NCBI RefSeq assembly: GCF_029853675.1
Contig: NZ_CP122539.1
Span: 1,683,501-1,747,500 of the forward strand
DNA length: 64,000 nt
DNA from: Tenacibaculum tangerinum
GTDB lineage: Bacteria > Bacteroidota > Bacteroidia > Flavobacteriales > Flavobacteriaceae
Reading direction: 5' to 3'
Every line of letters begins with the position of its first letter. Within the stretch, counting starts at the first letter, position 1. Positions 1 to 64,000 of the stretch are shown piece by piece. The notes beneath the pieces are model-generated. The model made no database searches and was not told the DNA's origin. It saw only the letters and a list, made by a program, of their open reading frames with translations. A program made the translations under genes and the position numbers.

Positions 1-342
1 AATGCCAATGTATATAGTATCGATTTATTTTTAGAAAACACATTGTTACAAAAATGTGTGCCAATTTTATTTTTTATTTCGGCTTTAGTAGCCATTGTAA
101 CTATCTTTTTATTTAAAAATCGTCAATTACAATTTGTACTAAACCGTTTAAACATATTGATAAACCTTTTTTTATTAGGGCTATTGATATATTTATCACA
201 AACATTATCTGGAGAAGCCTCGGTTTCTGAGAAAGGTATTGGGATGTTCTTTCCTATCGTTGTTATTTTGTTATTAGTTTTAGCAAACAAAGCCATTAAG
301 AAGGATGAAGATCTTGTAAAATCTGTTGATAGATTACGATAA
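1..342 (+). CDS. DUF4293 family membrane protein (5' end outside window)
   Basis: The reading frame is open from base 1 to the TAA at 340-342, so the start lies outside the window and the TTG at 43 is not a credible start. At least two hydrophobic membrane segments are visible, followed by a charged tail ending in SVDRLR. This hydrophobic body with a conserved Lys/Asp/Arg-rich C-terminus is typical of the flavobacterial DUF4293 family, which has no known function. In related genomes this gene usually sits next to rho, which would lie just to the left. A strong terminator follows. Family call fairly sure; function unknown. Confidence 0.75.
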   Translation, partial: NANVYSIDLFLENTLLQKCVPILFFISALVAIVTIFLFKNRQLQFVLNRLNILINLFLLGLLIYLSQTLSGEASVSEKGIGMFFPIVVILLLVLANKAIKKDEDLVKSVDRLR

Positions 343-372
343 ACCTAACATCTTAGTATATTTAGTGCGAAA

Positions 373-402
373 AAAGCCGAGATTAAAATCTCGGTTTTTT
401 AT
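373..402 (+). terminator. Rho-independent terminator after the DUF4293 gene
   Basis: A 7-bp stem (CCGAGAT / ATCTCGG, 377-383 with 388-394) and a 4-nt loop are followed by a run of six T. It separates the DUF4293 gene from the response regulator gene. Confidence 0.85.
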
Positions 403-514
403 TTTTTGTATCTTTAGTGTTTACAAGACCTACAGCTTTAAATGTTAAAGAAATGTTAAAGAAAACTCAGGGAAAACCCTGAGTCGATAATAAAACAAAT
501 AGGGGTATTGGGTA

Positions 515-545
515 TTGTGCGCACTCTTTTTATGCCATAGATTTG
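515..545 (+). promoter_or_regulatory. Bacteroidota-type promoter for the response regulator
   Basis: TTG at 515-517, 20 bp, then TAGATTTG at 538-545, which matches the Bacteroidota -33/-7 pattern (TTTG-N19/21-TAnnTTTG). The ATG at 559 would give a leader of only a few bases. Read from the sequence by consensus; not measured. Confidence 0.55.
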
Positions 546-558
546 TAAACGTAAAACA

Positions 559-1218
559 ATGATGAATTACAACAAGATAAAAGTTCACATAGCAGACGAC
601 CATAAGATTTTAATAGATGGTGTAATTGCTTTATTAAATACTGAAGACGATATTGAGGTAGAGGGTTACTCTTTAACAGGAAGAGAAGTTATTAACTGGT
701 CTTCTAAAAATACAGCAGATGTATTGGTTTTAGATATTAACATGCCTGAAATGGATGGTATAGAAGTTTTAAAAACGTTTCAAAAACGTAACATTACTAT
801 TAAAACAATTATACTCTCTAGTTTAAGCGACCCAAAACTCGTTCAAGAAATGATTGCACTTGGTGCCAATGGTTTTGTAGATAAAAGTTGGGCTAATGAA
901 CAAATAATTGATGCTATTAAAGTAGTACACAATGGCATTCAATACATTAGTGAGGACATTAAAGTTAAATTGTTAGACTTATATGCCTCTGATAATAAAG
1001 AAACAAATGAGCCTGATTTATTACATACAGATTTAACCGAACGAGAAATTGCTGTACTTAAATTAGTAGCAAACGAAAAAAGCTCTAATGAAATTGCAGA
1101 AAAGCTCAATATTAGTGTAAAAACAGTAGAAACATATAGAAGAAATTTATATAAAAAACTAAAAGTAAAAAATGTAGTAGGTTTAGCGATGTATGCTGTC
1201 AAAAACAATATAGTGTAG
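559..1218 (+). CDS. LuxR/NarL-family response regulator
   Basis: A 219-aa two-component response regulator. The N-terminal receiver domain (about 8-125) has the acidic pair D13/D14, the phospho-acceptor D59 in VLVLDINMP, S87/S88 and the switch lysine K109. The C-terminal LuxR helix-turn-helix (about 155-215) begins LTEREIAVLKL and contains the recognition-helix region SVKTVETYRRNL. It should be a phosphorylation-dependent DNA-binding regulator. The probable partner is the TPR histidine kinase ending at 4005, separated by a structured spacer and a lipoprotein gene. All active-site residues are present. A second ATG at 562 could be the start instead. Target genes unknown. Confidence 0.92.
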   Translation: MMNYNKIKVHIADDHKILIDGVIALLNTEDDIEVEGYSLTGREVINWSSKNTADVLVLDINMPEMDGIEVLKTFQKRNITIKTIILSSLSDPKLVQEMIALGANGFVDKSWANEQIIDAIKVVHNGIQYISEDIKVKLLDLYASDNKETNEPDLLHTDLTEREIAVLKLVANEKSSNEIAEKLNISVKTVETYRRNLYKKLKVKNVVGLAMYAVKNNIV

Positions 1219-1506
1219 ACAACAACAAACCCTTCCAATCTTATTCTTTAATCAACAATTTTAAAGAATCGTTCCCCCGGAATCTATGCATCGCTAATCA
1301 AACTACAAAAATTGCAAAAAAACAAAAAATCAATAGCGGTGTACGCGTTATTAAACATAGTATAGAAAACCCCTTCATTTTGTTTTCTTTTATCCAATTA
1401 AGAGGTTTACGTCCCCCGTCTCTTAAGTTATCTATCCTAAAGTACGCCGCTATTTTTAAAAAAACCAACTAAAATCATTCTTCCTTAAATAATAAATTTA
1501 CCTGTC
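1219..1506 (+). other. Structured intergenic region between regulator and lipoprotein
   Basis: This 288-bp spacer has no credible ORF but several potential RNA stems. There is a 7-bp hairpin at 1244-1268 (TTCTTTA / TAAAGAA) and a 7-bp hairpin at 1398-1426 (TTAAGAG / CTCTTAA) whose loop holds CCCCC. A long-range 13-bp pairing, 1332-1344 with 1442-1454 and one G-U, encloses the second hairpin and is followed by TTTAAAAA. A second C-rich patch lies at 1274-1278. The nested architecture suggests a small RNA, a 5' leader or an attenuator. No known family recognised. Confidence 0.45.
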
Positions 1507-2172
1507 ATGAAAAAAAATACTCAATTTTTAGTTACTTTAGGTTTAAGCGCATTATTATTTGCCTCTTGTTCTTCAAATGACACAGAAATTATAAACGAAG
1601 CCCCCGAAAACCTATTGCAATCGTATACCCTTAAGAGAGATTCTTCTGGAGCTTATTCGATTGATTTTCATACGACTGACAATACCGATGTTACTACAGT
1701 AACCAATGTAGACAATACCAACGAGATTATTTTAGCCGAAGCATCGCACAAAACAGCTACCAAACATTCTAATGATTTTTCGATTGAAAACGACCAGTTA
1801 AAAATTGGTTTTTTTGAAGCTAATAATGGAAAAAGAACGAACATATACATTGAAGACGAAAATATTACCTTTGCCAAAGGAGTTACAGAGTTTTTAAACT
1901 CGTATAGTATTACCGCCAATGAAGATGGCACCTATCAATTAGATTTTACAGTTAATGATAATGTAAGCACAGATTTCGTTTATAATGAAAACTTAGATGT
2001 ATATGAAATACACCTATCTGCTGGAGAAAGCCTTCAAAAAACATTTTCTAGACATTTTGAAGTGAATTCTGACAAAATGCTAAAGTTGGATTTTGTCAAT
2101 CATAAATATTCTGGAAGAACCGAAGAAGAGACAGCTGAAAGGAAACCTAGAATCATCCAAGAATTAATTTAA
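1507..2172 (+). CDS. Lipoprotein with two tandem copies of one domain
   Basis: A 221-aa protein with a lipoprotein signal peptide (lipobox FASC, acylated Cys21) followed by a Ser/Asn linker. Residues about 36-104 and 129-197 are two copies of one roughly 70-residue unit. Each starts LxSY(T/S)L/I, has GxY(S/Q)xDF and ends in a (K/N)xLK(I/L)xF strand, so the mature protein is two similar beta-rich domains. I do not recognise the family. It lies between a response regulator and a TPR histidine kinase on the same strand, so a role in sensing, for example as a ligand-binding partner of the kinase periplasmic region, is an inference from position only. Confidence 0.7.
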   Translation: MKKNTQFLVTLGLSALLFASCSSNDTEIINEAPENLLQSYTLKRDSSGAYSIDFHTTDNTDVTTVTNVDNTNEIILAEASHKTATKHSNDFSIENDQLKIGFFEANNGKRTNIYIEDENITFAKGVTEFLNSYSITANEDGTYQLDFTVNDNVSTDFVYNENLDVYEIHLSAGESLQKTFSRHFEVNSDKMLKLDFVNHKYSGRTEEETAERKPRIIQELI

Positions 2173-2182
2173 CAAAATTTTA

Positions 2183-4005
2183 ATGCCTACTAAAAGCTAC
2201 AAACCTAAACTTTTAAACTTTATAGGTTTATATTTTTTCTTTTAATATTTGGTTGTTGCTTATCAATTGAAGCAAACAATTTCAAAGATTATTCTCATTT
2301 TCAAGAACGTGATTCTATACTGAATCAAGAATTTAAAATTATAAAAAAATTATACTCTAGCGAAAAGTACTCTCAATCACTAAGGAATGCGTTAGCCTTA
2401 CTAAATAAAATAGATACTAACGAAGATCCCGAATTAAGCTACTTGTGCCATTACCAGATAGGAGAAATATTTAGAAAAATTAATAATCATGAAAAAGCTT
2501 TATTTCATTTTAAGAAATCTTTAGAAATAGCTCTTATAAATGGTGGCTTTAACGAAAACAATAACATCCTCTCTAAAAATGAAATCAAATATGCAAAAAG
2601 TCTACTAAGAGCCGGTTATGAATTTTTCAGGTTACAGGACTTAGATAGTGCTAAAAACTATTACTCTAAGATAATTGACTTAAATTTTCATAGCACTGAA
2701 TTAGAAAACATAAAAGCATCTGCTTATAATAATTTATCAGGAATTTACCTTCATGAATCTTCATACAAAACAGCTAGGGAGTATGCAAGAAAAGCTATTG
2801 AAATAAGAAGAAAATATAATAATAAAATATACGAAGCGGCAGCATTAGGGAATTTGGCCAGTATTTATTTAGAAGAGAAAAAGTTCAATGATGCCAAATC
2901 AATCTATTTAAGCGCAATAAATTTGATAGAAAAAAACACTTCTGACGAAGCCGTTAGATTTAAGGAAGATTTGTATTTTAACCTTGCTTGGGCATTGTAT
3001 AAGATGAAAGACTATACAGCCTACGACTATCAAGAAAAATCATATTTAATTAAGGACGATAGGAGAGATAAAGAAATTAGAAAAACTGTAGAGCAGGTCT
3101 ATGCTCAACAAAAGGTAGATCTAGAAAAAGAAAAAACAGCTTTAGTTGAAGAGCAACGAAAACTTGAAGAAGCACAAGAAGCAAAAACATCGCTGCTTTT
3201 CGCAGCGTTGAGCGTTTTGGTCTTGTTTGTTTCTGGCGTTGTTATTTACAATTACAAACTACGTCAAAAAAACTTGCGTTTGAAGCTCTCTGAAAGCAAA
3301 TTATTACAACAACAAAATCTAGAAAAAGTAAAATCAGAAGCACAGGTTAAAATTTTAAATGCTACCATCGACGGAAAAGAAACCGAACGCAAACTCATTG
3401 CAGAAATACTACACGACAATGTGAGTGCCTTGCTATCGTCTGCCAACATGCATTTAACAGCTACTAGAAAACAATTTAATGGAGAGACGCCGCAAGAAAT
3501 TGAAAAAACACAAGCCATTATCTTAGAAGCTTCACAAAAGGTAAGAGACTTATCGCACAACCTAGTCTCTTCTGTTTTATTAAAATTTGGGTTAGAATAT
3601 GCTGTTAAAGATGTAATTAAAAAATACTCTAACAGTCAATTACAATTTGAAATCGATGCCCAAAATATTAATAGGTATAACCAAGAATTTGAAATACGAA
3701 TTTTTAATGTGATTCAAGAACTAATTAACAATATCTTAAAACACAGTAAAGCCAACTACGCACAAATAGAATTAAAAGAAGAGAAGGATCAACTAACCAT
3801 TCTTGTAAAAGATGATGGGGTAGGATTTTCTGCCTCATCTTCTTCTTTTTCAGACGGCATCGGTTTGAATCAAGTAGAAGCCCGAGTTCGTATGATGAAC
3901 GGGAAATTAACCATTAAATCAGGAGAAAATGTAGGTACTTCCATTTTCGTTAAAGTTCCTATTTTAAGAAAAGAAAAGAGTACTGTATTAACCTCTGTGG
4001 GCTAA
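2183..4005 (+). CDS. TPR-containing sensor histidine kinase, frameshifted in its signal peptide
   Basis: From the ATG at 2183 the frame reads 20 codons (through KLLNFIGLYFFF) and stops at 2243-2245. The -1 frame, open from 2209, continues as signal-peptide sequence (IFFLLIFGCCLSIEANN) into the kinase. One extra T in the T6 run at 2233-2238 would restore a 607-aa protein. The uninterrupted part with a usable start begins at TTG 2443. Order: signal peptide, about five TPRs, a membrane segment (about 3196-3255), coiled coil, HisKA_3 with the phospho-acceptor His in LHDN (codon 3412-3414), then an HATPase domain with N-box LINNILKHS and G-box DDGVGF. It probably phosphorylates the upstream LuxR-type regulator. 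The last 18 bp overlap the convergent phosphodiesterase gene. Confidence 0.85.
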
Positions 4006-4485
4006 CTCTATAACTTCCATATTCTTTATATTACCATTCTCTATTTCAAAGCGAAGCATGGTTCTAACTTTATGAAATCCGTGGTTACCTGCTGCCCCAG
4101 GGTTTAAATGAAGTAAATTCAGTTTTTTATCAAACTGTACTTTTAGTATATGCGAATGCCCACAAATAAATAATTGCGGAGTGTTTTTTTGTAATGCTTC
4201 TCGAACTCGTTGGTTGTATTTGGTTGGGTATCCGCCGATATGAGTCATCCAAACCGATACCCCTTCTATTTCAAACCTATTATCTAACGGAAATTCTGCT
4301 CTAGCATTTTTATCATCAATATTGCCATACACTGCTCTAAGAGGCTTTAGCTTTTTAATAGTGTCGGTTACTTCTAAAGTACCGATATCGCCAGCATGCC
4401 ATACCTCATCTGCTTGCTTAACAAATTTTACAATTTGATCGTCAATAAAACCATGTGTATCAGAAAGTAATAAAATTTTCTTCAT
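3988..4485 (-). CDS. YfcE/MJ0936-family metallophosphodiesterase
   Basis: A 165-aa calcineurin-like phosphoesterase of the short YfcE/MJ0936 family. The metal-site motifs are complete: D9 and H11 in SDTH, D33 in GDIG, N55 in GNIDD, H82 in MTHIGG, and H110/H112 in CGHSH. Family members hydrolyse phosphodiesters with two metal ions; the natural substrate is usually unknown. It is a single cytoplasmic domain without a signal peptide. It converges with the histidine kinase gene (18-bp 3' overlap) and is divergent from truA. Confidence 0.9.
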   Translation of the reverse strand: MKKILLLSDTHGFIDDQIVKFVKQADEVWHAGDIGTLEVTDTIKKLKPLRAVYGNIDDKNARAEFPLDNRFEIEGVSVWMTHIGGYPTKYNQRVREALQKNTPQLFICGHSHILKVQFDKKLNLLHLNPGAAGNHGFHKVRTMLRFEIENGNIKNMEVIELAHRG

Positions 4486-4514
4486 TAAAAAAACTAGTGA
4501 TTTGTAAGATGAAA

Positions 4515-4541
4515 AAATCCATGAAATAATTTCATGGATTT
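4515..4541. other. Perfect 12-bp hairpin in the divergent yfcE-truA spacer
   Basis: The arms AAATCCATGAAA and TTTCATGGATTT surround the 3-nt loop TAA, with T- or A-rich sequence on both sides. It has the shape of a bidirectional terminator, but both neighbours are transcribed away from it, so it would lie in a 5' leader or serve as an operator. Confidence 0.5.
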
Positions 4542-4724
4542 CTTTTTGTTAAGGGAATTTTTAATGAATAGGGGAATTCACTAATTGTGTACACAAAAGT
4601 AAAGCAAAAAATATTAATTTTTGTTTACTTATGTTAATTTTTTTAAAATACTGTTTTTTAACCTCTTTCCTTGTCTCTTTTCAAATTAGAATTTCATAAT
4701 TTAGCCCTTTAAAATTAAGACTTC

Positions 4725-5459
4725 TTGAGGTATTTTATTGAATTAGCATACAACGGAAAAAATTATCATGGCTGGCAAACACAACCGCACGCAATTTCGG
4801 TTCAAGAAGTACTAAATAAGGCTATTAGTACTATTTTAAGACAAGAAATAACCATTGTCGGGGCAGGAAGAACAGATGCTGGCGTGCATGCATCGCAAAT
4901 GTTTGCTCATTTTGATGTAGCAACTGCATTAAATGATAATTTTACCTATAAATTAAATGCAATTTTACCTAATGACATCGTTATTTTTAATACACAGCTA
5001 GTACACAATGAGGCACACGCACGCTTTGATGCGGTTAGTAGAAGCTATGAATATAAAATTTGGTTGGGTAGAAATCCTTTTTTGTTAGAAACCTCCTGGC
5101 AATTACACCATCAACAATTAAATATAGAATTGATGAATACCGCTGCTGCCATTTTATATGAATACGAAGATTTTGAATGTTTTTCGAAAGTAAAAACAGA
5201 TGTACGTACCTTTAACTGCACAGTAACAAATGCTAAATGGATTAAAAAAGGCAATGAATTAACATTCTATATTAGTGCCAATCGTTTTTTAAGAAATATG
5301 GTTCGCGCTATTGTAGGTACTTTAATTGATGTTGGTTTAGAAAAAATTACCGTTAATGACTTTAAAAAAATTATAGAAAGTAAAAATCGAAGCAACGCAG
5401 GAGTGTCAGTTCCAGCAAAAGGACTATTTTTAACAAAAATAACATACGATTATATATAG
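4725..5459 (+). CDS. truA: tRNA pseudouridine(38-40) synthase TruA
   Basis: A 244-aa TruA that forms pseudouridine at positions 38-40 of the tRNA anticodon arm. The catalytic aspartate is D51 in GAGRTDAGVHA. The N-terminus MRYFIELAYNGKNYHGWQ and the RNA-binding RFLRNMVRAIVGTL segment are canonical. The start is TTG at 4725: an in-frame TAA lies at 4716 and the family N-terminus begins exactly here. The stop TAG shares its last base with the GTG start of the following ABC transporter, so the two are translationally coupled. Confidence 0.94.
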   Translation: MRYFIELAYNGKNYHGWQTQPHAISVQEVLNKAISTILRQEITIVGAGRTDAGVHASQMFAHFDVATALNDNFTYKLNAILPNDIVIFNTQLVHNEAHARFDAVSRSYEYKIWLGRNPFLLETSWQLHHQQLNIELMNTAAAILYEYEDFECFSKVKTDVRTFNCTVTNAKWIKKGNELTFYISANRFLRNMVRAIVGTLIDVGLEKITVNDFKKIIESKNRSNAGVSVPAKGLFLTKITYDYI

Positions 5460-7225
5460 TGAGCAAAACAACAGGAAACGCATTTGACATTAAAATTTTT
5501 GCAAGACTTATGAGTTTTGCAAAAAAGTACCGTGTACGATTTACCATTGCTGCTTTATCTACTATTTTACTAGCAGGTTTTTCAGTACTAACCCCTGTCG
5601 TTTTAATGACAGCGATAGACGATTTTACCACCACTAAAAACCCAACAAGGCTCTTGTATTTTACCATAGTCTTAATTATTATTTTAGTTATTCAGGTGTT
5701 ATTTCAATTTAGCTTTATTTTTTATGCAAATTGGGTTGGGCAACATATTATTCGAGATATTAGAGCGAAAACCTTTAGAAAAATATTGCAGTTTAAAATG
5801 GGGTATTTTGATAATTCATCGGTAGGAAAATTAGTAACACGTGTTGTTTCAGACATAGAAACTATTGCCAATTTTTTTACCCAAGGTGTTTTTATGATTG
5901 TAAGCGACATTCTTTTAATGCTAATCGTTATCGTGGTAATGTTTTATACAAACTGGAGGCTTGCTCTAATTGCATTGGCAACCTTACCAGTATTAATATA
6001 CGCTACCAAACTATTTCAAATAGCTATAAAATCTACCTTTCAAGATGTTCGAAATCAAGTAGCAAATCTTAATAGTTTTGTACAAGAGCGTGTTACAGGA
6101 ATGAAAATTGTTCAGCTTTTTAACAGAGAAAAAATAGAGTATAAAAACTTTATTGATATTAATAACAAGCATAAAAAAGCACATATAAAAACGGTTTGGT
6201 ACTACTCTATTTTTTTTCCAATTGCCGAAATATTATCTTCTATTGCTATCGGGTTAATTGTTTGGTACGGAGGTTTGCAGGTTATTGAGGGGGAGGTCGT
6301 TACCGTTGGAGCCATTATTGGTTTTATAAAAATGGCGCAAATGCTTTTTCGCCCTTTACGCCAAATAGCTGATAAATTTAACCAACTACAAATGGGAATC
6401 GTTGCTGGCGAACGCGTTTTTAATATTATAGATACTGAAAGTTCAATAGATAAAACAGGAACAATAACTGCTGAAAACATACAAGGTAATATTGATTTTA
6501 AAGAGGTTCATTTTAGCTATATAAAAGACGAAGAAATTTTAAAAGGCGTTAGTTTTCATGTTGAACAAGGACAAACCATTGCTATTGTAGGAGCTACAGG
6601 AGCGGGTAAATCAACTATTATTAATCTCATAAATCGCTTTTATGAAATTGACAGCGGCGAAATTTCTATTGATGGAATACCTGTACAAGAGTATAAAATT
6701 GATTCTTTACGCCAAAAAGTAGCCGTAGTATTGCAAGATGTATTTTTGTTTTCAGATAGTATTTTAAATAATATTACTTTAAAAAACGATCAGATTTCTC
6801 TTGAAGAAGTTCAAACCGCTGCAAAACAAATAGGAATTCACGAATTTATAATGAGCTTACCTAACGACTATCATTACAATGTAAAAGAACGTGGTGGTAT
6901 GCTATCTTCTGGGCAACGCCAATTAATTGCATTTTTGCGTGCTTATGTAAGCAAGCCTAGTATTTTAATATTAGATGAAGCTACTTCTTCGGTAGATGCG
7001 CATTCAGAACAAATGATTCAATACGCTACCGATGAAATTACTAAAAACAGAACTTCAATTGTAATTGCACACCGTTTGGCAACAATAAAAAAAGCAGATA
7101 TGATTATTGTAATGGACAAAGGAAATATTGTTGAAAAAGGAACTCATACAGAACTATTAAAAAAACAGGAAGGCTATTACAAGAATTTATATGAAAAACA
7201 GTTTAATAGTGAAACTGTAGTGTAA
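5459..7225 (+). CDS. ABC exporter, MsbA/multidrug type (fused TMD-NBD)
   Basis: A 588-aa half-transporter with an N-terminal six-helix exporter membrane domain (about 25-310) and a C-terminal ATPase domain. The ATPase has Walker A GATGAGKS (about 378-385), signature LSSGQRQ (about 481) and Walker B ILILDEATS (about 501-509), followed by the H-loop IAHRLAT. It should act as a homodimer in the inner membrane exporting a lipid or drug-like substrate. The substrate cannot be told from sequence. The start is GTG overlapping the truA stop. No defect in the ATPase motifs. Confidence 0.92.
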   Translation: MSKTTGNAFDIKIFARLMSFAKKYRVRFTIAALSTILLAGFSVLTPVVLMTAIDDFTTTKNPTRLLYFTIVLIIILVIQVLFQFSFIFYANWVGQHIIRDIRAKTFRKILQFKMGYFDNSSVGKLVTRVVSDIETIANFFTQGVFMIVSDILLMLIVIVVMFYTNWRLALIALATLPVLIYATKLFQIAIKSTFQDVRNQVANLNSFVQERVTGMKIVQLFNREKIEYKNFIDINNKHKKAHIKTVWYYSIFFPIAEILSSIAIGLIVWYGGLQVIEGEVVTVGAIIGFIKMAQMLFRPLRQIADKFNQLQMGIVAGERVFNIIDTESSIDKTGTITAENIQGNIDFKEVHFSYIKDEEILKGVSFHVEQGQTIAIVGATGAGKSTIINLINRFYEIDSGEISIDGIPVQEYKIDSLRQKVAVVLQDVFLFSDSILNNITLKNDQISLEEVQTAAKQIGIHEFIMSLPNDYHYNVKERGGMLSSGQRQLIAFLRAYVSKPSILILDEATSSVDAHSEQMIQYATDEITKNRTSIVIAHRLATIKKADMIIVMDKGNIVEKGTHTELLKKQEGYYKNLYEKQFNSETVV

Positions 7226-7231
7226 ATAAAA

Positions 7232-7262
7232 TTTGTTTACATCAATCAAAGTAGTACATTTG
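7232..7262 (+). promoter_or_regulatory. Consensus Bacteroidota promoter for the small lipoprotein
   Basis: TTTG at 7232-7235, exactly 19 bp, then TACATTTG at 7255-7262, a perfect match to TTTG-N19-TAnnTTTG. Transcription should start near 7269, about 26 nt before the ATG at 7295. This is the best promoter match I found in the window and suggests strong expression. Confidence 0.75.
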
Positions 7263-7294
7263 TTGTTCAATCTTAAAAACTAAAAAATCAATTA

Positions 7295-7753
7295 ATGATG
7301 AAAAAAGTAATCTTATCTCTATTTGTTGTTGGTGCTTTATTAGCAACCTCTTGTAAAAACACTAAAGAAGACGCTAAAGACGCTGCCAATGATGCTATTG
7401 AGGCCGTAGACAATGCTGCCGAAGAAACAAAAGAAGCTGTACAAAATGCTGCCGAAGAAACAAAAGAAGCTGCTCAAGATATGGCTAATTCTGTAGAATC
7501 TGCAATCGAAGGTATTACAATTCCTGAATTTGAAGATCCTAAAGTTGGTGAGTACTTACAGTCTTACACAGAACATGCTAAAGATTATATCGAAGCAAAA
7601 GGAGATGTAGTTAAAAATTCTGAATTAGTAAAAGAAAGCGCAAAATTAGCTGAAGAAGCTAAAGAAATTCTTGCTAACTTAGACGAAGAAGCTACTAAAA
7701 AATTCAACAGCACCATGGCTGCTATTCAAGCTAAAATGGCTCCTGCTAACTAA
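7295..7753 (+). CDS. Small Ala/Glu/Lys-rich lipoprotein with 11-residue repeats
   Basis: A 152-aa lipoprotein (lipobox LATSC, Cys20) with an amphipathic helical body. Residues about 42-63 hold two 11-mers (AVDNAAEETKE, AVQNAAEETKE) and a degenerate third, the pattern of LEA-like or apolipoprotein-like helices. A 28-bp DNA segment is repeated exactly at a 33-bp period (7412-7439, 7445-7472). The rest is a predicted helical domain of unknown function. It has its own consensus promoter and a strong terminator, so it is monocistronic. A stress or envelope role is a guess from the composition. Confidence 0.8.
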   Translation: MMKKVILSLFVVGALLATSCKNTKEDAKDAANDAIEAVDNAAEETKEAVQNAAEETKEAAQDMANSVESAIEGITIPEFEDPKVGEYLQSYTEHAKDYIEAKGDVVKNSELVKESAKLAEEAKEILANLDEEATKKFNSTMAAIQAKMAPAN

Positions 7754-7765
7754 TTTTTAGAACGG

Positions 7766-7797
7766 AAAAAAAAGCTCGCAAATTGCGAGCTTTTTTT
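7766..7797. terminator. Bidirectional terminator between the lipoprotein gene and cdaA
   Basis: The stem AAAGCTCGCAA / TTGCGAGCTTT (7771-7792) is flanked by an A run on the left and a T run on the right, so it can end both the plus-strand lipoprotein transcript and the convergent cdaA transcript. Confidence 0.88.
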
Positions 7798-8578
7798 ATG
7801 TCATTACATCTTTTTCTAACTTATCGTGTAATTCACTTATAGAGTTATATAGCACAAACTCACCGTCTTTTATATATGATATCTCCCCTGTTTCTTCTGA
7901 AACCAGCAAGCAAATAGCATCTGTTTTTTCACTAACTCCTATCGCTGCTCTGTGACGTAACCCAAATCTCGAAGGTATTTTTGTACTGTTAGAAATAGGC
8001 AGCACCACTCTTGTTGCAATGATATAGTTATCACGAATAATCGTAGCTCCATCGTGTAGCGGACTATTTTTATAAAAAATGCTTTCTATAATTGCTTCGT
8101 TAACCAAAGCATTCATTCTATCGCCTGTATTTACTAAAAAATCTAGGTTATTGGTTTTTTCAATGACCAACAAAGCACCTGTATTGGTTTTCGACAAACT
8201 AGTACACGCTTTTAAAATAGTATCAATATCGATATCAGAGCTAACATCTGTTTTTAAAAACTTTAACTGATTTAAAAAACCTCTTTTCGTAGAAAAATTA
8301 GTGGTTCCAATCATTAACAAAAATCTTCGTATTTCTTGTTGAAATACGATAATTAAGGCAATAACTCCCCCAGAAAGCAGGTATCCTAAAATTCCGCTTA
8401 GCATTTCCATATTCAGTGCTTGCGTAATTTTCCATATTAAAAAGATAAATGCAATTCCTATCACAATATTAATCGCCACCGTTCCTTTTAACAATTTATA
8501 GATGTAATACAGTAACAGCGCTACTAAAAAAATATCTAATACATCGAGAAACGAAAAGTTGATAAAATCTAAATTCAT
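7796..8578 (-). CDS. cdaA: Diadenylate cyclase CdaA (c-di-AMP synthase)
   Basis: A 260-aa membrane-bound diadenylate cyclase that makes c-di-AMP from two ATP. Three N-terminal membrane helices (about 10-30, 35-55, 60-80) precede the DisA_N/DAC domain. The catalytic DGA motif is at 176-178 (SPLHDGATII) and the RHR motif at 208-210 (FGLRHRAA). c-di-AMP controls potassium and turgor and wall homeostasis in other bacteria. It lies downstream of folP on the same strand, separated by a 328-bp spacer with repeats and a palindrome that may carry its regulation. Confidence 0.94.
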   Translation of the reverse strand: MNLDFINFSFLDVLDIFLVALLLYYIYKLLKGTVAINIVIGIAFIFLIWKITQALNMEMLSGILGYLLSGGVIALIIVFQQEIRRFLLMIGTTNFSTKRGFLNQLKFLKTDVSSDIDIDTILKACTSLSKTNTGALLVIEKTNNLDFLVNTGDRMNALVNEAIIESIFYKNSPLHDGATIIRDNYIIATRVVLPISNSTKIPSRFGLRHRAAIGVSEKTDAICLLVSEETGEISYIKDGEFVLYNSISELHDKLEKDVMT

Positions 8579-8721
8579 ATAGGTATTCCTGTTTCTGTAA
8601 AAGTACTCATTTTATAAAACATTTGGTCTTTATACACCAACGCTTCTTTTTAAACAAAAAACACTCTTTTACCCCCAAAAAAGCGAAAATCGTACACCCT
8701 CCGTACAAAAAAGGCAAAAAA

Positions 8722-8738
8722 GTAAGTCAGTGACTTAC
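8722..8738. promoter_or_regulatory. 17-bp perfect palindrome upstream of cdaA
   Basis: The arms GTAAGTCA and TGACTTAC surround one central G. The short perfect dyad without a T run looks like an operator for a dimeric regulator rather than a terminator. It lies about 145 bp upstream of the cdaA start. Confidence 0.45.
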
Positions 8739-8801
8739 CAGTTTCTATTTTTTTATGCTTTCCTTTGTCTTGTAAATAAAAACTTATGATATTTTATATG
8801 C

Positions 8802-8889
8802 AACAAAACATAGTAATGTTTTTGCAAAAACGTAGTAATGATTTTAGTAAAACGTAGTAGTGTTTTTGGTAAAACATACCTACGTTTTT
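8802..8889. repeat. Four tandem 22-bp repeats between folP and cdaA
   Basis: The copies are 8802-8823, 8824-8845, 8846-8867 and 8868-8889. The shared core is roughly AAAACRTAGTARTG followed by a T-rich end; the fourth copy diverges to ACATACCTACG. The period of 22 bp is about two helical turns, so protein bound at each copy would face the same side. Confidence 0.8.
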
Positions 8890-8906
8890 TTCATAATATC
8901 TATACC

Positions 8907-9725
8907 TTATAACTGCCCAGTAATTTTAACGGCATCCATTGCTTCTTTTACATCGTGTACTCTTAGAATGTTTGTTCCGTTTAACAAGGCAATCGTATTG
9001 GCAACAGTAGTAGCATTCAATGCCTCTTGAGGTGTAATGCCTAACAATTTATACAACATCGATTTTCGAGAAACTCCTGTTAAAATAGGAACCTCTAAAC
9101 TTTTAAAAAGCGATAACTGTTGTAACAACTCATAATTTTGGTCAATCGTTTTTCCAAAACCAAAACCAACATCAATGAGTACATCGTTAACTTGTAACTG
9201 ACGTAAGGCAAAGAGCTGTTCAGCAAAAAAAGACAATACCTCGATTACTACATTGGTATACTGCGGATTTTGCTGCATGTTTTGTGGCGTTCCTTGCATA
9301 TGCATCATAATATACGGAACCTGTAATTTCGCCACCGTTTCAAACATTTTCGCATCCATTTTACCTCCAGAAATATCATTCACAATTGCCGCCCCTAAAC
9401 CGATTGCTTCCGCTACTACCCTACTTCTAAAAGAATCTACAGACAGCAGTATATCCGGAAAGCTTTTTACCAATAACCTTACCACAGGCGCCAATCTTTG
9501 CAACTCTTCCTCTTCAGAAATATGCGTTGCACCCGGTCTTGACGAATAGGCACCAACATCGATAAAAGTAGCCCCTTCCTTAAGCATCTTTTCAGTTTGC
9601 GTAAGCATATCTCGTTCATTCGTATACTTTCCACCATCGAAAAAAGAATCGGGTGTAATGTTTAAAATCCCCATTACCTTCGGAGTACTTACATCTACTA
9701 GGGTTCCTTTGCAATTAATTGTCAT
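8907..9725 (-). CDS. folP: Dihydropteroate synthase FolP
   Basis: A 272-aa DHPS that condenses p-aminobenzoate with dihydropterin pyrophosphate in folate synthesis; it is the sulfonamide target. It is a TIM barrel with MGILNITPDSFFDGG (18-32), SRPGAT loop (62-67), SVDSF (95-99), NDISGG (116-121), DVGFGFGKT (185-193) and GVSRKS (217-222). Length is normal and all pterin-binding motifs are present. It is divergent from the DUF1599 gene. folC of the same pathway is at 38735-39943. Confidence 0.95.
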   Translation of the reverse strand: MTINCKGTLVDVSTPKVMGILNITPDSFFDGGKYTNERDMLTQTEKMLKEGATFIDVGAYSSRPGATHISEEEELQRLAPVVRLLVKSFPDILLSVDSFRSRVVAEAIGLGAAIVNDISGGKMDAKMFETVAKLQVPYIMMHMQGTPQNMQQNPQYTNVVIEVLSFFAEQLFALRQLQVNDVLIDVGFGFGKTIDQNYELLQQLSLFKSLEVPILTGVSRKSMLYKLLGITPQEALNATTVANTIALLNGTNILRVHDVKEAMDAVKITGQL

Positions 9726-9805
9726 GCTGCTAAATTTCCGAGTAAAAATAAATGAAAAGCTTGTAATATTTACTATTTTTGGTCGAATACTTTTAATTAA
9801 AAAAG

Positions 9806-10351
9806 ATGCAGAACACCTCTAAACAGTATGATGCTGTCGTTGAAGAATGTAGAAATTTGTTTGTAAAAAAAATGAGTGATTATGGTAGTGCTTGGAGAAT
9901 TTTAAGACTTCCGTCGTTAACCGATCAAATCTTTATCAAAGCACAACGTATTCGACAATTACAAGAACATACTGAACGAAAAGTTGATGAAGGAGAAAAA
10001 TCAGAATTCATTGGTATTATCAACTATTCGGTAATGGCATTGATTCAACTAGAATTAGGGGTTGTAGAGCAACCTGATTTAAACACCGAAAAGGCGACCG
10101 ATTTATATAACAAACACATAAAAATTACCAAAGAGTTAATGGAAAACAAAAACCATGATTATGGCGAAGCATGGAGAGAAATGCGCGTTTCTTCATTAAC
10201 CGATTTAATATTACAAAAACTACTTCGTGTAAAACAAATTGAAAATAATCAAGGCAAAACCTTAGTTTCTGAAGGAATCGATGCAAATTATCAAGATATG
10301 ATTAATTATGCTATTTTTGCCATGATTCATCTATCTGAATCAGATAATTAA
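9806..10351 (+). CDS. DUF1599 protein, two internal repeats
   Basis: A 181-aa protein made of two copies of the DUF1599 unit. Residues about 20-82 (KKMSDYGSAWRILR then SLTDQIFIKAQRIRQL) match about 113-177 (NHDYGEAWREMR then SLTDLILQKLLRVKQI). Each ends in an INY(S/A)xxAxIxL helix. The family is widespread in Bacteroidota and was proposed to relate to nucleotide modification; no activity is established to my knowledge. It lies 17 bp before the DoxX-like gene, so the two are probably co-transcribed. Confidence 0.85.
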   Translation: MQNTSKQYDAVVEECRNLFVKKMSDYGSAWRILRLPSLTDQIFIKAQRIRQLQEHTERKVDEGEKSEFIGIINYSVMALIQLELGVVEQPDLNTEKATDLYNKHIKITKELMENKNHDYGEAWREMRVSSLTDLILQKLLRVKQIENNQGKTLVSEGIDANYQDMINYAIFAMIHLSESDN

Positions 10352-10368
10352 CTTAAAACACCCCTAAT

Positions 10369-11340
10369 ATGATTTTAAAAGCGTTAACTCATATTTCAAG
10401 AGTACTCGTAGGAATTCTTTTTATTTACTCTGGATTTGTGAAATTAGTAGACCCCATTGGCTCACAATACAAATTTCAAGAATATTTTAGCGAAGGTGTA
10501 CTAAACTTAGAATTTTTAATACCCCTTGCCCTGCCTTTTTCTGTTCTTTTAATTATTTCTGAATTGGTTTTAGGTGTAATGCTTTTGGTGGGTTATAAAC
10601 CAAAATTAACGGTTTGGAGTTTGTTTGGCTTAAACTTAATCTTTTTGTTCTTAACATGGTACTCGCATACTTATAACAAAGTTACTGACTGCGGATGTTT
10701 TGGCGATGCGATAAAACTTACACCAGAAGAAACCTTTTATAAAAATGTAATTCTTATGGTATTTATTGTTATTCTAATTTTAGGAATTCAGTATATCAAA
10801 CCTCTTATTTCAAACAAAATAGCCTCTATTACAACATTTATTTCGCTGGCACTATCTTTAATGGTTACCTTTTATGTACTAAACCACCTGCCAATTATAG
10901 ATTTTAGGGCGTATGCAGTAGGCACCGATATTGCAGAAGGAATGAAATACCAAGAGGGAAGCGACGAAATACCTCCTATTCACGATTTTATGATTGAAAC
11001 AGATGAAGGCGATAAGCTAGAAGAAATGCTAGCAAAAGAAAAAGCAATGCTCGTCGTTATGTATAATTTTGATAAAACTGAAGAAGAAGGGATTGCAGAA
11101 GTAGCTAAGGTTGCAAAAAAAGCCAAAGAACAAGGATATGAAATTTATGTTTTAACCGCTTCTTATGTTGAAGACCAAGAAGCTACTCAAAAAAAATATG
11201 GACTTCCTTACACCTTTGCTTTTTGTGATGAAACTGCTTTAAAAACTGTAATTAGAGCAAACCCTGGTATTGTTACCGTTAAAAAAGGAATTATTGTAGG
11301 AAAATGGAATTGGACAGATGCTGATGATGTAACATTGTAA
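10369..11340 (+). CDS. BT_3928-type DoxX/MauE-like membrane protein with thioredoxin-like tail
   Basis: A 323-aa protein. The N-terminal half has about four membrane helices in a DoxX/MauE-like arrangement, with a CxC pair in TDCGCFGD (about residue 105). A further helix near 150-175 leads to a soluble C-terminal domain (about 190-323) that resembles a thioredoxin-fold protein without an obvious CxxC. The family name is used for Bacteroidota homologues; a redox role is inferred from the fold. It follows DUF1599 closely and ends at a terminator. Confidence 0.75.
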   Translation: MILKALTHISRVLVGILFIYSGFVKLVDPIGSQYKFQEYFSEGVLNLEFLIPLALPFSVLLIISELVLGVMLLVGYKPKLTVWSLFGLNLIFLFLTWYSHTYNKVTDCGCFGDAIKLTPEETFYKNVILMVFIVILILGIQYIKPLISNKIASITTFISLALSLMVTFYVLNHLPIIDFRAYAVGTDIAEGMKYQEGSDEIPPIHDFMIETDEGDKLEEMLAKEKAMLVVMYNFDKTEEEGIAEVAKVAKKAKEQGYEIYVLTASYVEDQEATQKKYGLPYTFAFCDETALKTVIRANPGIVTVKKGIIVGKWNWTDADDVTL

Positions 11341-11364
11341 AGACCACGTAATTTTATATACAAC

Positions 11365-11400
11365 GAAAACCTCACAGAATTTGTGAGGTTTTCTTATTTT
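11365..11400 (+). terminator. Terminator after the DoxX-like gene
   Basis: An 11-bp stem (AAAACCTCACA with TGTGAGGTTTT) and a short loop are followed by a T-rich stretch. It separates the DoxX-like gene from crcB. Confidence 0.85.
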
Positions 11401-11466
11401 CGCAAAGACATGCTATGCTATTAGCGTATTTTAAAAAAAGGAATCAATTTATATATATTTATTTTT

Positions 11467-11850
11467 GTGAAACAATTAGTCTTCGTTTTTATTGGTGGTG
11501 GTGCAGGAAGCGTATTACGCTATCTCATAGGAAAAGCACTCAACACTTCGCAAACAGGATTTCCTTACGGAACTTTTACCGCAAATATTTTAGGGAGTTT
11601 ACTTATTGGAATTATTTTAGGGTTTGCCGCTAAAAATAACGCCTTAACACAAAACCACACCTTATTATTGGCAACAGGTTTTTGTGGCGGCTTTACTACC
11701 TTTTCTACGTTTGCTTATGAAAATCATATCTTTTTAAAATCAGGAGACTTTAGCTCTTTTGCACTGTACACCATTGCAAGCTTTGTTATTGGTTTTTTAG
11801 CTGTTTTTGCAGGAATTTACTTCACAAACTTCCTTTTACCAAATACATAA
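11467..11850 (+). CDS. crcB: Fluoride exporter CrcB/Fluc
   Basis: A 127-aa four-helix Fluc channel subunit that exports fluoride as an antiparallel dimer. Motifs: GGGAGSVLRYLIG (10-22), GTFTANILGS with the conserved Asn, and GFCGGFTTFSTFAYE with the Phe box. The start is GTG at 11467; no ATG fits the family N-terminus. I saw no fluoride riboswitch in the short leader. The overlapping frame at 11415-11633 is a shadow. Confidence 0.93.
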   Translation: MKQLVFVFIGGGAGSVLRYLIGKALNTSQTGFPYGTFTANILGSLLIGIILGFAAKNNALTQNHTLLLATGFCGGFTTFSTFAYENHIFLKSGDFSSFALYTIASFVIGFLAVFAGIYFTNFLLPNT

Positions 11851-11913
11851 AACACCTAAATTAGTTTCAGAAAAAAAGACTGTAACCACACTATCGAAAA
11901 AATCATACATCAA

Positions 11914-12618
11914 ATGAACGAACTTATACACTATACCTCAGCCGAAAATTATGTAATGCTTACGATTACCAACGGAAAAGCCAATGCAATTTCTCATGAA
12001 GTAATCGACGCTTTAAACGCTTGTTTAGACAAGGCTGAAAAAGAAGAAAAAACCGTAATAGTAACAGGGCAATCAGGAATATTCTCGGCAGGATACGATT
12101 TGAAGAGCATGACGCAATCTCCTCAATCGGCTTTAGAGTTGGTAACTAAAGGCTCTAGGTTATCGCATAGAATGTTATCATATCCTTATCCCATAATCGC
12201 TGCTTGTTCAGGACATGCCGTTGCCAAAGGAGCGTTCTTATTACTTTCTGCTGATTATAGAATAGGTATAGAAGGAGATTTTAAAATTGGATTGAACGAA
12301 GTTATGATTGGCATGACCATGCACAACGCAGGCATTGAAATTGCCAAAGCACGCTTGGCTCCTATTTACTTTGAAAGAAGTGTCAGTTGTTCAGAAATAT
12401 ACACTCCTAAAGATGCCGTTACTGCTGGTTTTTTAGACACCGTTGTTCCTCAAGAACAGTTAGTACCTACGGCAATAAAAGTAGCTTCAATGTTTGCTAA
12501 ACTCAATAAAAAAGCACATAAAGAAACCAAGTTAAAAGTTAGAAAACCATACTTAGATTCATTAGAAAAAGCAATTGAACTCGATATCGAAAACGGGTTG
12601 ACACCTCCTTCTAAATAA
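11914..12618 (+). CDS. Crotonase-fold enoyl-CoA hydratase/isomerase family protein
   Basis: A 234-aa crotonase-superfamily protein. The two oxyanion-hole segments are visible: FSAGYDLKSM (about 63-72) and CSGHAVAKGAFLLLSADYRIG (about 98-118). LNEVMIGM carries a Glu in the region of a catalytic acid, but the usual Glu pair of true hydratases is not clear. It is a little shorter than typical (about 255-260). The acyl-CoA substrate and exact reaction are undetermined. It stands alone between crcB and a convergent cpsB-like gene. Confidence 0.85.
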   Translation: MNELIHYTSAENYVMLTITNGKANAISHEVIDALNACLDKAEKEEKTVIVTGQSGIFSAGYDLKSMTQSPQSALELVTKGSRLSHRMLSYPYPIIAACSGHAVAKGAFLLLSADYRIGIEGDFKIGLNEVMIGMTMHNAGIEIAKARLAPIYFERSVSCSEIYTPKDAVTAGFLDTVVPQEQLVPTAIKVASMFAKLNKKAHKETKLKVRKPYLDSLEKAIELDIENGLTPPSK

Positions 12619-12626
12619 GAATAAGC

Positions 12627-12745
12627 GTGTCATATCGATAGAACGAAGTACGAGTAGTGATGATATATCTTATGCGATTTATGTGTGGCTATTTCGCATT
12701 TAAACCCGTTGTCTCTTCGAGTAAAATTAGTGGAATGAAATGGAA
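12627..12745. repeat. Degenerate dispersed intergenic repeat
   Basis: The spacer after the crotonase gene starts GTGTCATATCGATAGAACGA and ends in related sequence. It resembles the short GTCATTTCGA-type intergenic elements scattered in Flavobacteriaceae genomes. A second element beginning GTGTCAT lies near 42779. Assignment is from memory of the general pattern. Confidence 0.3.
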
Positions 12746-12752
12746 ATAATTT

Positions 12753-13496
12753 TTATTTAAAGATCTTATTGTTCTCTAATAATTTTTCTAGCTGTTTTTT
12801 AATTTTTACATCACCTAATTTCTGTAAAAGTTTCAAATGGTTGTGATGGTGTGCATCAGTTCCAACAAAATCATACATTCCTTCGCTTAATAGTTTTTTT
12901 GAAACTTTTTGAACCCCTTTTCCATATTGCTCTGTTAGAGAAAGAAAATTTAATTGAAAAAGACAACCTGCTTTTTTCAATTTATAAAAATTTTGAAAGT
13001 CATGATGATAAAAATTATACCTCTCTGGATGTGCCAAAACTGGCTTGTATCCTTTTAATTGTATTTCAAACAGTATATCGTATAAATTGTAAGGAGCATT
13101 AAAATACGACATCTCTACAAGTATATACTTATCTTTTAAAACTAAGATATCATCAGCCTCTAACCTTTCTACAAAACGCTCATCCATCATATATTCAGCA
13201 GCAGCTCTAATAGAAATATCGGCAAACCCTTTATTGTCTAAAGCCTTTCTAACTTCTGACAATTTACTCTTTATTGTTTCAGAAGAATTAGGATATACGT
13301 CTCCTAAAACATGCGGTGTTGTAACAAAATTTTTGATTCCGTAAGAGTACATTTTTGAAATGAGGGAAACTGAATCTTCTATATTTTTTGCACCGTCATC
13401 AATACCTGGAAGTAAATGTGAATGTATATCTACAAATCCTTCAGGAAAAAATTCATTAAGTGGAATTTCTTTCTTCTTAAAAAAGAGCATATTCAA
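12753..13496 (-). CDS. CpsB/CapC-type PHP-family protein-tyrosine phosphatase
   Basis: A 247-aa PHP-domain phosphatase of the CpsB/YwqE family, which dephosphorylates capsule tyrosine kinases in Gram-positive bacteria and accompanies polysaccharide export in Bacteroidota. Metal ligands: H25 and H27 in DIHSHLLPGIDDG, H61 in TTPH, the Glu of VEMSYF, AHPERY, and the C-terminal GTDAHHHNH. Soluble, no signal peptide. No tyrosine kinase is adjacent; the polysaccharide locus begins some 11 kb away. Divergent from the kinase-like gene at 13645. Confidence 0.88.
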   Translation of the reverse strand: MNMLFFKKKEIPLNEFFPEGFVDIHSHLLPGIDDGAKNIEDSVSLISKMYSYGIKNFVTTPHVLGDVYPNSSETIKSKLSEVRKALDNKGFADISIRAAAEYMMDERFVERLEADDILVLKDKYILVEMSYFNAPYNLYDILFEIQLKGYKPVLAHPERYNFYHHDFQNFYKLKKAGCLFQLNFLSLTEQYGKGVQKVSKKLLSEGMYDFVGTDAHHHNHLKLLQKLGDVKIKKQLEKLLENNKIFK

Positions 13497-13592
13497 CGAT
13501 TAATTTTTATACAAAGTTATGTTATAATTTCTACAAATATATTGCAAAATAAAAAAAGTTAACAACGAAAACGATTGAGTTTTGCATGGCTA

Positions 13593-13623
13593 TTGCCTGT
13601 ACAAAATAGAACGTCTATATTTG
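13593..13623 (+). promoter_or_regulatory. Promoter for the BadF-type kinase
   Basis: TTG at 13593-13595, 20 bp, then TATATTTG at 13616-13623. The predicted transcript start near 13630 lies after the longer possible start at 13582, which supports ATG 13645 as the real start codon. Confidence 0.6.
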
Positions 13624-13644
13624 GGTATTAATAATTATGATGAT

Positions 13645-14493
13645 ATGGTTTTAATAGCAGATGGCGGATCTACCAAAGCGGATTGGATTGCTATAAACGA
13701 CAACAAAGAAGAGGTTTTTAGAGTAAGAACTTTAGGACTTAATCCTGCTGTAATATCAGTAGAAGAACTTAGGAATAGAATTATCAATATGTTCCAGTTA
13801 ATAAATATTAAAGAGCAAGTTTCTGAAATTTATTTTTATGGAGCGGGCTGTGGTACCCCAAAAGCAGTTAATATCTTAAAAGAATTATTAGAATCTATTT
13901 TTACCAATGCTAAAGTTTCTATTAATGAAGATATGCTTGCTGCTGTATATGCCAGTGCTGGAGATAAAGAGGCCATTGTATGCATACTAGGTACTGGCTC
14001 TAATAGCTGTTATTTTGATGGAAACAACATTGAAATGCTCGTGCCCTCGTTAGGATATACCATCATGGATGAAGCTAGTGGAAATTTCTTTGGTAAAAAA
14101 CTTATTCGAGATTATTATTATAAAAAAATGCCGAAAAAAATCGCCAAGAAGTTTGGTGACGCTTATAACTTAGATGCCGATTATATTAAGCAACATTTAT
14201 ACCGAGAAAGCAACCCGAACATGTTTTTAGCGAACTTTGCTAAGTTTATGTTCGACTTTAAAGAAGATGTATATATTAAGAAATTAATCAGAAAAGGATT
14301 TAAAAAATTTTTTAAGTGTCGAATACTTCCTTTTGAAAAAGACAACACGACACCTATTTATTTTATAGGGTCTATCGCTTTTTATTTTAATGATATCTTA
14401 GAAAGTGTTGCCGACAAATATGACTTAAGGATAGCTGGAATAATTCAAAGACCCATAGATAACTTATTAGAGTATCATAAAAACAAACTTTAG
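13645..14493 (+). CDS. BadF/BadG/BcrA/BcrD-family ATPase, probable N-acetylglucosamine kinase
   Basis: A 282-aa sugar-kinase-fold protein starting MVLIADGGSTKADW, with phosphate-1 motif DGGSTK, CILGTGSNS as phosphate-2, and an FIGSIAF adenosine-type motif. This subfamily includes GlcNAc kinases, fitting amino-sugar salvage, but the substrate is not proven here. The frame extends up to 13582, but ATG 13645 gives the family N-terminus and fits the promoter. The stop overlaps the convergent murF stop by 4 bp. Confidence 0.85.
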   Translation: MVLIADGGSTKADWIAINDNKEEVFRVRTLGLNPAVISVEELRNRIINMFQLINIKEQVSEIYFYGAGCGTPKAVNILKELLESIFTNAKVSINEDMLAAVYASAGDKEAIVCILGTGSNSCYFDGNNIEMLVPSLGYTIMDEASGNFFGKKLIRDYYYKKMPKKIAKKFGDAYNLDADYIKQHLYRESNPNMFLANFAKFMFDFKEDVYIKKLIRKGFKKFFKCRILPFEKDNTTPIYFIGSIAFYFNDILESVADKYDLRIAGIIQRPIDNLLEYHKNKL

Positions 14494-15755
14494 TTAATAC
14501 TATCTAACACCCTTTCAAGAGCCATTCCTCTTGATCCTTTTACTAAAATAGTACTGTGTTTTATTTCACTGTCTTTTAAGTGTGACTCTAAATCTTTGAA
14601 GGTCTCAAACTTGATTGCCCTGTCATTTTTGGTTTCTACTTCATAGAAGTTTTTACCCACTAAAAAAACGGCATCAAAACTACTGTTTTGGGTTATGTCT
14701 GCTATGATTTGATGTTCCTTTGCACTGTAGGCACCTAACTCAAACATATCACCTAAAATAACTATTTTTTGTGCAGCTTTAAGTAAGCTGAAACTTTCTA
14801 AAGCAGCCCTCATGCTTGTTGGATTGGCATTGTAAGCGTCGAGAACAATCGTGTTATTATCGGTATGAATCATTTGCGACCTGTTGTTGGAAGGAATATA
14901 GCTTTCTATTGCTTTCTTAATTTCTTCGAAAGAAACGCCAAAATAATTCCCTATAGTTATCGCTGCCGACAAATTTGCAAAGTTGTATGTTCCCATTAGG
15001 TTACTCAAAATAGCTTCATTCTTGAATGATATTTTTACAAACGGATTCGCTTCTATAAACTGTATTTCGTCATCGAAAAAAATTCTTTCAATAGCATTGG
15101 TTCTTGCTACTTGTTTTTCGTCTTCAGGATTTACAAATACTTTTTTTTGGTGTACTTCTAAAAAATCATACAATTCAGATTTAGCTTTTACAACCCCCTC
15201 TAAAGAACCAAATCCTTCCAAATGAGCACTTCCAAAATTTGTTATGTATCCATAATCTGGATTGGTTATTTCAGATAAAAATGCTATTTCATTTGCATGA
15301 TTTGCACCCATTTCAACAATACCAATTTCCGTATTTTTGACCATTGACAACAATGTTAACGGCACTCCTATATGATTGTTTAAATTTCCTTTGGTTGCGT
15401 TTGTTTTATATTTTGTTGAAAGAACTACATTTATAAGCTCTTTTGTAGTTGTTTTTCCATTACTACCCGTTAAAGCTATTATTGGAATATTTAGTTGATT
15501 TCTATGATAAGTAGCTAATTTTTGTAACGTTTCTAACACGTTATCTACTAAAATTATCGAATCTGAAGTTTTATAAGCTTCCTCATCTACTACTGCATAA
15601 CTAGCTCCTTTTCGTAGTGCTTCTTCTGCAAACTTATTACCGTTGAAGTTTGCCCCTTTCAATGCAAAAAACAGGGTATTCTTCCTAATGTTCCTTGTAT
15701 CTGTATCAACCAAACCATGAACAGCATACAACTGGTATAAATCTTCTGTATTCAT
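14490..15755 (-). CDS. murF: UDP-N-acetylmuramoyl-tripeptide--D-Ala-D-Ala ligase MurF
   Basis: A 421-aa Mur ligase that adds D-Ala-D-Ala to the UDP-MurNAc-tripeptide in the last cytoplasmic step of peptidoglycan precursor synthesis. The ATP loop is GSNGKTTT (97-104), followed by the central-domain EMGANHANEI segment and the C-terminal LDAYNANPTSM motif. It lies downstream of gldJ on the same strand but behind a terminator. Length slightly below E. coli MurF (452), normal for Bacteroidota. Confidence 0.95.
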   Translation of the reverse strand: MNTEDLYQLYAVHGLVDTDTRNIRKNTLFFALKGANFNGNKFAEEALRKGASYAVVDEEAYKTSDSIILVDNVLETLQKLATYHRNQLNIPIIALTGSNGKTTTKELINVVLSTKYKTNATKGNLNNHIGVPLTLLSMVKNTEIGIVEMGANHANEIAFLSEITNPDYGYITNFGSAHLEGFGSLEGVVKAKSELYDFLEVHQKKVFVNPEDEKQVARTNAIERIFFDDEIQFIEANPFVKISFKNEAILSNLMGTYNFANLSAAITIGNYFGVSFEEIKKAIESYIPSNNRSQMIHTDNNTIVLDAYNANPTSMRAALESFSLLKAAQKIVILGDMFELGAYSAKEHQIIADITQNSSFDAVFLVGKNFYEVETKNDRAIKFETFKDLESHLKDSEIKHSTILVKGSRGMALERVLDSIN

Positions 15756-15765
15756 TTTGTAAAAA

Positions 15766-15797
15766 TAAAAAACCTCATTGAGTGGTCAATGAGGTTC
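15766..15797 (-). terminator. Terminator between gldJ and murF
   Basis: An 11-bp stem (AACCTCATTGA / TCAATGAGGTT, 15771-15781 with 15786-15796) and a 4-nt loop. On the minus strand it is followed by GTTTTTTATTTTT, so it ends the gldJ transcript. Confidence 0.88.
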
Positions 15798-15823
15798 TTT
15801 TAAATTTATTCAATAATTATTAT

Positions 15824-17539
15824 TTATCTTCTTACTCTCTTAACGTATTTTGGTGTTGGAGTTTTCCTATCATTTAACACCATTGGTCCCATTTTGTCTG
15901 TAGCACATCTAAAACCAATATAATTTGTTGCCATATACTCTGGGAAATATCTTCTTTGGGCTGGATCTAACCAGTATTCTCTATCTGCCCATGAACCTCC
16001 TTTAAACACTCTAGATTTATCACTAATTAGAGTAGTTCTTCTTTTGTCATCGTATTTATAATTATTAATAACGTTTCCTAAAGAGTCTAATTCTGCCTCT
16101 GGTTTTTGAGGTGAGTTATACATTCTAGAAGAGCGATCTAATTGATCTTTATCTAAACCGTAGAATTTAGATGAAGCCTGATCTCCATCGCCTAAACTTG
16201 AGTTGTTCGCTAAGTTATAATTTCTTCTCATATACGTATCTTCTCTCGTAATAGGAATATATTTTACACTTCCAGGTAAATCTTTAGGTACAACTCTACC
16301 ATTTTCTAAAGTATCGTATTCTACCTCTCCGTCTCCAACAATTACAACTTTTCCATCTTCATTAATTAATTTTTTAGTGAATATATTTCCTCTAAAATAG
16401 TTAAAGTCGTTAGCTTCTGAGTCTATAATTGGTCGGTATACGTCTTCTACCCATTCTGCTACATTCCCAGACATATCGTAAAGTCCAAATGCATTCGGTG
16501 GATAGCTCATCACAGCATTAGGAATATCTGCTCCGTCGCTACTCCATCCTGCAATACCACTATAATCTCCTTTTCCTTGTTTAAAGTTCGCTAGTTGGTC
16601 TCCTCTCCTTCTCTTATCTCTATCACGTGTATATTTTCCAGTCCAAGCATATTTTTTTCTACCTCTAATATTGTTATATTCTCTATTTTCAAAAAGTGCT
16701 TTTGCTGCATATTCCCATTCTACTTCAGTTGGTAATCTAAACTTTTGAGATAGGATTCCGTCAGAAGAAGTTACTTGTCGTCCTGTAAACTTTCCTTTTT
16801 CTGGCTTAGGTTCACCTTTAGTTCTTGGTACTGGTAATCCTTTTTTGTATATAGTAGAATCTCCATCGAAGATAGCATACGGATCGGTTAAGTAAGTATC
16901 TGTATCAAAATTGTTTTCCCCTTTAAAACTTATTGAATCTTCTTTGAATATATTTTTGATGACCCCTTTATCCATCAAAATCTTTAAATTTACTGCATTG
17001 GTACGCCACTTACAATACTTGTTCGCTTGTATCCAACTAACTCCAACCACTGGGTATTCTGCATAAGACGGGTGTCTTAAGTAACTTTCTGAAAGCAAAT
17101 TGGTATTTCCTAATCCTTTTCTCCAAACCAATGTATCTGGTAAAATTGAAGGGTAAATATTTTTAAACTGAGGGTCGTCTGGCGAAAATACATCTTTCAT
17201 ATATTGCATAAACAAACCATACTCGGCATTTGTCACTTCAGTTTCATCCATATAAAAGGTGCGCACGTGCATTTGTTTTGGTGTTGTGTTCCAGTCAAAC
17301 ATAACATCGTCTTGCACTAATCCCATCGTAAAAGTACCTCCTTCAATGTGCACCATACCCGGGGGAACGTTTTTTCCTTCTCTATACTCTCCTTTAATAT
17401 ATCCTCCATAATTAGGATCATTAAAGTTCCAACCAGTTAACGAAGATTTACTAGACCCGCCACGACTGTTACTTTTACAAGAAGCAACTAACAAGCTAGC
17501 AATCGCCAATAAACTAAATAATTTTAACGTACTTTTCAT
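15824..17539 (-). CDS. gldJ: Gliding motility lipoprotein GldJ
   Basis: A 571-aa lipoprotein (lipobox LVASC, Cys21) with a formylglycine-generating-enzyme/sulfatase-modifying fold. The N-terminal part has PPGMVHIEGGTFTMG (about 59-73) and DETEVTNAEY; the middle has RLPTEVEWEYAA and DMSGNVAEWVED; the C-terminus has FKGGSWAD and GFRCA. GldJ is required for flavobacterial gliding and type IX secretion and helps stabilise GldK. Length matches F. johnsoniae GldJ. It is divergent from porV, another component of the same system. Confidence 0.95.
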   Translation of the reverse strand: MKSTLKLFSLLAIASLLVASCKSNSRGGSSKSSLTGWNFNDPNYGGYIKGEYREGKNVPPGMVHIEGGTFTMGLVQDDVMFDWNTTPKQMHVRTFYMDETEVTNAEYGLFMQYMKDVFSPDDPQFKNIYPSILPDTLVWRKGLGNTNLLSESYLRHPSYAEYPVVGVSWIQANKYCKWRTNAVNLKILMDKGVIKNIFKEDSISFKGENNFDTDTYLTDPYAIFDGDSTIYKKGLPVPRTKGEPKPEKGKFTGRQVTSSDGILSQKFRLPTEVEWEYAAKALFENREYNNIRGRKKYAWTGKYTRDRDKRRRGDQLANFKQGKGDYSGIAGWSSDGADIPNAVMSYPPNAFGLYDMSGNVAEWVEDVYRPIIDSEANDFNYFRGNIFTKKLINEDGKVVIVGDGEVEYDTLENGRVVPKDLPGSVKYIPITREDTYMRRNYNLANNSSLGDGDQASSKFYGLDKDQLDRSSRMYNSPQKPEAELDSLGNVINNYKYDDKRRTTLISDKSRVFKGGSWADREYWLDPAQRRYFPEYMATNYIGFRCATDKMGPMVLNDRKTPTPKYVKRVRR

Positions 17540-17890
17540 GTATTTCTTATTGTTTTTAAGGGTGTCGCAATTTACAATATTTCTAATTTCTTACAACTAA
17601 TTTAACCATAAAATCATATTCATTGACTCTTATTACGCAAGATAGAAACGATAGTTTTTGCTCTTTAGTATTACGAATCTAAGAAAAAGATTAAAATAAT
17701 ACGGTCTTAAGATTTAATATTTGTAGAATTGTAAAAAGTTAATTAATAATTTAGAAGGAAAATATAATATATTTTTTAGAAAAACGTTAATTGTTTTAAT
17801 TTTTAAGCTATGAATAGGCTAAAAAAAAGAGATATTGTGAACTCATTATAATAAAATTATATATTTGCTAAATAATTAATCAAATTTTAC
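17540..17890. other. Divergent gldJ-porV regulatory region
   Basis: A 351-bp AT-rich spacer between two divergent genes of the gliding/type IX secretion system. I see a plausible porV promoter (17835-17867) but no convincing minus-strand match for gldJ, and no ORF or strong hairpin. Confidence 0.6.
17835..17867 (+). promoter_or_regulatory. Probable porV promoter
   Basis: TTG at 17835-17837 and TATATTTG at 17860-17867 with a 22-bp spacer, slightly longer than ideal. The predicted start gives a leader of about 17 nt before ATG 17891. Confidence 0.5.
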
Positions 17891-18985
17891 ATGAAAAAAT
17901 TATCGATCATATTATTTTTTGTGTGCTTAACCTTATTAGATAAAGCACAAGCCCAAACATCAATAAATACAACAGCAATGCCCTTTTTATTGATTGTACC
18001 TGATGCTCGCGCTGGTGGTATGGGAGATATTGGAGTGGCGACCTCTTCTGATGCTTATTCAATTTTTCATAACCCTGCAAAAACTGCATTCAATCAAAAC
18101 AAAATAAGTATGGGGATAAACTATACCCCGTGGCTTAGAAATTTAACGGATGATATTTTTGTTGGTGGTGGTTCTTATGTGAACAGGTATAGTGAAAAAT
18201 CGGCATGGGGAGTTGATTTAAAGTATTTTTCTTTAGGGCAAGTAAACTTAACTACCGATGATGGTACTTCTAATGGAATAGAAAACCCTAACGAATTAGC
18301 CATTACAGGAATTTATTCATTAAAGCTTAGTGAAACATTTTCTATGGGTATTGGTTTAAAATATATTCACTCTAACTACAAGATAAGAAGCAATAATTCT
18401 AGTTTGAATCCTGTAAACTCTTTTGCAGTTGATGTTTCTGGATACTACCAATCTGAAGAAAAAAACTTTGGAAATTTTAACGGTCGTTATCGATTTGGCT
18501 TTAACATTGCAAATATTGGCCCTAAAGTTGAATATTCTGCTGGTGATCCCAACTTCATACCAACGAATGCTAAAATTGGTGGAGGTTTTGATTTTATTCT
18601 TAATGATTTTAATGTCTTAGGACTTAATTTAGAGTTTACAAAACTATTAGTTCCATCGAGCCCTGACTCAGAAAGAGGTTGGTTTGAAGGTATGTTTACT
18701 TCTTTAGGAGACCGTAGTTTTAGTGAAGAATTACAAGAAACTACTTGGGCGTTAGGCGCAGAATATCTTTATAACAATGCTTTTGCCTTAAGAGCCGGTT
18801 ATTTTCACGAAAGTGAAGAAAAAGGACAGCGACAGTATTTTACCTTAGGTACTGGGTTTTCTGCTAGAGCTTTTACATTAGATTTATCATATCTTGTAAA
18901 TACAGCCGCTGTTAACAATCCACTAGAAAACACCTTACGTTTCTCTTTGTCATTTGATTTAGGAGAACTATACGAAGTTTATTAA
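17891..18985 (+). CDS. porV: Type IX secretion outer-membrane protein PorV (LptO)
   Basis: A 364-aa outer-membrane beta-barrel of the PorV/FadL-like family. The signal peptide (1 to about 22, cleavage after QAQA) is followed by the PorV hallmark PDARAGGMGDIGVATSSDAYSIFHNPAK, given in parts: PDARAGGMG and GVATSSDAYS near residues 37-57. PorV carries cargo proteins to the sortase PorU during type IX secretion. The barrel ends with alternating strands rich in Gly and aromatics. porU is not in this window. Confidence 0.93.
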   Translation: MKKLSIILFFVCLTLLDKAQAQTSINTTAMPFLLIVPDARAGGMGDIGVATSSDAYSIFHNPAKTAFNQNKISMGINYTPWLRNLTDDIFVGGGSYVNRYSEKSAWGVDLKYFSLGQVNLTTDDGTSNGIENPNELAITGIYSLKLSETFSMGIGLKYIHSNYKIRSNNSSLNPVNSFAVDVSGYYQSEEKNFGNFNGRYRFGFNIANIGPKVEYSAGDPNFIPTNAKIGGGFDFILNDFNVLGLNLEFTKLLVPSSPDSERGWFEGMFTSLGDRSFSEELQETTWALGAEYLYNNAFALRAGYFHESEEKGQRQYFTLGTGFSARAFTLDLSYLVNTAAVNNPLENTLRFSLSFDLGELYEVY

Positions 18986-19024
18986 AAACAGTATTTTTTT
19001 ATAAATTCGTAATCACAGAATACT

Positions 19025-19051
19025 AAAGCAGTCTCTAAGACTGCTTTTTTT
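19025..19051 (+). terminator. Terminator after porV
   Basis: The stem AAAGCAGTC / GACTGCTTT with a 5-nt loop is followed by a T run. It covers the TTG at 19050, so that codon is not a likely cdd start. Confidence 0.85.
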
Positions 19052-19067
19052 GACTAATCGTTTTATC

Positions 19068-19550
19068 ATGAAAAAAATTGAGATAACTACTACCGCTACG
19101 ATATTTGATGATGTTTCGCAATTAACAACAGAAGATGCATTTTTAATACAAAAAGCAGTAGAAGCAAGACAAAAAGCGTATGCTCCGTATTCAAAATTTA
19201 ATGTAGGTGCAGCTATTCTACTAGATAATGGGCATGTTATTTTAGGCAACAATCAAGAAAGTGCCGCTTACCCTTCGGGCATGTGCGCAGAAAGGGTTGC
19301 TATTTGGAAAGCTGGCTCAGAATTCCCTAACATGAAGGTAAAAAAAATAGCCATTACGGCTGCCTCAGAAAACACTACGGTTAACAAACCCGTTGGACCT
19401 TGTGGTGCTTGTCGACAAACATTATCTGAATATGAAATCAATCAAAAACACCCTATTGAAATTATTTTTATGGGAGAAGTTGGTAAAATTATAAAAACTG
19501 AGTCCTTGCTTTCTTTATTGCCTTTTTCTTTTGACAGCTCTTATCTATAG
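19068..19550 (+). CDS. cdd: Cytidine deaminase
   Basis: A 160-aa homotetrameric-type cytidine deaminase that converts cytidine and deoxycytidine to uridines in pyrimidine salvage. Zinc ligands are C73 in CAER, with catalytic E75, and C112/C115 in PCGACRQ. FNVGAAIL and NNQESAAYPSG are canonical. ATG 19068 is preferred over TTG 19050, which lies inside the porV terminator. It follows porV, a neighbourhood common in Flavobacteriaceae. Confidence 0.94.
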   Translation: MKKIEITTTATIFDDVSQLTTEDAFLIQKAVEARQKAYAPYSKFNVGAAILLDNGHVILGNNQESAAYPSGMCAERVAIWKAGSEFPNMKVKKIAITAASENTTVNKPVGPCGACRQTLSEYEINQKHPIEIIFMGEVGKIIKTESLLSLLPFSFDSSYL

Positions 19551-19721
19551 CTAACCTGTCATTAAAATGACAAAAAAAACGTTGTTTTTTATAAAAAAGA
19601 AAATACAGTTTTTCTTTTTTAAGAATATGATAATTTTAAAAAATCGACGTAAAATAAAGAGGTTATCGACAATAAAAATGCTTTATTTGTAAGTCCTCAA
19701 CATTTAAAAATAGTATTTCTA

Positions 19722-20783
19722 ATGAAACCAGCAATTACAGGAACAGGAACTTTTATACCTTCAATCATAAAAGAAAACAGTAAGTTTAACGATAACGTCT
19801 TTTTAAATGCTGATGGTACTTCCTTCAGCAATCCGAATGCTGTAATTATTGAAAAGTTTAAATCGATTACTGGTATCGAAGAACGACGCTACGCAAAAGC
19901 TGAGTACAACACGTCTGACCTTGGTTTTTTTGCAGCAAAAAAAGCTATTGAAGATGCCAATATTACTGCTGAAGAATTAGACTATATTATTTTTGCTCAT
20001 AATTTCGGAGATGTAAAAGAAGGAGCTATTCAAAGCGATATTCTCCCCAGTTTGGCAACCCGTGTAAAATACTTGCTTGAAATTGAAAACCCTAATTGTG
20101 TAGCCTACGATATCTTATTTGGCTGTCCTGGGTGGATTGAAGGCGTTATTCAAGCACAAGCTTTTATAAAAGCTGGTATAGCTCAAAAATGCTTGGTTAT
20201 CGGAGCCGAAACACTCTCTAGAGTTATCGACGTAAACGATAGAGATTCTATGATTTATAGTGACGGTGCTGGTGCATGTATAGTTGAAGCTTCGGATAAA
20301 GATGACAGCGGAATTTTAAGTCATGCCTCACAAACCCATACAAAAGAGGAAGCTTATTATTTATTCTTTGGCAACTCTTTTGACAAGAACAAAGACAAGG
20401 ATATTCGCTATATAAAAATGCACGGACGAAAAATTTATGAATTTGCATTAAACAACGTTCCAAACGCAATGAAGATCGCTTTAGATAAAAGTGGGTTGAG
20501 TATTGACGACGTTAAAAAGGTTTTTATTCACCAGGCAAATGAGAAAATGGACGAAGCTATTATCAAACGCTTTTATCGACTGTATAAAAAACCGATTCCT
20601 GAAGGAGTAATGCCTATGAGTATTCACAAATTAGGAAATAGCTCAGTAGCCACAGTACCTACCCTACTCGACCTTGTTTTAAAAGGAAATATTGAAAACC
20701 AAGAAGTAAAAAAAGGAGAAGTTATTATTCTAGCCTCAGTAGGTGCTGGTATGAATATTAATGCAATTGTTTACAAGTATTGA
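19722..20783 (+). CDS. 3-oxoacyl-ACP synthase III family protein (FabH-like)
   Basis: A 353-aa thiolase-fold enzyme with the KAS III triad C135 (FGCPGW), H270 (FIHQANEKMD) and N306 (LGNSSVATVPT). It should condense an acyl-CoA with malonyl-ACP, or a related acyl transfer. It differs enough from housekeeping FabH (FGDVKEGAIQSDILPSLA region, long insertion near 195-235) that a specialised lipid role is possible. Not in a fatty-acid operon; guaA follows after 71 bp. Confidence 0.85.
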   Translation: MKPAITGTGTFIPSIIKENSKFNDNVFLNADGTSFSNPNAVIIEKFKSITGIEERRYAKAEYNTSDLGFFAAKKAIEDANITAEELDYIIFAHNFGDVKEGAIQSDILPSLATRVKYLLEIENPNCVAYDILFGCPGWIEGVIQAQAFIKAGIAQKCLVIGAETLSRVIDVNDRDSMIYSDGAGACIVEASDKDDSGILSHASQTHTKEEAYYLFFGNSFDKNKDKDIRYIKMHGRKIYEFALNNVPNAMKIALDKSGLSIDDVKKVFIHQANEKMDEAIIKRFYRLYKKPIPEGVMPMSIHKLGNSSVATVPTLLDLVLKGNIENQEVKKGEVIILASVGAGMNINAIVYKY

Positions 20784-20854
20784 TAGTTTTTCAGTCGTAT
20801 TAATTTCTTATTAAATATTCTCGCAAATCTAAAATCTAAGTACTATTTTTGCGC

Positions 20855-22390
20855 ATGCAACAACACAACGTACTTATATTAGATTTCGGCTCGCAATACA
20901 CACAGTTAATTGCACGCCGCGTAAGAGAATTAAACATTTATTGTGAAATTCATCCTTACAACAAAATACCACAAAATTTAAACGATTTTAAAGCCGTAAT
21001 TCTTTCAGGAAGTCCATCTTCTGTTCGTTCAGAAGAAGCTCCACATCCAGATTTATCAGAAATTAGAGGTAAAAAACCTTTATTGGCAGTATGCTACGGA
21101 GCACAATATTTAGCGCATTTTTCTGGTGGACTGGTAGCTCCTTCCAATACACGTGAATATGGAAGAGCTAATTTATCTTATGTAAAAGCAGGTGAAGATT
21201 TCTTTAAAAATATTTCAGAAGGAAGTCAAGTTTGGATGAGTCATTCAGATACGATTAAAGAATTACCAACAGGCGGTATCTTATTAGCAAGTACTCACGA
21301 TGTTGAGAATGCTGCATACAAAATAGAGAATGAAACTACCTATGCCATTCAATTTCATCCTGAAGTGTATCATTCTACAGATGGTAAACAATTATTACAG
21401 AATTTTTTAGTTACTATAGCTGGAGTTGCTCAAACTTGGACACCAGATTCTTTTGTTGATGAAACGGTTACTGAGTTAAAAGCAAAGATAGGTGATGATA
21501 AAGTTGTTTTAGGACTCTCTGGAGGTGTAGATTCAACCGTTGCAGCAGTATTATTACATAAAGCAATAGGTGCTAATTTACATTGTATTTTTGTAAACAA
21601 CGGATTGTTACGTAAAAATGAATTTTCCGATGTATTAAAACAATACGAAGGAATGGGATTGAACGTTAAAGGTGTAGATGCTTCGGCACGTTTTTTGGAT
21701 GAACTCGCAGGTTTGAGTGAACCAGAGGCTAAACGCAAAGCTATTGGTAAAGTTTTTATTGATGTTTTTGACGACGAAGCACATCAAATAGAAGATGCAA
21801 AATGGTTAGCGCAAGGAACCATTTATCCTGACGTAATTGAATCGGTTTCTGTAAACGGAGGACCATCGGCAACGATAAAAAGTCATCATAATGTAGGTGG
21901 TTTACCTGATTTTATGAAGCTAAAAGTAGTAGAACCATTACGTATGATTTTTAAAGACGAAGTGCGTCGTGTAGGTGCTTCTATGGGGATTGACAAAGAG
22001 CTGTTAGGACGTCACCCATTTCCTGGACCTGGTTTAGGTATCAGAATCTTAGGAGATATTACGGCAGAAAAAGTTCGTATATTACAAGAAGTAGACGCTA
22101 TATTCATTAATGGATTGAAAGAAAATGGTTTGTACGACAAGGTATGGCAAGCAGGTGCCATTTTATTACCTGTAAATTCTGTAGGGGTAATGGGTGATGA
22201 GAGAACCTACGAAAAAGTAGTAGCGTTACGTGCCGTAGAAAGTACCGATGGTATGACTGCAGATTGGGTAAATTTGCCCTATGAATTTTTGCAAAAAACA
22301 TCGAATAAAATAATAAATAATGTGAAAGGTGTGAATAGAGTTGTATATGATATCAGCTCAAAACCGCCAGCAACTATAGAGTGGGAATAG
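20855..22390 (+). CDS. guaA: GMP synthase (glutamine-hydrolysing)
   Basis: A 511-aa GMP synthetase that aminates XMP to GMP using glutamine and ATP. The class I amidotransferase domain has nucleophile C80 (AVCYGAQY) and the FHPEV His-Glu pair; the ATP pyrophosphatase domain has the P-loop SGGVDST; the C-terminal dimerisation domain ends TIEWE. ATG 20855 ([12 protein letters not shown]) is chosen over the TTG two codons upstream because it matches the family N-terminus. The next gene, a LysM lipoprotein, is 25 bp downstream. Confidence 0.96.
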
Positions 22391-22415
22391 TTTTTTACAA
22401 ATAACAACAAATTAG

Positions 22416-24248
22416 ATGAAGAAATTACAGTTTTTATTTTTAGCTTTTATCTTAACCTTCACCATTTCTTGTGGGCAGCAAAAACGCTACATCTCTTATA
22501 AAGTTCAAGAAGGAGAAACTATGAGAGATATTGCGAATCGCTTGGATATAAAGACAAAGGATTTATTACGTTTAAATCCCGATGTTGGAAGAAACCCAGG
22601 TGCCAATACGGTAATTGTAATTCCGAATCCTAAAATTAAAAAAAGTACTTCTTCATCTAGTGATACTGCTTCTTCATCAAAAGAAAAGGAAACAGTAGAT
22701 GATAATACCAATAATGAAGACCTTACTTCTGAAGCTAACGATACTATTTTCAAGCAGACCGTGGTTGAATATGAAACTCACACGGTGCAAAAAGGAGAAA
22801 CCGTATATCGAATTACGAGACAATACGGTATTACTAAGGACGACTTAATTAAATACAATCCTGAATACACCAATATTCAAAGCAACAATTTAAGCATCGG
22901 TCAGGTATTGAAAGTAAAAGCTATCGAAAAAACAATTACGATAGATAAAGCAGCGGTTTTAAAGAATTTTTTAACTCATACTGTAGTTAAGGATGAAACT
23001 GTTTTTGGCTTAACTCGTTTCTATAATATCACTAAAGAAGATTTACTACGATTGAATCCTGAATATCCTGATTTAGTTGACAACAATCTTTCAATTGGGC
23101 AATTACTTAAAATTAAACCTATTGAAGAAGTAAACGAAGAGGAAAATTACACCTTTTACAAGGATGAAATAATGGAAGACACCTCTATTAACCTTTCCAT
23201 TTTACTTCCTTTCAAAGCTGATGAATATTCAGAAAAAACAAGTAACGATATTTTTGATGGAAATCAACTAGCAAATATGGTAACCGATTTTTATATGGGT
23301 GCTGAAATAGCTATTGATTCTATTATAAAACAAGGAATACAGATTAATGTAGCTGTTTTTGACACAGGTAATAGAGGAGAAAATATTACTGACATACTGA
23401 ATGACAACAAGTTAGAGAATACCGATGTGATTGTTGGTCCTTTTTATTCTGATAAAGCAGAAGAGGTGGCTCGTGATATAAATGTACCCGTTGTTTTTCC
23501 TCACTACTCTAGCAAACAAAATAAATTTTCTTCTTCTAAGTTGATAAAAACCTCACCAGAAAAAGAAAGCTATACAAATTACCTAGCTTCCTACTTAAAA
23601 GCTAGTTATAAAGATCAAGAGATTTTCATTGTAAGTGATGATGAAAAAGCAACAAATACAAGAGTTTCTAAAATCATTTCCGAATTAAAAAAACATGATA
23701 GTATTCATGATATTCATGTTTTAAAACCAAAAAATGGCTATATAAAAAGAGTACGATTTACTGAAAAAATGCCTACGGAAAGACATAATTGGGTCATTAT
23801 TGCTTCTGATGATAATGTCGTTGTGGCAGATGCTTTGAACAGTATGATTAGCCTACCTGACAAGATCAATGTGCAAGTTTTTGCTATTGACAAGGGTGAA
23901 GCTTATGACAAAATTGATAATAATAAGTTAGCTCAAATTAACTTTACGTATGTTTCTAACACGTATACAGATGAAGATGCTATAGAAACAAAAGCTTTTA
24001 ACAAGAAATACTTCCAGAAGAATAATACAATTCCCACCGATTATGCTATCAAAGGATTTGACATTACGTATGATATTCTCATGCGTTTGGCTTCTGGAAA
24101 TGACCTGAAAGAAACCTTCGAAAAGGGAGTTTCTTTACGTGTTGAAAATAAGTTTGATTATAAAAAGAAAGTCCTTGGAAGCAGCTACAATAGGGGTTTG
24201 TTTGTTATTAAATATAATAGAGATCTTAGTTTAAGCAGATTAAGATAA
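22416..24248 (+). CDS. Lipoprotein with three LysM domains and a periplasmic-binding-protein-like domain
   Basis: A 610-aa protein with an N-terminal signal and probable lipobox (TISC, Cys19). Three LysM peptidoglycan-binding modules follow at about 26-70, 120-166 and 186-233, each with a GETxxxI/L-type start or equivalent and NP(D/E)-type centre. A C-terminal type 1 periplasmic-binding fold (about 262-610) includes NLSILLPFKAD and DVIVGPFYSDKA. It probably binds peptidoglycan and may sense or scaffold wall enzymes. It probably shares a transcript with guaA. Function not established. Confidence 0.85.
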   Translation: MKKLQFLFLAFILTFTISCGQQKRYISYKVQEGETMRDIANRLDIKTKDLLRLNPDVGRNPGANTVIVIPNPKIKKSTSSSSDTASSSKEKETVDDNTNNEDLTSEANDTIFKQTVVEYETHTVQKGETVYRITRQYGITKDDLIKYNPEYTNIQSNNLSIGQVLKVKAIEKTITIDKAAVLKNFLTHTVVKDETVFGLTRFYNITKEDLLRLNPEYPDLVDNNLSIGQLLKIKPIEEVNEEENYTFYKDEIMEDTSINLSILLPFKADEYSEKTSNDIFDGNQLANMVTDFYMGAEIAIDSIIKQGIQINVAVFDTGNRGENITDILNDNKLENTDVIVGPFYSDKAEEVARDINVPVVFPHYSSKQNKFSSSKLIKTSPEKESYTNYLASYLKASYKDQEIFIVSDDEKATNTRVSKIISELKKHDSIHDIHVLKPKNGYIKRVRFTEKMPTERHNWVIIASDDNVVVADALNSMISLPDKINVQVFAIDKGEAYDKIDNNKLAQINFTYVSNTYTDEDAIETKAFNKKYFQKNNTIPTDYAIKGFDITYDILMRLASGNDLKETFEKGVSLRVENKFDYKKKVLGSSYNRGLFVIKYNRDLSLSRLR

Positions 24249-24272
24249 CCTACTTCAAATAAAAGTAATCAC

Positions 24273-24306
24273 ATCCGAAATTATAGCATTAGTTTCGGAT
24301 TTTTTT
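24273..24306 (+). terminator. Terminator after the LysM lipoprotein gene
   Basis: The stem ATCCGAAA / TTTCGGAT (24273-24280, 24293-24300) with a 12-nt loop is followed by six T. It lies at the convergent end of the polysaccharide locus. Confidence 0.82.
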
Positions 24307-25354
24307 ATGATTCGTATAGCTGCTGATAGTACTTTTGGTAGTCTCCGCTCGTTACATTATGTACCCAATCTTCATTTGTCAAATACCACTGTACCGTTTT
24401 TTTAATTCCTTCTTCAAACTGTAAAGAAGGCTCCCAACCTAACTGCATTTTAAGTTTTGATGCGTCTATTGCATAACGATAATCATGCCCTGCTCTATCT
24501 TTAATATACGTAATTAGTTTTTCAGAAGTTCCTTCTTCTCTACCTAACTGCTTATCTACTGTTTTTATAAGAAGATGTATCAAGTCGATATTTTTCCACT
24601 CATTAAATCCGCCAATGTTATAGGTTTCTCCTAATTTTCCTTGATGAAAAATACGATCGATTGCTCGAGCGTGGTCTTCTACATATAACCAATCTCGAAC
24701 ATTTTCTCCTTTTCCGTAGACTGGTAAAGGCTTGTTTTTACAAATATTATTGATAAATAATGGAATTAGCTTCTCAGGAAATTGATGCGAACCATAATTA
24801 TTGGAGCAGTTAGAAATTACAATCGGCAATCCATAGGTATTGTGATAAGCTCTTACAAAATGGTCTGACGATGCTTTGGATGCTGAATAAGGCGATTTTG
24901 GATTGTAAGGAGTCTGTTCTGTAAAAAAGCCATCGTCTCCCAAGCTTCCATAGACCTCATCGGTAGAAATATGATAAAAACGTTTTCCTTCAAAATTACC
25001 ATTCCAACTATTTTTCGCCGCTTCTAACAAATTCAATGTTCCGTAAACATTCGTTCTTACAAATGATAATGGATTGGTAATAGAACGGTCTACATGCGAC
25101 TCTGCAGCTAAGTGAATGACACCATCAAATATATACTTAGTAAACAGTTTTTTTACCAAATCTTCATCACAAACATCACCCTTAACAAAGGTGTAATTCG
25201 GACGCCCCTCAATATCTTTTAAATTTTCTAGATTGCCTGCATAAGTCAACGCATCTAAGTTAACAATATGATATTCAGGGTAGGTATTCACAAATAAGCG
25301 AACTACATGTGAACCTATAAAACCTGCTCCTCCTGTTATTAAAATGTATTTCAT
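24305..25354 (-). CDS. rfbB: dTDP-glucose 4,6-dehydratase RmlB
   Basis: A 349-aa extended SDR that turns dTDP-glucose into dTDP-4-keto-6-deoxyglucose. It has the NAD motif GGAGFIG (about 8-14), the catalytic STDEVYG with Asp-Glu, and YSASK with the Tyr-Lys pair. ATG 25354 gives MKYILITGG; the longer frame to 25381 adds an unlikely N-terminus. It is last in the minus-strand run rmlA-rmlC-rmlB. No rmlD follows, so the final sugar may not be rhamnose or the reductase is elsewhere. Confidence 0.94.
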   Translation of the reverse strand: MKYILITGGAGFIGSHVVRLFVNTYPEYHIVNLDALTYAGNLENLKDIEGRPNYTFVKGDVCDEDLVKKLFTKYIFDGVIHLAAESHVDRSITNPLSFVRTNVYGTLNLLEAAKNSWNGNFEGKRFYHISTDEVYGSLGDDGFFTEQTPYNPKSPYSASKASSDHFVRAYHNTYGLPIVISNCSNNYGSHQFPEKLIPLFINNICKNKPLPVYGKGENVRDWLYVEDHARAIDRIFHQGKLGETYNIGGFNEWKNIDLIHLLIKTVDKQLGREEGTSEKLITYIKDRAGHDYRYAIDASKLKMQLGWEPSLQFEEGIKKTVQWYLTNEDWVHNVTSGDYQKYYQQLYES

Positions 25355-25386
25355 AAAAAGTTTAGTATATAAACTCCTCAAAGTTA

Positions 25387-25941
25387 CTAATAAATGAATG
25401 GAGTTTGTAATGCTTTAAAAGTAGAAAGCTGTTGGTCTTTTGAAGAAAGTATCACTTTCTTTGGATTGATTTTCCAGTCGATATTTAACGTTGTGTCGTT
25501 CCAAACAATTCCTGAGTCGTATTCAAGGGCATACCAATTATCTACTTTATATGCAAAAATAGCTTCTTTAGATAAAGTTACAAATCCATGAGCAAAACCT
25601 CTCGGAATAAACACTTGCTTTTTATTTTCTTCGGATAATTCTACAGCAATATGCTTTCCATAAGTAGGCGAGTTTTTTCTAACATCTATTACTACATCTA
25701 AGACTTTTCCTTGTACACAACGCACTAGCTTTGCTTGAGCATACGGTGGTTTTTGGAAATGCAAGCCTCGTAAAGCACCAAAAGTCGATTTCGATTCATT
25801 GTCTTGCACAAAGTTTACTTGCCCTATATTTTCTTCAAATTCTTTCTGGTTGAACGATTCAAAAAAATACCCTCTTTGATCTCCAAAAACTTTGGGTTCA
25901 ATAACAACAACTTCAGGAATATCCGTTTTTGTAAAATTCAT
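25387..25941 (-). CDS. rfbC: dTDP-4-dehydrorhamnose 3,5-epimerase RmlC
   Basis: A 184-aa cupin epimerase of dTDP-4-keto-6-deoxyglucose. LRGLHFQKPPYAQAKLV carries the catalytic His (around residue 62), with the Asp-Val strand VLDVVIDVRKNS and the PRGFAHGF loop after it. Length normal. It is 2 bp from rmlA, so co-transcribed. Confidence 0.94.
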   Translation of the reverse strand: MNFTKTDIPEVVVIEPKVFGDQRGYFFESFNQKEFEENIGQVNFVQDNESKSTFGALRGLHFQKPPYAQAKLVRCVQGKVLDVVIDVRKNSPTYGKHIAVELSEENKKQVFIPRGFAHGFVTLSKEAIFAYKVDNWYALEYDSGIVWNDTTLNIDWKINPKKVILSSKDQQLSTFKALQTPFIY

Positions 25942-25943
25942 CG

Positions 25944-26819
25944 TTACTCTTTTCCTATGTTAACTAAGTATTGTCCGTAGCTACTTTTTTGCAAGGGTGC
26001 TGCCAATTTTCTAATTTGTTCTTTATTGATATACCCCATATACAAAGCTATCTCTTCTATACAAGCTACTTTTAACCCTTGACGTTTTTCTATAGTTTCA
26101 ATAAACTGACTTGCTTCTAATAAAGAATCATGCGTTCCTGTATCTAACCATGCATAGCCACGACCCATCAATGCAACTTTTAACTGGTCGTTTTCTAAAT
26201 AATATCGATTCACGGACGTAATTTCTAATTCTCCTCTTTGAGAAGGTTGTACATCTTTAGCTACTTCTATCACATTATTCGGATAAAAATACAAGCCAAC
26301 TACGGCATAATTAGACGTTGGATTCGTTGGTTTTTCGATGATAGAAATCGCCCTTCCATCATCATCAAAATCCACCACACCGTAGCGTTGTGGGTCTTTG
26401 ACAGTATAGCCAAAAATAGTGGCTTTATTTTCTTTCTTAACATTGTTTATCGCAGCTTGCAATAGTTCAGGTAATCCATGTCCGTAGAAGATATTGTCTC
26501 CTAAGATTAAACATACATCATCACTTCCTATAAACTCTTCACCAATAATGAATGCTTGCGCCAATCCATCTGGTGAAGGTTGTTCGGCATAACTCAGTTG
26601 AATCCCTAAGTCACTTCCATCTCCTAATAACTTTTGAAAACTTGGCAAATCTTCTGGAGTAGAAATAATCAAAATTTCTCGAATACCAGCCAACATCAAT
26701 ACCGATAAAGGATAGTAAATCATCGGTTTATCGTACACAGGAAGCAGCTGTTTAGAGACTCCTTTAGTGATAGGATATAACCGTGTTCCTGATCCGCCTG
26801 CTAGTATGATGCCTTTCAT
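25944..26819 (-). CDS. rfbA: Glucose-1-phosphate thymidylyltransferase RmlA
   Basis: A 291-aa nucleotidyltransferase that makes dTDP-glucose from dTTP and glucose-1-phosphate. It has the pyrophosphorylase signature [20 protein letters not shown] (8-27), given here as GSGTRLYP plus [11 protein letters not shown], and LGDNIFYG with the metal Asp. It is the first enzyme of the deoxyhexose branch, 6 bp downstream of the sugar transferase gene. Confidence 0.95.
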
Positions 26820-26825
26820 ATAGAT

Positions 26826-27377
26826 TTATTCTTTTATTCTATCTCCAGAACCTTTACCTCCAACTGTTGCTAAAATATAATGAAAATATTTTTTTACCGT
26901 TAACGATTCTAACATTTCAGCGTCAATCTCTGCAAGCTTTTTAGGAGTAGACATATCTACTTCATTTATTTGAGCTAAACCAGTGATACCTGGTAAAAAG
27001 TTATATACTCCTCTTTTACTCCTCTCTTTAATTAACTCTTCTTGATTAAAAAGATTAGGTCTCGGTCCTACCAAGCTCATATCTCCTTTTAATACATTAA
27101 TAAGTTGTGGTAATTCATCTAATTTTGAACTTCTTAAAAAAGTTCCTAATTTTGTTACTGAACTACTATTAGCTAGATGCGTTGCTACTGATTGAGTACT
27201 AACACTCATAGTCCTGAACTTTAATAGCGTAAATGACTTTTGATTTTTACCTACTCTTTCTTGTTTAAAAAGCGGTGAACCAGTATCAAACAACCCTAAT
27301 ACATATATGGCTAACCCTATTGGCCATAAAAGTAAAATTCCAAAAAGTGAAAATACAAAATCAAAAAATCGTATCAT
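26826..27377 (-). CDS. PglC/WcaJ-type initiating sugar-phosphate transferase
   Basis: A 183-aa small polyprenyl-phosphate phosphoglycosyltransferase, the minimal PglC form. An N-terminal re-entrant membrane helix (about 5-28) precedes the catalytic segment: KFRTM (about 53), the Asp-Glu dyad in SKLDELPQL, and SLVGPRP. These enzymes move the first sugar-1-phosphate to undecaprenyl phosphate, which starts assembly of a repeat unit for capsule or O-antigen. The C-terminus lies beside the rml genes; the substrate is unknown. Confidence 0.9.
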   Translation of the reverse strand: MIRFFDFVFSLFGILLLWPIGLAIYVLGLFDTGSPLFKQERVGKNQKSFTLLKFRTMSVSTQSVATHLANSSSVTKLGTFLRSSKLDELPQLINVLKGDMSLVGPRPNLFNQEELIKERSKRGVYNFLPGITGLAQINEVDMSTPKKLAEIDAEMLESLTVKKYFHYILATVGGKGSGDRIKE

Positions 27378-27379
27378 AG

Positions 27380-28306
27380 TTATTCCGTAAAGCTTTTAAT
27401 TGTTTTTATTATTCCTTCTCTTGTACTCAATGGGAACTCATTAATTCCTAAGGCACTTTTTATTTTTTTGTTTGAAACCACATAGTCCTCTGTCAATTTT
27501 TGAACTCTTTCTGAATTAATTGGAAATGATAATATGTCTCCAAGTTTTGCTAACATATTAATGAATACTTTAGGAGTGTTAAATATCCTCACATTTTTAT
27601 TAACTCCTACACCTATTGTTTTCACCAATTCATTTGTTGATAAGGATTCATCATCTGCTACATTATACACACCCGACTGAATATCTTTATTTTCTACTAA
27701 TTCTTTGATTACAAAACAAAGATTTTCAACTGCTAAAAATGATCGTTTATTTTCATATTTCCCTAAAGGATAAGGAATTCCTTTGGATACAAAATTATAT
27801 AACAAATTCAGGTTTCCTTTATTATTAGGTCCATGAATCATACAAGGACGTAAAATATAAACTCTTTTGTTTTCCGGAATTTCTTTTGACAAAATATACT
27901 GTTCAGCAGCTAACTTTGATTTTCCATAGGCTGTAACCGGATTTGACTTATGATTTTCATCAAGTATACCTTCAACTTCATCAGCAGTAGCTTTTACAGA
28001 ACTCATATAAATGAAAACTTCACAGTCACTGTTTAAAAAATTATCAAATAAAGTTTTAGTCAACTCAGTGTTTACCTCAAAATATTCTTTTTCTTCTGAT
28101 GTGTTTTTTAAATCATGTGCTTTCCCTGCGAGGTGAATAAAAGTATTATATGATGATAATAGTTCTTTTGATAAGTCTTTATAACTTAAATTATTGTCAA
28201 TTTTACTTCTGGAAACACCATCCAAAACATATTGCTTATTTAAATAGTTTTCTAAGTTTTGTCCTACAAAGCCAGAAATTCCAGTAATTATTAAATTATG
28301 TTTCAT
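27380..28306 (-). CDS. NAD-dependent epimerase/dehydratase of the extended SDR family
   Basis: A 308-aa SDR starting MKHNLIITGISGFVG with the Rossmann glycine motif, SSVKA in the catalytic Ser position and YGKSK with the Tyr-Lys pair. It resembles the UDP-GlcNAc/QuiNAc 4-epimerase or reductase genes commonly found next to PglC-type transferases, but the exact reaction is unclear. ATG 28306 is preferred over the 28330 start; it overlaps the preceding glycosyltransferase stop by 11 bp. Confidence 0.85.
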   Translation of the reverse strand: MKHNLIITGISGFVGQNLENYLNKQYVLDGVSRSKIDNNLSYKDLSKELLSSYNTFIHLAGKAHDLKNTSEEKEYFEVNTELTKTLFDNFLNSDCEVFIYMSSVKATADEVEGILDENHKSNPVTAYGKSKLAAEQYILSKEIPENKRVYILRPCMIHGPNNKGNLNLLYNFVSKGIPYPLGKYENKRSFLAVENLCFVIKELVENKDIQSGVYNVADDESLSTNELVKTIGVGVNKNVRIFNTPKVFINMLAKLGDILSFPINSERVQKLTEDYVVSNKKIKSALGINEFPLSTREGIIKTIKSFTE

Positions 28307-29444
28307 ATACCAACGTTTTATATAAATCAAGTTGGCCCTCCCAGATTACTTCAGATTTAAAAAATTTTCTTGCTCTTTTCTCTCCATAATCTCCATGCAT
28401 ATTTCTCAACTCAGGATTCCTAGCATAAATCAAGATGCTTTCAGACAGCAATGCTATGTTGTTTAAAGGGATCAAAAAACCACTTTTTTTATCTGAAACA
28501 GTATCTCTTGCTCCTGGTATATCAGAAACTATAACTGGTCTTTTCATAGACGATGCTTCAAGTACTACATTCCCAAAACCCTCTCTATAAGAATATAAAA
28601 CTAGAACATCTATTGCTGCAAAAACTTCTGTGACATCTTCTTTCTTCCCCAAAAAATAAACATTCTTATTTTGTTTCATTTCAATTAAAACCTTATAGCT
28701 TATAGTGTCATTTTCTTCAATTGGCCCAGCTAATATTAACTTAAGGTTTTCTTCTTTCTCAGATGCTATTTTAAATGCTTCATATAGCTCTTCAACTCCT
28801 TTATCTCTAACAATTCTTCCTACAAAACCTATTAGTATATCATCTTGATTTAAAGACAGATTATCTCTTAACTTCTTCCCTTTTATAACATTACGCTCAG
28901 ACAACATAAATTTTGATGTATCTATTCCATTGCTACTTCCTTTACCTATTAAAATCCCTTTATCTATTTTTAAAATTTTAATTTTTACAGCATGCTCGAA
29001 AAGCGAAGGGCTAATTACAATTACTTTGTCTGCTAAATAACATGAAATAAACTCAGTAAACCTGACAATTTCTTTTTTTACCCCCTTTAATGTATCTGAT
29101 CTTACACCTCGCAAAGTAAAAACAATTCGTCTACTGGGAAAAAACACACCCGCTAGAGTAAAAAGTAATCCTGTCTTTGGGTTACCTGCATTTACTATTG
29201 AAGGTTTTTCCTTTAAAAGTATTTTAATTACCTTAAAGAAAGACTTTATATCATTAATTATTGATATTTCTCTTGAAAAAGATACTTCAATATGCTTGCA
29301 TCCTTCACTTTTCACTATCTTTTCTACTTCAGCTCCTTTTGGTGAAACTAATACTACTTCATTGCCTTTTTCTTTTAAATACCTTGCCTGCCCCCTGATA
29401 AAATTACCACAAAAAGAATCCGATACTGCTATTAAAACTTTCAA
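28296..29444 (-). CDS. GT4-family glycosyltransferase
   Basis: A 382-aa GT-B fold transferase. The N-terminal domain starts MKVLIAVSDSFCGNFIRGQ; the C-terminal nucleotide-sugar domain has IGFVGRIVRDKGVEEL and the retaining EGFGNVVLEASS motif with the E-x7-E pair (about residues 295-303). It probably adds one sugar of the repeat unit on the cytoplasmic face. Donor and acceptor unknown. Confidence 0.9.
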   Translation of the reverse strand: MKVLIAVSDSFCGNFIRGQARYLKEKGNEVVLVSPKGAEVEKIVKSEGCKHIEVSFSREISIINDIKSFFKVIKILLKEKPSIVNAGNPKTGLLFTLAGVFFPSRRIVFTLRGVRSDTLKGVKKEIVRFTEFISCYLADKVIVISPSLFEHAVKIKILKIDKGILIGKGSSNGIDTSKFMLSERNVIKGKKLRDNLSLNQDDILIGFVGRIVRDKGVEELYEAFKIASEKEENLKLILAGPIEENDTISYKVLIEMKQNKNVYFLGKKEDVTEVFAAIDVLVLYSYREGFGNVVLEASSMKRPVIVSDIPGARDTVSDKKSGFLIPLNNIALLSESILIYARNPELRNMHGDYGEKRARKFFKSEVIWEGQLDLYKTLVYET

Positions 29445-29446
29445 AA

Positions 29447-30016
29447 TTATTTATTTAGTTTATTTCTTGAATAAAACACGTTTGTATCATTTGTATCTAC
29501 ATTTTCTTTTATTACTTTGGCTGGCACACCTCCTAATACTTTATTATCTTCAGTATCATCTACAATAAAGGAATTAGCTGCTATTAAGTTTCCTTTCCCT
29601 ATAGTAACACCGCACTTTACAGAACTATTTGCTGCCAACCAACTTCCTTTCTTTATATGTACTTTTTTCGCAATACTACCTCCTTGCTTTACACTTTTAT
29701 TTTTAAAAGTATGCTGTAAAGTACTAATAACTACATAAGGACCAAAAACAACTTCATCTTCTATTTCTAAACCACCCATCGCATTTAACCAACACCCTTT
29801 AGCTAGATACACATTATCCCCAACTGTCAAATTAAATGTATTTAACAACGTAACATCTCTACCTACAGTAAAATTTTTCCCACACTTTTTTAAGAAAAAA
29901 CCCATCAAAAAACCTCTAATTCTAATCACAATCCTGTTATCTGGCAGCCAGCTAGTTATTAAAGAAACAAGCCACAATGGTAAAACATATCTTAACTGAT
30001 TTTTAATTTCTTTCAT
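29447..30016 (-). CDS. Hexapeptide-repeat O-acetyltransferase (WcaF/Maa type)
   Basis: A 189-aa left-handed beta-helix acyltransferase. The N-terminal amphipathic region precedes hexapeptide turns from about residue 45 to 165 (for example VGDNVYLAKG, IKKGSWLAAN, IGKGNLIAAN). It ends in the VLGGVPAKVI motif of acetyl-CoA-dependent sugar O-acetyltransferases. His in TLQHTFKN is the likely catalytic base. It would acetylate a sugar of the polysaccharide. It overlaps the upstream glycosyltransferase by 14 bp. Confidence 0.87.
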   Translation of the reverse strand: MKEIKNQLRYVLPLWLVSLITSWLPDNRIVIRIRGFLMGFFLKKCGKNFTVGRDVTLLNTFNLTVGDNVYLAKGCWLNAMGGLEIEDEVVFGPYVVISTLQHTFKNKSVKQGGSIAKKVHIKKGSWLAANSSVKCGVTIGKGNLIAANSFIVDDTEDNKVLGGVPAKVIKENVDTNDTNVFYSRNKLNK

Positions 30017-31175
30017 TCATTATTTTTTTAAAAAAACTTACTCTCTTTTCTTGAAGAATTCCTTCTTTATACTTTAATGCTATTTCAATATTCTCTTTTA
30101 TCATTTTCTCCCACATATACTTGGATGAATAAATATATTCTATCTGATTTGCTAACTTTTTCCAATCTCCTGGTTTGTGTAAAAATTTTTCACTTAAAAG
30201 TTCTGGAACTCCAGCCACAGATGCTCCTAATACTAAACGCCCTCTACTCATTGCTTCAATTACAACTCTAGGTAATCCTTCTTGTTTAGATGGATGAATA
30301 TACAGGTGTTGTTTATCCAAAAAAGGTAAAATTCCTTTTTCTCCTGCTTCAAGTAAACCTATTATATTCACAAATTGATTTAAATTTAATTCTTGAATTA
30401 TATCCAGCAACCACCCAGAGTCTCCTGTTCCAACTAAATTTAACCTTATATTCTTTTGTCCTTTATTTACAAGATATTTTAAAGCCTTTATAGCTTCAAC
30501 ATGTCCTTTATATTTAACATGAAAAGACCCTATTAATCCTATATTAAAAGTTTCAAAACTTTTATTATAAAAGCTTAATACAGAACCTACATTTTGTACT
30601 TCTTTCAAATTTACATTTGATATTCCTATTGTTTGCTTTTTATTTGGATATCTTGATTGTAAGAACTTCTGTGTAACGTAAATTATGTTTTCAGACTTTT
30701 TGACATAATTTCTTAACTTAAAATACTGTATTGGTGCTATAACTTTAGTCAGCATCCCACCATAATTCCAATAGGCATCAAAAGGACAGCCTACGACTTC
30801 AATCAGGTATGGCTTATTTATTTCTTTACATATATCAATAGCAAAAAAACCTAAAGTACTAGGCAACCTAGATATTACAAAATCTACCTTTTCTATTTCT
30901 GTTTTTATTTTTTTCTTTATTATCTTATACTTTAGAATTTTATCTTTAGAAGATTTAATATCATCAATAAGTACAAAACCCACATTATTAGAAGAAGAAA
31001 TCACTAATTTATTTGGTAAATTTTCCTTTTCTCTTCCTATAACTAATAACTCATCAAAAACTGACAAATACCTATCCCACATATATTTGGTAAAACTACC
31101 TCCAGATCCATCATAATATTTATCATTAACTTTATCATGTACAAAATAATGATCATGTATAAATAATGCTTTCAT
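30003..31175 (-). CDS. GT4-family glycosyltransferase
   Basis: A 390-aa GT-B protein. The N-terminal half starts MKALFIHDHYFVHD; the C-terminal half has IGLIGSFHVKYKGHVEAIKAL and the E-x7-E motif in EGLPRVVIEAMS. It belongs to the repeat-unit assembly set, one gene from the other GT4. Substrates unknown. No membrane segment. Confidence 0.88.
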   Translation of the reverse strand: MKALFIHDHYFVHDKVNDKYYDGSGGSFTKYMWDRYLSVFDELLVIGREKENLPNKLVISSSNNVGFVLIDDIKSSKDKILKYKIIKKKIKTEIEKVDFVISRLPSTLGFFAIDICKEINKPYLIEVVGCPFDAYWNYGGMLTKVIAPIQYFKLRNYVKKSENIIYVTQKFLQSRYPNKKQTIGISNVNLKEVQNVGSVLSFYNKSFETFNIGLIGSFHVKYKGHVEAIKALKYLVNKGQKNIRLNLVGTGDSGWLLDIIQELNLNQFVNIIGLLEAGEKGILPFLDKQHLYIHPSKQEGLPRVVIEAMSRGRLVLGASVAGVPELLSEKFLHKPGDWKKLANQIEYIYSSKYMWEKMIKENIEIALKYKEGILQEKRVSFFKKIMNERN

Positions 31176-31202
31176 TTCTCACTCTTCTTATTATTTATTT
31201 TA

Positions 31203-32468
31203 TTATTTTTTAACCAATTTAGTTTTTGTTAAAATTATGAAGGGGACGACAATAAACTTTATTGAAAAGTTTAAAAAGTATGCCAAATCTTGTCTTTGGA
31301 CATAAATTAACAGTGAAACAAGGGTTACCAAAAAAGATAGCCCTAAAACTGATGAATTGAGATAATTATAATACTTTGATGTAAAAATTGACACAATAAA
31401 ATAAACAATAAAAACCCCAAAATATTCAAAATCCATATATCCAGACAGTTGTAAGGAATACCCTAAACCTGTAGAACCTTGAGGCCGTTCAAGGAAAACT
31501 CTATTATACCAATTACCTGAATTTCTTGTTATCCCTAAAAAATTACCAAAATCATCTATAATCAATTTTTTATCCTCAATTGTTTTAAGTTTATTTACAC
31601 CGTATACTCTATGAATATTCTTGCCCACAGTCATAAATTCATTAAACCCCATACTTTTAAAATCACTTTCAATATTTAATTTATCTTCAGACACTAATAC
31701 TGACTTGAGCTGCTGTGTTAAAGGAGCCAATAAAGCTACAAATATAAAAAAGGAATAATAGATAAATATTGGAAAACATTTTTTTTTATAACCATAAAAA
31801 AAAATCACCCCTATGATATAAGTAAATAATAAATCTCGTTCCCCTAAAAACAAAAATATAAAACAAAATAAAAAACCATAGAGCAACATTAATTTTCTAT
31901 TATACCCATTCTTATATACATTATAAATTGAAAGTGTAACTAGCAAACCTGTAATAGCATATAAATATCTTAAAACTGGATTATCAGCAATAAAATTTTT
32001 AATCATTCTCTTAGTATTTAAGCTATTTGTTGTATAAATAACACTTAAGTAAATTAAAACAGATAAAAGAGATAAAATCCAAATAATCTTGAACACATAT
32101 GGATCTATTTTAATTTTTTTTAACTTACTCATTCTTTTTTTATTTCTTTCAAAAAAATAAATAGTTAATAAATTAAATGTTGTAAATGAGATATACCCCA
32201 TTATTAGCATTGGTCTAATAAATCCTTGGTTTAAACTTTGATTATCTACTATTATCAGTAAATATATATAATAACTAAAGTTATGTAATAACATGAAAGG
32301 ATTAACCCAGTGCAATATAAAAGATGAATAATTTATATATATTTTACTAATTATTATCGAAGTAATAAAAAGCATAGAAATAGACAAAATATAAAACCCT
32401 AACAACAAGAAAGTTAAACTTAAAATTAAAAATATAAAAATTAAGAATCTATGTTTTAATTGTTCCAT
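31203..32468 (-). CDS. Wzy-type oligosaccharide repeat-unit polymerase
   Basis: A 421-aa polytopic membrane protein with about 10-12 helices and one larger loop (about 265-340). That loop includes PQGSTGLGYSLQLSGYMDFEYFG (in short, GSTGLGYSL then FEYFG), a pattern of O-antigen polymerases. It would join lipid-linked repeat units on the periplasmic side after flipping by Wzx. Sequence conservation in this family is low, so the call rests on topology, the loop motif and location beside wzx. Confidence 0.8.
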   Translation of the reverse strand: MEQLKHRFLIFIFLILSLTFLLLGFYILSISMLFITSIIISKIYINYSSFILHWVNPFMLLHNFSYYIYLLIIVDNQSLNQGFIRPMLIMGYISFTTFNLLTIYFFERNKKRMSKLKKIKIDPYVFKIIWILSLLSVLIYLSVIYTTNSLNTKRMIKNFIADNPVLRYLYAITGLLVTLSIYNVYKNGYNRKLMLLYGFLFCFIFLFLGERDLLFTYIIGVIFFYGYKKKCFPIFIYYSFFIFVALLAPLTQQLKSVLVSEDKLNIESDFKSMGFNEFMTVGKNIHRVYGVNKLKTIEDKKLIIDDFGNFLGITRNSGNWYNRVFLERPQGSTGLGYSLQLSGYMDFEYFGVFIVYFIVSIFTSKYYNYLNSSVLGLSFLVTLVSLLIYVQRQDLAYFLNFSIKFIVVPFIILTKTKLVKK

Positions 32469-32471
32469 ATA

Positions 32472-33898
32472 TTATTTAATGACTTTTTTTATTTGTTTTA
32501 ACTCAATAAAAATATCAAATATATTTAATGTTCTTAACACTAAAAAGTAAACTATAATTATAAACAGCACATTAATACTGTATATCCAAAATGAAAAATA
32601 CGCCTTTATGAAGAAAGACCAAAAAATTAATATTAACGAAGTAAAAATTATTTTAAATACTTCCTTAAACCTGTTATCTTTGATGACCATTTCTTTAGAT
32701 GAAGAATAAAAACTAATTAAATAACTTAAAATATTTGTTATTAAAAGTCCTAACAATAAAAACTCTATGCTTCTATACAATATTCCTAAAAGAATAGATA
32801 TCGCTTGTATGCTTTTTTTAATAAATCAATATGTAATATCTTTTCAGTTTTATTAATAACCTTAAAAAAAACTCTACTTAACATTTCTTGTAAAAAGAAA
32901 AAAGAAGATATTGATAATATTTGTATAAAAAAATATCCTTCGCTCCATTCACTTCCATATACTAATTTTAATATATCGTCTCCATAAGAAACTACAACAA
33001 CTATTAAAATTCCCATGATAACGGAGACATATGTTGATATTTTAAAAAAAGCCGCATTCATTTTTTTTGAATCTTGTTGTACTTTAGAAAGTCCTGAAAA
33101 AGCTACGCTCTGCAAAAGCAAGTTGATTAAATTATTAGGAACATCTTGTAATCTTTTTGACTGATAATAAAACCCCGCTTGAGTCTGAGAAAAATACTTA
33201 GCCAATACTACTTGATAAATATTATCATAAATAGAACTTAAAACTGAAGTTATTGATGTATTTATACCAAACTTATATAAAGTTTTAAAAGATGTATAAT
33301 TAAACCTAAGAGGTACAAAATATTTCTGTGAAACTATTAATAAAATCGAAAAAAAAGAGAATATAATAATTGAATAAGTATTAATGCCCATACTCCAAAA
33401 CTATATAAAGCTAATAACACCCCAATTATTGACGCAAAAAGCATAGAAAAAAAACGATAAATTCCTCTTTCTTTAAACTTAAAATCTCTTATCAACATTG
33501 TACTACCAACAACTTGAAAAGAGTTAATTATAAGAATTACAGATGATAATTTTATGTAGTTTATAAAGCTATTATCTTCATAATAATCCGCTATTTTTTC
33601 TGATGAAACAAATAATAAAAAAGAAAAAAACACCAAGTATTAAATTAAAAGTAAATACTGTAGAATAGTCTATTTTTTTTATTTTTTCTTTCCTAACAAG
33701 TGCTGCTCCTAACCCTCCTTCTACAAAGACTCCTGAAACTAAAATAAAAAACATAACAACCCCTATTTTACCAAATTCACTTGGGGGTAAAATTCTTGTA
33801 AAGATAATATTAGTTAAAAGTATAATTATCAAATATCCTAACTGACTTGTTAAAGACCACAAAGATCCTTTTAACATCTTTTTCTTTAAATCACCCAT
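32472..33898 (-). pseudogene. Wzx-type oligosaccharide flippase split by three single-base frameshifts
   Basis: Four consecutive minus-strand frames (33898-33578, 33636-33337, 33391-32786, 32780-32472) read as successive parts of one MOP-superfamily flippase of about 475 aa, starting MGDLKKKMLKGSLWSL. The switches are at T runs as read on the coding strand: one extra T near 33617-33630, one missing T at 33349-33356 (T8), and one missing A at 32813-32819 (A7). About 12 membrane helices are spread over the parts. Wzx moves lipid-linked repeat units across the inner membrane. As written the gene is broken; sequencing indels in homopolymers are as likely as real decay. It precedes wzy. Confidence 0.85.
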
Positions 33899-34928
33899 TA
33901 AATATTATAAATTTAGATTCTTGAATGCTTATAAACCATCTAACAAAACAATGCACACCTTCTTCTATTTTTACCTGAGGTTTGTAGTTATAATCCTTTA
34001 TTAAACCATCCACATTTGCCCAGGTTTTTTTGACATCCCCTGGTTGCATGGGTAACATTTCTTTAACCGCCTCTTTTCCTAAATTGGCTTCCATTGTTGT
34101 AATGAAATCTAACAATTTTACTGAATCGTTGTTACCTATGTTATAGATTTTATAGAGTTCTTCTCTATCTTCAACCGATTTTTCTAGTACTCTTTGTACC
34201 CCTTCTACTATATCATCTACATAAGTAAAATCTCGTTCCATATCTCCGTTGTTGAACACTTTGATGGGACGGTTGTTTGAAATGGCATCAGCAAACAGTA
34301 TAGGTGCCATGTCGGGTCGTCCCCATGGTCCGTACACCGTGAAAAATCGCAATCCTGTAGTGGGCATTTTATATAGATGACTGTAGGTATGAGCCATCAA
34401 TTCGTTACTTTTCTTCGTAGCTGCATACAAACTCACGGGAGTATCAACCCTATCTCCCTCGGAAAAAGGCACTTTTTTGTTGGAGCCGTACACACTTGAG
34501 CTACTGGCATACACCAAATGTTTGATTTCATGATGTCGGCAACACTCCAAAATATTTAAAAACCCAACAATATTGCTTTGAATATACACATCGGGATTTT
34601 CGATACTGTAACGCACTCCTGCTTGGGCTGCTAGGTGACAAACTACTTCAAATTTTTCGGTAGTGAATAATTGAAATAGTGCTTCTTTATCTTCTAAGTT
34701 CAATCGTATAAACTTAAAATTATTAAAAGTAGCACTTGTCATTTCTTGATGAAATACCTCAGCTTTTTTTCTATCTATTCCTAATTGTTGTAACCGAGCA
34801 TATTTTAAATTGACATCGTAATAGTCGTTAATATTATCGATTCCTACTACTTCATGTCCTTCAGTTAGTAATTTTTTACTTAAATGGAACCCGATAAACC
34901 CTGCTGCTCCTGTAACTAAAATCTTCAT
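33891..34928 (-). CDS. UDP-glucuronate 4-epimerase-like SDR, copy 1, altered C-terminus
   Basis: A 345-aa extended SDR (GAAGFIGFHLSKK; ASSSSVYG; YAATKKSNE) of the CapI/LpsL type, which converts UDP-glucuronate to UDP-galacturonate. Residues 1-325 are identical to copy 2 (39974-40987). The last 20 residues differ: copy 2 ends RRFVQWYQEYHS, this copy continues HCFVRWFISIQESK and on. The switch coincides with the end of the 2.7-kb repeat. The stop overlaps the wzx start. It shares a 4-bp ATGA overlap with ugd upstream. Confidence 0.9.
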   Translation of the reverse strand: MKILVTGAAGFIGFHLSKKLLTEGHEVVGIDNINDYYDVNLKYARLQQLGIDRKKAEVFHQEMTSATFNNFKFIRLNLEDKEALFQLFTTEKFEVVCHLAAQAGVRYSIENPDVYIQSNIVGFLNILECCRHHEIKHLVYASSSSVYGSNKKVPFSEGDRVDTPVSLYAATKKSNELMAHTYSHLYKMPTTGLRFFTVYGPWGRPDMAPILFADAISNNRPIKVFNNGDMERDFTYVDDIVEGVQRVLEKSVEDREELYKIYNIGNNDSVKLLDFITTMEANLGKEAVKEMLPMQPGDVKKTWANVDGLIKDYNYKPQVKIEEGVHCFVRWFISIQESKFIIFNG

Positions 34929-36689
34929 GAGTTCTTTCCTATTTGATAATATTCAAATCCTCTTTCTTCTAAATGATAGCTATGGTACTGATTTCTTCCA
35001 TCAAAAATAACTGGGGTTTTCAGTTGCTGTTGAATTTCTGAAAAATCTGGTGAACGAAACTCCTTCCACTCTGTCAATAAAATCAACGCATCTGCATTAG
35101 CCAATACTTCATATTTAGCTTTCTTGTAAGTGATGTTCTCCACATCTTTTAAATAAAAATGTGCTGCTTCTTCCATCGCTTTTGGGTCGTATGCTTGTAC
35201 TTTTGCCCCTCTCTTCACCAGTTCTTTTACCACATAAATCGCTGGGGCTTCACGCATATCGTCGGTTTCTGGTTTGAATGCCAATCCCCATAAACCAAAT
35301 GTTTTTCCTGTTAAATCTTCTCCAAATCTTTTGATGATTTTCTCTGCAATCACAAATTTTTGGCGGTTGTTCACTTCTTCTACTGACTTGATCAATTGGG
35401 CTTCATAACCATGTTCTTCTGCTATCTTTTTCAATGCTTTCACATCCTTCGGGAAACAAGAACCTCCATAGCCTGCACCGGGATAAATAAAACTATAACC
35501 AATTCGTGAATCGGACCCTATTCCTGCACGTACATTGTTTACATCAGCTCCCACGCGCTCGCAAATGTTGGCGATTTCGTTCATAAACGATATTTTGGTG
35601 GCTAGCATTGCATTGGCGGCGTACTTGGTCATTTCTGCGGAACGTACATCCATGGTAATGAATCGGTCGTTGGTCATTGTAAAAGGAGTGTACAACTGGC
35701 GCATTTTTTCAAAAGCATAGTCCGACTCCGCTCCAATTACCACTCTATCAGGTTTCATAAAATCGTTGATGGCATCGCCTTCTTTTAAAAATTCGGGATT
35801 AGAAACTACATCAAATTCAATAGCCACATTTCTTTTATCCAATTCCGATTGAATAGCTACCCTTACTTTATCGGCTGTTCCCACAGGTACGGTAGATTTA
35901 TTTACGACAATCAATCGGTGGTTCATCTTTTGACCAATTTCTTTAGCCACTGCCAACACATATTGCAAATCTGCCGAACCGTCTTCTCCCATAGGAGTAC
36001 CTACGGCTATAAAAACAATAGTAACTTCTTCAAGGGCTTCTTCTAACTTGGTTGTAAAGAATAAGTTGTTCTTCTCTACATTTTTCAATACCATCTTTTC
36101 TAGACCTGGTTCGTAAATTGGTATAATTCCTTGGTGAAGCTTACTTATTTTTTTGGGGTCGATATCTACACAGGTAACTTTGTTTCCCATTTCTGAAAAA
36201 CAGGTTCCTGATACCAAGCCTACATAGCCTGTTCCGATAACAGCTAGTTTCATATTTATTATTTATCTTTTGATTTCAAACTTTCTTTATCATGAACTTC
36301 TTTTCGCAACCCACTGCTAGAAAAACGGTGTTCTCTTTTATTAAAGTACAATTTGATTCCTTTCTTCTCACAAAAATCTCTTCCTGTGAATTGTTTGTTG
36401 GCATATTCATCACCTATAATTCGTACGTCTATATGAAAGGAACGAAGAATATCTTCTAAATCCTGCTCAGTTGCATACGGAACGATTTCATCGACATATT
36501 TACAGCCTTTTAACTGGATATATCGCTCAACTACCGATTGTACGGGTCTGTTTTTATCGGGTCTGTCGATGGTTGGGTCTGTTTGCAAACCACAGATTAA
36601 GTAATCGCATTGGCGCTTGGCTTCTTCTAACATTTTAATATGTCCTGCATGCAATAAATCAAATGCACTGAAAGTAATTCCTGTTTTCA
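33958..36689. repeat. 2,732-bp direct repeat, copy 1
   Basis: It matches 40017-42748 at a constant offset of 6,059 bp with no indel; the three encoded proteins are identical within the repeat and the sampled DNA lines agree base for base. At the low end similarity fades to partial (about 12 of 17 bp), and at the high end it stops abruptly inside a start codon. Confidence 0.92.
34925..36253 (-). CDS. ugd: UDP-glucose 6-dehydrogenase, copy 1
   Basis: A 442-aa nucleotide-sugar dehydrogenase that oxidises UDP-glucose to UDP-glucuronate with 2 NAD+. It has the N-terminal Rossmann motif GTGYVG (7-12), STVPVGTA, EFLKEGDA, the catalytic Cys in GGSCFPKD (about 257) and the C-terminal WGLAFKPETDDMREAP. 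The protein is identical to copy 2 (40984-42312). It supplies the substrate of the adjacent epimerase. Confidence 0.94.
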   Translation of the reverse strand: MKLAVIGTGYVGLVSGTCFSEMGNKVTCVDIDPKKISKLHQGIIPIYEPGLEKMVLKNVEKNNLFFTTKLEEALEEVTIVFIAVGTPMGEDGSADLQYVLAVAKEIGQKMNHRLIVVNKSTVPVGTADKVRVAIQSELDKRNVAIEFDVVSNPEFLKEGDAINDFMKPDRVVIGAESDYAFEKMRQLYTPFTMTNDRFITMDVRSAEMTKYAANAMLATKISFMNEIANICERVGADVNNVRAGIGSDSRIGYSFIYPGAGYGGSCFPKDVKALKKIAEEHGYEAQLIKSVEEVNNRQKFVIAEKIIKRFGEDLTGKTFGLWGLAFKPETDDMREAPAIYVVKELVKRGAKVQAYDPKAMEEAAHFYLKDVENITYKKAKYEVLANADALILLTEWKEFRSPDFSEIQQQLKTPVIFDGRNQYHSYHLEERGFEYYQIGKNS

Positions 36690-36690
36690 A
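36259..36690 (-). CDS. TagD-like adenylyl/cytidylyltransferase family protein, copy 1
   Basis: A 143-aa nucleotidyltransferase with the HxGH motif in LLHAGHIK (about 13-20) and a C-terminal SSSGLRK in place of the usual ISTT-type motif. It resembles glycerol-3-phosphate cytidylyltransferases, so it may activate a polyol or other phosphate for the polysaccharide. The start codon is TTG here, because the repeat ends inside the start codon; copy 2 has ATG. The protein is otherwise identical to copy 2. Confidence 0.85.
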   Translation of the reverse strand: MKTGITFSAFDLLHAGHIKMLEEAKRQCDYLICGLQTDPTIDRPDKNRPVQSVVERYIQLKGCKYVDEIVPYATEQDLEDILRSFHIDVRIIGDEYANKQFTGRDFCEKKGIKLYFNKREHRFSSSGLRKEVHDKESLKSKDK

Positions 36691-37108
36691 TAATTTACTT
36701 ATTCATATTTTTATAAAAAAGCAATGCTACTTTCCAATATTTGTCAACTCCATATTTCGGATATCATGAACAACCTCCATCTATTACCTAGCATCTTGTA
36801 AACCTAATCCATCTCTATCAACACCTCTCGACGACTTGTAGTCTGTAAATCGAAACCATGAGCTGAACTAAATCTCTTCTCTATTTATAGTCATATCTAA
36901 CTAAACATTTCACTGATGCTTTAATTTTTTAATATAACTATCAAAATGCTCAAACTCCACAAAAAAATCAGCTTTTGAAAAAATAACTTCCTAATATTAC
37001 TTATCATTTTTCCCAATTCAGCTACATGACATTACTTGCATTTTTAACCATTTTTAAATAAAGTGGAACAACATATCCTGATACTCATAATAAGCAAAAA
37101 ATTTTTCA
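36691..37108. other. Noncoding spacer with possible gene remnants
   Basis: 418 bp between the HexNAc dehydrogenase and copy 1 of the repeat. No intact gene. Two stop-bounded minus-strand pieces look protein-like. One is about 22 codons ending KYWKVALLFYKNMNK, just before the TTG start of the next gene. The other is about 26 codons containing FRFTDYKSSRGVDRDG. They may be fragments of genes lost when the duplication formed, or an unrelated intergenic repeat. Confidence 0.4.
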
Positions 37109-38392
37109 TTACAACGTCCTATCAACTATTTCTTCAGGTAATACTCCTTTAACATCATACACCACAGCTCCATCTTTCATAATTGATTTTAAATCCATGC
37201 CTTTATATTCATTATGTGCTACAGCTAATACAACCGCATCATATTTACCTTGTGGCGATTCTTTTATTGATTGTAAATTGTACTCTCTCTTTACTTCTTC
37301 TACATCAGCCCAAGGATCATAGATTGTTACATTTGTATTATACTCTTTCAAGCTCTTAACCACGTCTACAACCTTGGTATTACGTACATCTGGACAATTT
37401 TCTTTAAACGTAATTCCCAAAATTAATACTTCAGCTTTTTTAATTTTGATATCTTTATCAATCATTAACTTAATAACCTGAGAAGCTACATACTCTCCCA
37501 TTCCATCATTCATTCTTCTTCCTGCTAAAATAATCCCTGGATGATACCCAAACTCCTGTGCTTTTTGTGCTAAATAATACGGATCTACTCCTATACAATG
37601 TCCTCCAACTAATCCGGGTTTAAACGGTAAAAAGTTCCATTTGGTTCCTGCCGCTGCTAACACATCATTAGTATTGATATTCATCAATCCAAAAATCTTT
37701 GCCAACTCATTTATAAAAGCAATGTTGATATCTCGTTGAGAATTCTCTATCACTTTAGATGCTTCTGCTACTTTAATCGTTGGTGCTAAATGCGTTCCTG
37801 CAGTAATCACCGATTTATACAAATCATCTACTTTCTTACCTATCTCAGGTGTAGAACCAGAAGTTACTTTTAAAATTTTCTCAACCGTATGTTCTTTATC
37901 TCCAGGATTAATACGTTCTGGAGAATATCCTCCATAAAAGTCCTCATTGAATTTTAATCCAGAAACCTGTTCTAATACTGGAATACATTCTTCCTCAGTC
38001 ACTCCAGGATATACTGTTGATTCATAGATAACAATATCCCCTTTTTTTAAAACCTTCCCAACCGTTTCACTCGCTTTAATTAATGGAGTAAGTACAGGAC
38101 GATTATTCTTATCTACCGGGGTAGGCACTGTTACAATATAATAATTACAATCTTTAATATCTTCTAACGATGCTGAACAAAAAAGCCCATTCACATCCGA
38201 TGGTTTTTCTACCAGTACCGATTGTAACACTTCATTTTCAACTTCTAAAGTAGCATCTACTCCAGACATTAACTCTGCAACTCTTTCCTTATTTATATCG
38301 AAGCCTACTACAGAGTATTTTGTTGCAAATAATCTTGCTAAAGGCAATCCTACATACCCTAACCCTATTACGGCAATTTTTTGATTATTCAT
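37109..38392 (-). CDS. Nucleotide-sugar dehydrogenase, VipA/TviB/WbpO type
   Basis: A 427-aa UDP-N-acetylhexosamine 6-dehydrogenase-like enzyme. It has GLGYVGLPLARLFA (10-23), a STVYPGVTEE motif, the catalytic Cys in GGHCIGVDPYY and LGITFKENCPDVRNTK. Family members oxidise UDP-GlcNAc or UDP-GalNAc to the uronic acids. It is a different subfamily from the two ugd copies and is a single copy between the direct repeats. Confidence 0.92.
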   Translation of the reverse strand: MNNQKIAVIGLGYVGLPLARLFATKYSVVGFDINKERVAELMSGVDATLEVENEVLQSVLVEKPSDVNGLFCSASLEDIKDCNYYIVTVPTPVDKNNRPVLTPLIKASETVGKVLKKGDIVIYESTVYPGVTEEECIPVLEQVSGLKFNEDFYGGYSPERINPGDKEHTVEKILKVTSGSTPEIGKKVDDLYKSVITAGTHLAPTIKVAEASKVIENSQRDINIAFINELAKIFGLMNINTNDVLAAAGTKWNFLPFKPGLVGGHCIGVDPYYLAQKAQEFGYHPGIILAGRRMNDGMGEYVASQVIKLMIDKDIKIKKAEVLILGITFKENCPDVRNTKVVDVVKSLKEYNTNVTIYDPWADVEEVKREYNLQSIKESPQGKYDAVVLAVAHNEYKGMDLKSIMKDGAVVYDVKGVLPEEIVDRTL

Positions 38393-38452
38393 GTTTCCAC
38401 TTTCTAAGTCCGCAAAACTACAAAAAATAGTATGAACAAAAGATTATAAAAC

Positions 38453-38487
38453 AAAAAAAGTCTCACCATTAAATGATTAGACTTTTA
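38453..38487 (-). terminator. Terminator of the tRNA-Val pair
   Basis: The stem AAAAGTCT / AGACTTTT (38456-38463 with 38479-38486) with a 15-nt loop is followed on the minus strand by TTTGTTTT. It sits right behind the second tRNA gene in transcription order. Confidence 0.75.
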
Positions 38488-38488
38488 G

Positions 38489-38563
38489 TGGGCGCGAAGG
38501 GATTCGAACCCCTGACCCCTTGGGTGTAAACCAAGTGCTCTGAACCAACTGAGCTACGCGCCC
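38489..38563 (-). tRNA. tRNA-Val(UAC), downstream copy
   Basis: On the minus strand the cloverleaf begins GGGCGCG and ends CGCGCCC plus discriminator A. D arm GCTC/GAGC, anticodon stem CTTGG/CCAAG with loop TTTACAC (anticodon TAC), and T arm with GTTCGAATC. CCA is not encoded. Identical to the copy at 38591-38665. Confidence 0.95.
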
Positions 38564-38590
38564 GTTTGAAATTAACTTTTGTAAGAGTTG

Positions 38591-38665
38591 TGGGCGCGAA
38601 GGGATTCGAACCCCTGACCCCTTGGGTGTAAACCAAGTGCTCTGAACCAACTGAGCTACGCGCCC
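38591..38665 (-). tRNA. tRNA-Val(UAC), upstream copy
   Basis: Same 75-nt sequence as the other tRNA-Val gene, anticodon TAC; the two genes are 27 bp apart on the same strand and are presumably processed from one transcript. Confidence 0.95.
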
Positions 38666-38734
38666 TTACTTGTTAATTGCGGATGCAAATATATAACAGT
38701 TTTAGAGATTGACAATAACTTTTTTTATTTTTTT

Positions 38735-39943
38735 CTATAAAACTTCCGCTACTACAAACGTGCTTCCGCCCACATAAATAACGTCTTCTTCGGAAGCATT
38801 ATTTTTTGCTTTTTCAAAAGCTTGATTTACAGAATCAAACACCTTTCCTTTCAAACTAAACACATCTGCTTGTTCTTTTAATTTATCTACAAACAATCCT
38901 CGGGGAATATTGGGTTTGCAAAAATAATAGCTTGCTTTTTTTGGAAACAGCGGTAAAACTTCGTTCAAATTCTTATCAGAAACGACTCCTAAAACAATGT
39001 GCAATTGCTTGTATTTTTCTTTTTCTAACTGTTTTAATGTGTACAACAACCCTTCTTTGTTGTGTGCTGTATCACAGATTACCTTTGGATGTTCTTGCAA
39101 TACTTGCCAGCGACCTTTTAAGTTGGTATTGGAAACCACATGTAACAATCCGTTTGTGATGTTTTCCTCGGAAATTGTAAATTCTTTTAATTGATGAATG
39201 GTGGTTACTGCTGTGGTTACATTGTTTTGTTGATAGTCACCTAATAAATCAGTCTTATAGTGTTGCTTAGTATCCGAAGCAAATACAATGGGAGCATTGC
39301 ATTCGTTTGCCTTCATAACAAACACTTCTTCTGTTTCTTTTTGTCGCTCACCAATCACTACGGGAACATTCTTTTTGATGATTCCTGCTTTTTCAAAAGC
39401 TATTTCAGGTAGGGTTTCTCCTAAAAACTGGGTATGGTCTAATCCGATATTGGTAATTACTGAAACTTCAGGTGTAATGATATTCGTTGAATCTAGCCTA
39501 CCTCCTAAACCAACTTCAATCACGGCGATATCTACTTTTTGACTGGCAAATTCTTCAAATGCCATTCCTACGGTCATTTCAAAAAATGACAATCGTTGCT
39601 TTTCTAAAAAAGCTTTGTTTTTTTCGATAAACTCAACTACTGCTTCTCTAGAAATCTCTTCTCCATTGATTCGAATGCGTTCTGTGAAACTTTTCAAATG
39701 AGGAGAGGTATACAAGCCTACTTTATATCCTGCTTCCTGTAGTATGGAAGCTATCATGTGACTGGTAGAGCCTTTTCCATTCGTTCCTCCTACATGAATA
39801 GTTTTGAACTTTTGCTGTGGATTTCCAAGTTCGTTGCAAAACGCAATAATATTGGTTAAGTCTTTTTTGAATGCTGTTTGCCCCTGACGTTGGTACATGG
39901 GTAACTGTGCAAACATCCAGTCTAGTACTTGTTCGTAAGTCAT
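38735..39943 (-). CDS. folC: Bifunctional folylpolyglutamate/dihydrofolate synthase FolC
   Basis: A 402-aa Mur-ligase-related enzyme that makes dihydrofolate and adds glutamates to folates. It has the ATP loop VGGTNGKGSTSH (51-62), the EVGLGGRLDSTN segment and the C-terminal DTAHNKEG motif. It is an essential housekeeping gene, probably the only copy. It lies 30 bp downstream of repeat copy 2 and between the two repeat copies, so recombination between them would remove it. Confidence 0.94.
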   Translation of the reverse strand: MTYEQVLDWMFAQLPMYQRQGQTAFKKDLTNIIAFCNELGNPQQKFKTIHVGGTNGKGSTSHMIASILQEAGYKVGLYTSPHLKSFTERIRINGEEISREAVVEFIEKNKAFLEKQRLSFFEMTVGMAFEEFASQKVDIAVIEVGLGGRLDSTNIITPEVSVITNIGLDHTQFLGETLPEIAFEKAGIIKKNVPVVIGERQKETEEVFVMKANECNAPIVFASDTKQHYKTDLLGDYQQNNVTTAVTTIHQLKEFTISEENITNGLLHVVSNTNLKGRWQVLQEHPKVICDTAHNKEGLLYTLKQLEKEKYKQLHIVLGVVSDKNLNEVLPLFPKKASYYFCKPNIPRGLFVDKLKEQADVFSLKGKVFDSVNQAFEKAKNNASEEDVIYVGGSTFVVAEVL

Positions 39944-39973
39944 GTGAATTTTAAAACAAATTAAGATGAAAAA

Positions 39974-40987
39974 TTAACTGTGATATTCTTGATACCATTG
40001 TACAAAACGACGTACTCCTTCTTCTATTTTTACCTGAGGTTTGTAGTTATAATCCTTTATTAAACCATCCACATTTGCCCAGGTTTTTTTGACATCCCCT
40101 GGTTGCATGGGTAACATTTCTTTAACCGCCTCTTTTCCTAAATTGGCTTCCATTGTTGTAATGAAATCTAACAATTTTACTGAATCGTTGTTACCTATGT
40201 TATAGATTTTATAGAGTTCTTCTCTATCTTCAACCGATTTTTCTAGTACTCTTTGTACCCCTTCTACTATATCATCTACATAAGTAAAATCTCGTTCCAT
40301 ATCTCCGTTGTTGAACACTTTGATGGGACGGTTGTTTGAAATGGCATCAGCAAACAGTATAGGTGCCATGTCGGGTCGTCCCCATGGTCCGTACACCGTG
40401 AAAAATCGCAATCCTGTAGTGGGCATTTTATATAGATGACTGTAGGTATGAGCCATCAATTCGTTACTTTTCTTCGTAGCTGCATACAAACTCACGGGAG
40501 TATCAACCCTATCTCCCTCGGAAAAAGGCACTTTTTTGTTGGAGCCGTACACACTTGAGCTACTGGCATACACCAAATGTTTGATTTCATGATGTCGGCA
40601 ACACTCCAAAATATTTAAAAACCCAACAATATTGCTTTGAATATACACATCGGGATTTTCGATACTGTAACGCACTCCTGCTTGGGCTGCTAGGTGACAA
40701 ACTACTTCAAATTTTTCGGTAGTGAATAATTGAAATAGTGCTTCTTTATCTTCTAAGTTCAATCGTATAAACTTAAAATTATTAAAAGTAGCACTTGTCA
40801 TTTCTTGATGAAATACCTCAGCTTTTTTTCTATCTATTCCTAATTGTTGTAACCGAGCATATTTTAAATTGACATCGTAATAGTCGTTAATATTATCGAT
40901 TCCTACTACTTCATGTCCTTCAGTTAGTAATTTTTTACTTAAATGGAACCCGATAAACCCTGCTGCTCCTGTAACTAAAATCTTCAT
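39974..40987 (-). CDS. UDP-glucuronate 4-epimerase-like SDR, copy 2
   Basis: A 337-aa protein, identical to copy 1 over residues 1-325, ending QWYQEYHS, the normal type of C-terminus for this family. NAD motif GAAGFIG, YAATK catalytic pair and SSSSVYG are intact. It would make UDP-galacturonate from the product of the adjacent ugd copy. Its 4-bp overlap with ugd is the same as in copy 1. Confidence 0.92.
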   Translation of the reverse strand: MKILVTGAAGFIGFHLSKKLLTEGHEVVGIDNINDYYDVNLKYARLQQLGIDRKKAEVFHQEMTSATFNNFKFIRLNLEDKEALFQLFTTEKFEVVCHLAAQAGVRYSIENPDVYIQSNIVGFLNILECCRHHEIKHLVYASSSSVYGSNKKVPFSEGDRVDTPVSLYAATKKSNELMAHTYSHLYKMPTTGLRFFTVYGPWGRPDMAPILFADAISNNRPIKVFNNGDMERDFTYVDDIVEGVQRVLEKSVEDREELYKIYNIGNNDSVKLLDFITTMEANLGKEAVKEMLPMQPGDVKKTWANVDGLIKDYNYKPQVKIEEGVRRFVQWYQEYHS

Positions 40988-42748
40988 GAGTTCTTTCCTA
41001 TTTGATAATATTCAAATCCTCTTTCTTCTAAATGATAGCTATGGTACTGATTTCTTCCATCAAAAATAACTGGGGTTTTCAGTTGCTGTTGAATTTCTGA
41101 AAAATCTGGTGAACGAAACTCCTTCCACTCTGTCAATAAAATCAACGCATCTGCATTAGCCAATACTTCATATTTAGCTTTCTTGTAAGTGATGTTCTCC
41201 ACATCTTTTAAATAAAAATGTGCTGCTTCTTCCATCGCTTTTGGGTCGTATGCTTGTACTTTTGCCCCTCTCTTCACCAGTTCTTTTACCACATAAATCG
41301 CTGGGGCTTCACGCATATCGTCGGTTTCTGGTTTGAATGCCAATCCCCATAAACCAAATGTTTTTCCTGTTAAATCTTCTCCAAATCTTTTGATGATTTT
41401 CTCTGCAATCACAAATTTTTGGCGGTTGTTCACTTCTTCTACTGACTTGATCAATTGGGCTTCATAACCATGTTCTTCTGCTATCTTTTTCAATGCTTTC
41501 ACATCCTTCGGGAAACAAGAACCTCCATAGCCTGCACCGGGATAAATAAAACTATAACCAATTCGTGAATCGGACCCTATTCCTGCACGTACATTGTTTA
41601 CATCAGCTCCCACGCGCTCGCAAATGTTGGCGATTTCGTTCATAAACGATATTTTGGTGGCTAGCATTGCATTGGCGGCGTACTTGGTCATTTCTGCGGA
41701 ACGTACATCCATGGTAATGAATCGGTCGTTGGTCATTGTAAAAGGAGTGTACAACTGGCGCATTTTTTCAAAAGCATAGTCCGACTCCGCTCCAATTACC
41801 ACTCTATCAGGTTTCATAAAATCGTTGATGGCATCGCCTTCTTTTAAAAATTCGGGATTAGAAACTACATCAAATTCAATAGCCACATTTCTTTTATCCA
41901 ATTCCGATTGAATAGCTACCCTTACTTTATCGGCTGTTCCCACAGGTACGGTAGATTTATTTACGACAATCAATCGGTGGTTCATCTTTTGACCAATTTC
42001 TTTAGCCACTGCCAACACATATTGCAAATCTGCCGAACCGTCTTCTCCCATAGGAGTACCTACGGCTATAAAAACAATAGTAACTTCTTCAAGGGCTTCT
42101 TCTAACTTGGTTGTAAAGAATAAGTTGTTCTTCTCTACATTTTTCAATACCATCTTTTCTAGACCTGGTTCGTAAATTGGTATAATTCCTTGGTGAAGCT
42201 TACTTATTTTTTTGGGGTCGATATCTACACAGGTAACTTTGTTTCCCATTTCTGAAAAACAGGTTCCTGATACCAAGCCTACATAGCCTGTTCCGATAAC
42301 AGCTAGTTTCATATTTATTATTTATCTTTTGATTTCAAACTTTCTTTATCATGAACTTCTTTTCGCAACCCACTGCTAGAAAAACGGTGTTCTCTTTTAT
42401 TAAAGTACAATTTGATTCCTTTCTTCTCACAAAAATCTCTTCCTGTGAATTGTTTGTTGGCATATTCATCACCTATAATTCGTACGTCTATATGAAAGGA
42501 ACGAAGAATATCTTCTAAATCCTGCTCAGTTGCATACGGAACGATTTCATCGACATATTTACAGCCTTTTAACTGGATATATCGCTCAACTACCGATTGT
42601 ACGGGTCTGTTTTTATCGGGTCTGTCGATGGTTGGGTCTGTTTGCAAACCACAGATTAAGTAATCGCATTGGCGCTTGGCTTCTTCTAACATTTTAATAT
42701 GTCCTGCATGCAATAAATCAAATGCACTGAAAGTAATTCCTGTTTTCA
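40017..42748. repeat. 2,732-bp direct repeat, copy 2
   Basis: The partner of 33958-36689. All three genes here have normal ends (ATG start of the tagD-like gene, canonical epimerase C-terminus), which suggests this is the donor copy. No transposase or terminal inverted repeats at the ends. Confidence 0.92.
40984..42312 (-). CDS. ugd: UDP-glucose 6-dehydrogenase, copy 2
   Basis: 442 aa, the same sequence as copy 1. GTGYVG NAD site and the GGSCFPKD catalytic Cys are present. It lies between tonB and folC in a stretch otherwise made of housekeeping genes, so this set looks inserted there or ancestral to the polysaccharide locus. Confidence 0.94.
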   Translation of the reverse strand: MKLAVIGTGYVGLVSGTCFSEMGNKVTCVDIDPKKISKLHQGIIPIYEPGLEKMVLKNVEKNNLFFTTKLEEALEEVTIVFIAVGTPMGEDGSADLQYVLAVAKEIGQKMNHRLIVVNKSTVPVGTADKVRVAIQSELDKRNVAIEFDVVSNPEFLKEGDAINDFMKPDRVVIGAESDYAFEKMRQLYTPFTMTNDRFITMDVRSAEMTKYAANAMLATKISFMNEIANICERVGADVNNVRAGIGSDSRIGYSFIYPGAGYGGSCFPKDVKALKKIAEEHGYEAQLIKSVEEVNNRQKFVIAEKIIKRFGEDLTGKTFGLWGLAFKPETDDMREAPAIYVVKELVKRGAKVQAYDPKAMEEAAHFYLKDVENITYKKAKYEVLANADALILLTEWKEFRSPDFSEIQQQLKTPVIFDGRNQYHSYHLEERGFEYYQIGKNS

Positions 42749-42749
42749 T
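42318..42749 (-). CDS. TagD-like adenylyl/cytidylyltransferase family protein, copy 2
   Basis: 143 aa with an ATG start at 42749; otherwise identical to copy 1. HxGH at LLHAGHIK. It is first in the three-gene set tagD-like, ugd, epimerase. The 162-bp upstream region contains a dispersed repeat and no clear promoter match. Confidence 0.87.
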   Translation of the reverse strand: MKTGITFSAFDLLHAGHIKMLEEAKRQCDYLICGLQTDPTIDRPDKNRPVQSVVERYIQLKGCKYVDEIVPYATEQDLEDILRSFHIDVRIIGDEYANKQFTGRDFCEKKGIKLYFNKREHRFSSSGLRKEVHDKESLKSKDK

Positions 42750-42776
42750 TTTTTATTATACCTTTTAAAATCATTT

Positions 42777-42846
42777 GAGTGTCATTCTGACAAGAGAAAA
42801 AAATCTCATTTAAACAAGTAACTCTTATTATTGAGATGACACACTT
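42777..42846. repeat. Short dispersed intergenic element with nested inverted repeats
   Basis: GTGTCAT at 42779-42785 pairs with ATGACAC at 42836-42842, and ATCTCA at 42803-42808 pairs with TGAGAT at 42832-42837. The pattern resembles GTCATTCTGA-type intergenic repeats common in Flavobacteriaceae; a degenerate relative may lie at 12627. Confidence 0.45.
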
Positions 42847-42911
42847 TTGATTTTTAGTTAATTAAATTTGATATCGAACTTCTTTATTTACTAATTTTCT
42901 GCAAAGATATG

Positions 42912-43730
42912 TTATTTTGAAAGAGAAAACTTGTAGATGATTGTTCCTCTTTGTTTTGATGGTGCATTTCCATCGGCATTCCATGTTGTTTTCAATGCTG
43001 CTTTTTTTGCTGCGTCGTATAAACAAAAAGCAGAATTGGTGGTTCCTTTGGCTCCGGGAGTAGCTTTGATTACTTTTCCATTTTGATTTACTTCTATAAT
43101 TACTACCACCGTTCCTTCTTCTTGACAGTCTGGCTTTTCTATAGGTTTCGAGAGTGCTTTTCTTCCTGCTAAGTTATAATTTCCTCCTGAACCACTGCCC
43201 GAGTTTCCATAATATTTATCTGAACTAGGGTCTCCTTGTTCGTTTCCTTTTACTCCAGATTGGTTATCGTCTCCTTCACCTTTATTGGCTCCGTTATTTG
43301 AAGTACCGTTTAGCAAACTGTTTAAGGCATCTGTTGCTTCTTTCGAGGGTTTTGGCTTGGGTTTTTCTTTTGGTTTTGTTTCTTTCGGAGCTTCTTTAAT
43401 TACTTTTTTTTCTTCTTTCTTTTTTTCAACTACAGGCACCTCTTCCGCAGTATCATTTGTAATCATTTCTTCTTTAACTGTCTCTTCAGAAACTTCTTCT
43501 TCTTGTTCTTCTACCACTTCTTCTTGTTGTGGAGTAGCTTGAGCTTTTGTTTTTTCAACAGGTTCACCACTTCCTACATCTGAATTCCCAAAATTAATCG
43601 CTAATCCGTACTCAATAGGCGGATCGAGATATTTCATTCCGTAGTTATATATTCCAATTAATAAGAGTATTAGAATAATAGCTGTGATTACAGCCGATTT
43701 ACGTTTATGTTGGGTATCTAAAACTTTCAT
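42912..43730 (-). CDS. tonB: Energy transducer TonB
   Basis: A 272-aa inner-membrane-anchored periplasmic protein. One N-terminal helix (about 14-32) is followed by a Glu/Lys/Pro-rich spacer (about 60-135), a Gly/Asn/Ser linker, and a C-terminal domain (about 200-272) of the Bacteroidota TonB type. It transmits proton-motive energy from ExbB/ExbD to outer-membrane receptors. It directly follows exbD (no gap), so it is the last gene of exbB-exbD-tonB. Confidence 0.88.
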   Translation of the reverse strand: MKVLDTQHKRKSAVITAIILILLLIGIYNYGMKYLDPPIEYGLAINFGNSDVGSGEPVEKTKAQATPQQEEVVEEQEEEVSEETVKEEMITNDTAEEVPVVEKKKEEKKVIKEAPKETKPKEKPKPKPSKEATDALNSLLNGTSNNGANKGEGDDNQSGVKGNEQGDPSSDKYYGNSGSGSGGNYNLAGRKALSKPIEKPDCQEEGTVVVIIEVNQNGKVIKATPGAKGTTNSAFCLYDAAKKAALKTTWNADGNAPSKQRGTIIYKFSLSK

Positions 43731-44126
43731 TTATTTACCTCCTTTTACTGCTAAAGTCATTTTTAACTTATTTCTATTCGCAATATCAATTACTTGCATT
43801 ACCTTTTTATAGGGTACATTTTGATCTCCTCGAATTACAACAGTTTTCTTTTTATCGCTTCCTACTTTTGTTACCAATTCTCTTTCCAAATTAGCATTAC
43901 TCACCTTGGTTTTATCTATATAGAAAGAAGCATCTTTAGTAATGGTTACTGCTACTGAAGTATTGTTCTCTGTTTTTCCACCAGCCTTAGGCAATAGTAC
44001 ATCAATAGCACTAACGGTTACCAATGTTGACGTTAGCATAAAAAATATCAATAGCAAGAAAACAATATCAGTCATAGATGACATATTGAAATTTGGATTG
44101 ACTTTATTTCTTCCTCGTAAGTTCAT
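43731..44126 (-). CDS. exbD: Biopolymer transport protein ExbD
   Basis: A 131-aa protein with a single N-terminal helix (about 20-42) carrying the conserved Asp in MTDIVFLLLIFFML, which takes part in proton use. The C-terminal periplasmic domain ends with the MTLAVKGGK segment. It partners ExbB and TonB in the adjacent genes. Confidence 0.92.
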   Translation of the reverse strand: MNLRGRNKVNPNFNMSSMTDIVFLLLIFFMLTSTLVTVSAIDVLLPKAGGKTENNTSVAVTITKDASFYIDKTKVSNANLERELVTKVGSDKKKTVVIRGDQNVPYKKVMQVIDIANRNKLKMTLAVKGGK

Positions 44127-44137
44127 TCGGATTTAGT

Positions 44138-44205
44138 TTGAAAGTTAAAAGTTGAAAGTTTTGAAAGTTACTTTACCACTTTAAAACTTTGTAACTTTTA
44201 CACTT
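44138..44205. repeat. Low-complexity AAAGTT repeat between exbB and exbD
   Basis: The 81-bp spacer repeats the unit GAAAGTT/AAAAGTT several times and then its complement (ACTTT, AACTTTT). Such AAGTTGAAAGTT tracts recur between genes in flavobacterial genomes. No ORF. Confidence 0.55.
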
Positions 44206-44207
44206 AG

Positions 44208-44894
44208 TTACACTGGCTCGTTTAGTAAATCTAAAAATTCTACCGATTTTGCTTCCATCTGGTAGATTACTTTATCTGTTCTAACCACTAAATGGTTGTA
44301 TGCGATATAGGCTATAATCCCCACAATTAAACCTGCAACAGTAGTTGTCATTGCTGTATACAAACCGTCTGATAACATTTTAATATCAATTTGCCCTCCA
44401 GAGTTTGCTATTTCGTGTATTGCAACAATCATTCCAATTACGGTTCCTAAAAAACCAATCATAGGAGCTGCTCCTGCAATGGTTGCTAGTACTGATACGT
44501 TTTTTTCGAGTTGATATACTTCTAACTTCCCCGCATTTTCTATCGCCGTATTAATATCTTCTAAAGGTTTTCCTATTCTAGAAATTCCTTTACCTATTAA
44601 TCTTGCTGTGGGTGTATTGGTATTGTCACAAAGTGATTTTGCGCTATCGATTCTTCCGCTAGTAACGTGATCTCTAATTTGATCCATAAAGTTTATATCT
44701 ACTTTCGATGCTGCTTTTATGGCAAAAAATCGTTCAAAATAAATATATAAGGCTACCGCTAATAATACAAACAGTAGGGCTATTATGATTTGTCCTCCTA
44801 CACCTCCATCCATTATCAAATTATAGATTGATAATGTTTTTTCTTGTGCAACTTCTTCTAATAACGCTTCTTGTTCTTGAAAATATGCTACCAT
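44208..44894 (-). CDS. exbB: MotA/TolQ/ExbB proton channel family protein
   Basis: A 228-aa membrane protein with three helices (about 30-55, 130-155 and 175-200). TIAGAAPMIGFLGTVIGMI and TAMTTTVAGLIVGI are the conserved pore segments. With ExbD it forms the proton channel that energises TonB. It is the first gene of the exbB-exbD-tonB operon and lies behind the nhaB terminator. Confidence 0.92.
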   Translation of the reverse strand: MVAYFQEQEALLEEVAQEKTLSIYNLIMDGGVGGQIIIALLFVLLAVALYIYFERFFAIKAASKVDINFMDQIRDHVTSGRIDSAKSLCDNTNTPTARLIGKGISRIGKPLEDINTAIENAGKLEVYQLEKNVSVLATIAGAAPMIGFLGTVIGMIVAIHEIANSGGQIDIKMLSDGLYTAMTTTVAGLIVGIIAYIAYNHLVVRTDKVIYQMEAKSVEFLDLLNEPV

Positions 44895-44950
44895 TAAATT
44901 GTTTTTAAATCTATTTTAGTATTAACGAATGACTTCTTTTTTAATTGTTT

Positions 44951-44985
44951 AAAAAAATCCTGAATTTTTAAAATTCAGGATTTTG
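44951..44985 (-). terminator. Terminator between nhaB and exbB
   Basis: A near-perfect 14-bp stem (AAATCCTGAATTTT / AAAATTCAGGATTT) with a minimal loop, followed on the minus strand by a T run. It ends the gdh-nhaB transcript. Confidence 0.85.
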
Positions 44986-45005
44986 AATAGATTGTTTTTA
45001 TTCGA

Positions 45006-46481
45006 CTATCCTAATACTATTTTTACCATAATGTAACCTAAGCCTCCTAAAACAATAGTGTACGGTAATGCCATTTTTACCATTCTACCATACGACAGAT
45101 CGATTAGAGGTGCTAAAGAAGAGGTGAGCAAGAACAGAAATGCTGCCTGTCCGTTAGGTGTAGCGACACTAGGTAAATTTGTCCCTGTATTAATCGCTAT
45201 TGCCAGTTTTTCAAAATGTTCTCTTGAAATTACGCCATTTTTAAATGCTTCTTGCACCTCGCCAATATATACGGTAGCGACGAAAACATTATCACTAATT
45301 GCAGACAACACTCCGTTAGCAATATAGAATAATCCTGGTTGTGATGCTGGGTCTTGTTCTAATGCCCATGCAATAATAGGACTGAATAAGTGTTGGTCGT
45401 GTATCATGGCTACAATTACGAAAAACACTACTAATAACCCTGTAAATGGGAGTGCTTCTTCGAAAGCAGGTCCTAATTGGTGCTCTTCAATAATACCCAT
45501 AAAAGCAGTTTGTATAATGATTAAGCCTAAGCCTATAAAACCTACTGGGGCAATATGGGTTGCCAATCCTGCTATTAACAAAACTGCTGCAATTCCTTGC
45601 ACCATTAAACCGTATTTTTCTTTGTGTGTACGTTTGGCATCTTCTTCTTCGGTGTATTTCTCTATAATTCTTGCAGCTACATCTGGTAATTTCGCTCCGA
45701 AACCAAACCATCCTGTTGTTTCAAGAATTACGGTAGTAATCATTCCTGCTATAAGTACTGGAATCGTAATTGGGGCCATTTTCATGAAAAACTCAATAAA
45801 ATCCCATCCCATGCGTTCCCCAATTAATAAATTTTGAGGTTCTCCTACCAATGTACATACTCCTCCTAGTGCAGTACCAACAACACCGTGCATTGTTAAA
45901 CTACGAAGGAAACTTCGGAATTGTTCTAAGGTTTCACCACTTAAACTTTTTCTATCTAAAACACCATCATTATCATAATCTGATGTTGATTTAGAGTGAA
46001 TTTTGTGATACACTCCATAAAAACCAACCGCAACACTAATTAAAACAGCTGTAACCGTCAAGGCATCTAAGAACGCTGATAGTATTGCAGACAAAAAAAC
46101 GAATAGTAACGATAAAACTACTTTAGACTTTATCTTGGTAAATACTTTGCTGAAAATATACATTAACAGTGGTTTCATAAAGTAAATTCCCGCCACCATA
46201 AAAACTAAAAGCAAAATCACTTCTAAGTTTTGGTCTACTTCATGATACGCTTTTTCTGGTGAAGTTAACCCTAATGCTAATGCTTCAATTGCTAAAAGCC
46301 CTCCTGATTGAAGAGGGTAGCATTTTAAAGCCATTGCTAGGGTAAAAATAAACTCTCCAATGAAAAGCCATGCTGTTACTGTTTTTCCAATAAAAAAGAA
46401 AGAAAAAATGTTAAAGATTAAAAAGCTAATCATGGTCATTTTAAACCATTTAGGACTATTCCCTAAAAAATATTTAAACAT
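45006..46481 (-). CDS. nhaB: Na+/H+ antiporter NhaB
   Basis: A 491-aa antiporter with about 12 helices. The N-terminus ([10 protein letters not shown], then [16 protein letters not shown] and [12 protein letters not shown]) and the [18 protein letters not shown] segment are close to E. coli NhaB. It exchanges sodium for protons across the inner membrane and fits a marine lifestyle. It follows the glutamate dehydrogenase gene after 19 bp, probably on one transcript. Confidence 0.93.
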
Positions 46482-46500
46482 AGTTGATGTATTTATAAAT

Positions 46501-47727
46501 TTATAATAGTTCTTTCAAAGCTATTTCAAAAGCTGTTTCGCTTATTTTAGTTTTAGAAGCACTTCTTGCGAACGTTCTTTGCAATGCTTTTTTGATAGTA
46601 TTTGAAGTATCTTCAAAAATAGCTTGATCGGTCATTTCTACTCTACGCTCCATAAAATAGGCAAAAACTCTTGCCATACCGCAGTTTGAAATAAAATCGG
46701 GTATTAAACTAACCTTTTTATCGGTATCTTCCATGATTGAACCAAAGAAAATCTCTTTATCTGCAAAAGGCACATTCGCACCACATGAAATCACTTCTAA
46801 CCCTGAGCTTATCATTGTGTTAATTTGGTCTTGAGTAATTAATCGAGATGCTGCACAAGGTGCAAAAATCTCGCATGGTAAACTCCAAACACGCTCATTC
46901 ATTTCCTCAAAAGGAACCATATTTTCTGAAACTAAGGTATTTCCATCTTTATGCAAGAAGAGCTCTTTTATTTCTTCAAAAGAAAAGCCCTCTTCTTTAA
47001 TTACGCCTCCTACTCTATCAATAATTCCTACAACCTTTGCTCCCATTTGTGCCAAATAGTATGCTGCTGCAGACCCTACATTACCAAAACCCTGTACGAC
47101 AGCACGTTTTCCTTCTACGGTTCCTCCATAAATATCGTAATAATGACGTACTGCTTCAGCAACTCCATACCCCGTAATCATATCAGCTACCGTATATTTC
47201 CTAGCCACACTCGGCGATAAGTCTTCATCTTCCAATACCTTTATTACTCCGTGACGCAATTGCCCTATACGATTGATTTTATCTGCTTCGGTAGGTTTAA
47301 AATGTCCATTAAAAACGCCTTCTTGAGGGTGCCAAACTCCACTATCTTCAGTAATAGGAATTACCTCATGAATCTCATCAACATTCAAATCTCCCCCAGT
47401 TCCGTAATAACTTTTTAACAAAGGTGCTACTGCTTTGTACCAACGCTCTAACACTCCTTTCTTACGCGGGTCGTGCGGATCGAAATTAATCCCCGATTTT
47501 GCTCCTCCAATCGCAGGACCTGATACGGTAAATTTCACTTCCATTGTTTTAGCAAGCGACATTACTTCATACTTATCCAAACCCTCACGCATACGTGTAC
47601 CACCACCTGCAGCACCTCCTCTTAATGAATTGATAACCGTCCATCCCTCTGCCTCTGTTTCTGGGTCTTTCCAATTAAATACTATTTCTGGTTGTTTTTC
47701 TTCGTATTTTTTTAGTAATTCTTTCAT
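46501..47727 (-). CDS. Glu/Leu/Phe/Val dehydrogenase
   Basis: A 408-aa amino-acid dehydrogenase. It has the catalytic Lys region [11 protein letters not shown] (about 71-81), GGDLNVDE with the catalytic Asp, and the NAD(P) motif [10 protein letters not shown] (about 207-216). The subfamily is annotated as glutamate or leucine dehydrogenase in Bacteroidota; which amino acid it uses is not clear. It lies upstream of nhaB with a consensus promoter. Confidence 0.88.
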
Positions 47728-47863
47728 TTGTAGTTTTATAATAGATGATTTTCAACTTTATCTGTTTCTTTTTCACATTTAAAAAGTCCTCTGCTGTTTT
47801 TCCCAAAAAGGGAAGCTAAAGTTGATTCATTATAACTGGTTTTTAAGCGTAGTTGTTGCCGAA

Positions 47864-47895
47864 CAAATTTATCATAAAAAACTACATTACTCAAA
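47864..47895 (-). promoter_or_regulatory. Bacteroidota promoter for the dehydrogenase-nhaB transcript
   Basis: On the minus strand TTTG (47895-47892), 20 bp, then TAAATTTG (47871-47864). The predicted leader is about 130 nt and contains a small TTCCC/GGGAA hairpin near 47803-47817. Confidence 0.6.
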
Positions 47896-47905
47896 TAGTT
47901 TAAAA

Positions 47906-48970
47906 TTATTTCTGTGGGTAAAAAAATTTTCCCGAGGAATGGTTTTCTTTCGCTCCTGTTACAGATTGTAAACAGTTTACTTCGCCTTTCCTTTTCAACA
48001 ATCCTAAAAATGCAAAAACCAACGCCTCTTTATAGTCAATTAACTCTCTCGTAACCAACGGAATTGGCTTTTTTAAATAAAACGCAATTCTATCCATTAA
48101 GAAACTATTAAAAGCTCCGCCTCCTGTTACTAAAATCTTCGATTTTTTTGTTATTATCTTGGCTATTTGCATTGCCGAATGTTCTACAAAAGTTCTCAAA
48201 ATAGTAGAAATATCGGTCTCTTTACGATCTATTAAAGGAAAAACATGCTCTTTTACCCATTCTAAACCTAAAGATTTGGGTGGCTCTGTAGCATAAAAGT
48301 TGAGTGAATTAAGACTTTCTAATAACGCATCATTTATCTTCCCTTTTGAGGCTATTTTTCCTCCTTCATCAAAATCAAGTCCTAACTTTCTTGTATAGTG
48401 ATTTAAAACAATATTTACAGGGCAAATATCAAAAGCTATTCTTTTATTGTTCTTCTCGTATGAAATATTTGCAAAACCTCCCAAATTCAAACAATAATCA
48501 TAATCAGCAAATAACAACTTGTCTCCAATAGGTACTAGTGGAGCCCCTTGCCCTCCTAATGCCACATCTTGTGTTCTAAAATCGCAAACAACCTCTTTTT
48601 TAGTGATATTGGCTATTTCTTGCCCGTTCCCCACTTGTAATGTTACTCCTAATTCAGGCTGATGTAATACTGTATGCCCATGTGAGGCTATAAAATCTAA
48701 CCTTGAAACAGTATGCTTTGTTATAAAATTATGAATAACCTGCCCTAAGAACTTACCATATTCTATGTCTAATTCTTCTAAATCAGCAGCATTGTAGTTA
48801 ATAGCTTCTTGAAGTTTTTCTTTCCAATAGCTATTATACGAAATCGTTTCTGCCTTTAAAATTTTGAAATCTTTGTATATATTTTGATGTATTTTAATGT
48901 ACGCTATATCAATACCATCTAATGAAGTTCCAGACATTACCCCGATGCCATAAATATATGTTTCTTTCAT
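47906..48970 (-). CDS. anmK: Anhydro-N-acetylmuramic acid kinase AnmK
   Basis: A 354-aa kinase that opens and phosphorylates 1,6-anhydroMurNAc from peptidoglycan recycling to MurNAc-6-phosphate. It has GVMSGTSLDGID (10-21) as the phosphate-binding start, SHGHTVLHQP with the base region, LGGFANIS and the C-terminal VTGGGAFN. It is divergent from the acyl-CoA dehydrogenase gene. Confidence 0.94.
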   Translation of the reverse strand: MKETYIYGIGVMSGTSLDGIDIAYIKIHQNIYKDFKILKAETISYNSYWKEKLQEAINYNAADLEELDIEYGKFLGQVIHNFITKHTVSRLDFIASHGHTVLHQPELGVTLQVGNGQEIANITKKEVVCDFRTQDVALGGQGAPLVPIGDKLLFADYDYCLNLGGFANISYEKNNKRIAFDICPVNIVLNHYTRKLGLDFDEGGKIASKGKINDALLESLNSLNFYATEPPKSLGLEWVKEHVFPLIDRKETDISTILRTFVEHSAMQIAKIITKKSKILVTGGGAFNSFLMDRIAFYLKKPIPLVTRELIDYKEALVFAFLGLLKRKGEVNCLQSVTGAKENHSSGKFFYPQK

Positions 48971-48991
48971 AAAGTAAAAATAGGAAGTCTA

Positions 48992-49022
48992 TTGAAAAAT
49001 TGCTATTAAAAAAGTATCTTTG
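48992..49022 (+). promoter_or_regulatory. Promoter of the acyl-CoA dehydrogenase gene
   Basis: TTG at 48992-48994, 20 bp, TATCTTTG at 49015-49022; the ATG is at 49063, giving a leader of roughly 34 nt. Confidence 0.6.
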
Positions 49023-49062
49023 AGCACATTTTTTACGAATTTAATAATATATAAAATAAATA

Positions 49063-50206
49063 ATGGATTTTAATCTTACAGAAGAGCATTTAATGATTCG
49101 TGATGCCGCACGTGATTTTGCTCAAACAGAGTTATTACCAGGAGTTATAGAAAGAGATGAAAAACAACAATTTCCCGACGAACTGGTTCGAAAAATGGGT
49201 GAATTAGGATTTATGGGAATCATGGTAGACCCTAAATATGGAGGAAGCGGAATGGATGCTGTTTCGTATGTATTGATTATGGAAGAGTTGTCTAAAATTG
49301 ATGCTTCAGCTTCTGTTATGGTTTCTGTTAACAATTCATTAGTATGCTATGGTTTAGAAGCCTATGGTACCGAAGAACAAAAACAAAAATATTTAACGAA
49401 ACTAGCTACTGGTGAGCATATCGGAGCTTTTTGTTTGAGTGAGCCCGAAGCAGGTCTCTGATGCTACTTCACAAGCAACTACTGCCATTGATAAGGGTGA
49501 TTACTATTTACTAAACGGTACTAAAAACTGGATTACCAATGGTGGTCGTGCAAATACATATTTAGTAATTGCACAAACGGATAGAAGTAAAGGACATAGA
49601 GGAATCAATGCTTTTATCGTTGAAAAAGGTATGGAAGGTTTCGATATCGGGCCGAAAGAAGATAAATTGGGAATCCGTGGTTCTGATACGCACACGTTGC
49701 AATTTAACGACGTAAAAGTTCCTAAAGAAAACCGTATTGGTGAAGATGGATTCGGATTCAAGTTTGCCATGAAAACCTTGTCTGGCGGACGTATTGGTAT
49801 TGCTGCACAAGCGTTAGGTATTGCATCTGGTGCTTATGAACTCGCGCTTAAATACTCTAAAGAACGTAAAGCTTTTGGAACGGAGATTTGCAATCATCAA
49901 GCAATTGCCTTTAAGTTAGCAGACATGTATACAGAAATTGCCGCTGCTCGTCACTTGGTAATGGAAGCCGCTTGTAAAAAAGATGCGGGTGAAAATTACG
50001 ATCGCGAAAGTGCCATGGCAAAATTATATGCTTCTAAAGTAGCGATGGAACATACAGTTGAAGCTGTTCAAATTCATGGAGGAAATGGTTTTGTAAAAGA
50101 ATACCATGTTGAACGTTTAATGCGCGATGCTAAAATTACACAGATTTACGAAGGGACTTCAGAAATTCAAAAAATTGTAATTTCAAGAAGTTTAATCAAA
50201 GGTTAA
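49063..50206 (+). pseudogene. Acyl-CoA dehydrogenase, split by one inserted base
   Basis: Two frames (49063-49461 and the rest up to 50206) form one 380-aa acyl-CoA dehydrogenase once a single C near 49456 is removed. Then CLSEPEAG continues as SDATSQATTAIDKG, the normal FAD-binding segment. The rest is complete: KNWITNGG, the RIGIAAQALG region, QAIAFKLADM and the catalytic Glu in QIYEGTSEIQ. The site is GGTCTCTG, not a homopolymer. As written translation stops after 132 codons; a sequencing error or a recent loss are both possible. It has its own promoter and terminator. Confidence 0.88.
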
Positions 50207-50226
50207 CCGTTGATATAAAAACAATC

Positions 50227-50260
50227 AATAAGCTCATCAAAAAAGATGGGCTTATTTTTT
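50227..50260. terminator. Terminator between the acyl-CoA dehydrogenase and truA-like genes
   Basis: A 12-bp stem (AATAAGCTCATC / GATGGGCTTATT, one G-U) with an A6 loop and a T run on the right. It overlaps the stop region of the convergent truA-like gene. Confidence 0.82.
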
Positions 50261-51040
50261 GAAATCTACCTTGTATAAATGTAATCCAGAAGCAGGAGCT
50301 ATGGTCTTCATAAAGTCAATATCATTAGTATCTTTTCTTAAACTTTTTTTAATAAACTCTAAGTCGTAATTCCCTTTACCCAACTCTACCAAAGCGCCCA
50401 TAATTAAGCGAATTTGATTACGTAAAAAACCACTTCCTCTAATAATCAACACGTAGCTTTTCTCTGGAAAAAAAGAAGCCGACAAATCTGTATTTTCTCG
50501 TATTTGGCAAGTTTCAATACTACGTTCTACTTTAGTTTCTGCTGATGGTTTGGTACAATAATGTTTAAAATTGTGAAATCCTTCAAAAAGTAGCGCACCT
50601 TCTTTCATTAACGTTATATCTAATTCATCTAGATATCCCGTTAAGAATGGGGCACAGTATGGATGATTTTTTTCTCCAAATGAAAAATAATAACGATACT
50701 CTTTTACTTTGGGATGCTGAATAATATTAAATGTTGTATCATTCAATTGCTCTATAGATACTACACGAATATCGGAAGGCGAATTCCGATTGAAATCTTG
50801 TATAAAGAGTGACTCCTCTAATTTTTCATCAATAAATAACTGGAAATAATAATCTGTTGAGGATACTTTAGCATCAGTTCTACCAACACCCACCGTTTTA
50901 CATCGAATTCCTTTACAAACAAACTTCAATGTTTTATCTACAAAAAAGTGGACTGTTTTTAAATTGGGTTGCTTTTGCCAACCGTGCAAGCGAAAGCCTA
51001 GGTATTGAAATTTTACTACATATGAAAAATTGTAATTCAT
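50252..51040 (-). CDS. Second TruA-family pseudouridine synthase
   Basis: A 262-aa paralogue of the TruA at 4725-5459 with low similarity to it. The catalytic Asp D56 is kept in GVGRTDAKVSS, as are HGWQKQP and the RGSGFLRNQIRLIMGAL segment. It probably modifies tRNA, but the target positions may differ from those of canonical TruA. It starts 4 bp beyond the ackA stop, so ackA and this gene could be co-transcribed. Confidence 0.85.
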   Translation of the reverse strand: MNYNFSYVVKFQYLGFRLHGWQKQPNLKTVHFFVDKTLKFVCKGIRCKTVGVGRTDAKVSSTDYYFQLFIDEKLEESLFIQDFNRNSPSDIRVVSIEQLNDTTFNIIQHPKVKEYRYYFSFGEKNHPYCAPFLTGYLDELDITLMKEGALLFEGFHNFKHYCTKPSAETKVERSIETCQIRENTDLSASFFPEKSYVLIIRGSGFLRNQIRLIMGALVELGKGNYDLEFIKKSLRKDTNDIDFMKTIAPASGLHLYKVDFKK

Positions 51041-51044
51041 CTAC

Positions 51045-52226
51045 TTATAGCAATTGATAGGTCTGCTTGGCAATTTCAAGCTCTTCGTTGGTAGGGATAA
51101 CCAACACCTTTACTTTAGAAGACTCCTTATGAATTTCGGTTATTTGTTTCGCTCTTACGTTATTTTTTACTTCGTCTAGTTCGATTCCAAAAGTTTCCAT
51201 ATTGGTACAAACGAGTTTGCGAACTAGCTCAGAATTTTCACCAATGCCTGCGGTAAAAACAATGGCATCTAATCCGTTCATGGCGGCTACATACGATCCG
51301 ATGTATTTTTGAATTCTGTAAGCATTCATTTCTAATGCTAGTTGACAATTCGTATCTCCGTTCTCAGCAGCAGCCTCAATATCGCGCAAATCACTGAAAC
51401 CTGTTAAACCAAGCATTCCACTTTCTTTCTGTAACATGGTATTTACATCGTTTATAGAATACCCTAACGTATTGACTAGATAAAAAATTAGGGTATGATC
51501 GATGTCGCCCGATCGCGACCCCATAATTAACCCTGTAACAGGCCCGAACCCTAAACTGTGATCTATACTTTGTCCATCTTTTATAGCTGTAATACTACAA
51601 CCGTTGCCAAGGTGAATAGTAATAATCTTCGTCCTTTCTTTTTGTAAATACGCAATGGCTTTTTCAGAAACGTATTTATGACTAGTACCGTGAAAACCGT
51701 ATAAACGGATTTTCTCTTGTTCTAAAAACTTATTGGGTATGGCATATTTATAGGCTTTGATAGGAATACTTTGATGAAAGGCTGTATCAAAAACTGCCAC
51801 TTGTTTTGCTTTGTTAAAAATAGACTCCGCTACTTGTATTCCTTCTAAATTTGCTGGATTATGTTGCGGTGCTAATGAAAATAACTCTTTTATTTTGTCT
51901 TTAACATCTTGAGTTACTTCAGTGGTATTGGTAAACGTACTTCCGCCGTGCACTACTCTATGCCCCACTGCTTTAATTTCATCAGTAGAATGTAACACGC
52001 CAGTCTTTTTATCTAATAGTAAATCAACTACTTTTTCTAAACCTGCTTTATGATCTTTAATTTCAGTTGCTTCTTCTACGTTATTCGTTTCAGATGTATA
52101 ATGAACTGCACCCATTTCTAAACCAATACGCTCAATTAATCCAGAACAAATTACGTGTTGTTCAGGCATTTCAAATAATTGATACTTTATTGAGGAACTT
52201 CCTGAGTTTAATACTAATATCTTCAT
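51045..52226 (-). CDS. ackA: Acetate kinase AckA
   Basis: A 393-aa ASKHA kinase that interconverts acetyl phosphate and acetate with ATP. It has VLNSGSSSIKY (4-14), the FDTAFHQSIP segment with a catalytic Asp/His, GHRVVHGG, HLGNGCS and GIGENS. It is 10 bp downstream of pta, giving the Pta-AckA acetate pathway. Confidence 0.96.
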   Translation of the reverse strand: MKILVLNSGSSSIKYQLFEMPEQHVICSGLIERIGLEMGAVHYTSETNNVEEATEIKDHKAGLEKVVDLLLDKKTGVLHSTDEIKAVGHRVVHGGSTFTNTTEVTQDVKDKIKELFSLAPQHNPANLEGIQVAESIFNKAKQVAVFDTAFHQSIPIKAYKYAIPNKFLEQEKIRLYGFHGTSHKYVSEKAIAYLQKERTKIITIHLGNGCSITAIKDGQSIDHSLGFGPVTGLIMGSRSGDIDHTLIFYLVNTLGYSINDVNTMLQKESGMLGLTGFSDLRDIEAAAENGDTNCQLALEMNAYRIQKYIGSYVAAMNGLDAIVFTAGIGENSELVRKLVCTNMETFGIELDEVKNNVRAKQITEIHKESSKVKVLVIPTNEELEIAKQTYQLL

Positions 52227-52236
52227 ACTTTTCTTA

Positions 52237-54330
52237 TTAATCCTGCGCTTGAATAGCTGTTAAAACTACGGTATTAAAAATATCATCAACCGTACAACCT
52301 CTACTTAAATCATTTACTGGTTTGTTTAATCCTTGTAACATAGGCCCAATCGCCAACGCTCCTGTTTCTCTTTGAACAGCTTTATAGGTATTGTTACCCG
52401 TATTCAAATCTGGAAAAATTAACACATTCGCTTGTCCTGCTACTTGTGAATCTGGTATTTTTTTCTTCCCTACCGAAGGATCTACTGCCGCATCGTATTG
52501 TATAGGACCTTCTACTTTTAAATCAGGACGTTTCGACTTTACAATTTCTGTGGCTTTTCTAACCGTATCAACGTCTTCTCCTTTTCCTGAATTTCCTGAA
52601 GAATACGATAACATTGCAACCTTAGGGTCGATTCCGAATGCCATACTAGAGTCTGCCGATGAAATCGCAATTTCAGCGAGCTCTTCTGCTGTTGGGTTCG
52701 GGTTAATGGCACAATCGCCAAATACCGATACTCTATCTTCTAAACACATAAAAAATATAGACGAAACCACCGAAAAACCAGGTTTTGTTTTCACGAACTG
52801 TAAGGCGGGTTTAATCGTATGTTGTGTGGTATGAGCAGCCCCTGAAACCATTCCGTCTGCTATTCCTTTATGAACCATCATCGTTCCGAAATACGAAACA
52901 TCTGCCATTAAATCCTCTGCCATGGCTGGGCTCAATCCTTTATGCTTTCTCAACTCGTACAAGGTGTTGGAAAAATCTTGAAAATATTCCGATTCAATTG
53001 GGTTAATAATATTGACTCTATCAAAATCAAAAGGAATATTTAAGCGTTTAACGGCTGCCTCAATATGAACACTCTTTCCTAAGATGGTTAAATCAACCAC
53101 ATCTTGTTTTTGTAATTGAGAGGCTGCTGTTAGAATTCTATCGTCATTTCCTTCTGGCAGCACAATATGTTTACGCTGTTTTTTTGCACGTTGCAGTAAG
53201 TTATATTGAAACATTCTTGGCGTAATTCCTCTGGATCCTTTATAGGTAACTAATTTTTCTTTCAAGGCTTCAATATCAATGTATTTTTCAAAAATATTGA
53301 TAGACATTTTTATTTTGTCTTTGTTTTCAGCGTAAATATGAGATCGAATACTTCCTACTTTTGAAGCTATTTTAAAGGTAGCTTCATCAACTTTTAAAAT
53401 AGGAATCACTTTTTCAAGACCTTCAATCAATTGCACTACAGTAGGGTTTAAATCAATTCCTCCTGTAAGAATGATGCCTGCTATCGATGGGTAATTATTT
53501 GAAATGTTTGCCTGAAGCGTTCCTAGTAAGATATCTGACCTATCAGAAGGCGTAATAACGACACATTCATCACTCAAATAACTTAAAAAATTAGCGAGTT
53601 GCATTGCCCCAACTTTGATATCACCTGTTGTATTATTTAAAGAAGCTGTTCCGAAAAGTACTTCCGCATTAATAGCGTTTGATATTTCTTTAATGGTTGG
53701 ATTGTTTAATTTTTTATAGACAGGAATGGCATTGATAAAAACCGATGCTGGTAAATTGGCACCAACTTCTTTCAAAACTGTAGGAATATTTTTCTCTTGC
53801 ACTTTATTCGCTATAACTGCAATAACCTCTACATCTTTATTGTCAAAAGAATCGTATGTTAAACGAAGTCCTTCAACAAACTCATCCAATGTTTTACCTA
53901 CTCCACCAGAAACGATGATAACAGGTATTCCAAGATTTTTAGCTATTAAAACGTTCAAATCCATTTCTATGATAGCACCATGATCAGAAAAATCCGTACC
54001 CTCTACGATAACAAAATCGTGTTCTTCCTCTAACTTCTTATACTTTTCAATAATGGTATTAATTATTTCATCTTCCTTTTCATCACTCAATGCTTTAATT
54101 AATTCAGAACGTGTAAAAGCATAAGCATCATCATAATTACTTTTTAAATTGAAATAGTTAAGAACGGTATTAATATGATTATCTCTTTTACCATTAATTG
54201 GATTGTCTATGATGGGTCTGAAATAAGCAACCTTGGGCTTGTTATGAAGTAATATATGCATTAAGCCAAGACTTAACATTGATTTTCCTGAATTGGCTTC
54301 ACTAGCTGCGATATAAATAGCTTTGTTCAT
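52237..54330 (-). CDS. pta: Phosphate acetyltransferase Pta (long form)
   Basis: A 697-aa phosphotransacetylase with an N-terminal P-loop dethiobiotin-synthetase-like domain (AASEANSGKS, 8-17), a middle DRTGG domain (about 215-330) and the C-terminal PTA catalytic domain (about 365-697). It makes acetyl phosphate from acetyl-CoA for ackA. The three-domain layout is the same as in E. coli Pta. Confidence 0.95.
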   Translation of the reverse strand: MNKAIYIAASEANSGKSMLSLGLMHILLHNKPKVAYFRPIIDNPINGKRDNHINTVLNYFNLKSNYDDAYAFTRSELIKALSDEKEDEIINTIIEKYKKLEEEHDFVIVEGTDFSDHGAIIEMDLNVLIAKNLGIPVIIVSGGVGKTLDEFVEGLRLTYDSFDNKDVEVIAVIANKVQEKNIPTVLKEVGANLPASVFINAIPVYKKLNNPTIKEISNAINAEVLFGTASLNNTTGDIKVGAMQLANFLSYLSDECVVITPSDRSDILLGTLQANISNNYPSIAGIILTGGIDLNPTVVQLIEGLEKVIPILKVDEATFKIASKVGSIRSHIYAENKDKIKMSINIFEKYIDIEALKEKLVTYKGSRGITPRMFQYNLLQRAKKQRKHIVLPEGNDDRILTAASQLQKQDVVDLTILGKSVHIEAAVKRLNIPFDFDRVNIINPIESEYFQDFSNTLYELRKHKGLSPAMAEDLMADVSYFGTMMVHKGIADGMVSGAAHTTQHTIKPALQFVKTKPGFSVVSSIFFMCLEDRVSVFGDCAINPNPTAEELAEIAISSADSSMAFGIDPKVAMLSYSSGNSGKGEDVDTVRKATEIVKSKRPDLKVEGPIQYDAAVDPSVGKKKIPDSQVAGQANVLIFPDLNTGNNTYKAVQRETGALAIGPMLQGLNKPVNDLSRGCTVDDIFNTVVLTAIQAQD

Positions 54331-54800
54331 TATTTATTTTTTTGCAAAATTAATTCTTTTACGTGAGCAAAAAGAATAAAAAAAACGCTATTAAAAGCTG
54401 ATTTAAATCATTTCTTTCAAAAACAGGATGCGTTTCTAAAAAATATCGCTTCCTTTTTTTCTAAACTTTAGTTAGATTCTGTGTTGCCTCAACAAATAAT
54501 AGTTTGCTTCTATTATTTTTCAACAAAGTGCATTTTTATCAAATCACTATTTTTTTCACGTTTATTTACATACTTCTCATTTTAACACTGTTTAGGTAAT
54601 ACCCTTTTGTGGTATTAAAATTTTGATGCCCCTTTTTTTGACAATCGACTCATTTACGAAAACGTTTTAATACGATAACAAACTATGAATCATTTGTTTA
54701 TGTCTATAAAAAATTGAAACTTAGCTTAGATTTTTTCTTGAAAAAACAACGTTTAACGTAAAAATCACCTCAAATTACCATTGATAATAAAAGAGTAATC
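54331..54800. other. Divergent pta / P-II regulatory region
   Basis: 470 bp without a credible ORF. It has two inverted repeats: AATAATAG / CTATTATT (54495-54517) and TAATACC / GGTATTA (54597-54617), plus a long AT-rich stretch. I did not find a clear TTTG-N19-TAnnTTTG promoter on the plus strand. Confidence 0.65.
54597..54617. promoter_or_regulatory. 21-bp dyad upstream of the nitrogen operon
   Basis: The arms TAATACC and GGTATTA are separated by 7 bp (CTTTTGT). The spacing puts the arms about 14 bp centre to centre. It looks like an operator for a dimeric regulator about 180 bp before the P-II start, or a small hairpin. Confidence 0.4.
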
Positions 54801-55139
54801 ATGAAAAAAATAGAAGCGATTATCAGAAAATCAAAATTTCATCAAGTCAAAGAGGCATTACATGACATCGGTGTAAATTTCTTCTCGTACTGGGACGTAA
54901 CTGGGCTTGGAAACGAGAAAGAAGGACATGTGTATAGAGGAGTGGCTTACAGCACCAGCGATATTCAACGCAGATACCTTTCAATAGTTGTTAACGATAG
55001 TTTTGAAGAAGTAACAATCAATGCAATTCTTTCGGCTGCAGCAACTGGTGAAGTTGGAGATGGTAAAATATTCGTTTCAGACATTAACGAATGTTACCGT
55101 ATAAGAACAGGAGAAAAAGGAGGAGAATCGCTAAACTAA
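54801..55139 (+). CDS. P-II family nitrogen regulatory protein
   Basis: A 112-aa P-II signal protein with a Bacteroidota-type T-loop. The E. coli Y51 position corresponds to Y50 in RGVAYSTSD, and the Q39 region reads GLGNEKEGH, so the 2-oxoglutarate-binding Gln is not obvious. The B-loop TGEVGDGKIFV (82-92) is conserved. It probably controls AmtB and perhaps GOGAT in response to ATP/ADP and nitrogen status. It is first in a run with amtB, gltB, gltD and ppc; amtB is 13 bp downstream. Confidence 0.9.
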   Translation: MKKIEAIIRKSKFHQVKEALHDIGVNFFSYWDVTGLGNEKEGHVYRGVAYSTSDIQRRYLSIVVNDSFEEVTINAILSAAATGEVGDGKIFVSDINECYRIRTGEKGGESLN

Positions 55140-55152
55140 CAAAATTAAAATT

Positions 55153-56391
55153 ATGGAAACATTAACTATAAATAACGTATGGATGATGATCTGTACAGCC
55201 CTTGTGTTTTTTATGCACTTAGGATTTGCCTTTTTAGAAATTGGCTTAACCAGGCAAAAAAACACGATGAATATTTTATTTAAAAACATTTTTATCATTA
55301 CCGTTGGATTACTACTTTACTGCTTAGTCGGATTCAACTTAATGTACCCTGGGTTTGCAGAAAACTCACTTGGTATATTCGGTTTCGGCGGCTTTGGATT
55401 ATCATCGCCTGTAGTAGAAGGCTCTCTAGATTTAACCTATAACAAAGGCTACACATACTGGACTGACTTCCTTTTTCAAGGAATGTTCGCAGCCACCGCA
55501 GCTACCATCGTCTCAGGTGCCGTAGCTGAACGAATGAAGCTAGGACCTTTTATTATTTTCACCATTATTTATGTTGGCTTCGTATATCCTATTGCAGGTT
55601 CTTGGAAATGGGGTGGTGGTTTTTTACATACGCTAGAAACTCCTTTTTATGATTTTGCCGGCTCAACATTAGTTCACTCGGTTGGTGGATGGGCTGCCAT
55701 CGTTGCTGTATGGTTGTTAGGTGCAAGAATCGGTAAATTTAAAAACGGAAAAACCCAAGCTATTCCTGGGCATAACATTCCAATAGCAACTGCTGGGGTA
55801 CTCATTTTGTGGCTTGGTTGGTTTGGTTTTAATGGCGGTTCTGTTTTATCAGCTGACCCATCATCTACTTCTCTTACCCTAGTAACAACCTGTTTAGCAG
55901 CTGCCGCAGGAGGGGTATTGGCTTTTATAACTTCATCCATTTTATATAAAAACTACGACCTTACTATGTTTTTAAACGGAATACTTGGAGGATTGGTTGG
56001 GATAACCGCAGGAGCCGATCAAATGAGTCCTACAGATGCAATTATCATTGGAAGTATCGCCGGGATTTTAGTCGTTTTTGCCATTGCAATGGTTGACAAA
56101 TTAAAACTCGACGACCCTGTTGGAGCTATTGCGGTACACTTAATATGTGGTATTTGGGGAACGCTTGCCGTTGGCTTATTAGGTAATTTGGCTGGAATAC
56201 ATCAATTTGCTTCCCAATGTATTGGAATATTAACTTACGCATTAACATGCATACTATCATCTTTCCTGATCATTTTTACTCTAAAGAAAACTATAGGTAT
56301 CAGAGTTTCTGAAAAAGAAGAAATTGAGGGATTAGATAACGCTGAACACGGAATTAATGCGTATCCTGAATTTAGACTTAACGAACAATAA
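55153..56391 (+). CDS. amtB: Ammonium transporter AmtB
   Basis: A 412-aa Amt/Mep channel with about 11 helices. The twin His of the pore are H175 (GSTLVHSVGG) and H329 (AVHLICGIWG), with the gate Phe region and the GAVAERMKL loop. No cleavable signal peptide is obvious. P-II directly upstream is the usual regulator of AmtB. Confidence 0.95.
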   Translation: METLTINNVWMMICTALVFFMHLGFAFLEIGLTRQKNTMNILFKNIFIITVGLLLYCLVGFNLMYPGFAENSLGIFGFGGFGLSSPVVEGSLDLTYNKGYTYWTDFLFQGMFAATAATIVSGAVAERMKLGPFIIFTIIYVGFVYPIAGSWKWGGGFLHTLETPFYDFAGSTLVHSVGGWAAIVAVWLLGARIGKFKNGKTQAIPGHNIPIATAGVLILWLGWFGFNGGSVLSADPSSTSLTLVTTCLAAAAGGVLAFITSSILYKNYDLTMFLNGILGGLVGITAGADQMSPTDAIIIGSIAGILVVFAIAMVDKLKLDDPVGAIAVHLICGIWGTLAVGLLGNLAGIHQFASQCIGILTYALTCILSSFLIIFTLKKTIGIRVSEKEEIEGLDNAEHGINAYPEFRLNEQ

Positions 56392-56408
56392 AACTTAAAC
56401 CCAAGCAT

Positions 56409-59400
56409 ATGAAAAATCAAGGATTATATCTAAGTGAATTTGAAAGAGATAACTGTGGCGCTGGATTTATTTGTAATTTAAACGGAGAAAAATCCAATAC
56501 AATTATTCATAATGCGCTCGAAATTCTAGTAAAATTAGAACATAGAGGAGCTGTTAGTTCCGATGGACGAACTGGTGATGGTGCTGGTATTTTGATTGAT
56601 ATTCCGCACGAATTCTTTAAACGAGTTTGCTCGTTTACAATTCCAGCTCCTAAAGAATATGCCGTAGGAATGGTTTTCCTTCCCAAAAGCTCGAATCAAT
56701 CGAATTACTGTATTTCGGTTCTTGAAGAAGAAATACGTAAACAAGGATTGAGAGTTATAGGCTGGAGAAATGTTCCTGTTGATACCTCTTTTATAGGAAA
56801 AATAGCTGCTAAAACAGAACCCAAAACCAAACAAATTTTTGTTGATAAGAACGATTTAGAACTTACCGATTTACAATTTAATGCCAAACTATTTGCAGCT
56901 AGAAAAATAGCCGAGCATATTATTGCCCAATCAAAACTTTCTCAAGCAGACTACTTCTACTTACCTAGTTTTTCAACAACAACCTTAATTTATAAAGGTC
57001 TTTTAATTCCTGAAGATATTGGCAGGTATTATAAAGATTTAAAAGAAAAAGATGTGGTTACAAGGTTAGCATTGGTGCATCAACGTTTCTCTACCAACAC
57101 CTTTCCTGCGTGGAGCTTGGCACAACCCTTTCGCTACATGTGCCACAATGGAGAAATCAATACATTAAGAGGAAACGTAAGTAGAATGAGAGCCCGAGAA
57201 GAATTGATGAAGAGTGATTTATTTGGCGAAGACATTCAAAAACTATTTCCTATTGTAAGAGACGGAAAATCTGATTCCGCTTCCATGGATTTAGTAGTAG
57301 AGCTTTTATTAATGACAGGGAGATCACTTCCAGAAGTAATGATGATGATGGTTCCTGAGGCTTGGGAGAAACACCAAACCATGTCTGATGATAAAAAAGC
57401 GTTCTATGAATACAACTCGTGTATTATGGAGCCTTGGGACGGACCTGCTTCTATTCCTTTTACTGATGGTAATTACATTGGTGCGTTGTTAGACAGAAAC
57501 GGATTAAGACCTTCTCGATATACCGTAACCAAAGATGGTTTTGTAATTATGTCTTCTGAAATTGGAGTCGTTGAAGTCGCCCCAGAAAACGTAGAAAGAC
57601 ACGGAAGATTAGAGCCAGGTAGAATGTTTTTGGTGGATATGAATGCAGGAAGAATTATTGAAGATGAAGAACTTAAATCTGAAATTGTTTCTAAAAAACC
57701 CTATAAAGATTGGATTTCCGAACACACCCTTCCGCTGGCAGATGTGCCCTATACCAATAATATGTGTCCGATCGAGCCTACCAAGTATAAAACTAGGCTA
57801 CGTGTTTTTGGATATACACTAGAAGAAATTAACTCGGTAATTATTCCTATGGCAACAAACGCAAAAGAAGCCATTGGTTCGATGGGTACCGATACTCCCT
57901 TAGCCGTTTTATCTAACAAACCACAGCTCTTGTACAATTACTTTAAGCAATTATTTGCCCAAGTAACCAACCCTCCATTAGACGGAATTAGAGAAGAATT
58001 AATTACAGATATTAGTCTTGCTATTGGGGGTGACCGAAATATTTTTGATATCATTCCAGAGCAAGCCAAAAAATTAAGAATACAAAACCCTGTTATTTCA
58101 AATGACGATTTAGACAAAATCAAAAACATAGAGCATCCCGATTTTAAAGCAGTTTCCATACCCATACTATACCCAATTAGCAATGGTGTTAACGGATTAG
58201 AAAAAGCCTTAGACGATTTACTAGTTACCGTAGAAAAAGCAGTATTTGAAGGAACCAATATTATTATTCTTTCCGATAGAAATGTTGACAAGGAGCATGC
58301 TCCGATTCCTGCGCTACTAGCCTGTTCATACGTGCACCATGCCTTGAACGACAAACAAAAACGTTCAAAATTCGGAATTGTTGTTGAAACTGCCGAAGCC
58401 AGAGAACCACATCATTTTGCCACACTATTTGGTTACGGAGCAAGTGCTATTAACCCCTACCTCGTTAATGAAATTATTAGAGAACAAGTAAAAACCAACG
58501 TAATTAAAGATTTAGACGAAGAAACAGCGGTACAAAACTTTAATAAAGCCATTGGCAAAGGGTTGCTAAAAATTATGAATAAAATCGGAATCTCTACCCT
58601 ACATTCTTATAGAGCTTCCCAAATATTTGAAGCCTTAGGCTTGAAAAAAACATTTGTTAACAAATATTTCCCCTATACACCATCAAGAATTGAAGGAATT
58701 GGACTGGTGGTTCTTGAAAAAGATATTCAAACCAGATTTGATAAAGCATTCGAACTCGAAAACTATACATCTGTTCTCGATTTAGAAATCGGAGGAGACT
58801 ACCGATGGAGAAGAAATGGAGAAAAACACATGTTTAATCCAACTACCGTAGCAAAACTACAACAAGCCGTTCGTAGTAAAAGTTCAGAAAGTTATCAAAC
58901 CTATGCCGACAAAATCAATAAGCAAAGTGAAGACTTAATGACTTTAAGAGGTTTGTTTGAGTTTAACAACCTCGATCCTATTTCAATAGATGAAGTAGAA
59001 CCTTGGACAGAAATCGTAAAACGATTTAAAACAGGGGCAATGTCTTACGGCTCTATCAGTGAAGAAGCACACGAAAATCTTGCTATTGCCATGAACAGAA
59101 TTGGAGGAAAAAGTAATTCTGGAGAAGGTGGTGAAAACAAAATAAGATTTACAAAAGAAGCCAATGGCGACTGGAAAAACAGTGCTATTAAACAAGTAGC
59201 TTCTGGACGATTTGGCGTTTCGAGCAACTATTTAACCAACGCCAAAGAAATTCAAATAAAAATGGCACAAGGAGCAAAACCTGGTGAAGGAGGACAACTT
59301 CCAGGTGAAAAAGTACTTCCTTGGATTGCTGAAGTAAGAAACTCAACACCTTATGTCGGACTCATTTCTCCGCCACCACATCACGATATTTATTCTATTG

Positions 59401-60920
59401 AAGATTTAGCACAGCTAATTTTCGACCTTAAAAATGCGAATAGAGAAGCACGTATCAATGTAAAACTAGTATCAAAAGTTGGAGTAGGTACCATAGCCGC
59501 AGGAGTTGCCAAAGCCAAAGCCGATGTTATTTTAATTTCAGGGTATGATGGCGGTACAGGAGCTTCTCCCCTAACCTCTTTAAAGCATACGGGTTTACCT
59601 TGGGAATTAGGTTTAGCTGAAGCACAACAAACATTGGTTTTAAACGGATTGAGAAACCGAGTAGCATTAGAGGTTGATGGACAATTAAAAACAGGTAGAG
59701 ATGTAGCTGTAGCAGCCCTATTGGGTGCCGAAGAGTTTGGTTTTGCCACCGCTCCGTTAGTCGCATCTGGATGTATTATGATGAGAGCCTGTCACTTAAA
59801 CACCTGTCCTGTAGGAATTGCAACGCAAAATCCTGAGTTACGTAAAAACTTTAAAGGAACTCCTGAGCATGTTATCAATTTTATGTACTTCGTTGCCGAA
59901 GAACTACGACAAATCATGGCGCAGTTAGGATTCAGAACACTCAATGAAATGATTGGTCAAAGTCATAAGCTAAATACCAAAAAAGCCGTTCATCATTACA
60001 AAGCCAAAGGAGTCGACCTTTCTGCAATCTTATATAAGCCGCAGCAAGAACAAAAAACAATTCAATATAACACAGAAAAACAAAATCACAATCTAGACAA
60101 TGTACTAGACTTTAAAATTTTAAACGATGCAAAATCAGCAATTATCAACTCAAAAGAAACAAATCTCGAATACCCAATTCAGAACACAGATAGGGCTGTT
60201 GGTGCTATTTTAAGTAACGAGATTTCAAAAAAATATGGTGAAGATGGACTTCCAGAAAACACCCTAAACATTACCTTTAAAGGATCTGCAGGACAAAGTT
60301 TTGGCGCTTTTTCAACAAAAGGACTTACCCTTACCATAGAAGGAGAAACCAATGATTATCTAGGTAAAGGACTTTCAGGAGCTACCCTTATCGTTAAAAA
60401 ACCTGCATCAGCAACTTTCGATGCCTCTAAAAATATCATTACCGGAAACGTTAGTTTTTACGGAGGAATCAAAGGAAAAGCTTTTATTAACGGAATAGCT
60501 GGTGAACGTTTTGCTGTAAGAAACTCCGGAGTCACCGCAGTTGTTGAAGGTGTTGGAGACCATGGATGTGAATATATGACAGGAGGTAAAATAATTATTT
60601 TAGGAAAAACAGGAAGAAATTTTGCTGCGGGTATGAGTGGTGGAATTGCTTATGTATTTGATGAAGATAAAGAATTTGCAAACAATTTGTGTAATAAAGA
60701 AATGGTTGATCTTGACCCTTTAAATGATGAAGACTTCTTTGACCTTAAAACACACATAGAGGTGCACTACAATTACACCAATAGCGAGCTAGCAAAAAAA
60801 CAACTTGACAATTGGGAAGCAGTTAAAAAGAAATTTGTAAAAGTATTTCCAAAAGATTACAAAAAAGCGTTGAAAAGGCTAGCAGAAGAAAAAATAGTAT
60901 TAAAAAAAATCACAGCATAA
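56409..60920 (+). CDS. gltB: Glutamate synthase large subunit GltB
   Basis: A 1503-aa GOGAT alpha subunit. The N-terminal glutaminase domain starts after a 15-residue propeptide with C16 (RDNCGAGF) as the nucleophile. A central domain and the FMN domain (GEGGENKIRF, PPPHHDIYS, SGYDGGTGASP) follow, then the 3Fe-4S site CIMMRACHLNTCPVG (about 1122-1136), and a C-terminal beta-helix of GXXGXXXG repeats. It converts 2-oxoglutarate and glutamine to two glutamates with GltD. Confidence 0.97.
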   Translation: MKNQGLYLSEFERDNCGAGFICNLNGEKSNTIIHNALEILVKLEHRGAVSSDGRTGDGAGILIDIPHEFFKRVCSFTIPAPKEYAVGMVFLPKSSNQSNYCISVLEEEIRKQGLRVIGWRNVPVDTSFIGKIAAKTEPKTKQIFVDKNDLELTDLQFNAKLFAARKIAEHIIAQSKLSQADYFYLPSFSTTTLIYKGLLIPEDIGRYYKDLKEKDVVTRLALVHQRFSTNTFPAWSLAQPFRYMCHNGEINTLRGNVSRMRAREELMKSDLFGEDIQKLFPIVRDGKSDSASMDLVVELLLMTGRSLPEVMMMMVPEAWEKHQTMSDDKKAFYEYNSCIMEPWDGPASIPFTDGNYIGALLDRNGLRPSRYTVTKDGFVIMSSEIGVVEVAPENVERHGRLEPGRMFLVDMNAGRIIEDEELKSEIVSKKPYKDWISEHTLPLADVPYTNNMCPIEPTKYKTRLRVFGYTLEEINSVIIPMATNAKEAIGSMGTDTPLAVLSNKPQLLYNYFKQLFAQVTNPPLDGIREELITDISLAIGGDRNIFDIIPEQAKKLRIQNPVISNDDLDKIKNIEHPDFKAVSIPILYPISNGVNGLEKALDDLLVTVEKAVFEGTNIIILSDRNVDKEHAPIPALLACSYVHHALNDKQKRSKFGIVVETAEAREPHHFATLFGYGASAINPYLVNEIIREQVKTNVIKDLDEETAVQNFNKAIGKGLLKIMNKIGISTLHSYRASQIFEALGLKKTFVNKYFPYTPSRIEGIGLVVLEKDIQTRFDKAFELENYTSVLDLEIGGDYRWRRNGEKHMFNPTTVAKLQQAVRSKSSESYQTYADKINKQSEDLMTLRGLFEFNNLDPISIDEVEPWTEIVKRFKTGAMSYGSISEEAHENLAIAMNRIGGKSNSGEGGENKIRFTKEANGDWKNSAIKQVASGRFGVSSNYLTNAKEIQIKMAQGAKPGEGGQLPGEKVLPWIAEVRNSTPYVGLISPPPHHDIYSIEDLAQLIFDLKNANREARINVKLVSKVGVGTIAAGVAKAKADVILISGYDGGTGASPLTSLKHTGLPWELGLAEAQQTLVLNGLRNRVALEVDGQLKTGRDVAVAALLGAEEFGFATAPLVASGCIMMRACHLNTCPVGIATQNPELRKNFKGTPEHVINFMYFVAEELRQIMAQLGFRTLNEMIGQSHKLNTKKAVHHYKAKGVDLSAILYKPQQEQKTIQYNTEKQNHNLDNVLDFKILNDAKSAIINSKETNLEYPIQNTDRAVGAILSNEISKKYGEDGLPENTLNITFKGSAGQSFGAFSTKGLTLTIEGETNDYLGKGLSGATLIVKKPASATFDASKNIITGNVSFYGGIKGKAFINGIAGERFAVRNSGVTAVVEGVGDHGCEYMTGGKIIILGKTGRNFAAGMSGGIAYVFDEDKEFANNLCNKEMVDLDPLNDEDFFDLKTHIEVHYNYTNSELAKKQLDNWEAVKKKFVKVFPKDYKKALKRLAEEKIVLKKITA

Positions 60921-60923
60921 GTT

Positions 60924-62381
60924 ATGGGTAAAATAGGAGGATTTATAGATATAGAGAGACAAGACGAATCAAATATCGCAGCAAAAGAAAGAATAAAAGA
61001 CTACAAGGAATTTACCATTACCTTAGAAGAAGCTGAAATAAAAAAACAAGGAGCTAGATGTATGGATTGTGGAATTCCGTTTTGCCACAGCGGTTGCCCT
61101 TTAGGAAATTTGATACCCGATTTTAACGATATGGTATACAAAGGAGAATGGCAAAAAGCTTCAGAAATTTTACATTCTACAAACAATTTTCCTGAATTTA
61201 CAGGAAGACTATGCCCCGCTCCATGTGAAAAATCATGTGTCTTAGGTATTATTAGCAACCCAGTTTCAATCGAAAATATAGAAAAAAATATTGTTGAACG
61301 AGCTTTTGCTAATGGATGGATTCAACCAAACCCACCAAAAACAAGAACAGGAAAAACAGTTGCCATTATAGGCTCTGGACCCGCAGGATTGGCAGCAGCA
61401 CAACAGCTAAACAGAGCAGGTCATAACGTAACAGTATTCGAACGAGATGATGAACTTGGTGGTTTATTACGATACGGAATTCCAAACTTTAAACTAGAAA
61501 AACAGCTTATTGACAGACGTGTAAAAATCTTGGAAAAAGAAGGCATTATTTTTAAAACAAATGTAAATGTTGGCGTAAACTACGATATTAAAAACCTCGA
61601 TTACTTCGATGCTATATTGCTCTGCGGCGGAGCTACCCAAAGAAGAAGTATTCCTGTGAAAGGAATCGATGCAAAAGGGGTTCATCAAGCAATGGATTTC
61701 TTAACACAACAAACAAAAGCACTTTTCAATAAAGAAATAGAAGGAGAAGCTATTTCTGCCAAAGATAAAAATGTAATCGTTATTGGTGGTGGAGATACAG
61801 GTTCCGATTGTGTTGGAACTTCTAACAGACAAGGAGCTAAATCAGTTACCAATTTTGAAATTATGCCAAAACCTCCTTTACACAGAAGTCCTGAAACTCC
61901 CTGGCCTTATTGGCCCTTGCAACTCAAAACAAGTACCTCTCACGAGGAAGGATGCGACAGAAATTGGTTAATCAATACCAAAGAATTTATTACCGATAGT
62001 GAAGGGAACTTAACAGCCCTGAAAACTGTTGAAGTAGCATGGGAAATCGTACCAGGTAAGCGACCAAAACTTCTCGAAAAACCAAATACCGAAAAAATAT
62101 GGCCTTGCGATTTAGCACTTTTAGCACTAGGTTTTACAGGTCCTGAAACTACTTTAAGCGATCAATTAGGAATAACACTAGACGACAGAAGCAACTATAA
62201 AGCAACTCATTTTCAAACAAACGTGCCCCACATATTCACAGCAGGAGATATGAGAAGAGGACAATCTCTAATCGTTTGGGCAATTTCTGAAGGTAGAGAA
62301 GCTGCTGTAAGTATTGACAAATACTTAACAAGTACTAGCTTTTTAGCCACTAAAGGCGACGGCGATTTACCCAGTATATAA
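60924..62381 (+). CDS. gltD: Glutamate synthase small subunit GltD
   Basis: A 485-aa NADPH-binding flavoprotein. N-terminal 4Fe-4S cysteines are in CMDCGIPFCHSGCPL (about 46-60), then the FAD motif GSGPAGLAAAQQL (about 150) and the NADPH motif GGGDTGSDCVGT (about 287). It feeds electrons to GltB and starts 3 bp after it. Confidence 0.97.
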   Translation: MGKIGGFIDIERQDESNIAAKERIKDYKEFTITLEEAEIKKQGARCMDCGIPFCHSGCPLGNLIPDFNDMVYKGEWQKASEILHSTNNFPEFTGRLCPAPCEKSCVLGIISNPVSIENIEKNIVERAFANGWIQPNPPKTRTGKTVAIIGSGPAGLAAAQQLNRAGHNVTVFERDDELGGLLRYGIPNFKLEKQLIDRRVKILEKEGIIFKTNVNVGVNYDIKNLDYFDAILLCGGATQRRSIPVKGIDAKGVHQAMDFLTQQTKALFNKEIEGEAISAKDKNVIVIGGGDTGSDCVGTSNRQGAKSVTNFEIMPKPPLHRSPETPWPYWPLQLKTSTSHEEGCDRNWLINTKEFITDSEGNLTALKTVEVAWEIVPGKRPKLLEKPNTEKIWPCDLALLALGFTGPETTLSDQLGITLDDRSNYKATHFQTNVPHIFTAGDMRRGQSLIVWAISEGREAAVSIDKYLTSTSFLATKGDGDLPSI

Positions 62382-62473
62382 ACAATTACTTACATCGTTT
62401 TCGTAAAATCAAGATTAAAATAGGCTTTCTTGAGTCATAGTTTGTTATTTTTAAGTACTAAAAAGAAATCACA

Positions 62474-64000
62474 ATGTCTAAACTACCCAAAATTAGAAGA
62501 TTTAAAGAAAATGTTGAAGCAAAATACAAAATATACAACAGTATATTTATGACATTGCCATTTAGTAGCATTACCAAAACAGGAGTATTGTTGCCCTTAT
62601 TTCATGAAACCTGTAAAAAAGGATACGAAAAAGGAGATGACCCCACCGTTATCGTTAATACATTTTTTAAAAAATATCAAGCAAGAAGAGATGAAAAAAG
62701 TCAAATAAACCTATTATTTCGATTCATTCAGTACATCGAAAGACAAGTAGTATTATTCGATGCCATAGAAGATGCAGCTTTTCCAGTAGTTAATAACATG
62801 GATGGTATAGGTACCTTGCGGAATTTAAAAGAGTTCGCCTCTTCTAATAATAAGATGAGCCAGCTAAGAGCATTTTTACAAGACTTTAAAGTAAGAATTG
62901 TACTAACCGCACATCCAACCCAGTTTTATCCTGGTTCGGTTTTAGGGATTATTACAGACTTATCTGAAGCAATCAAAGAAAATGATTTACAGCAAATTAC
63001 TCGGCTTTTGGCTCAATTAGGAAAAACACCCTTCTTTAGGCAAAATAAACCTACCCCATACGATGAAGCTATTAGCCTAATTTGGTATTTAGAAAATGTA
63101 TTTTATCATTCCTTCGGAAATATTTACGACTATATCAAAGAAAATATATTTGAAGATGCCGAACAGTTAACCAACAATATCGTTAATATAGGATTCTGGC
63201 CTGGTGGTGATAGAGATGGAAATCCATTCGTAACCCCTGAAACCACCCTAAAAGTCGCTGAAAAGCTCAAAGAAGCTATTATTAAAAATTACTATCGAGA
63301 TGTACGAATCTTAAAAAGAAAGTTAACTTTTTCAGGAGTTGAAGATAAAATTACTACGCTCGAAAATAAATTATACGAAACAATATTAAGGAATGACAAC
63401 ACCTCTATTTCGTTGCATTCTTTTGAAAAAGAACTTACCGATATTAAAAACATTTTAATAAATCAGCACCAATCATTATACCTCAAAGAAGTAAAAAGCC
63501 TTTTAAATAAAGTTACTCTCTTTGGGTTTCACTTTGCCAACTTAGATATAAGACAAGATAGTAGGCAACACCATAATGTATTTACAACATTGGTAGATAC
63601 TTTAAACAAAAATAACACATCTATATTCCCAAATAATTATCACGATTTAGAAGAAAAGGAGCAGATAAAATTGCTTTCTGAAATAGAAGGAACTGTTGAT
63701 CTCTCAATAATTAAAGATGAATTTGCGCTGAAAACCTTAAAAACGATGAAGGTTATCAAAACAATTCAAGAAAACAATGGTGAAGCAGCTGCAAACAGGT
63801 ATATCATTAGTAACAATCAAACCTCACTGAATGTTATGCAATTATATGCCATGCTAAAATTAGTTGCATTCCACGATGAACTAACTGTTGATATTGTTCC
63901 GCTGTTTGAAACTATCACAGATTTAAAAAATGCTTCAAAGGTGATGGAAGAACTCTACAGCAATCCATCCTACATGGAACATCTCCAAAAAAGAGGAAGT
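62474..64000 (+). CDS. ppc: Phosphoenolpyruvate carboxylase, 3' end outside window
   Basis: The frame from ATG 62474 is open to the window edge (509 codons; a full enzyme has about 850-900). The translation starts MSKLPKIRRFKENVEAKYK. Catalytic His is in VLTAHPTQFYPGS (about residue 141-153), and GFWPGGDRDGNPFV and GFHFANLDIRQDS are typical PEPC motifs. It fixes bicarbonate on PEP to oxaloacetate. It is 93 bp after gltD on the same strand and may share its transcript, which would couple carbon-skeleton supply with glutamate synthesis. Confidence 0.93.
   Translation, partial: MSKLPKIRRFKENVEAKYKIYNSIFMTLPFSSITKTGVLLPLFHETCKKGYEKGDDPTVIVNTFFKKYQARRDEKSQINLLFRFIQYIERQVVLFDAIEDAAFPVVNNMDGIGTLRNLKEFASSNNKMSQLRAFLQDFKVRIVLTAHPTQFYPGSVLGIITDLSEAIKENDLQQITRLLAQLGKTPFFRQNKPTPYDEAISLIWYLENVFYHSFGNIYDYIKENIFEDAEQLTNNIVNIGFWPGGDRDGNPFVTPETTLKVAEKLKEAIIKNYYRDVRILKRKLTFSGVEDKITTLENKLYETILRNDNTSISLHSFEKELTDIKNILINQHQSLYLKEVKSLLNKVTLFGFHFANLDIRQDSRQHHNVFTTLVDTLNKNNTSIFPNNYHDLEEKEQIKLLSEIEGTVDLSIIKDEFALKTLKTMKVIKTIQENNGEAAANRYIISNNQTSLNVMQLYAMLKLVAFHDELTVDIVPLFETITDLKNASKVMEELYSNPSYMEHLQKRGS

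Follow-up and report, generated by a model that had tools for sequence, protein, structure and literature searches.

Capsule loci exchange beside conserved sugar-nucleotide genes, such as ugd in Klebsiella. The Tenacibaculum tangerinum locus described here is similar in that a variable polysaccharide locus lies beside genes for UDP-sugar precursors, but it differs in that the second set lies beyond that locus, on the other side of folC and tRNA genes, and in that sequence appears to pass between the two sets inside a single genome. We refer to the two sites as slots: slot U lies between tonB and folC, and slot D lies within the variable polysaccharide locus, beyond folC, tRNA-Val, and a dehydrogenase gene.

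Conversion between duplicated bacterial genes is a well-known process, of which the present locus would be a new case. Concerted evolution has been described for the duplicated tuf genes (elongation factor Tu) and for 25 other prokaryotic genes, with gene conversion inferred from synteny and trees (PMC6053082). In that study, two copies in different contexts within a genome resemble each other more closely than they resemble orthologues, and differential loss occurs, both of which resemble the situation here. However, the genes treated there are conserved and evolved in this way over long times, with tabulated examples of 124 to 3,936 million years, whereas we are dealing with a sugar-nucleotide cassette in two nearby slots in one genus, homogenized in some species and not in others. 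The main text mentions neither epimerase, dehydrogenase, UDP-glucose, nor Bacteroidetes. In homology-facilitated illegitimate recombination, a homologous joint at one end is paired with an illegitimate joint at the other during integration of linear DNA (PMC3240628). A tagD gene could be carried into slot U in this way, although the DNA there is linear and the donor here would be the same chromosome, with the second joint deduced from a short start-codon match. In the portion of the literature that we covered, conversion of such cassettes had not been described for Tenacibaculum. Read together with its relatives, a perfect repeat in a finished genome is better understood as, probably, an overwritten neighbor and not a new duplication, and it indicates how genes may pass from a conserved slot to a variable surface-polysaccharide locus or back.

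A perfect direct repeat around folC

In the window (the whole 64,000-nucleotide stretch analyzed), positions 33958 to 36689 and 40017 to 42748 form an exact run of 2,732 bp at an offset of 6,059, with 0 mismatches and no gaps. An earlier note, made from the sequence alone, had given the same coordinates and an indel-free offset, and base-by-base comparison confirmed them exactly (0/2,732 differences). The block carries a tagD-like gene, ugd, and a UDP-glucuronate-epimerase-like gene, all on the minus strand. Read along that strand, the order is the tonB-like gene, U (tagD-ugd-epimerase), folC, two tRNA-Val(TAC) genes, the UDP-HexNAc dehydrogenase gene, a gene remnant, D (tagD-ugd-epimerase), a flippase-like gene, and the rest of the polysaccharide locus. 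The features are as follows.

33958..36689, minus: copy 1 of the block (D copy), in the polysaccharide locus; 0 mismatches to 40017-42748
33891..34928, minus: epimerase, D copy, NAD-dependent, UDP-glucuronate 4-epimerase-like, 345 aa; own tail from 33957 down
34925..36253, minus: ugd, D copy, UDP-glucose 6-dehydrogenase-like; TIGR03026 above cut-off, TuaD model NF047673 below cut-off
36259..36690, minus: tagD-like cytidylyltransferase-family protein (PF01467), D copy, TTG start; the block ends in the start codon
36691..37108, minus: remnant, with an internal deletion, of the gene that precedes tagD in relatives; two stretches align to both ends of a 327-aa ORF of locus L138
37109..38392, minus: UDP-HexNAc dehydrogenase, TviB-like; 569.5 bits, below the cut-off of 592
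38488..38563, minus: tRNA-Val, anticodon TAC (tRNA scan)
38590..38665, minus: second tRNA-Val, anticodon TAC, identical to the first (repeat comparison)
38735..39943, minus: folC; TIGR01499 above cut-off
40017..42748, minus: copy 2 of the block (U copy), between tonB and folC; slot set by comparison with relatives
39974..40987, minus: epimerase, U copy, 337 aa, U-type tail (ORF list, tail comparison)
40984..42312, minus: ugd, U copy; protein identical to the scanned D copy
42318..42749, minus: tagD-like gene, U copy, ATG start (ORF list, U-cassette comparison)
42750..42911, minus: U leader, with the word TATCTTTG at 42902-42909 directly after tonB, followed by a palindrome-like element
42912..43730, minus: tonB-like gene, upstream border of slot U (synteny)

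The tonB-like gene had no Pfam or NCBIfam match at 1e-3, and the name that we assume for it comes from its position beside exbB/exbD-like genes. Some relatives of the epimerase are named “UDP-glucuronate 4-epimerase” or “Protein CapI.” Paired matches similar to those of the remnant were found in L139, L140, and L065 (T. caenipelagi, also listed as G309); we take the 327-aa ORF that precedes tagD in L138 to be oxidoreductase-like. The word TATCTTTG after tonB is present in most other U cassettes read, and we presume it to be the Bacteroidota promoter word (TAnnTTTG). A sigma-70 scan of 36600-43000 returned 17 sites versus 23.4 expected in shuffles, and terminators numbered 0 versus 3.3 expected. 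Downstream of the D cassette, the flippase-like polysaccharide gene (32472-33898, minus) is fragmented into three or, probably, four ORFs, and the final one (32472-32780) had no family match; the three frame breaks of the gene lie near runs of 7 to 8 T or A and may reflect real decay, slippage-based switching, or sequencing error. Elsewhere in the window, an acyl-CoA dehydrogenase gene (49063-50206, plus) has one frame break that leaves an N-terminal ORF and a middle/C-terminal ORF.

The earlier note also described the three proteins as identical within the repeat. This holds inside the block and, for the whole gene, for the ugd protein, which is the same in both copies; the epimerase ORFs (345 versus 337 aa) part at 33957, and tagD starts with TTG in copy 1 and ATG in copy 2. 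Between the two copies, identity is 100% for ugd, 99.8% for tagD, and 98.1% for the epimerase gene, while identity to genes elsewhere is at most 84.5%, 82.3%, and 83.3%, respectively. None of 442 third codon positions differ between the two ugd copies, whereas the window differs from seven related copies at 38 to 43% of these positions. Purifying selection on the protein cannot explain the identity.

Full-length copies of the block number two in the single-contig genome (3,610,406 bp), both on that contig and with no third, and the block's other genome matches are two of about 45 to 57 bases each. Between 30 and 50 kb there are no other runs of at least 30 bp at the offset of 6,059, and, at an exact seed of 20 and a length of at least 60, the direct repeats in the window besides the block are the two tRNA-Val genes only. 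Parts of the U leader (42750-42911) gave 41 partial genome matches at an E value of ≤1, including the leader itself. The U leader of G401 holds a different insertion-like stretch.

Carriage of the block by a mobile element could be read into the palindrome-like element in the U leader and the 40 further partial matches of that leader at an E value of ≤1. However, the window contains no inverted pairs at the same seed and length (at least 60 bp), the flanks at the tagD end are unrelated, and no transposase was seen among the region proteins scanned, a subset of the ORFs, so that we consider such carriage highly improbable. A plasmid-borne cassette was also considered and rejected: 133 plasmid records matched the block, and none covered 80% of it. 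Most of the nearest named relatives of the tagD protein come from Tenacibaculum.

Two slots in related species

Comparison with related strains, which the earlier note had proposed, was carried out on related species and yielded the two-slot picture; a protein search for a second strain of the species found none, with only the two window proteins exceeding 87% among the best 120 matches and the next epimerase at 87%. We compared 82 loci, namely, the window, L065, 20 loci from 19 genomes (G453 being represented on two contigs), and 60 further loci, with a choice that favored the closest and least fragmented genomes of the genus. A folC match, weak ones included, was found in 163 of 166 genus genomes. 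Among the 82 loci, 81 contain folC, and 79 of these also have tonB within the stretch. Slot U is occupied by tagD, ugd, and/or the epimerase gene in 22 of the 79 loci (window included) and holds none of the three in 57. The contents are tagD alone (8 loci), ugd alone (5), ugd-epimerase (6), the epimerase gene alone (1), tagD-ugd (1), and all three genes (1, the window); L065, in which Ns split the ugd match, was counted as ugd-epimerase. Two loci outside the 79, G460 and G356, lack tonB within the stretch and have tagD and ugd on the U side of folC. With cassette genes in 22 of 79 loci, slot U repeatedly houses genes whose usual place is D.

Within a clade of 11 species, U holds genes in 7 (the window, G309, G313, G335, G401, G410, and G453) and is empty in 4. 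The flank tree places U-filled and U-empty species as sisters (G335/G351, 100/99; G410/G317, 100/100), and in the ugd tree the U copies of G335 and G410 form their own branch. Gain or loss of U genes has therefore occurred more than once, or whole regions were exchanged. The patchiness of U and the sister pairs speak against taking one old duplication as given. The same two slots are nevertheless used in L065 and the window, although U is patchy in the clade. Base composition of the window deviates in the ugd and flank trees, and its place within the clade is poorly settled.

Uniform homogenization across the genus had been expected and was ruled out: the tagD genes in U and D are 80.9% alike in G339 and 79.7% alike in G360, and each member of these pairs is closer to other species than to its partner. 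With such pairs only about 80% alike, conversion seems to be occasional and not a rule. G310 also has tagD in both slots, and its pair was excluded from the identity table by the coverage filter.

Borders of the block and tracts in other genomes

Past the epimerase end of the block, the slots still agree at 16 of the first 23 bases (chance, about 4e-5). The protein tails read GVRRFVQWYQEYHS in U and GVHCFVRWF... in D, and GVHCFVRWF was compared with GVRRFVQWY; the putative epimerase kinship of the D tail rests on the 23-base stretch and this reading. The U tail is resembled by the U tails of L065, G401, G453, and G313, whereas the D tail (33891-33957) matched nothing but itself among the compared loci (blastn, E ≤ 0.01). 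It thus seems that the border of the block falls within two homologous epimerase genes, each slot having its own tail. At the other end, the block stops in the tagD start codon, beyond which 8 of 30 bases match, the chance level. The D flank upstream of tagD aligns with the D stretches of L065, L138, L139, and L140 up to the tagD codon, with the window one base longer. The U leader, like the U tail, resembles those of other species' U cassettes. The sequence TGAAA is common to the start of ugd (ATGAAA) and the start of tagD in D (TTGAAA). The epimerase joint is homologous; at the tagD start, the joined flanks are unrelated and share no more than a short match, and this joint can be read in either direction.

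Three explanations for the identity had been named in the earlier note: recent duplication, ongoing conversion, and an assembly artifact. We conclude that conversion between resident copies is the best supported and that a simple recent duplication is less likely. In our reading of these sequences, one resident cassette was probably overwritten recently by the other through ectopic gene conversion and was not newly duplicated. Two slots flanking an essential-looking interval would hold related sugar-nucleotide cassettes, and ectopic homologous recombination in the lineage of the window would have let one overwrite the other. A crossover within the two epimerase genes would leave each slot with its own 3′ tail, and copying would halt at the start codon of tagD, beyond which the two flanks show no relationship; TGAAA at the ugd and tagD starts could serve as a second joint for copying from D to U. 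We infer that ugd-epimerase was already present in U before the event and that recombination was the mechanism. The exact identity, the borders, the slot-like flanks of both copies, and the occurrence of the same two slots with a partial tract in T. caenipelagi all support this conclusion.

A recent duplication that placed the D block in a U slot either empty or holding other genes, or one in the opposite direction, in each case without a prior homologue at the target, would fit the perfect 2,732-bp identity, the 57 of 79 loci that have none of the three genes in U, the 4 of 11 clade species with an empty U, the restriction of tagD in U to the window within the clade, and a D tail that matches only itself. 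Of the two borders, the tagD start with its unrelated flanks agrees with such an event, and the epimerase end does not: there the block stops inside the gene, and 16 of 23 bases still match beyond it. Further, the U tail and leader are of the type seen in other species' U cassettes, and in L065 the pair occupying these two slots is diverged but contains a tract. We therefore consider duplication without a prior homologue unlikely.

A further alternative is an artifact, in which two real copies with some differences were made identical by assembly or polishing or in which the second copy is false. The frame breaks in the flippase-like gene (three) and the acyl-CoA dehydrogenase gene (one) may point to sequencing error left in the assembly, or the genes may truly be decaying, and the L065 assembly has Ns at the repeat. 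However, each copy lies between flanks of its own that resemble the U or D flanks of relatives, so both very likely exist, and a false second copy, as the earlier note had allowed for, is unlikely. The genome is a single contig and is 99.91% complete, and 75 of 115 runs of at least 7 A/T (or 6 G/C) lie inside open listed ORFs of at least 150 aa; gross homopolymer error is not general in the window. Overall, we regard an artifact as quite improbable; our analysis rests on the assembled sequence, and a few real differences may have been collapsed during assembly.

Overwriting of one resident cassette by the other is also consistent with the pair in L065, in which U contains ugd-epimerase and D contains tagD-ugd-epimerase. 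Over a gap-free 2,324 bp, these cassettes share 92.8% identity, and their identity to the window copies is about 81 to 82%. The likeness is uneven: the first 643 bp are identical, and 8 mismatches fall in the first 1,010 bp versus 160 in the other 1,314 (~12%). None of 20,000 permutations gave an identical run of 643 bp (maximum, 186). For ugd, the L065 copies are 96.1% identical to each other and at most 87.2% identical to others, and they are sisters in the ugd tree (100/100). For the epimerase gene, the L065 copies are 87.6% identical to each other, versus 93.1% between L065 U and G401 U and 92.7% between L065 U and G453 U; in the epimerase tree, likewise, L065 U joins the G401 and G453 U copies (fork, 92/95), apart from the D copy of its own genome. 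This pattern looks like what a conversion tract ending inside ugd would leave. Because the start of the tract coincides with Ns (3728-3825) flanked on both sides by the same repeated 97 bases, short-read assembly may have altered the first part of the tract. To judge from these Ns in L065, such a locus can be broken or collapsed when assembled from short reads.

A related metagenome contig (L025) contains a different duplicated pair, at 160-2339 and 5165-7344, comprising an epimerase-like gene and a UDP-HexNAc dehydrogenase gene on either side of tagD-ugd. This pair is identical over 1,451 bp, a run reached in 0 of 5,000 permutations, and then 71 to 89% identical in 100-base bins; an assembly error in the metagenome contig is possible. 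The ugd pair of G453 (94.6% alike) was withdrawn as a conversion case and is regarded as compatible with conversion: it is split over two contigs and shows no tract, its longest run of 68 being reached in 4,229 of 5,000 permutations. Taken together, paralogues were more alike than orthologues in the window and for ugd in L065, with the opposite found for the L065 epimerase gene; identity at silent sites was found for ugd in the window (third positions, as above); and a tract edge inside homology was found at the epimerase end in the window and in ugd of L065, but not in G453 or at the tagD end in the window.

Direction of copying and the folC-tRNA-Val interval

We slightly favor copying from D to U. 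Among the seven clade species with genes in U, the window alone has tagD there, whereas tagD occurs in D in G309 and G453 and was not found in the D stretches of the other clade species. In the tagD tree (52 rows), the window pair does not fall in the main cluster of U genes (10 U rows and 1 D row, 81/86), and the inner forks are weak. A single copying event from D with its second joint at TGAAA would give the observed borders. Pointing from U to D instead, the window ugd begins with MKL, as do 6 of 6 other clade U copies versus 1 of 6 other clade D copies; in addition, it is D that holds the odd tail and the odd start codon, and the D side is decaying (broken neighbor genes). Because the gene trees and the ugd N termini point different ways, no firm direction can be given.

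The 6,059-bp recombination interval carries folC, both tRNA-Val genes, and the UDP-HexNAc dehydrogenase gene, which is what the earlier note had said recombination between the copies would excise. For folC, the only full-length match among those listed for the genome lies in the interval, and a second match was tallied. A tRNA-Val(UAC) probe had two close matches in the genome, both in the interval, and 10 weaker ones; 7 of these 10, in five stretches, are Pro, Arg, Met, Trp, Thr, Gly, and Asn tRNAs, and the remaining three, 15 to 25 bases long, fall outside the seven identified. folC and the tRNA-Val(UAC) genes thus look unique to the interval, and, since they do, loss of the interval by recombination between the copies would probably be lethal. 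If deletion is lethal, conversion would be left as the viable outcome.

A broader and more tentative proposal, which we think doubtful, is that the folC-tRNA-Val interval acts as a lock across Tenacibaculum and its neighbors. With folC and both tRNA(UAC) genes between the slots and their loss lethal, direct cassettes would be kept side by side indefinitely and recombination between them channeled into conversion, and U would be a backup copied from or to the fast-changing polysaccharide locus. Were this true, the locus would offer a simple arrangement for measuring ectopic conversion in Bacteroidota. Among 17 loci of relatives scanned, 16 have tRNA-Val(TAC), the exception being L138, which is without folC. 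In the window, the starts of the two tRNA-Val(TAC) genes lie 102 bp from each other, and some relatives' loci show one or three such genes.
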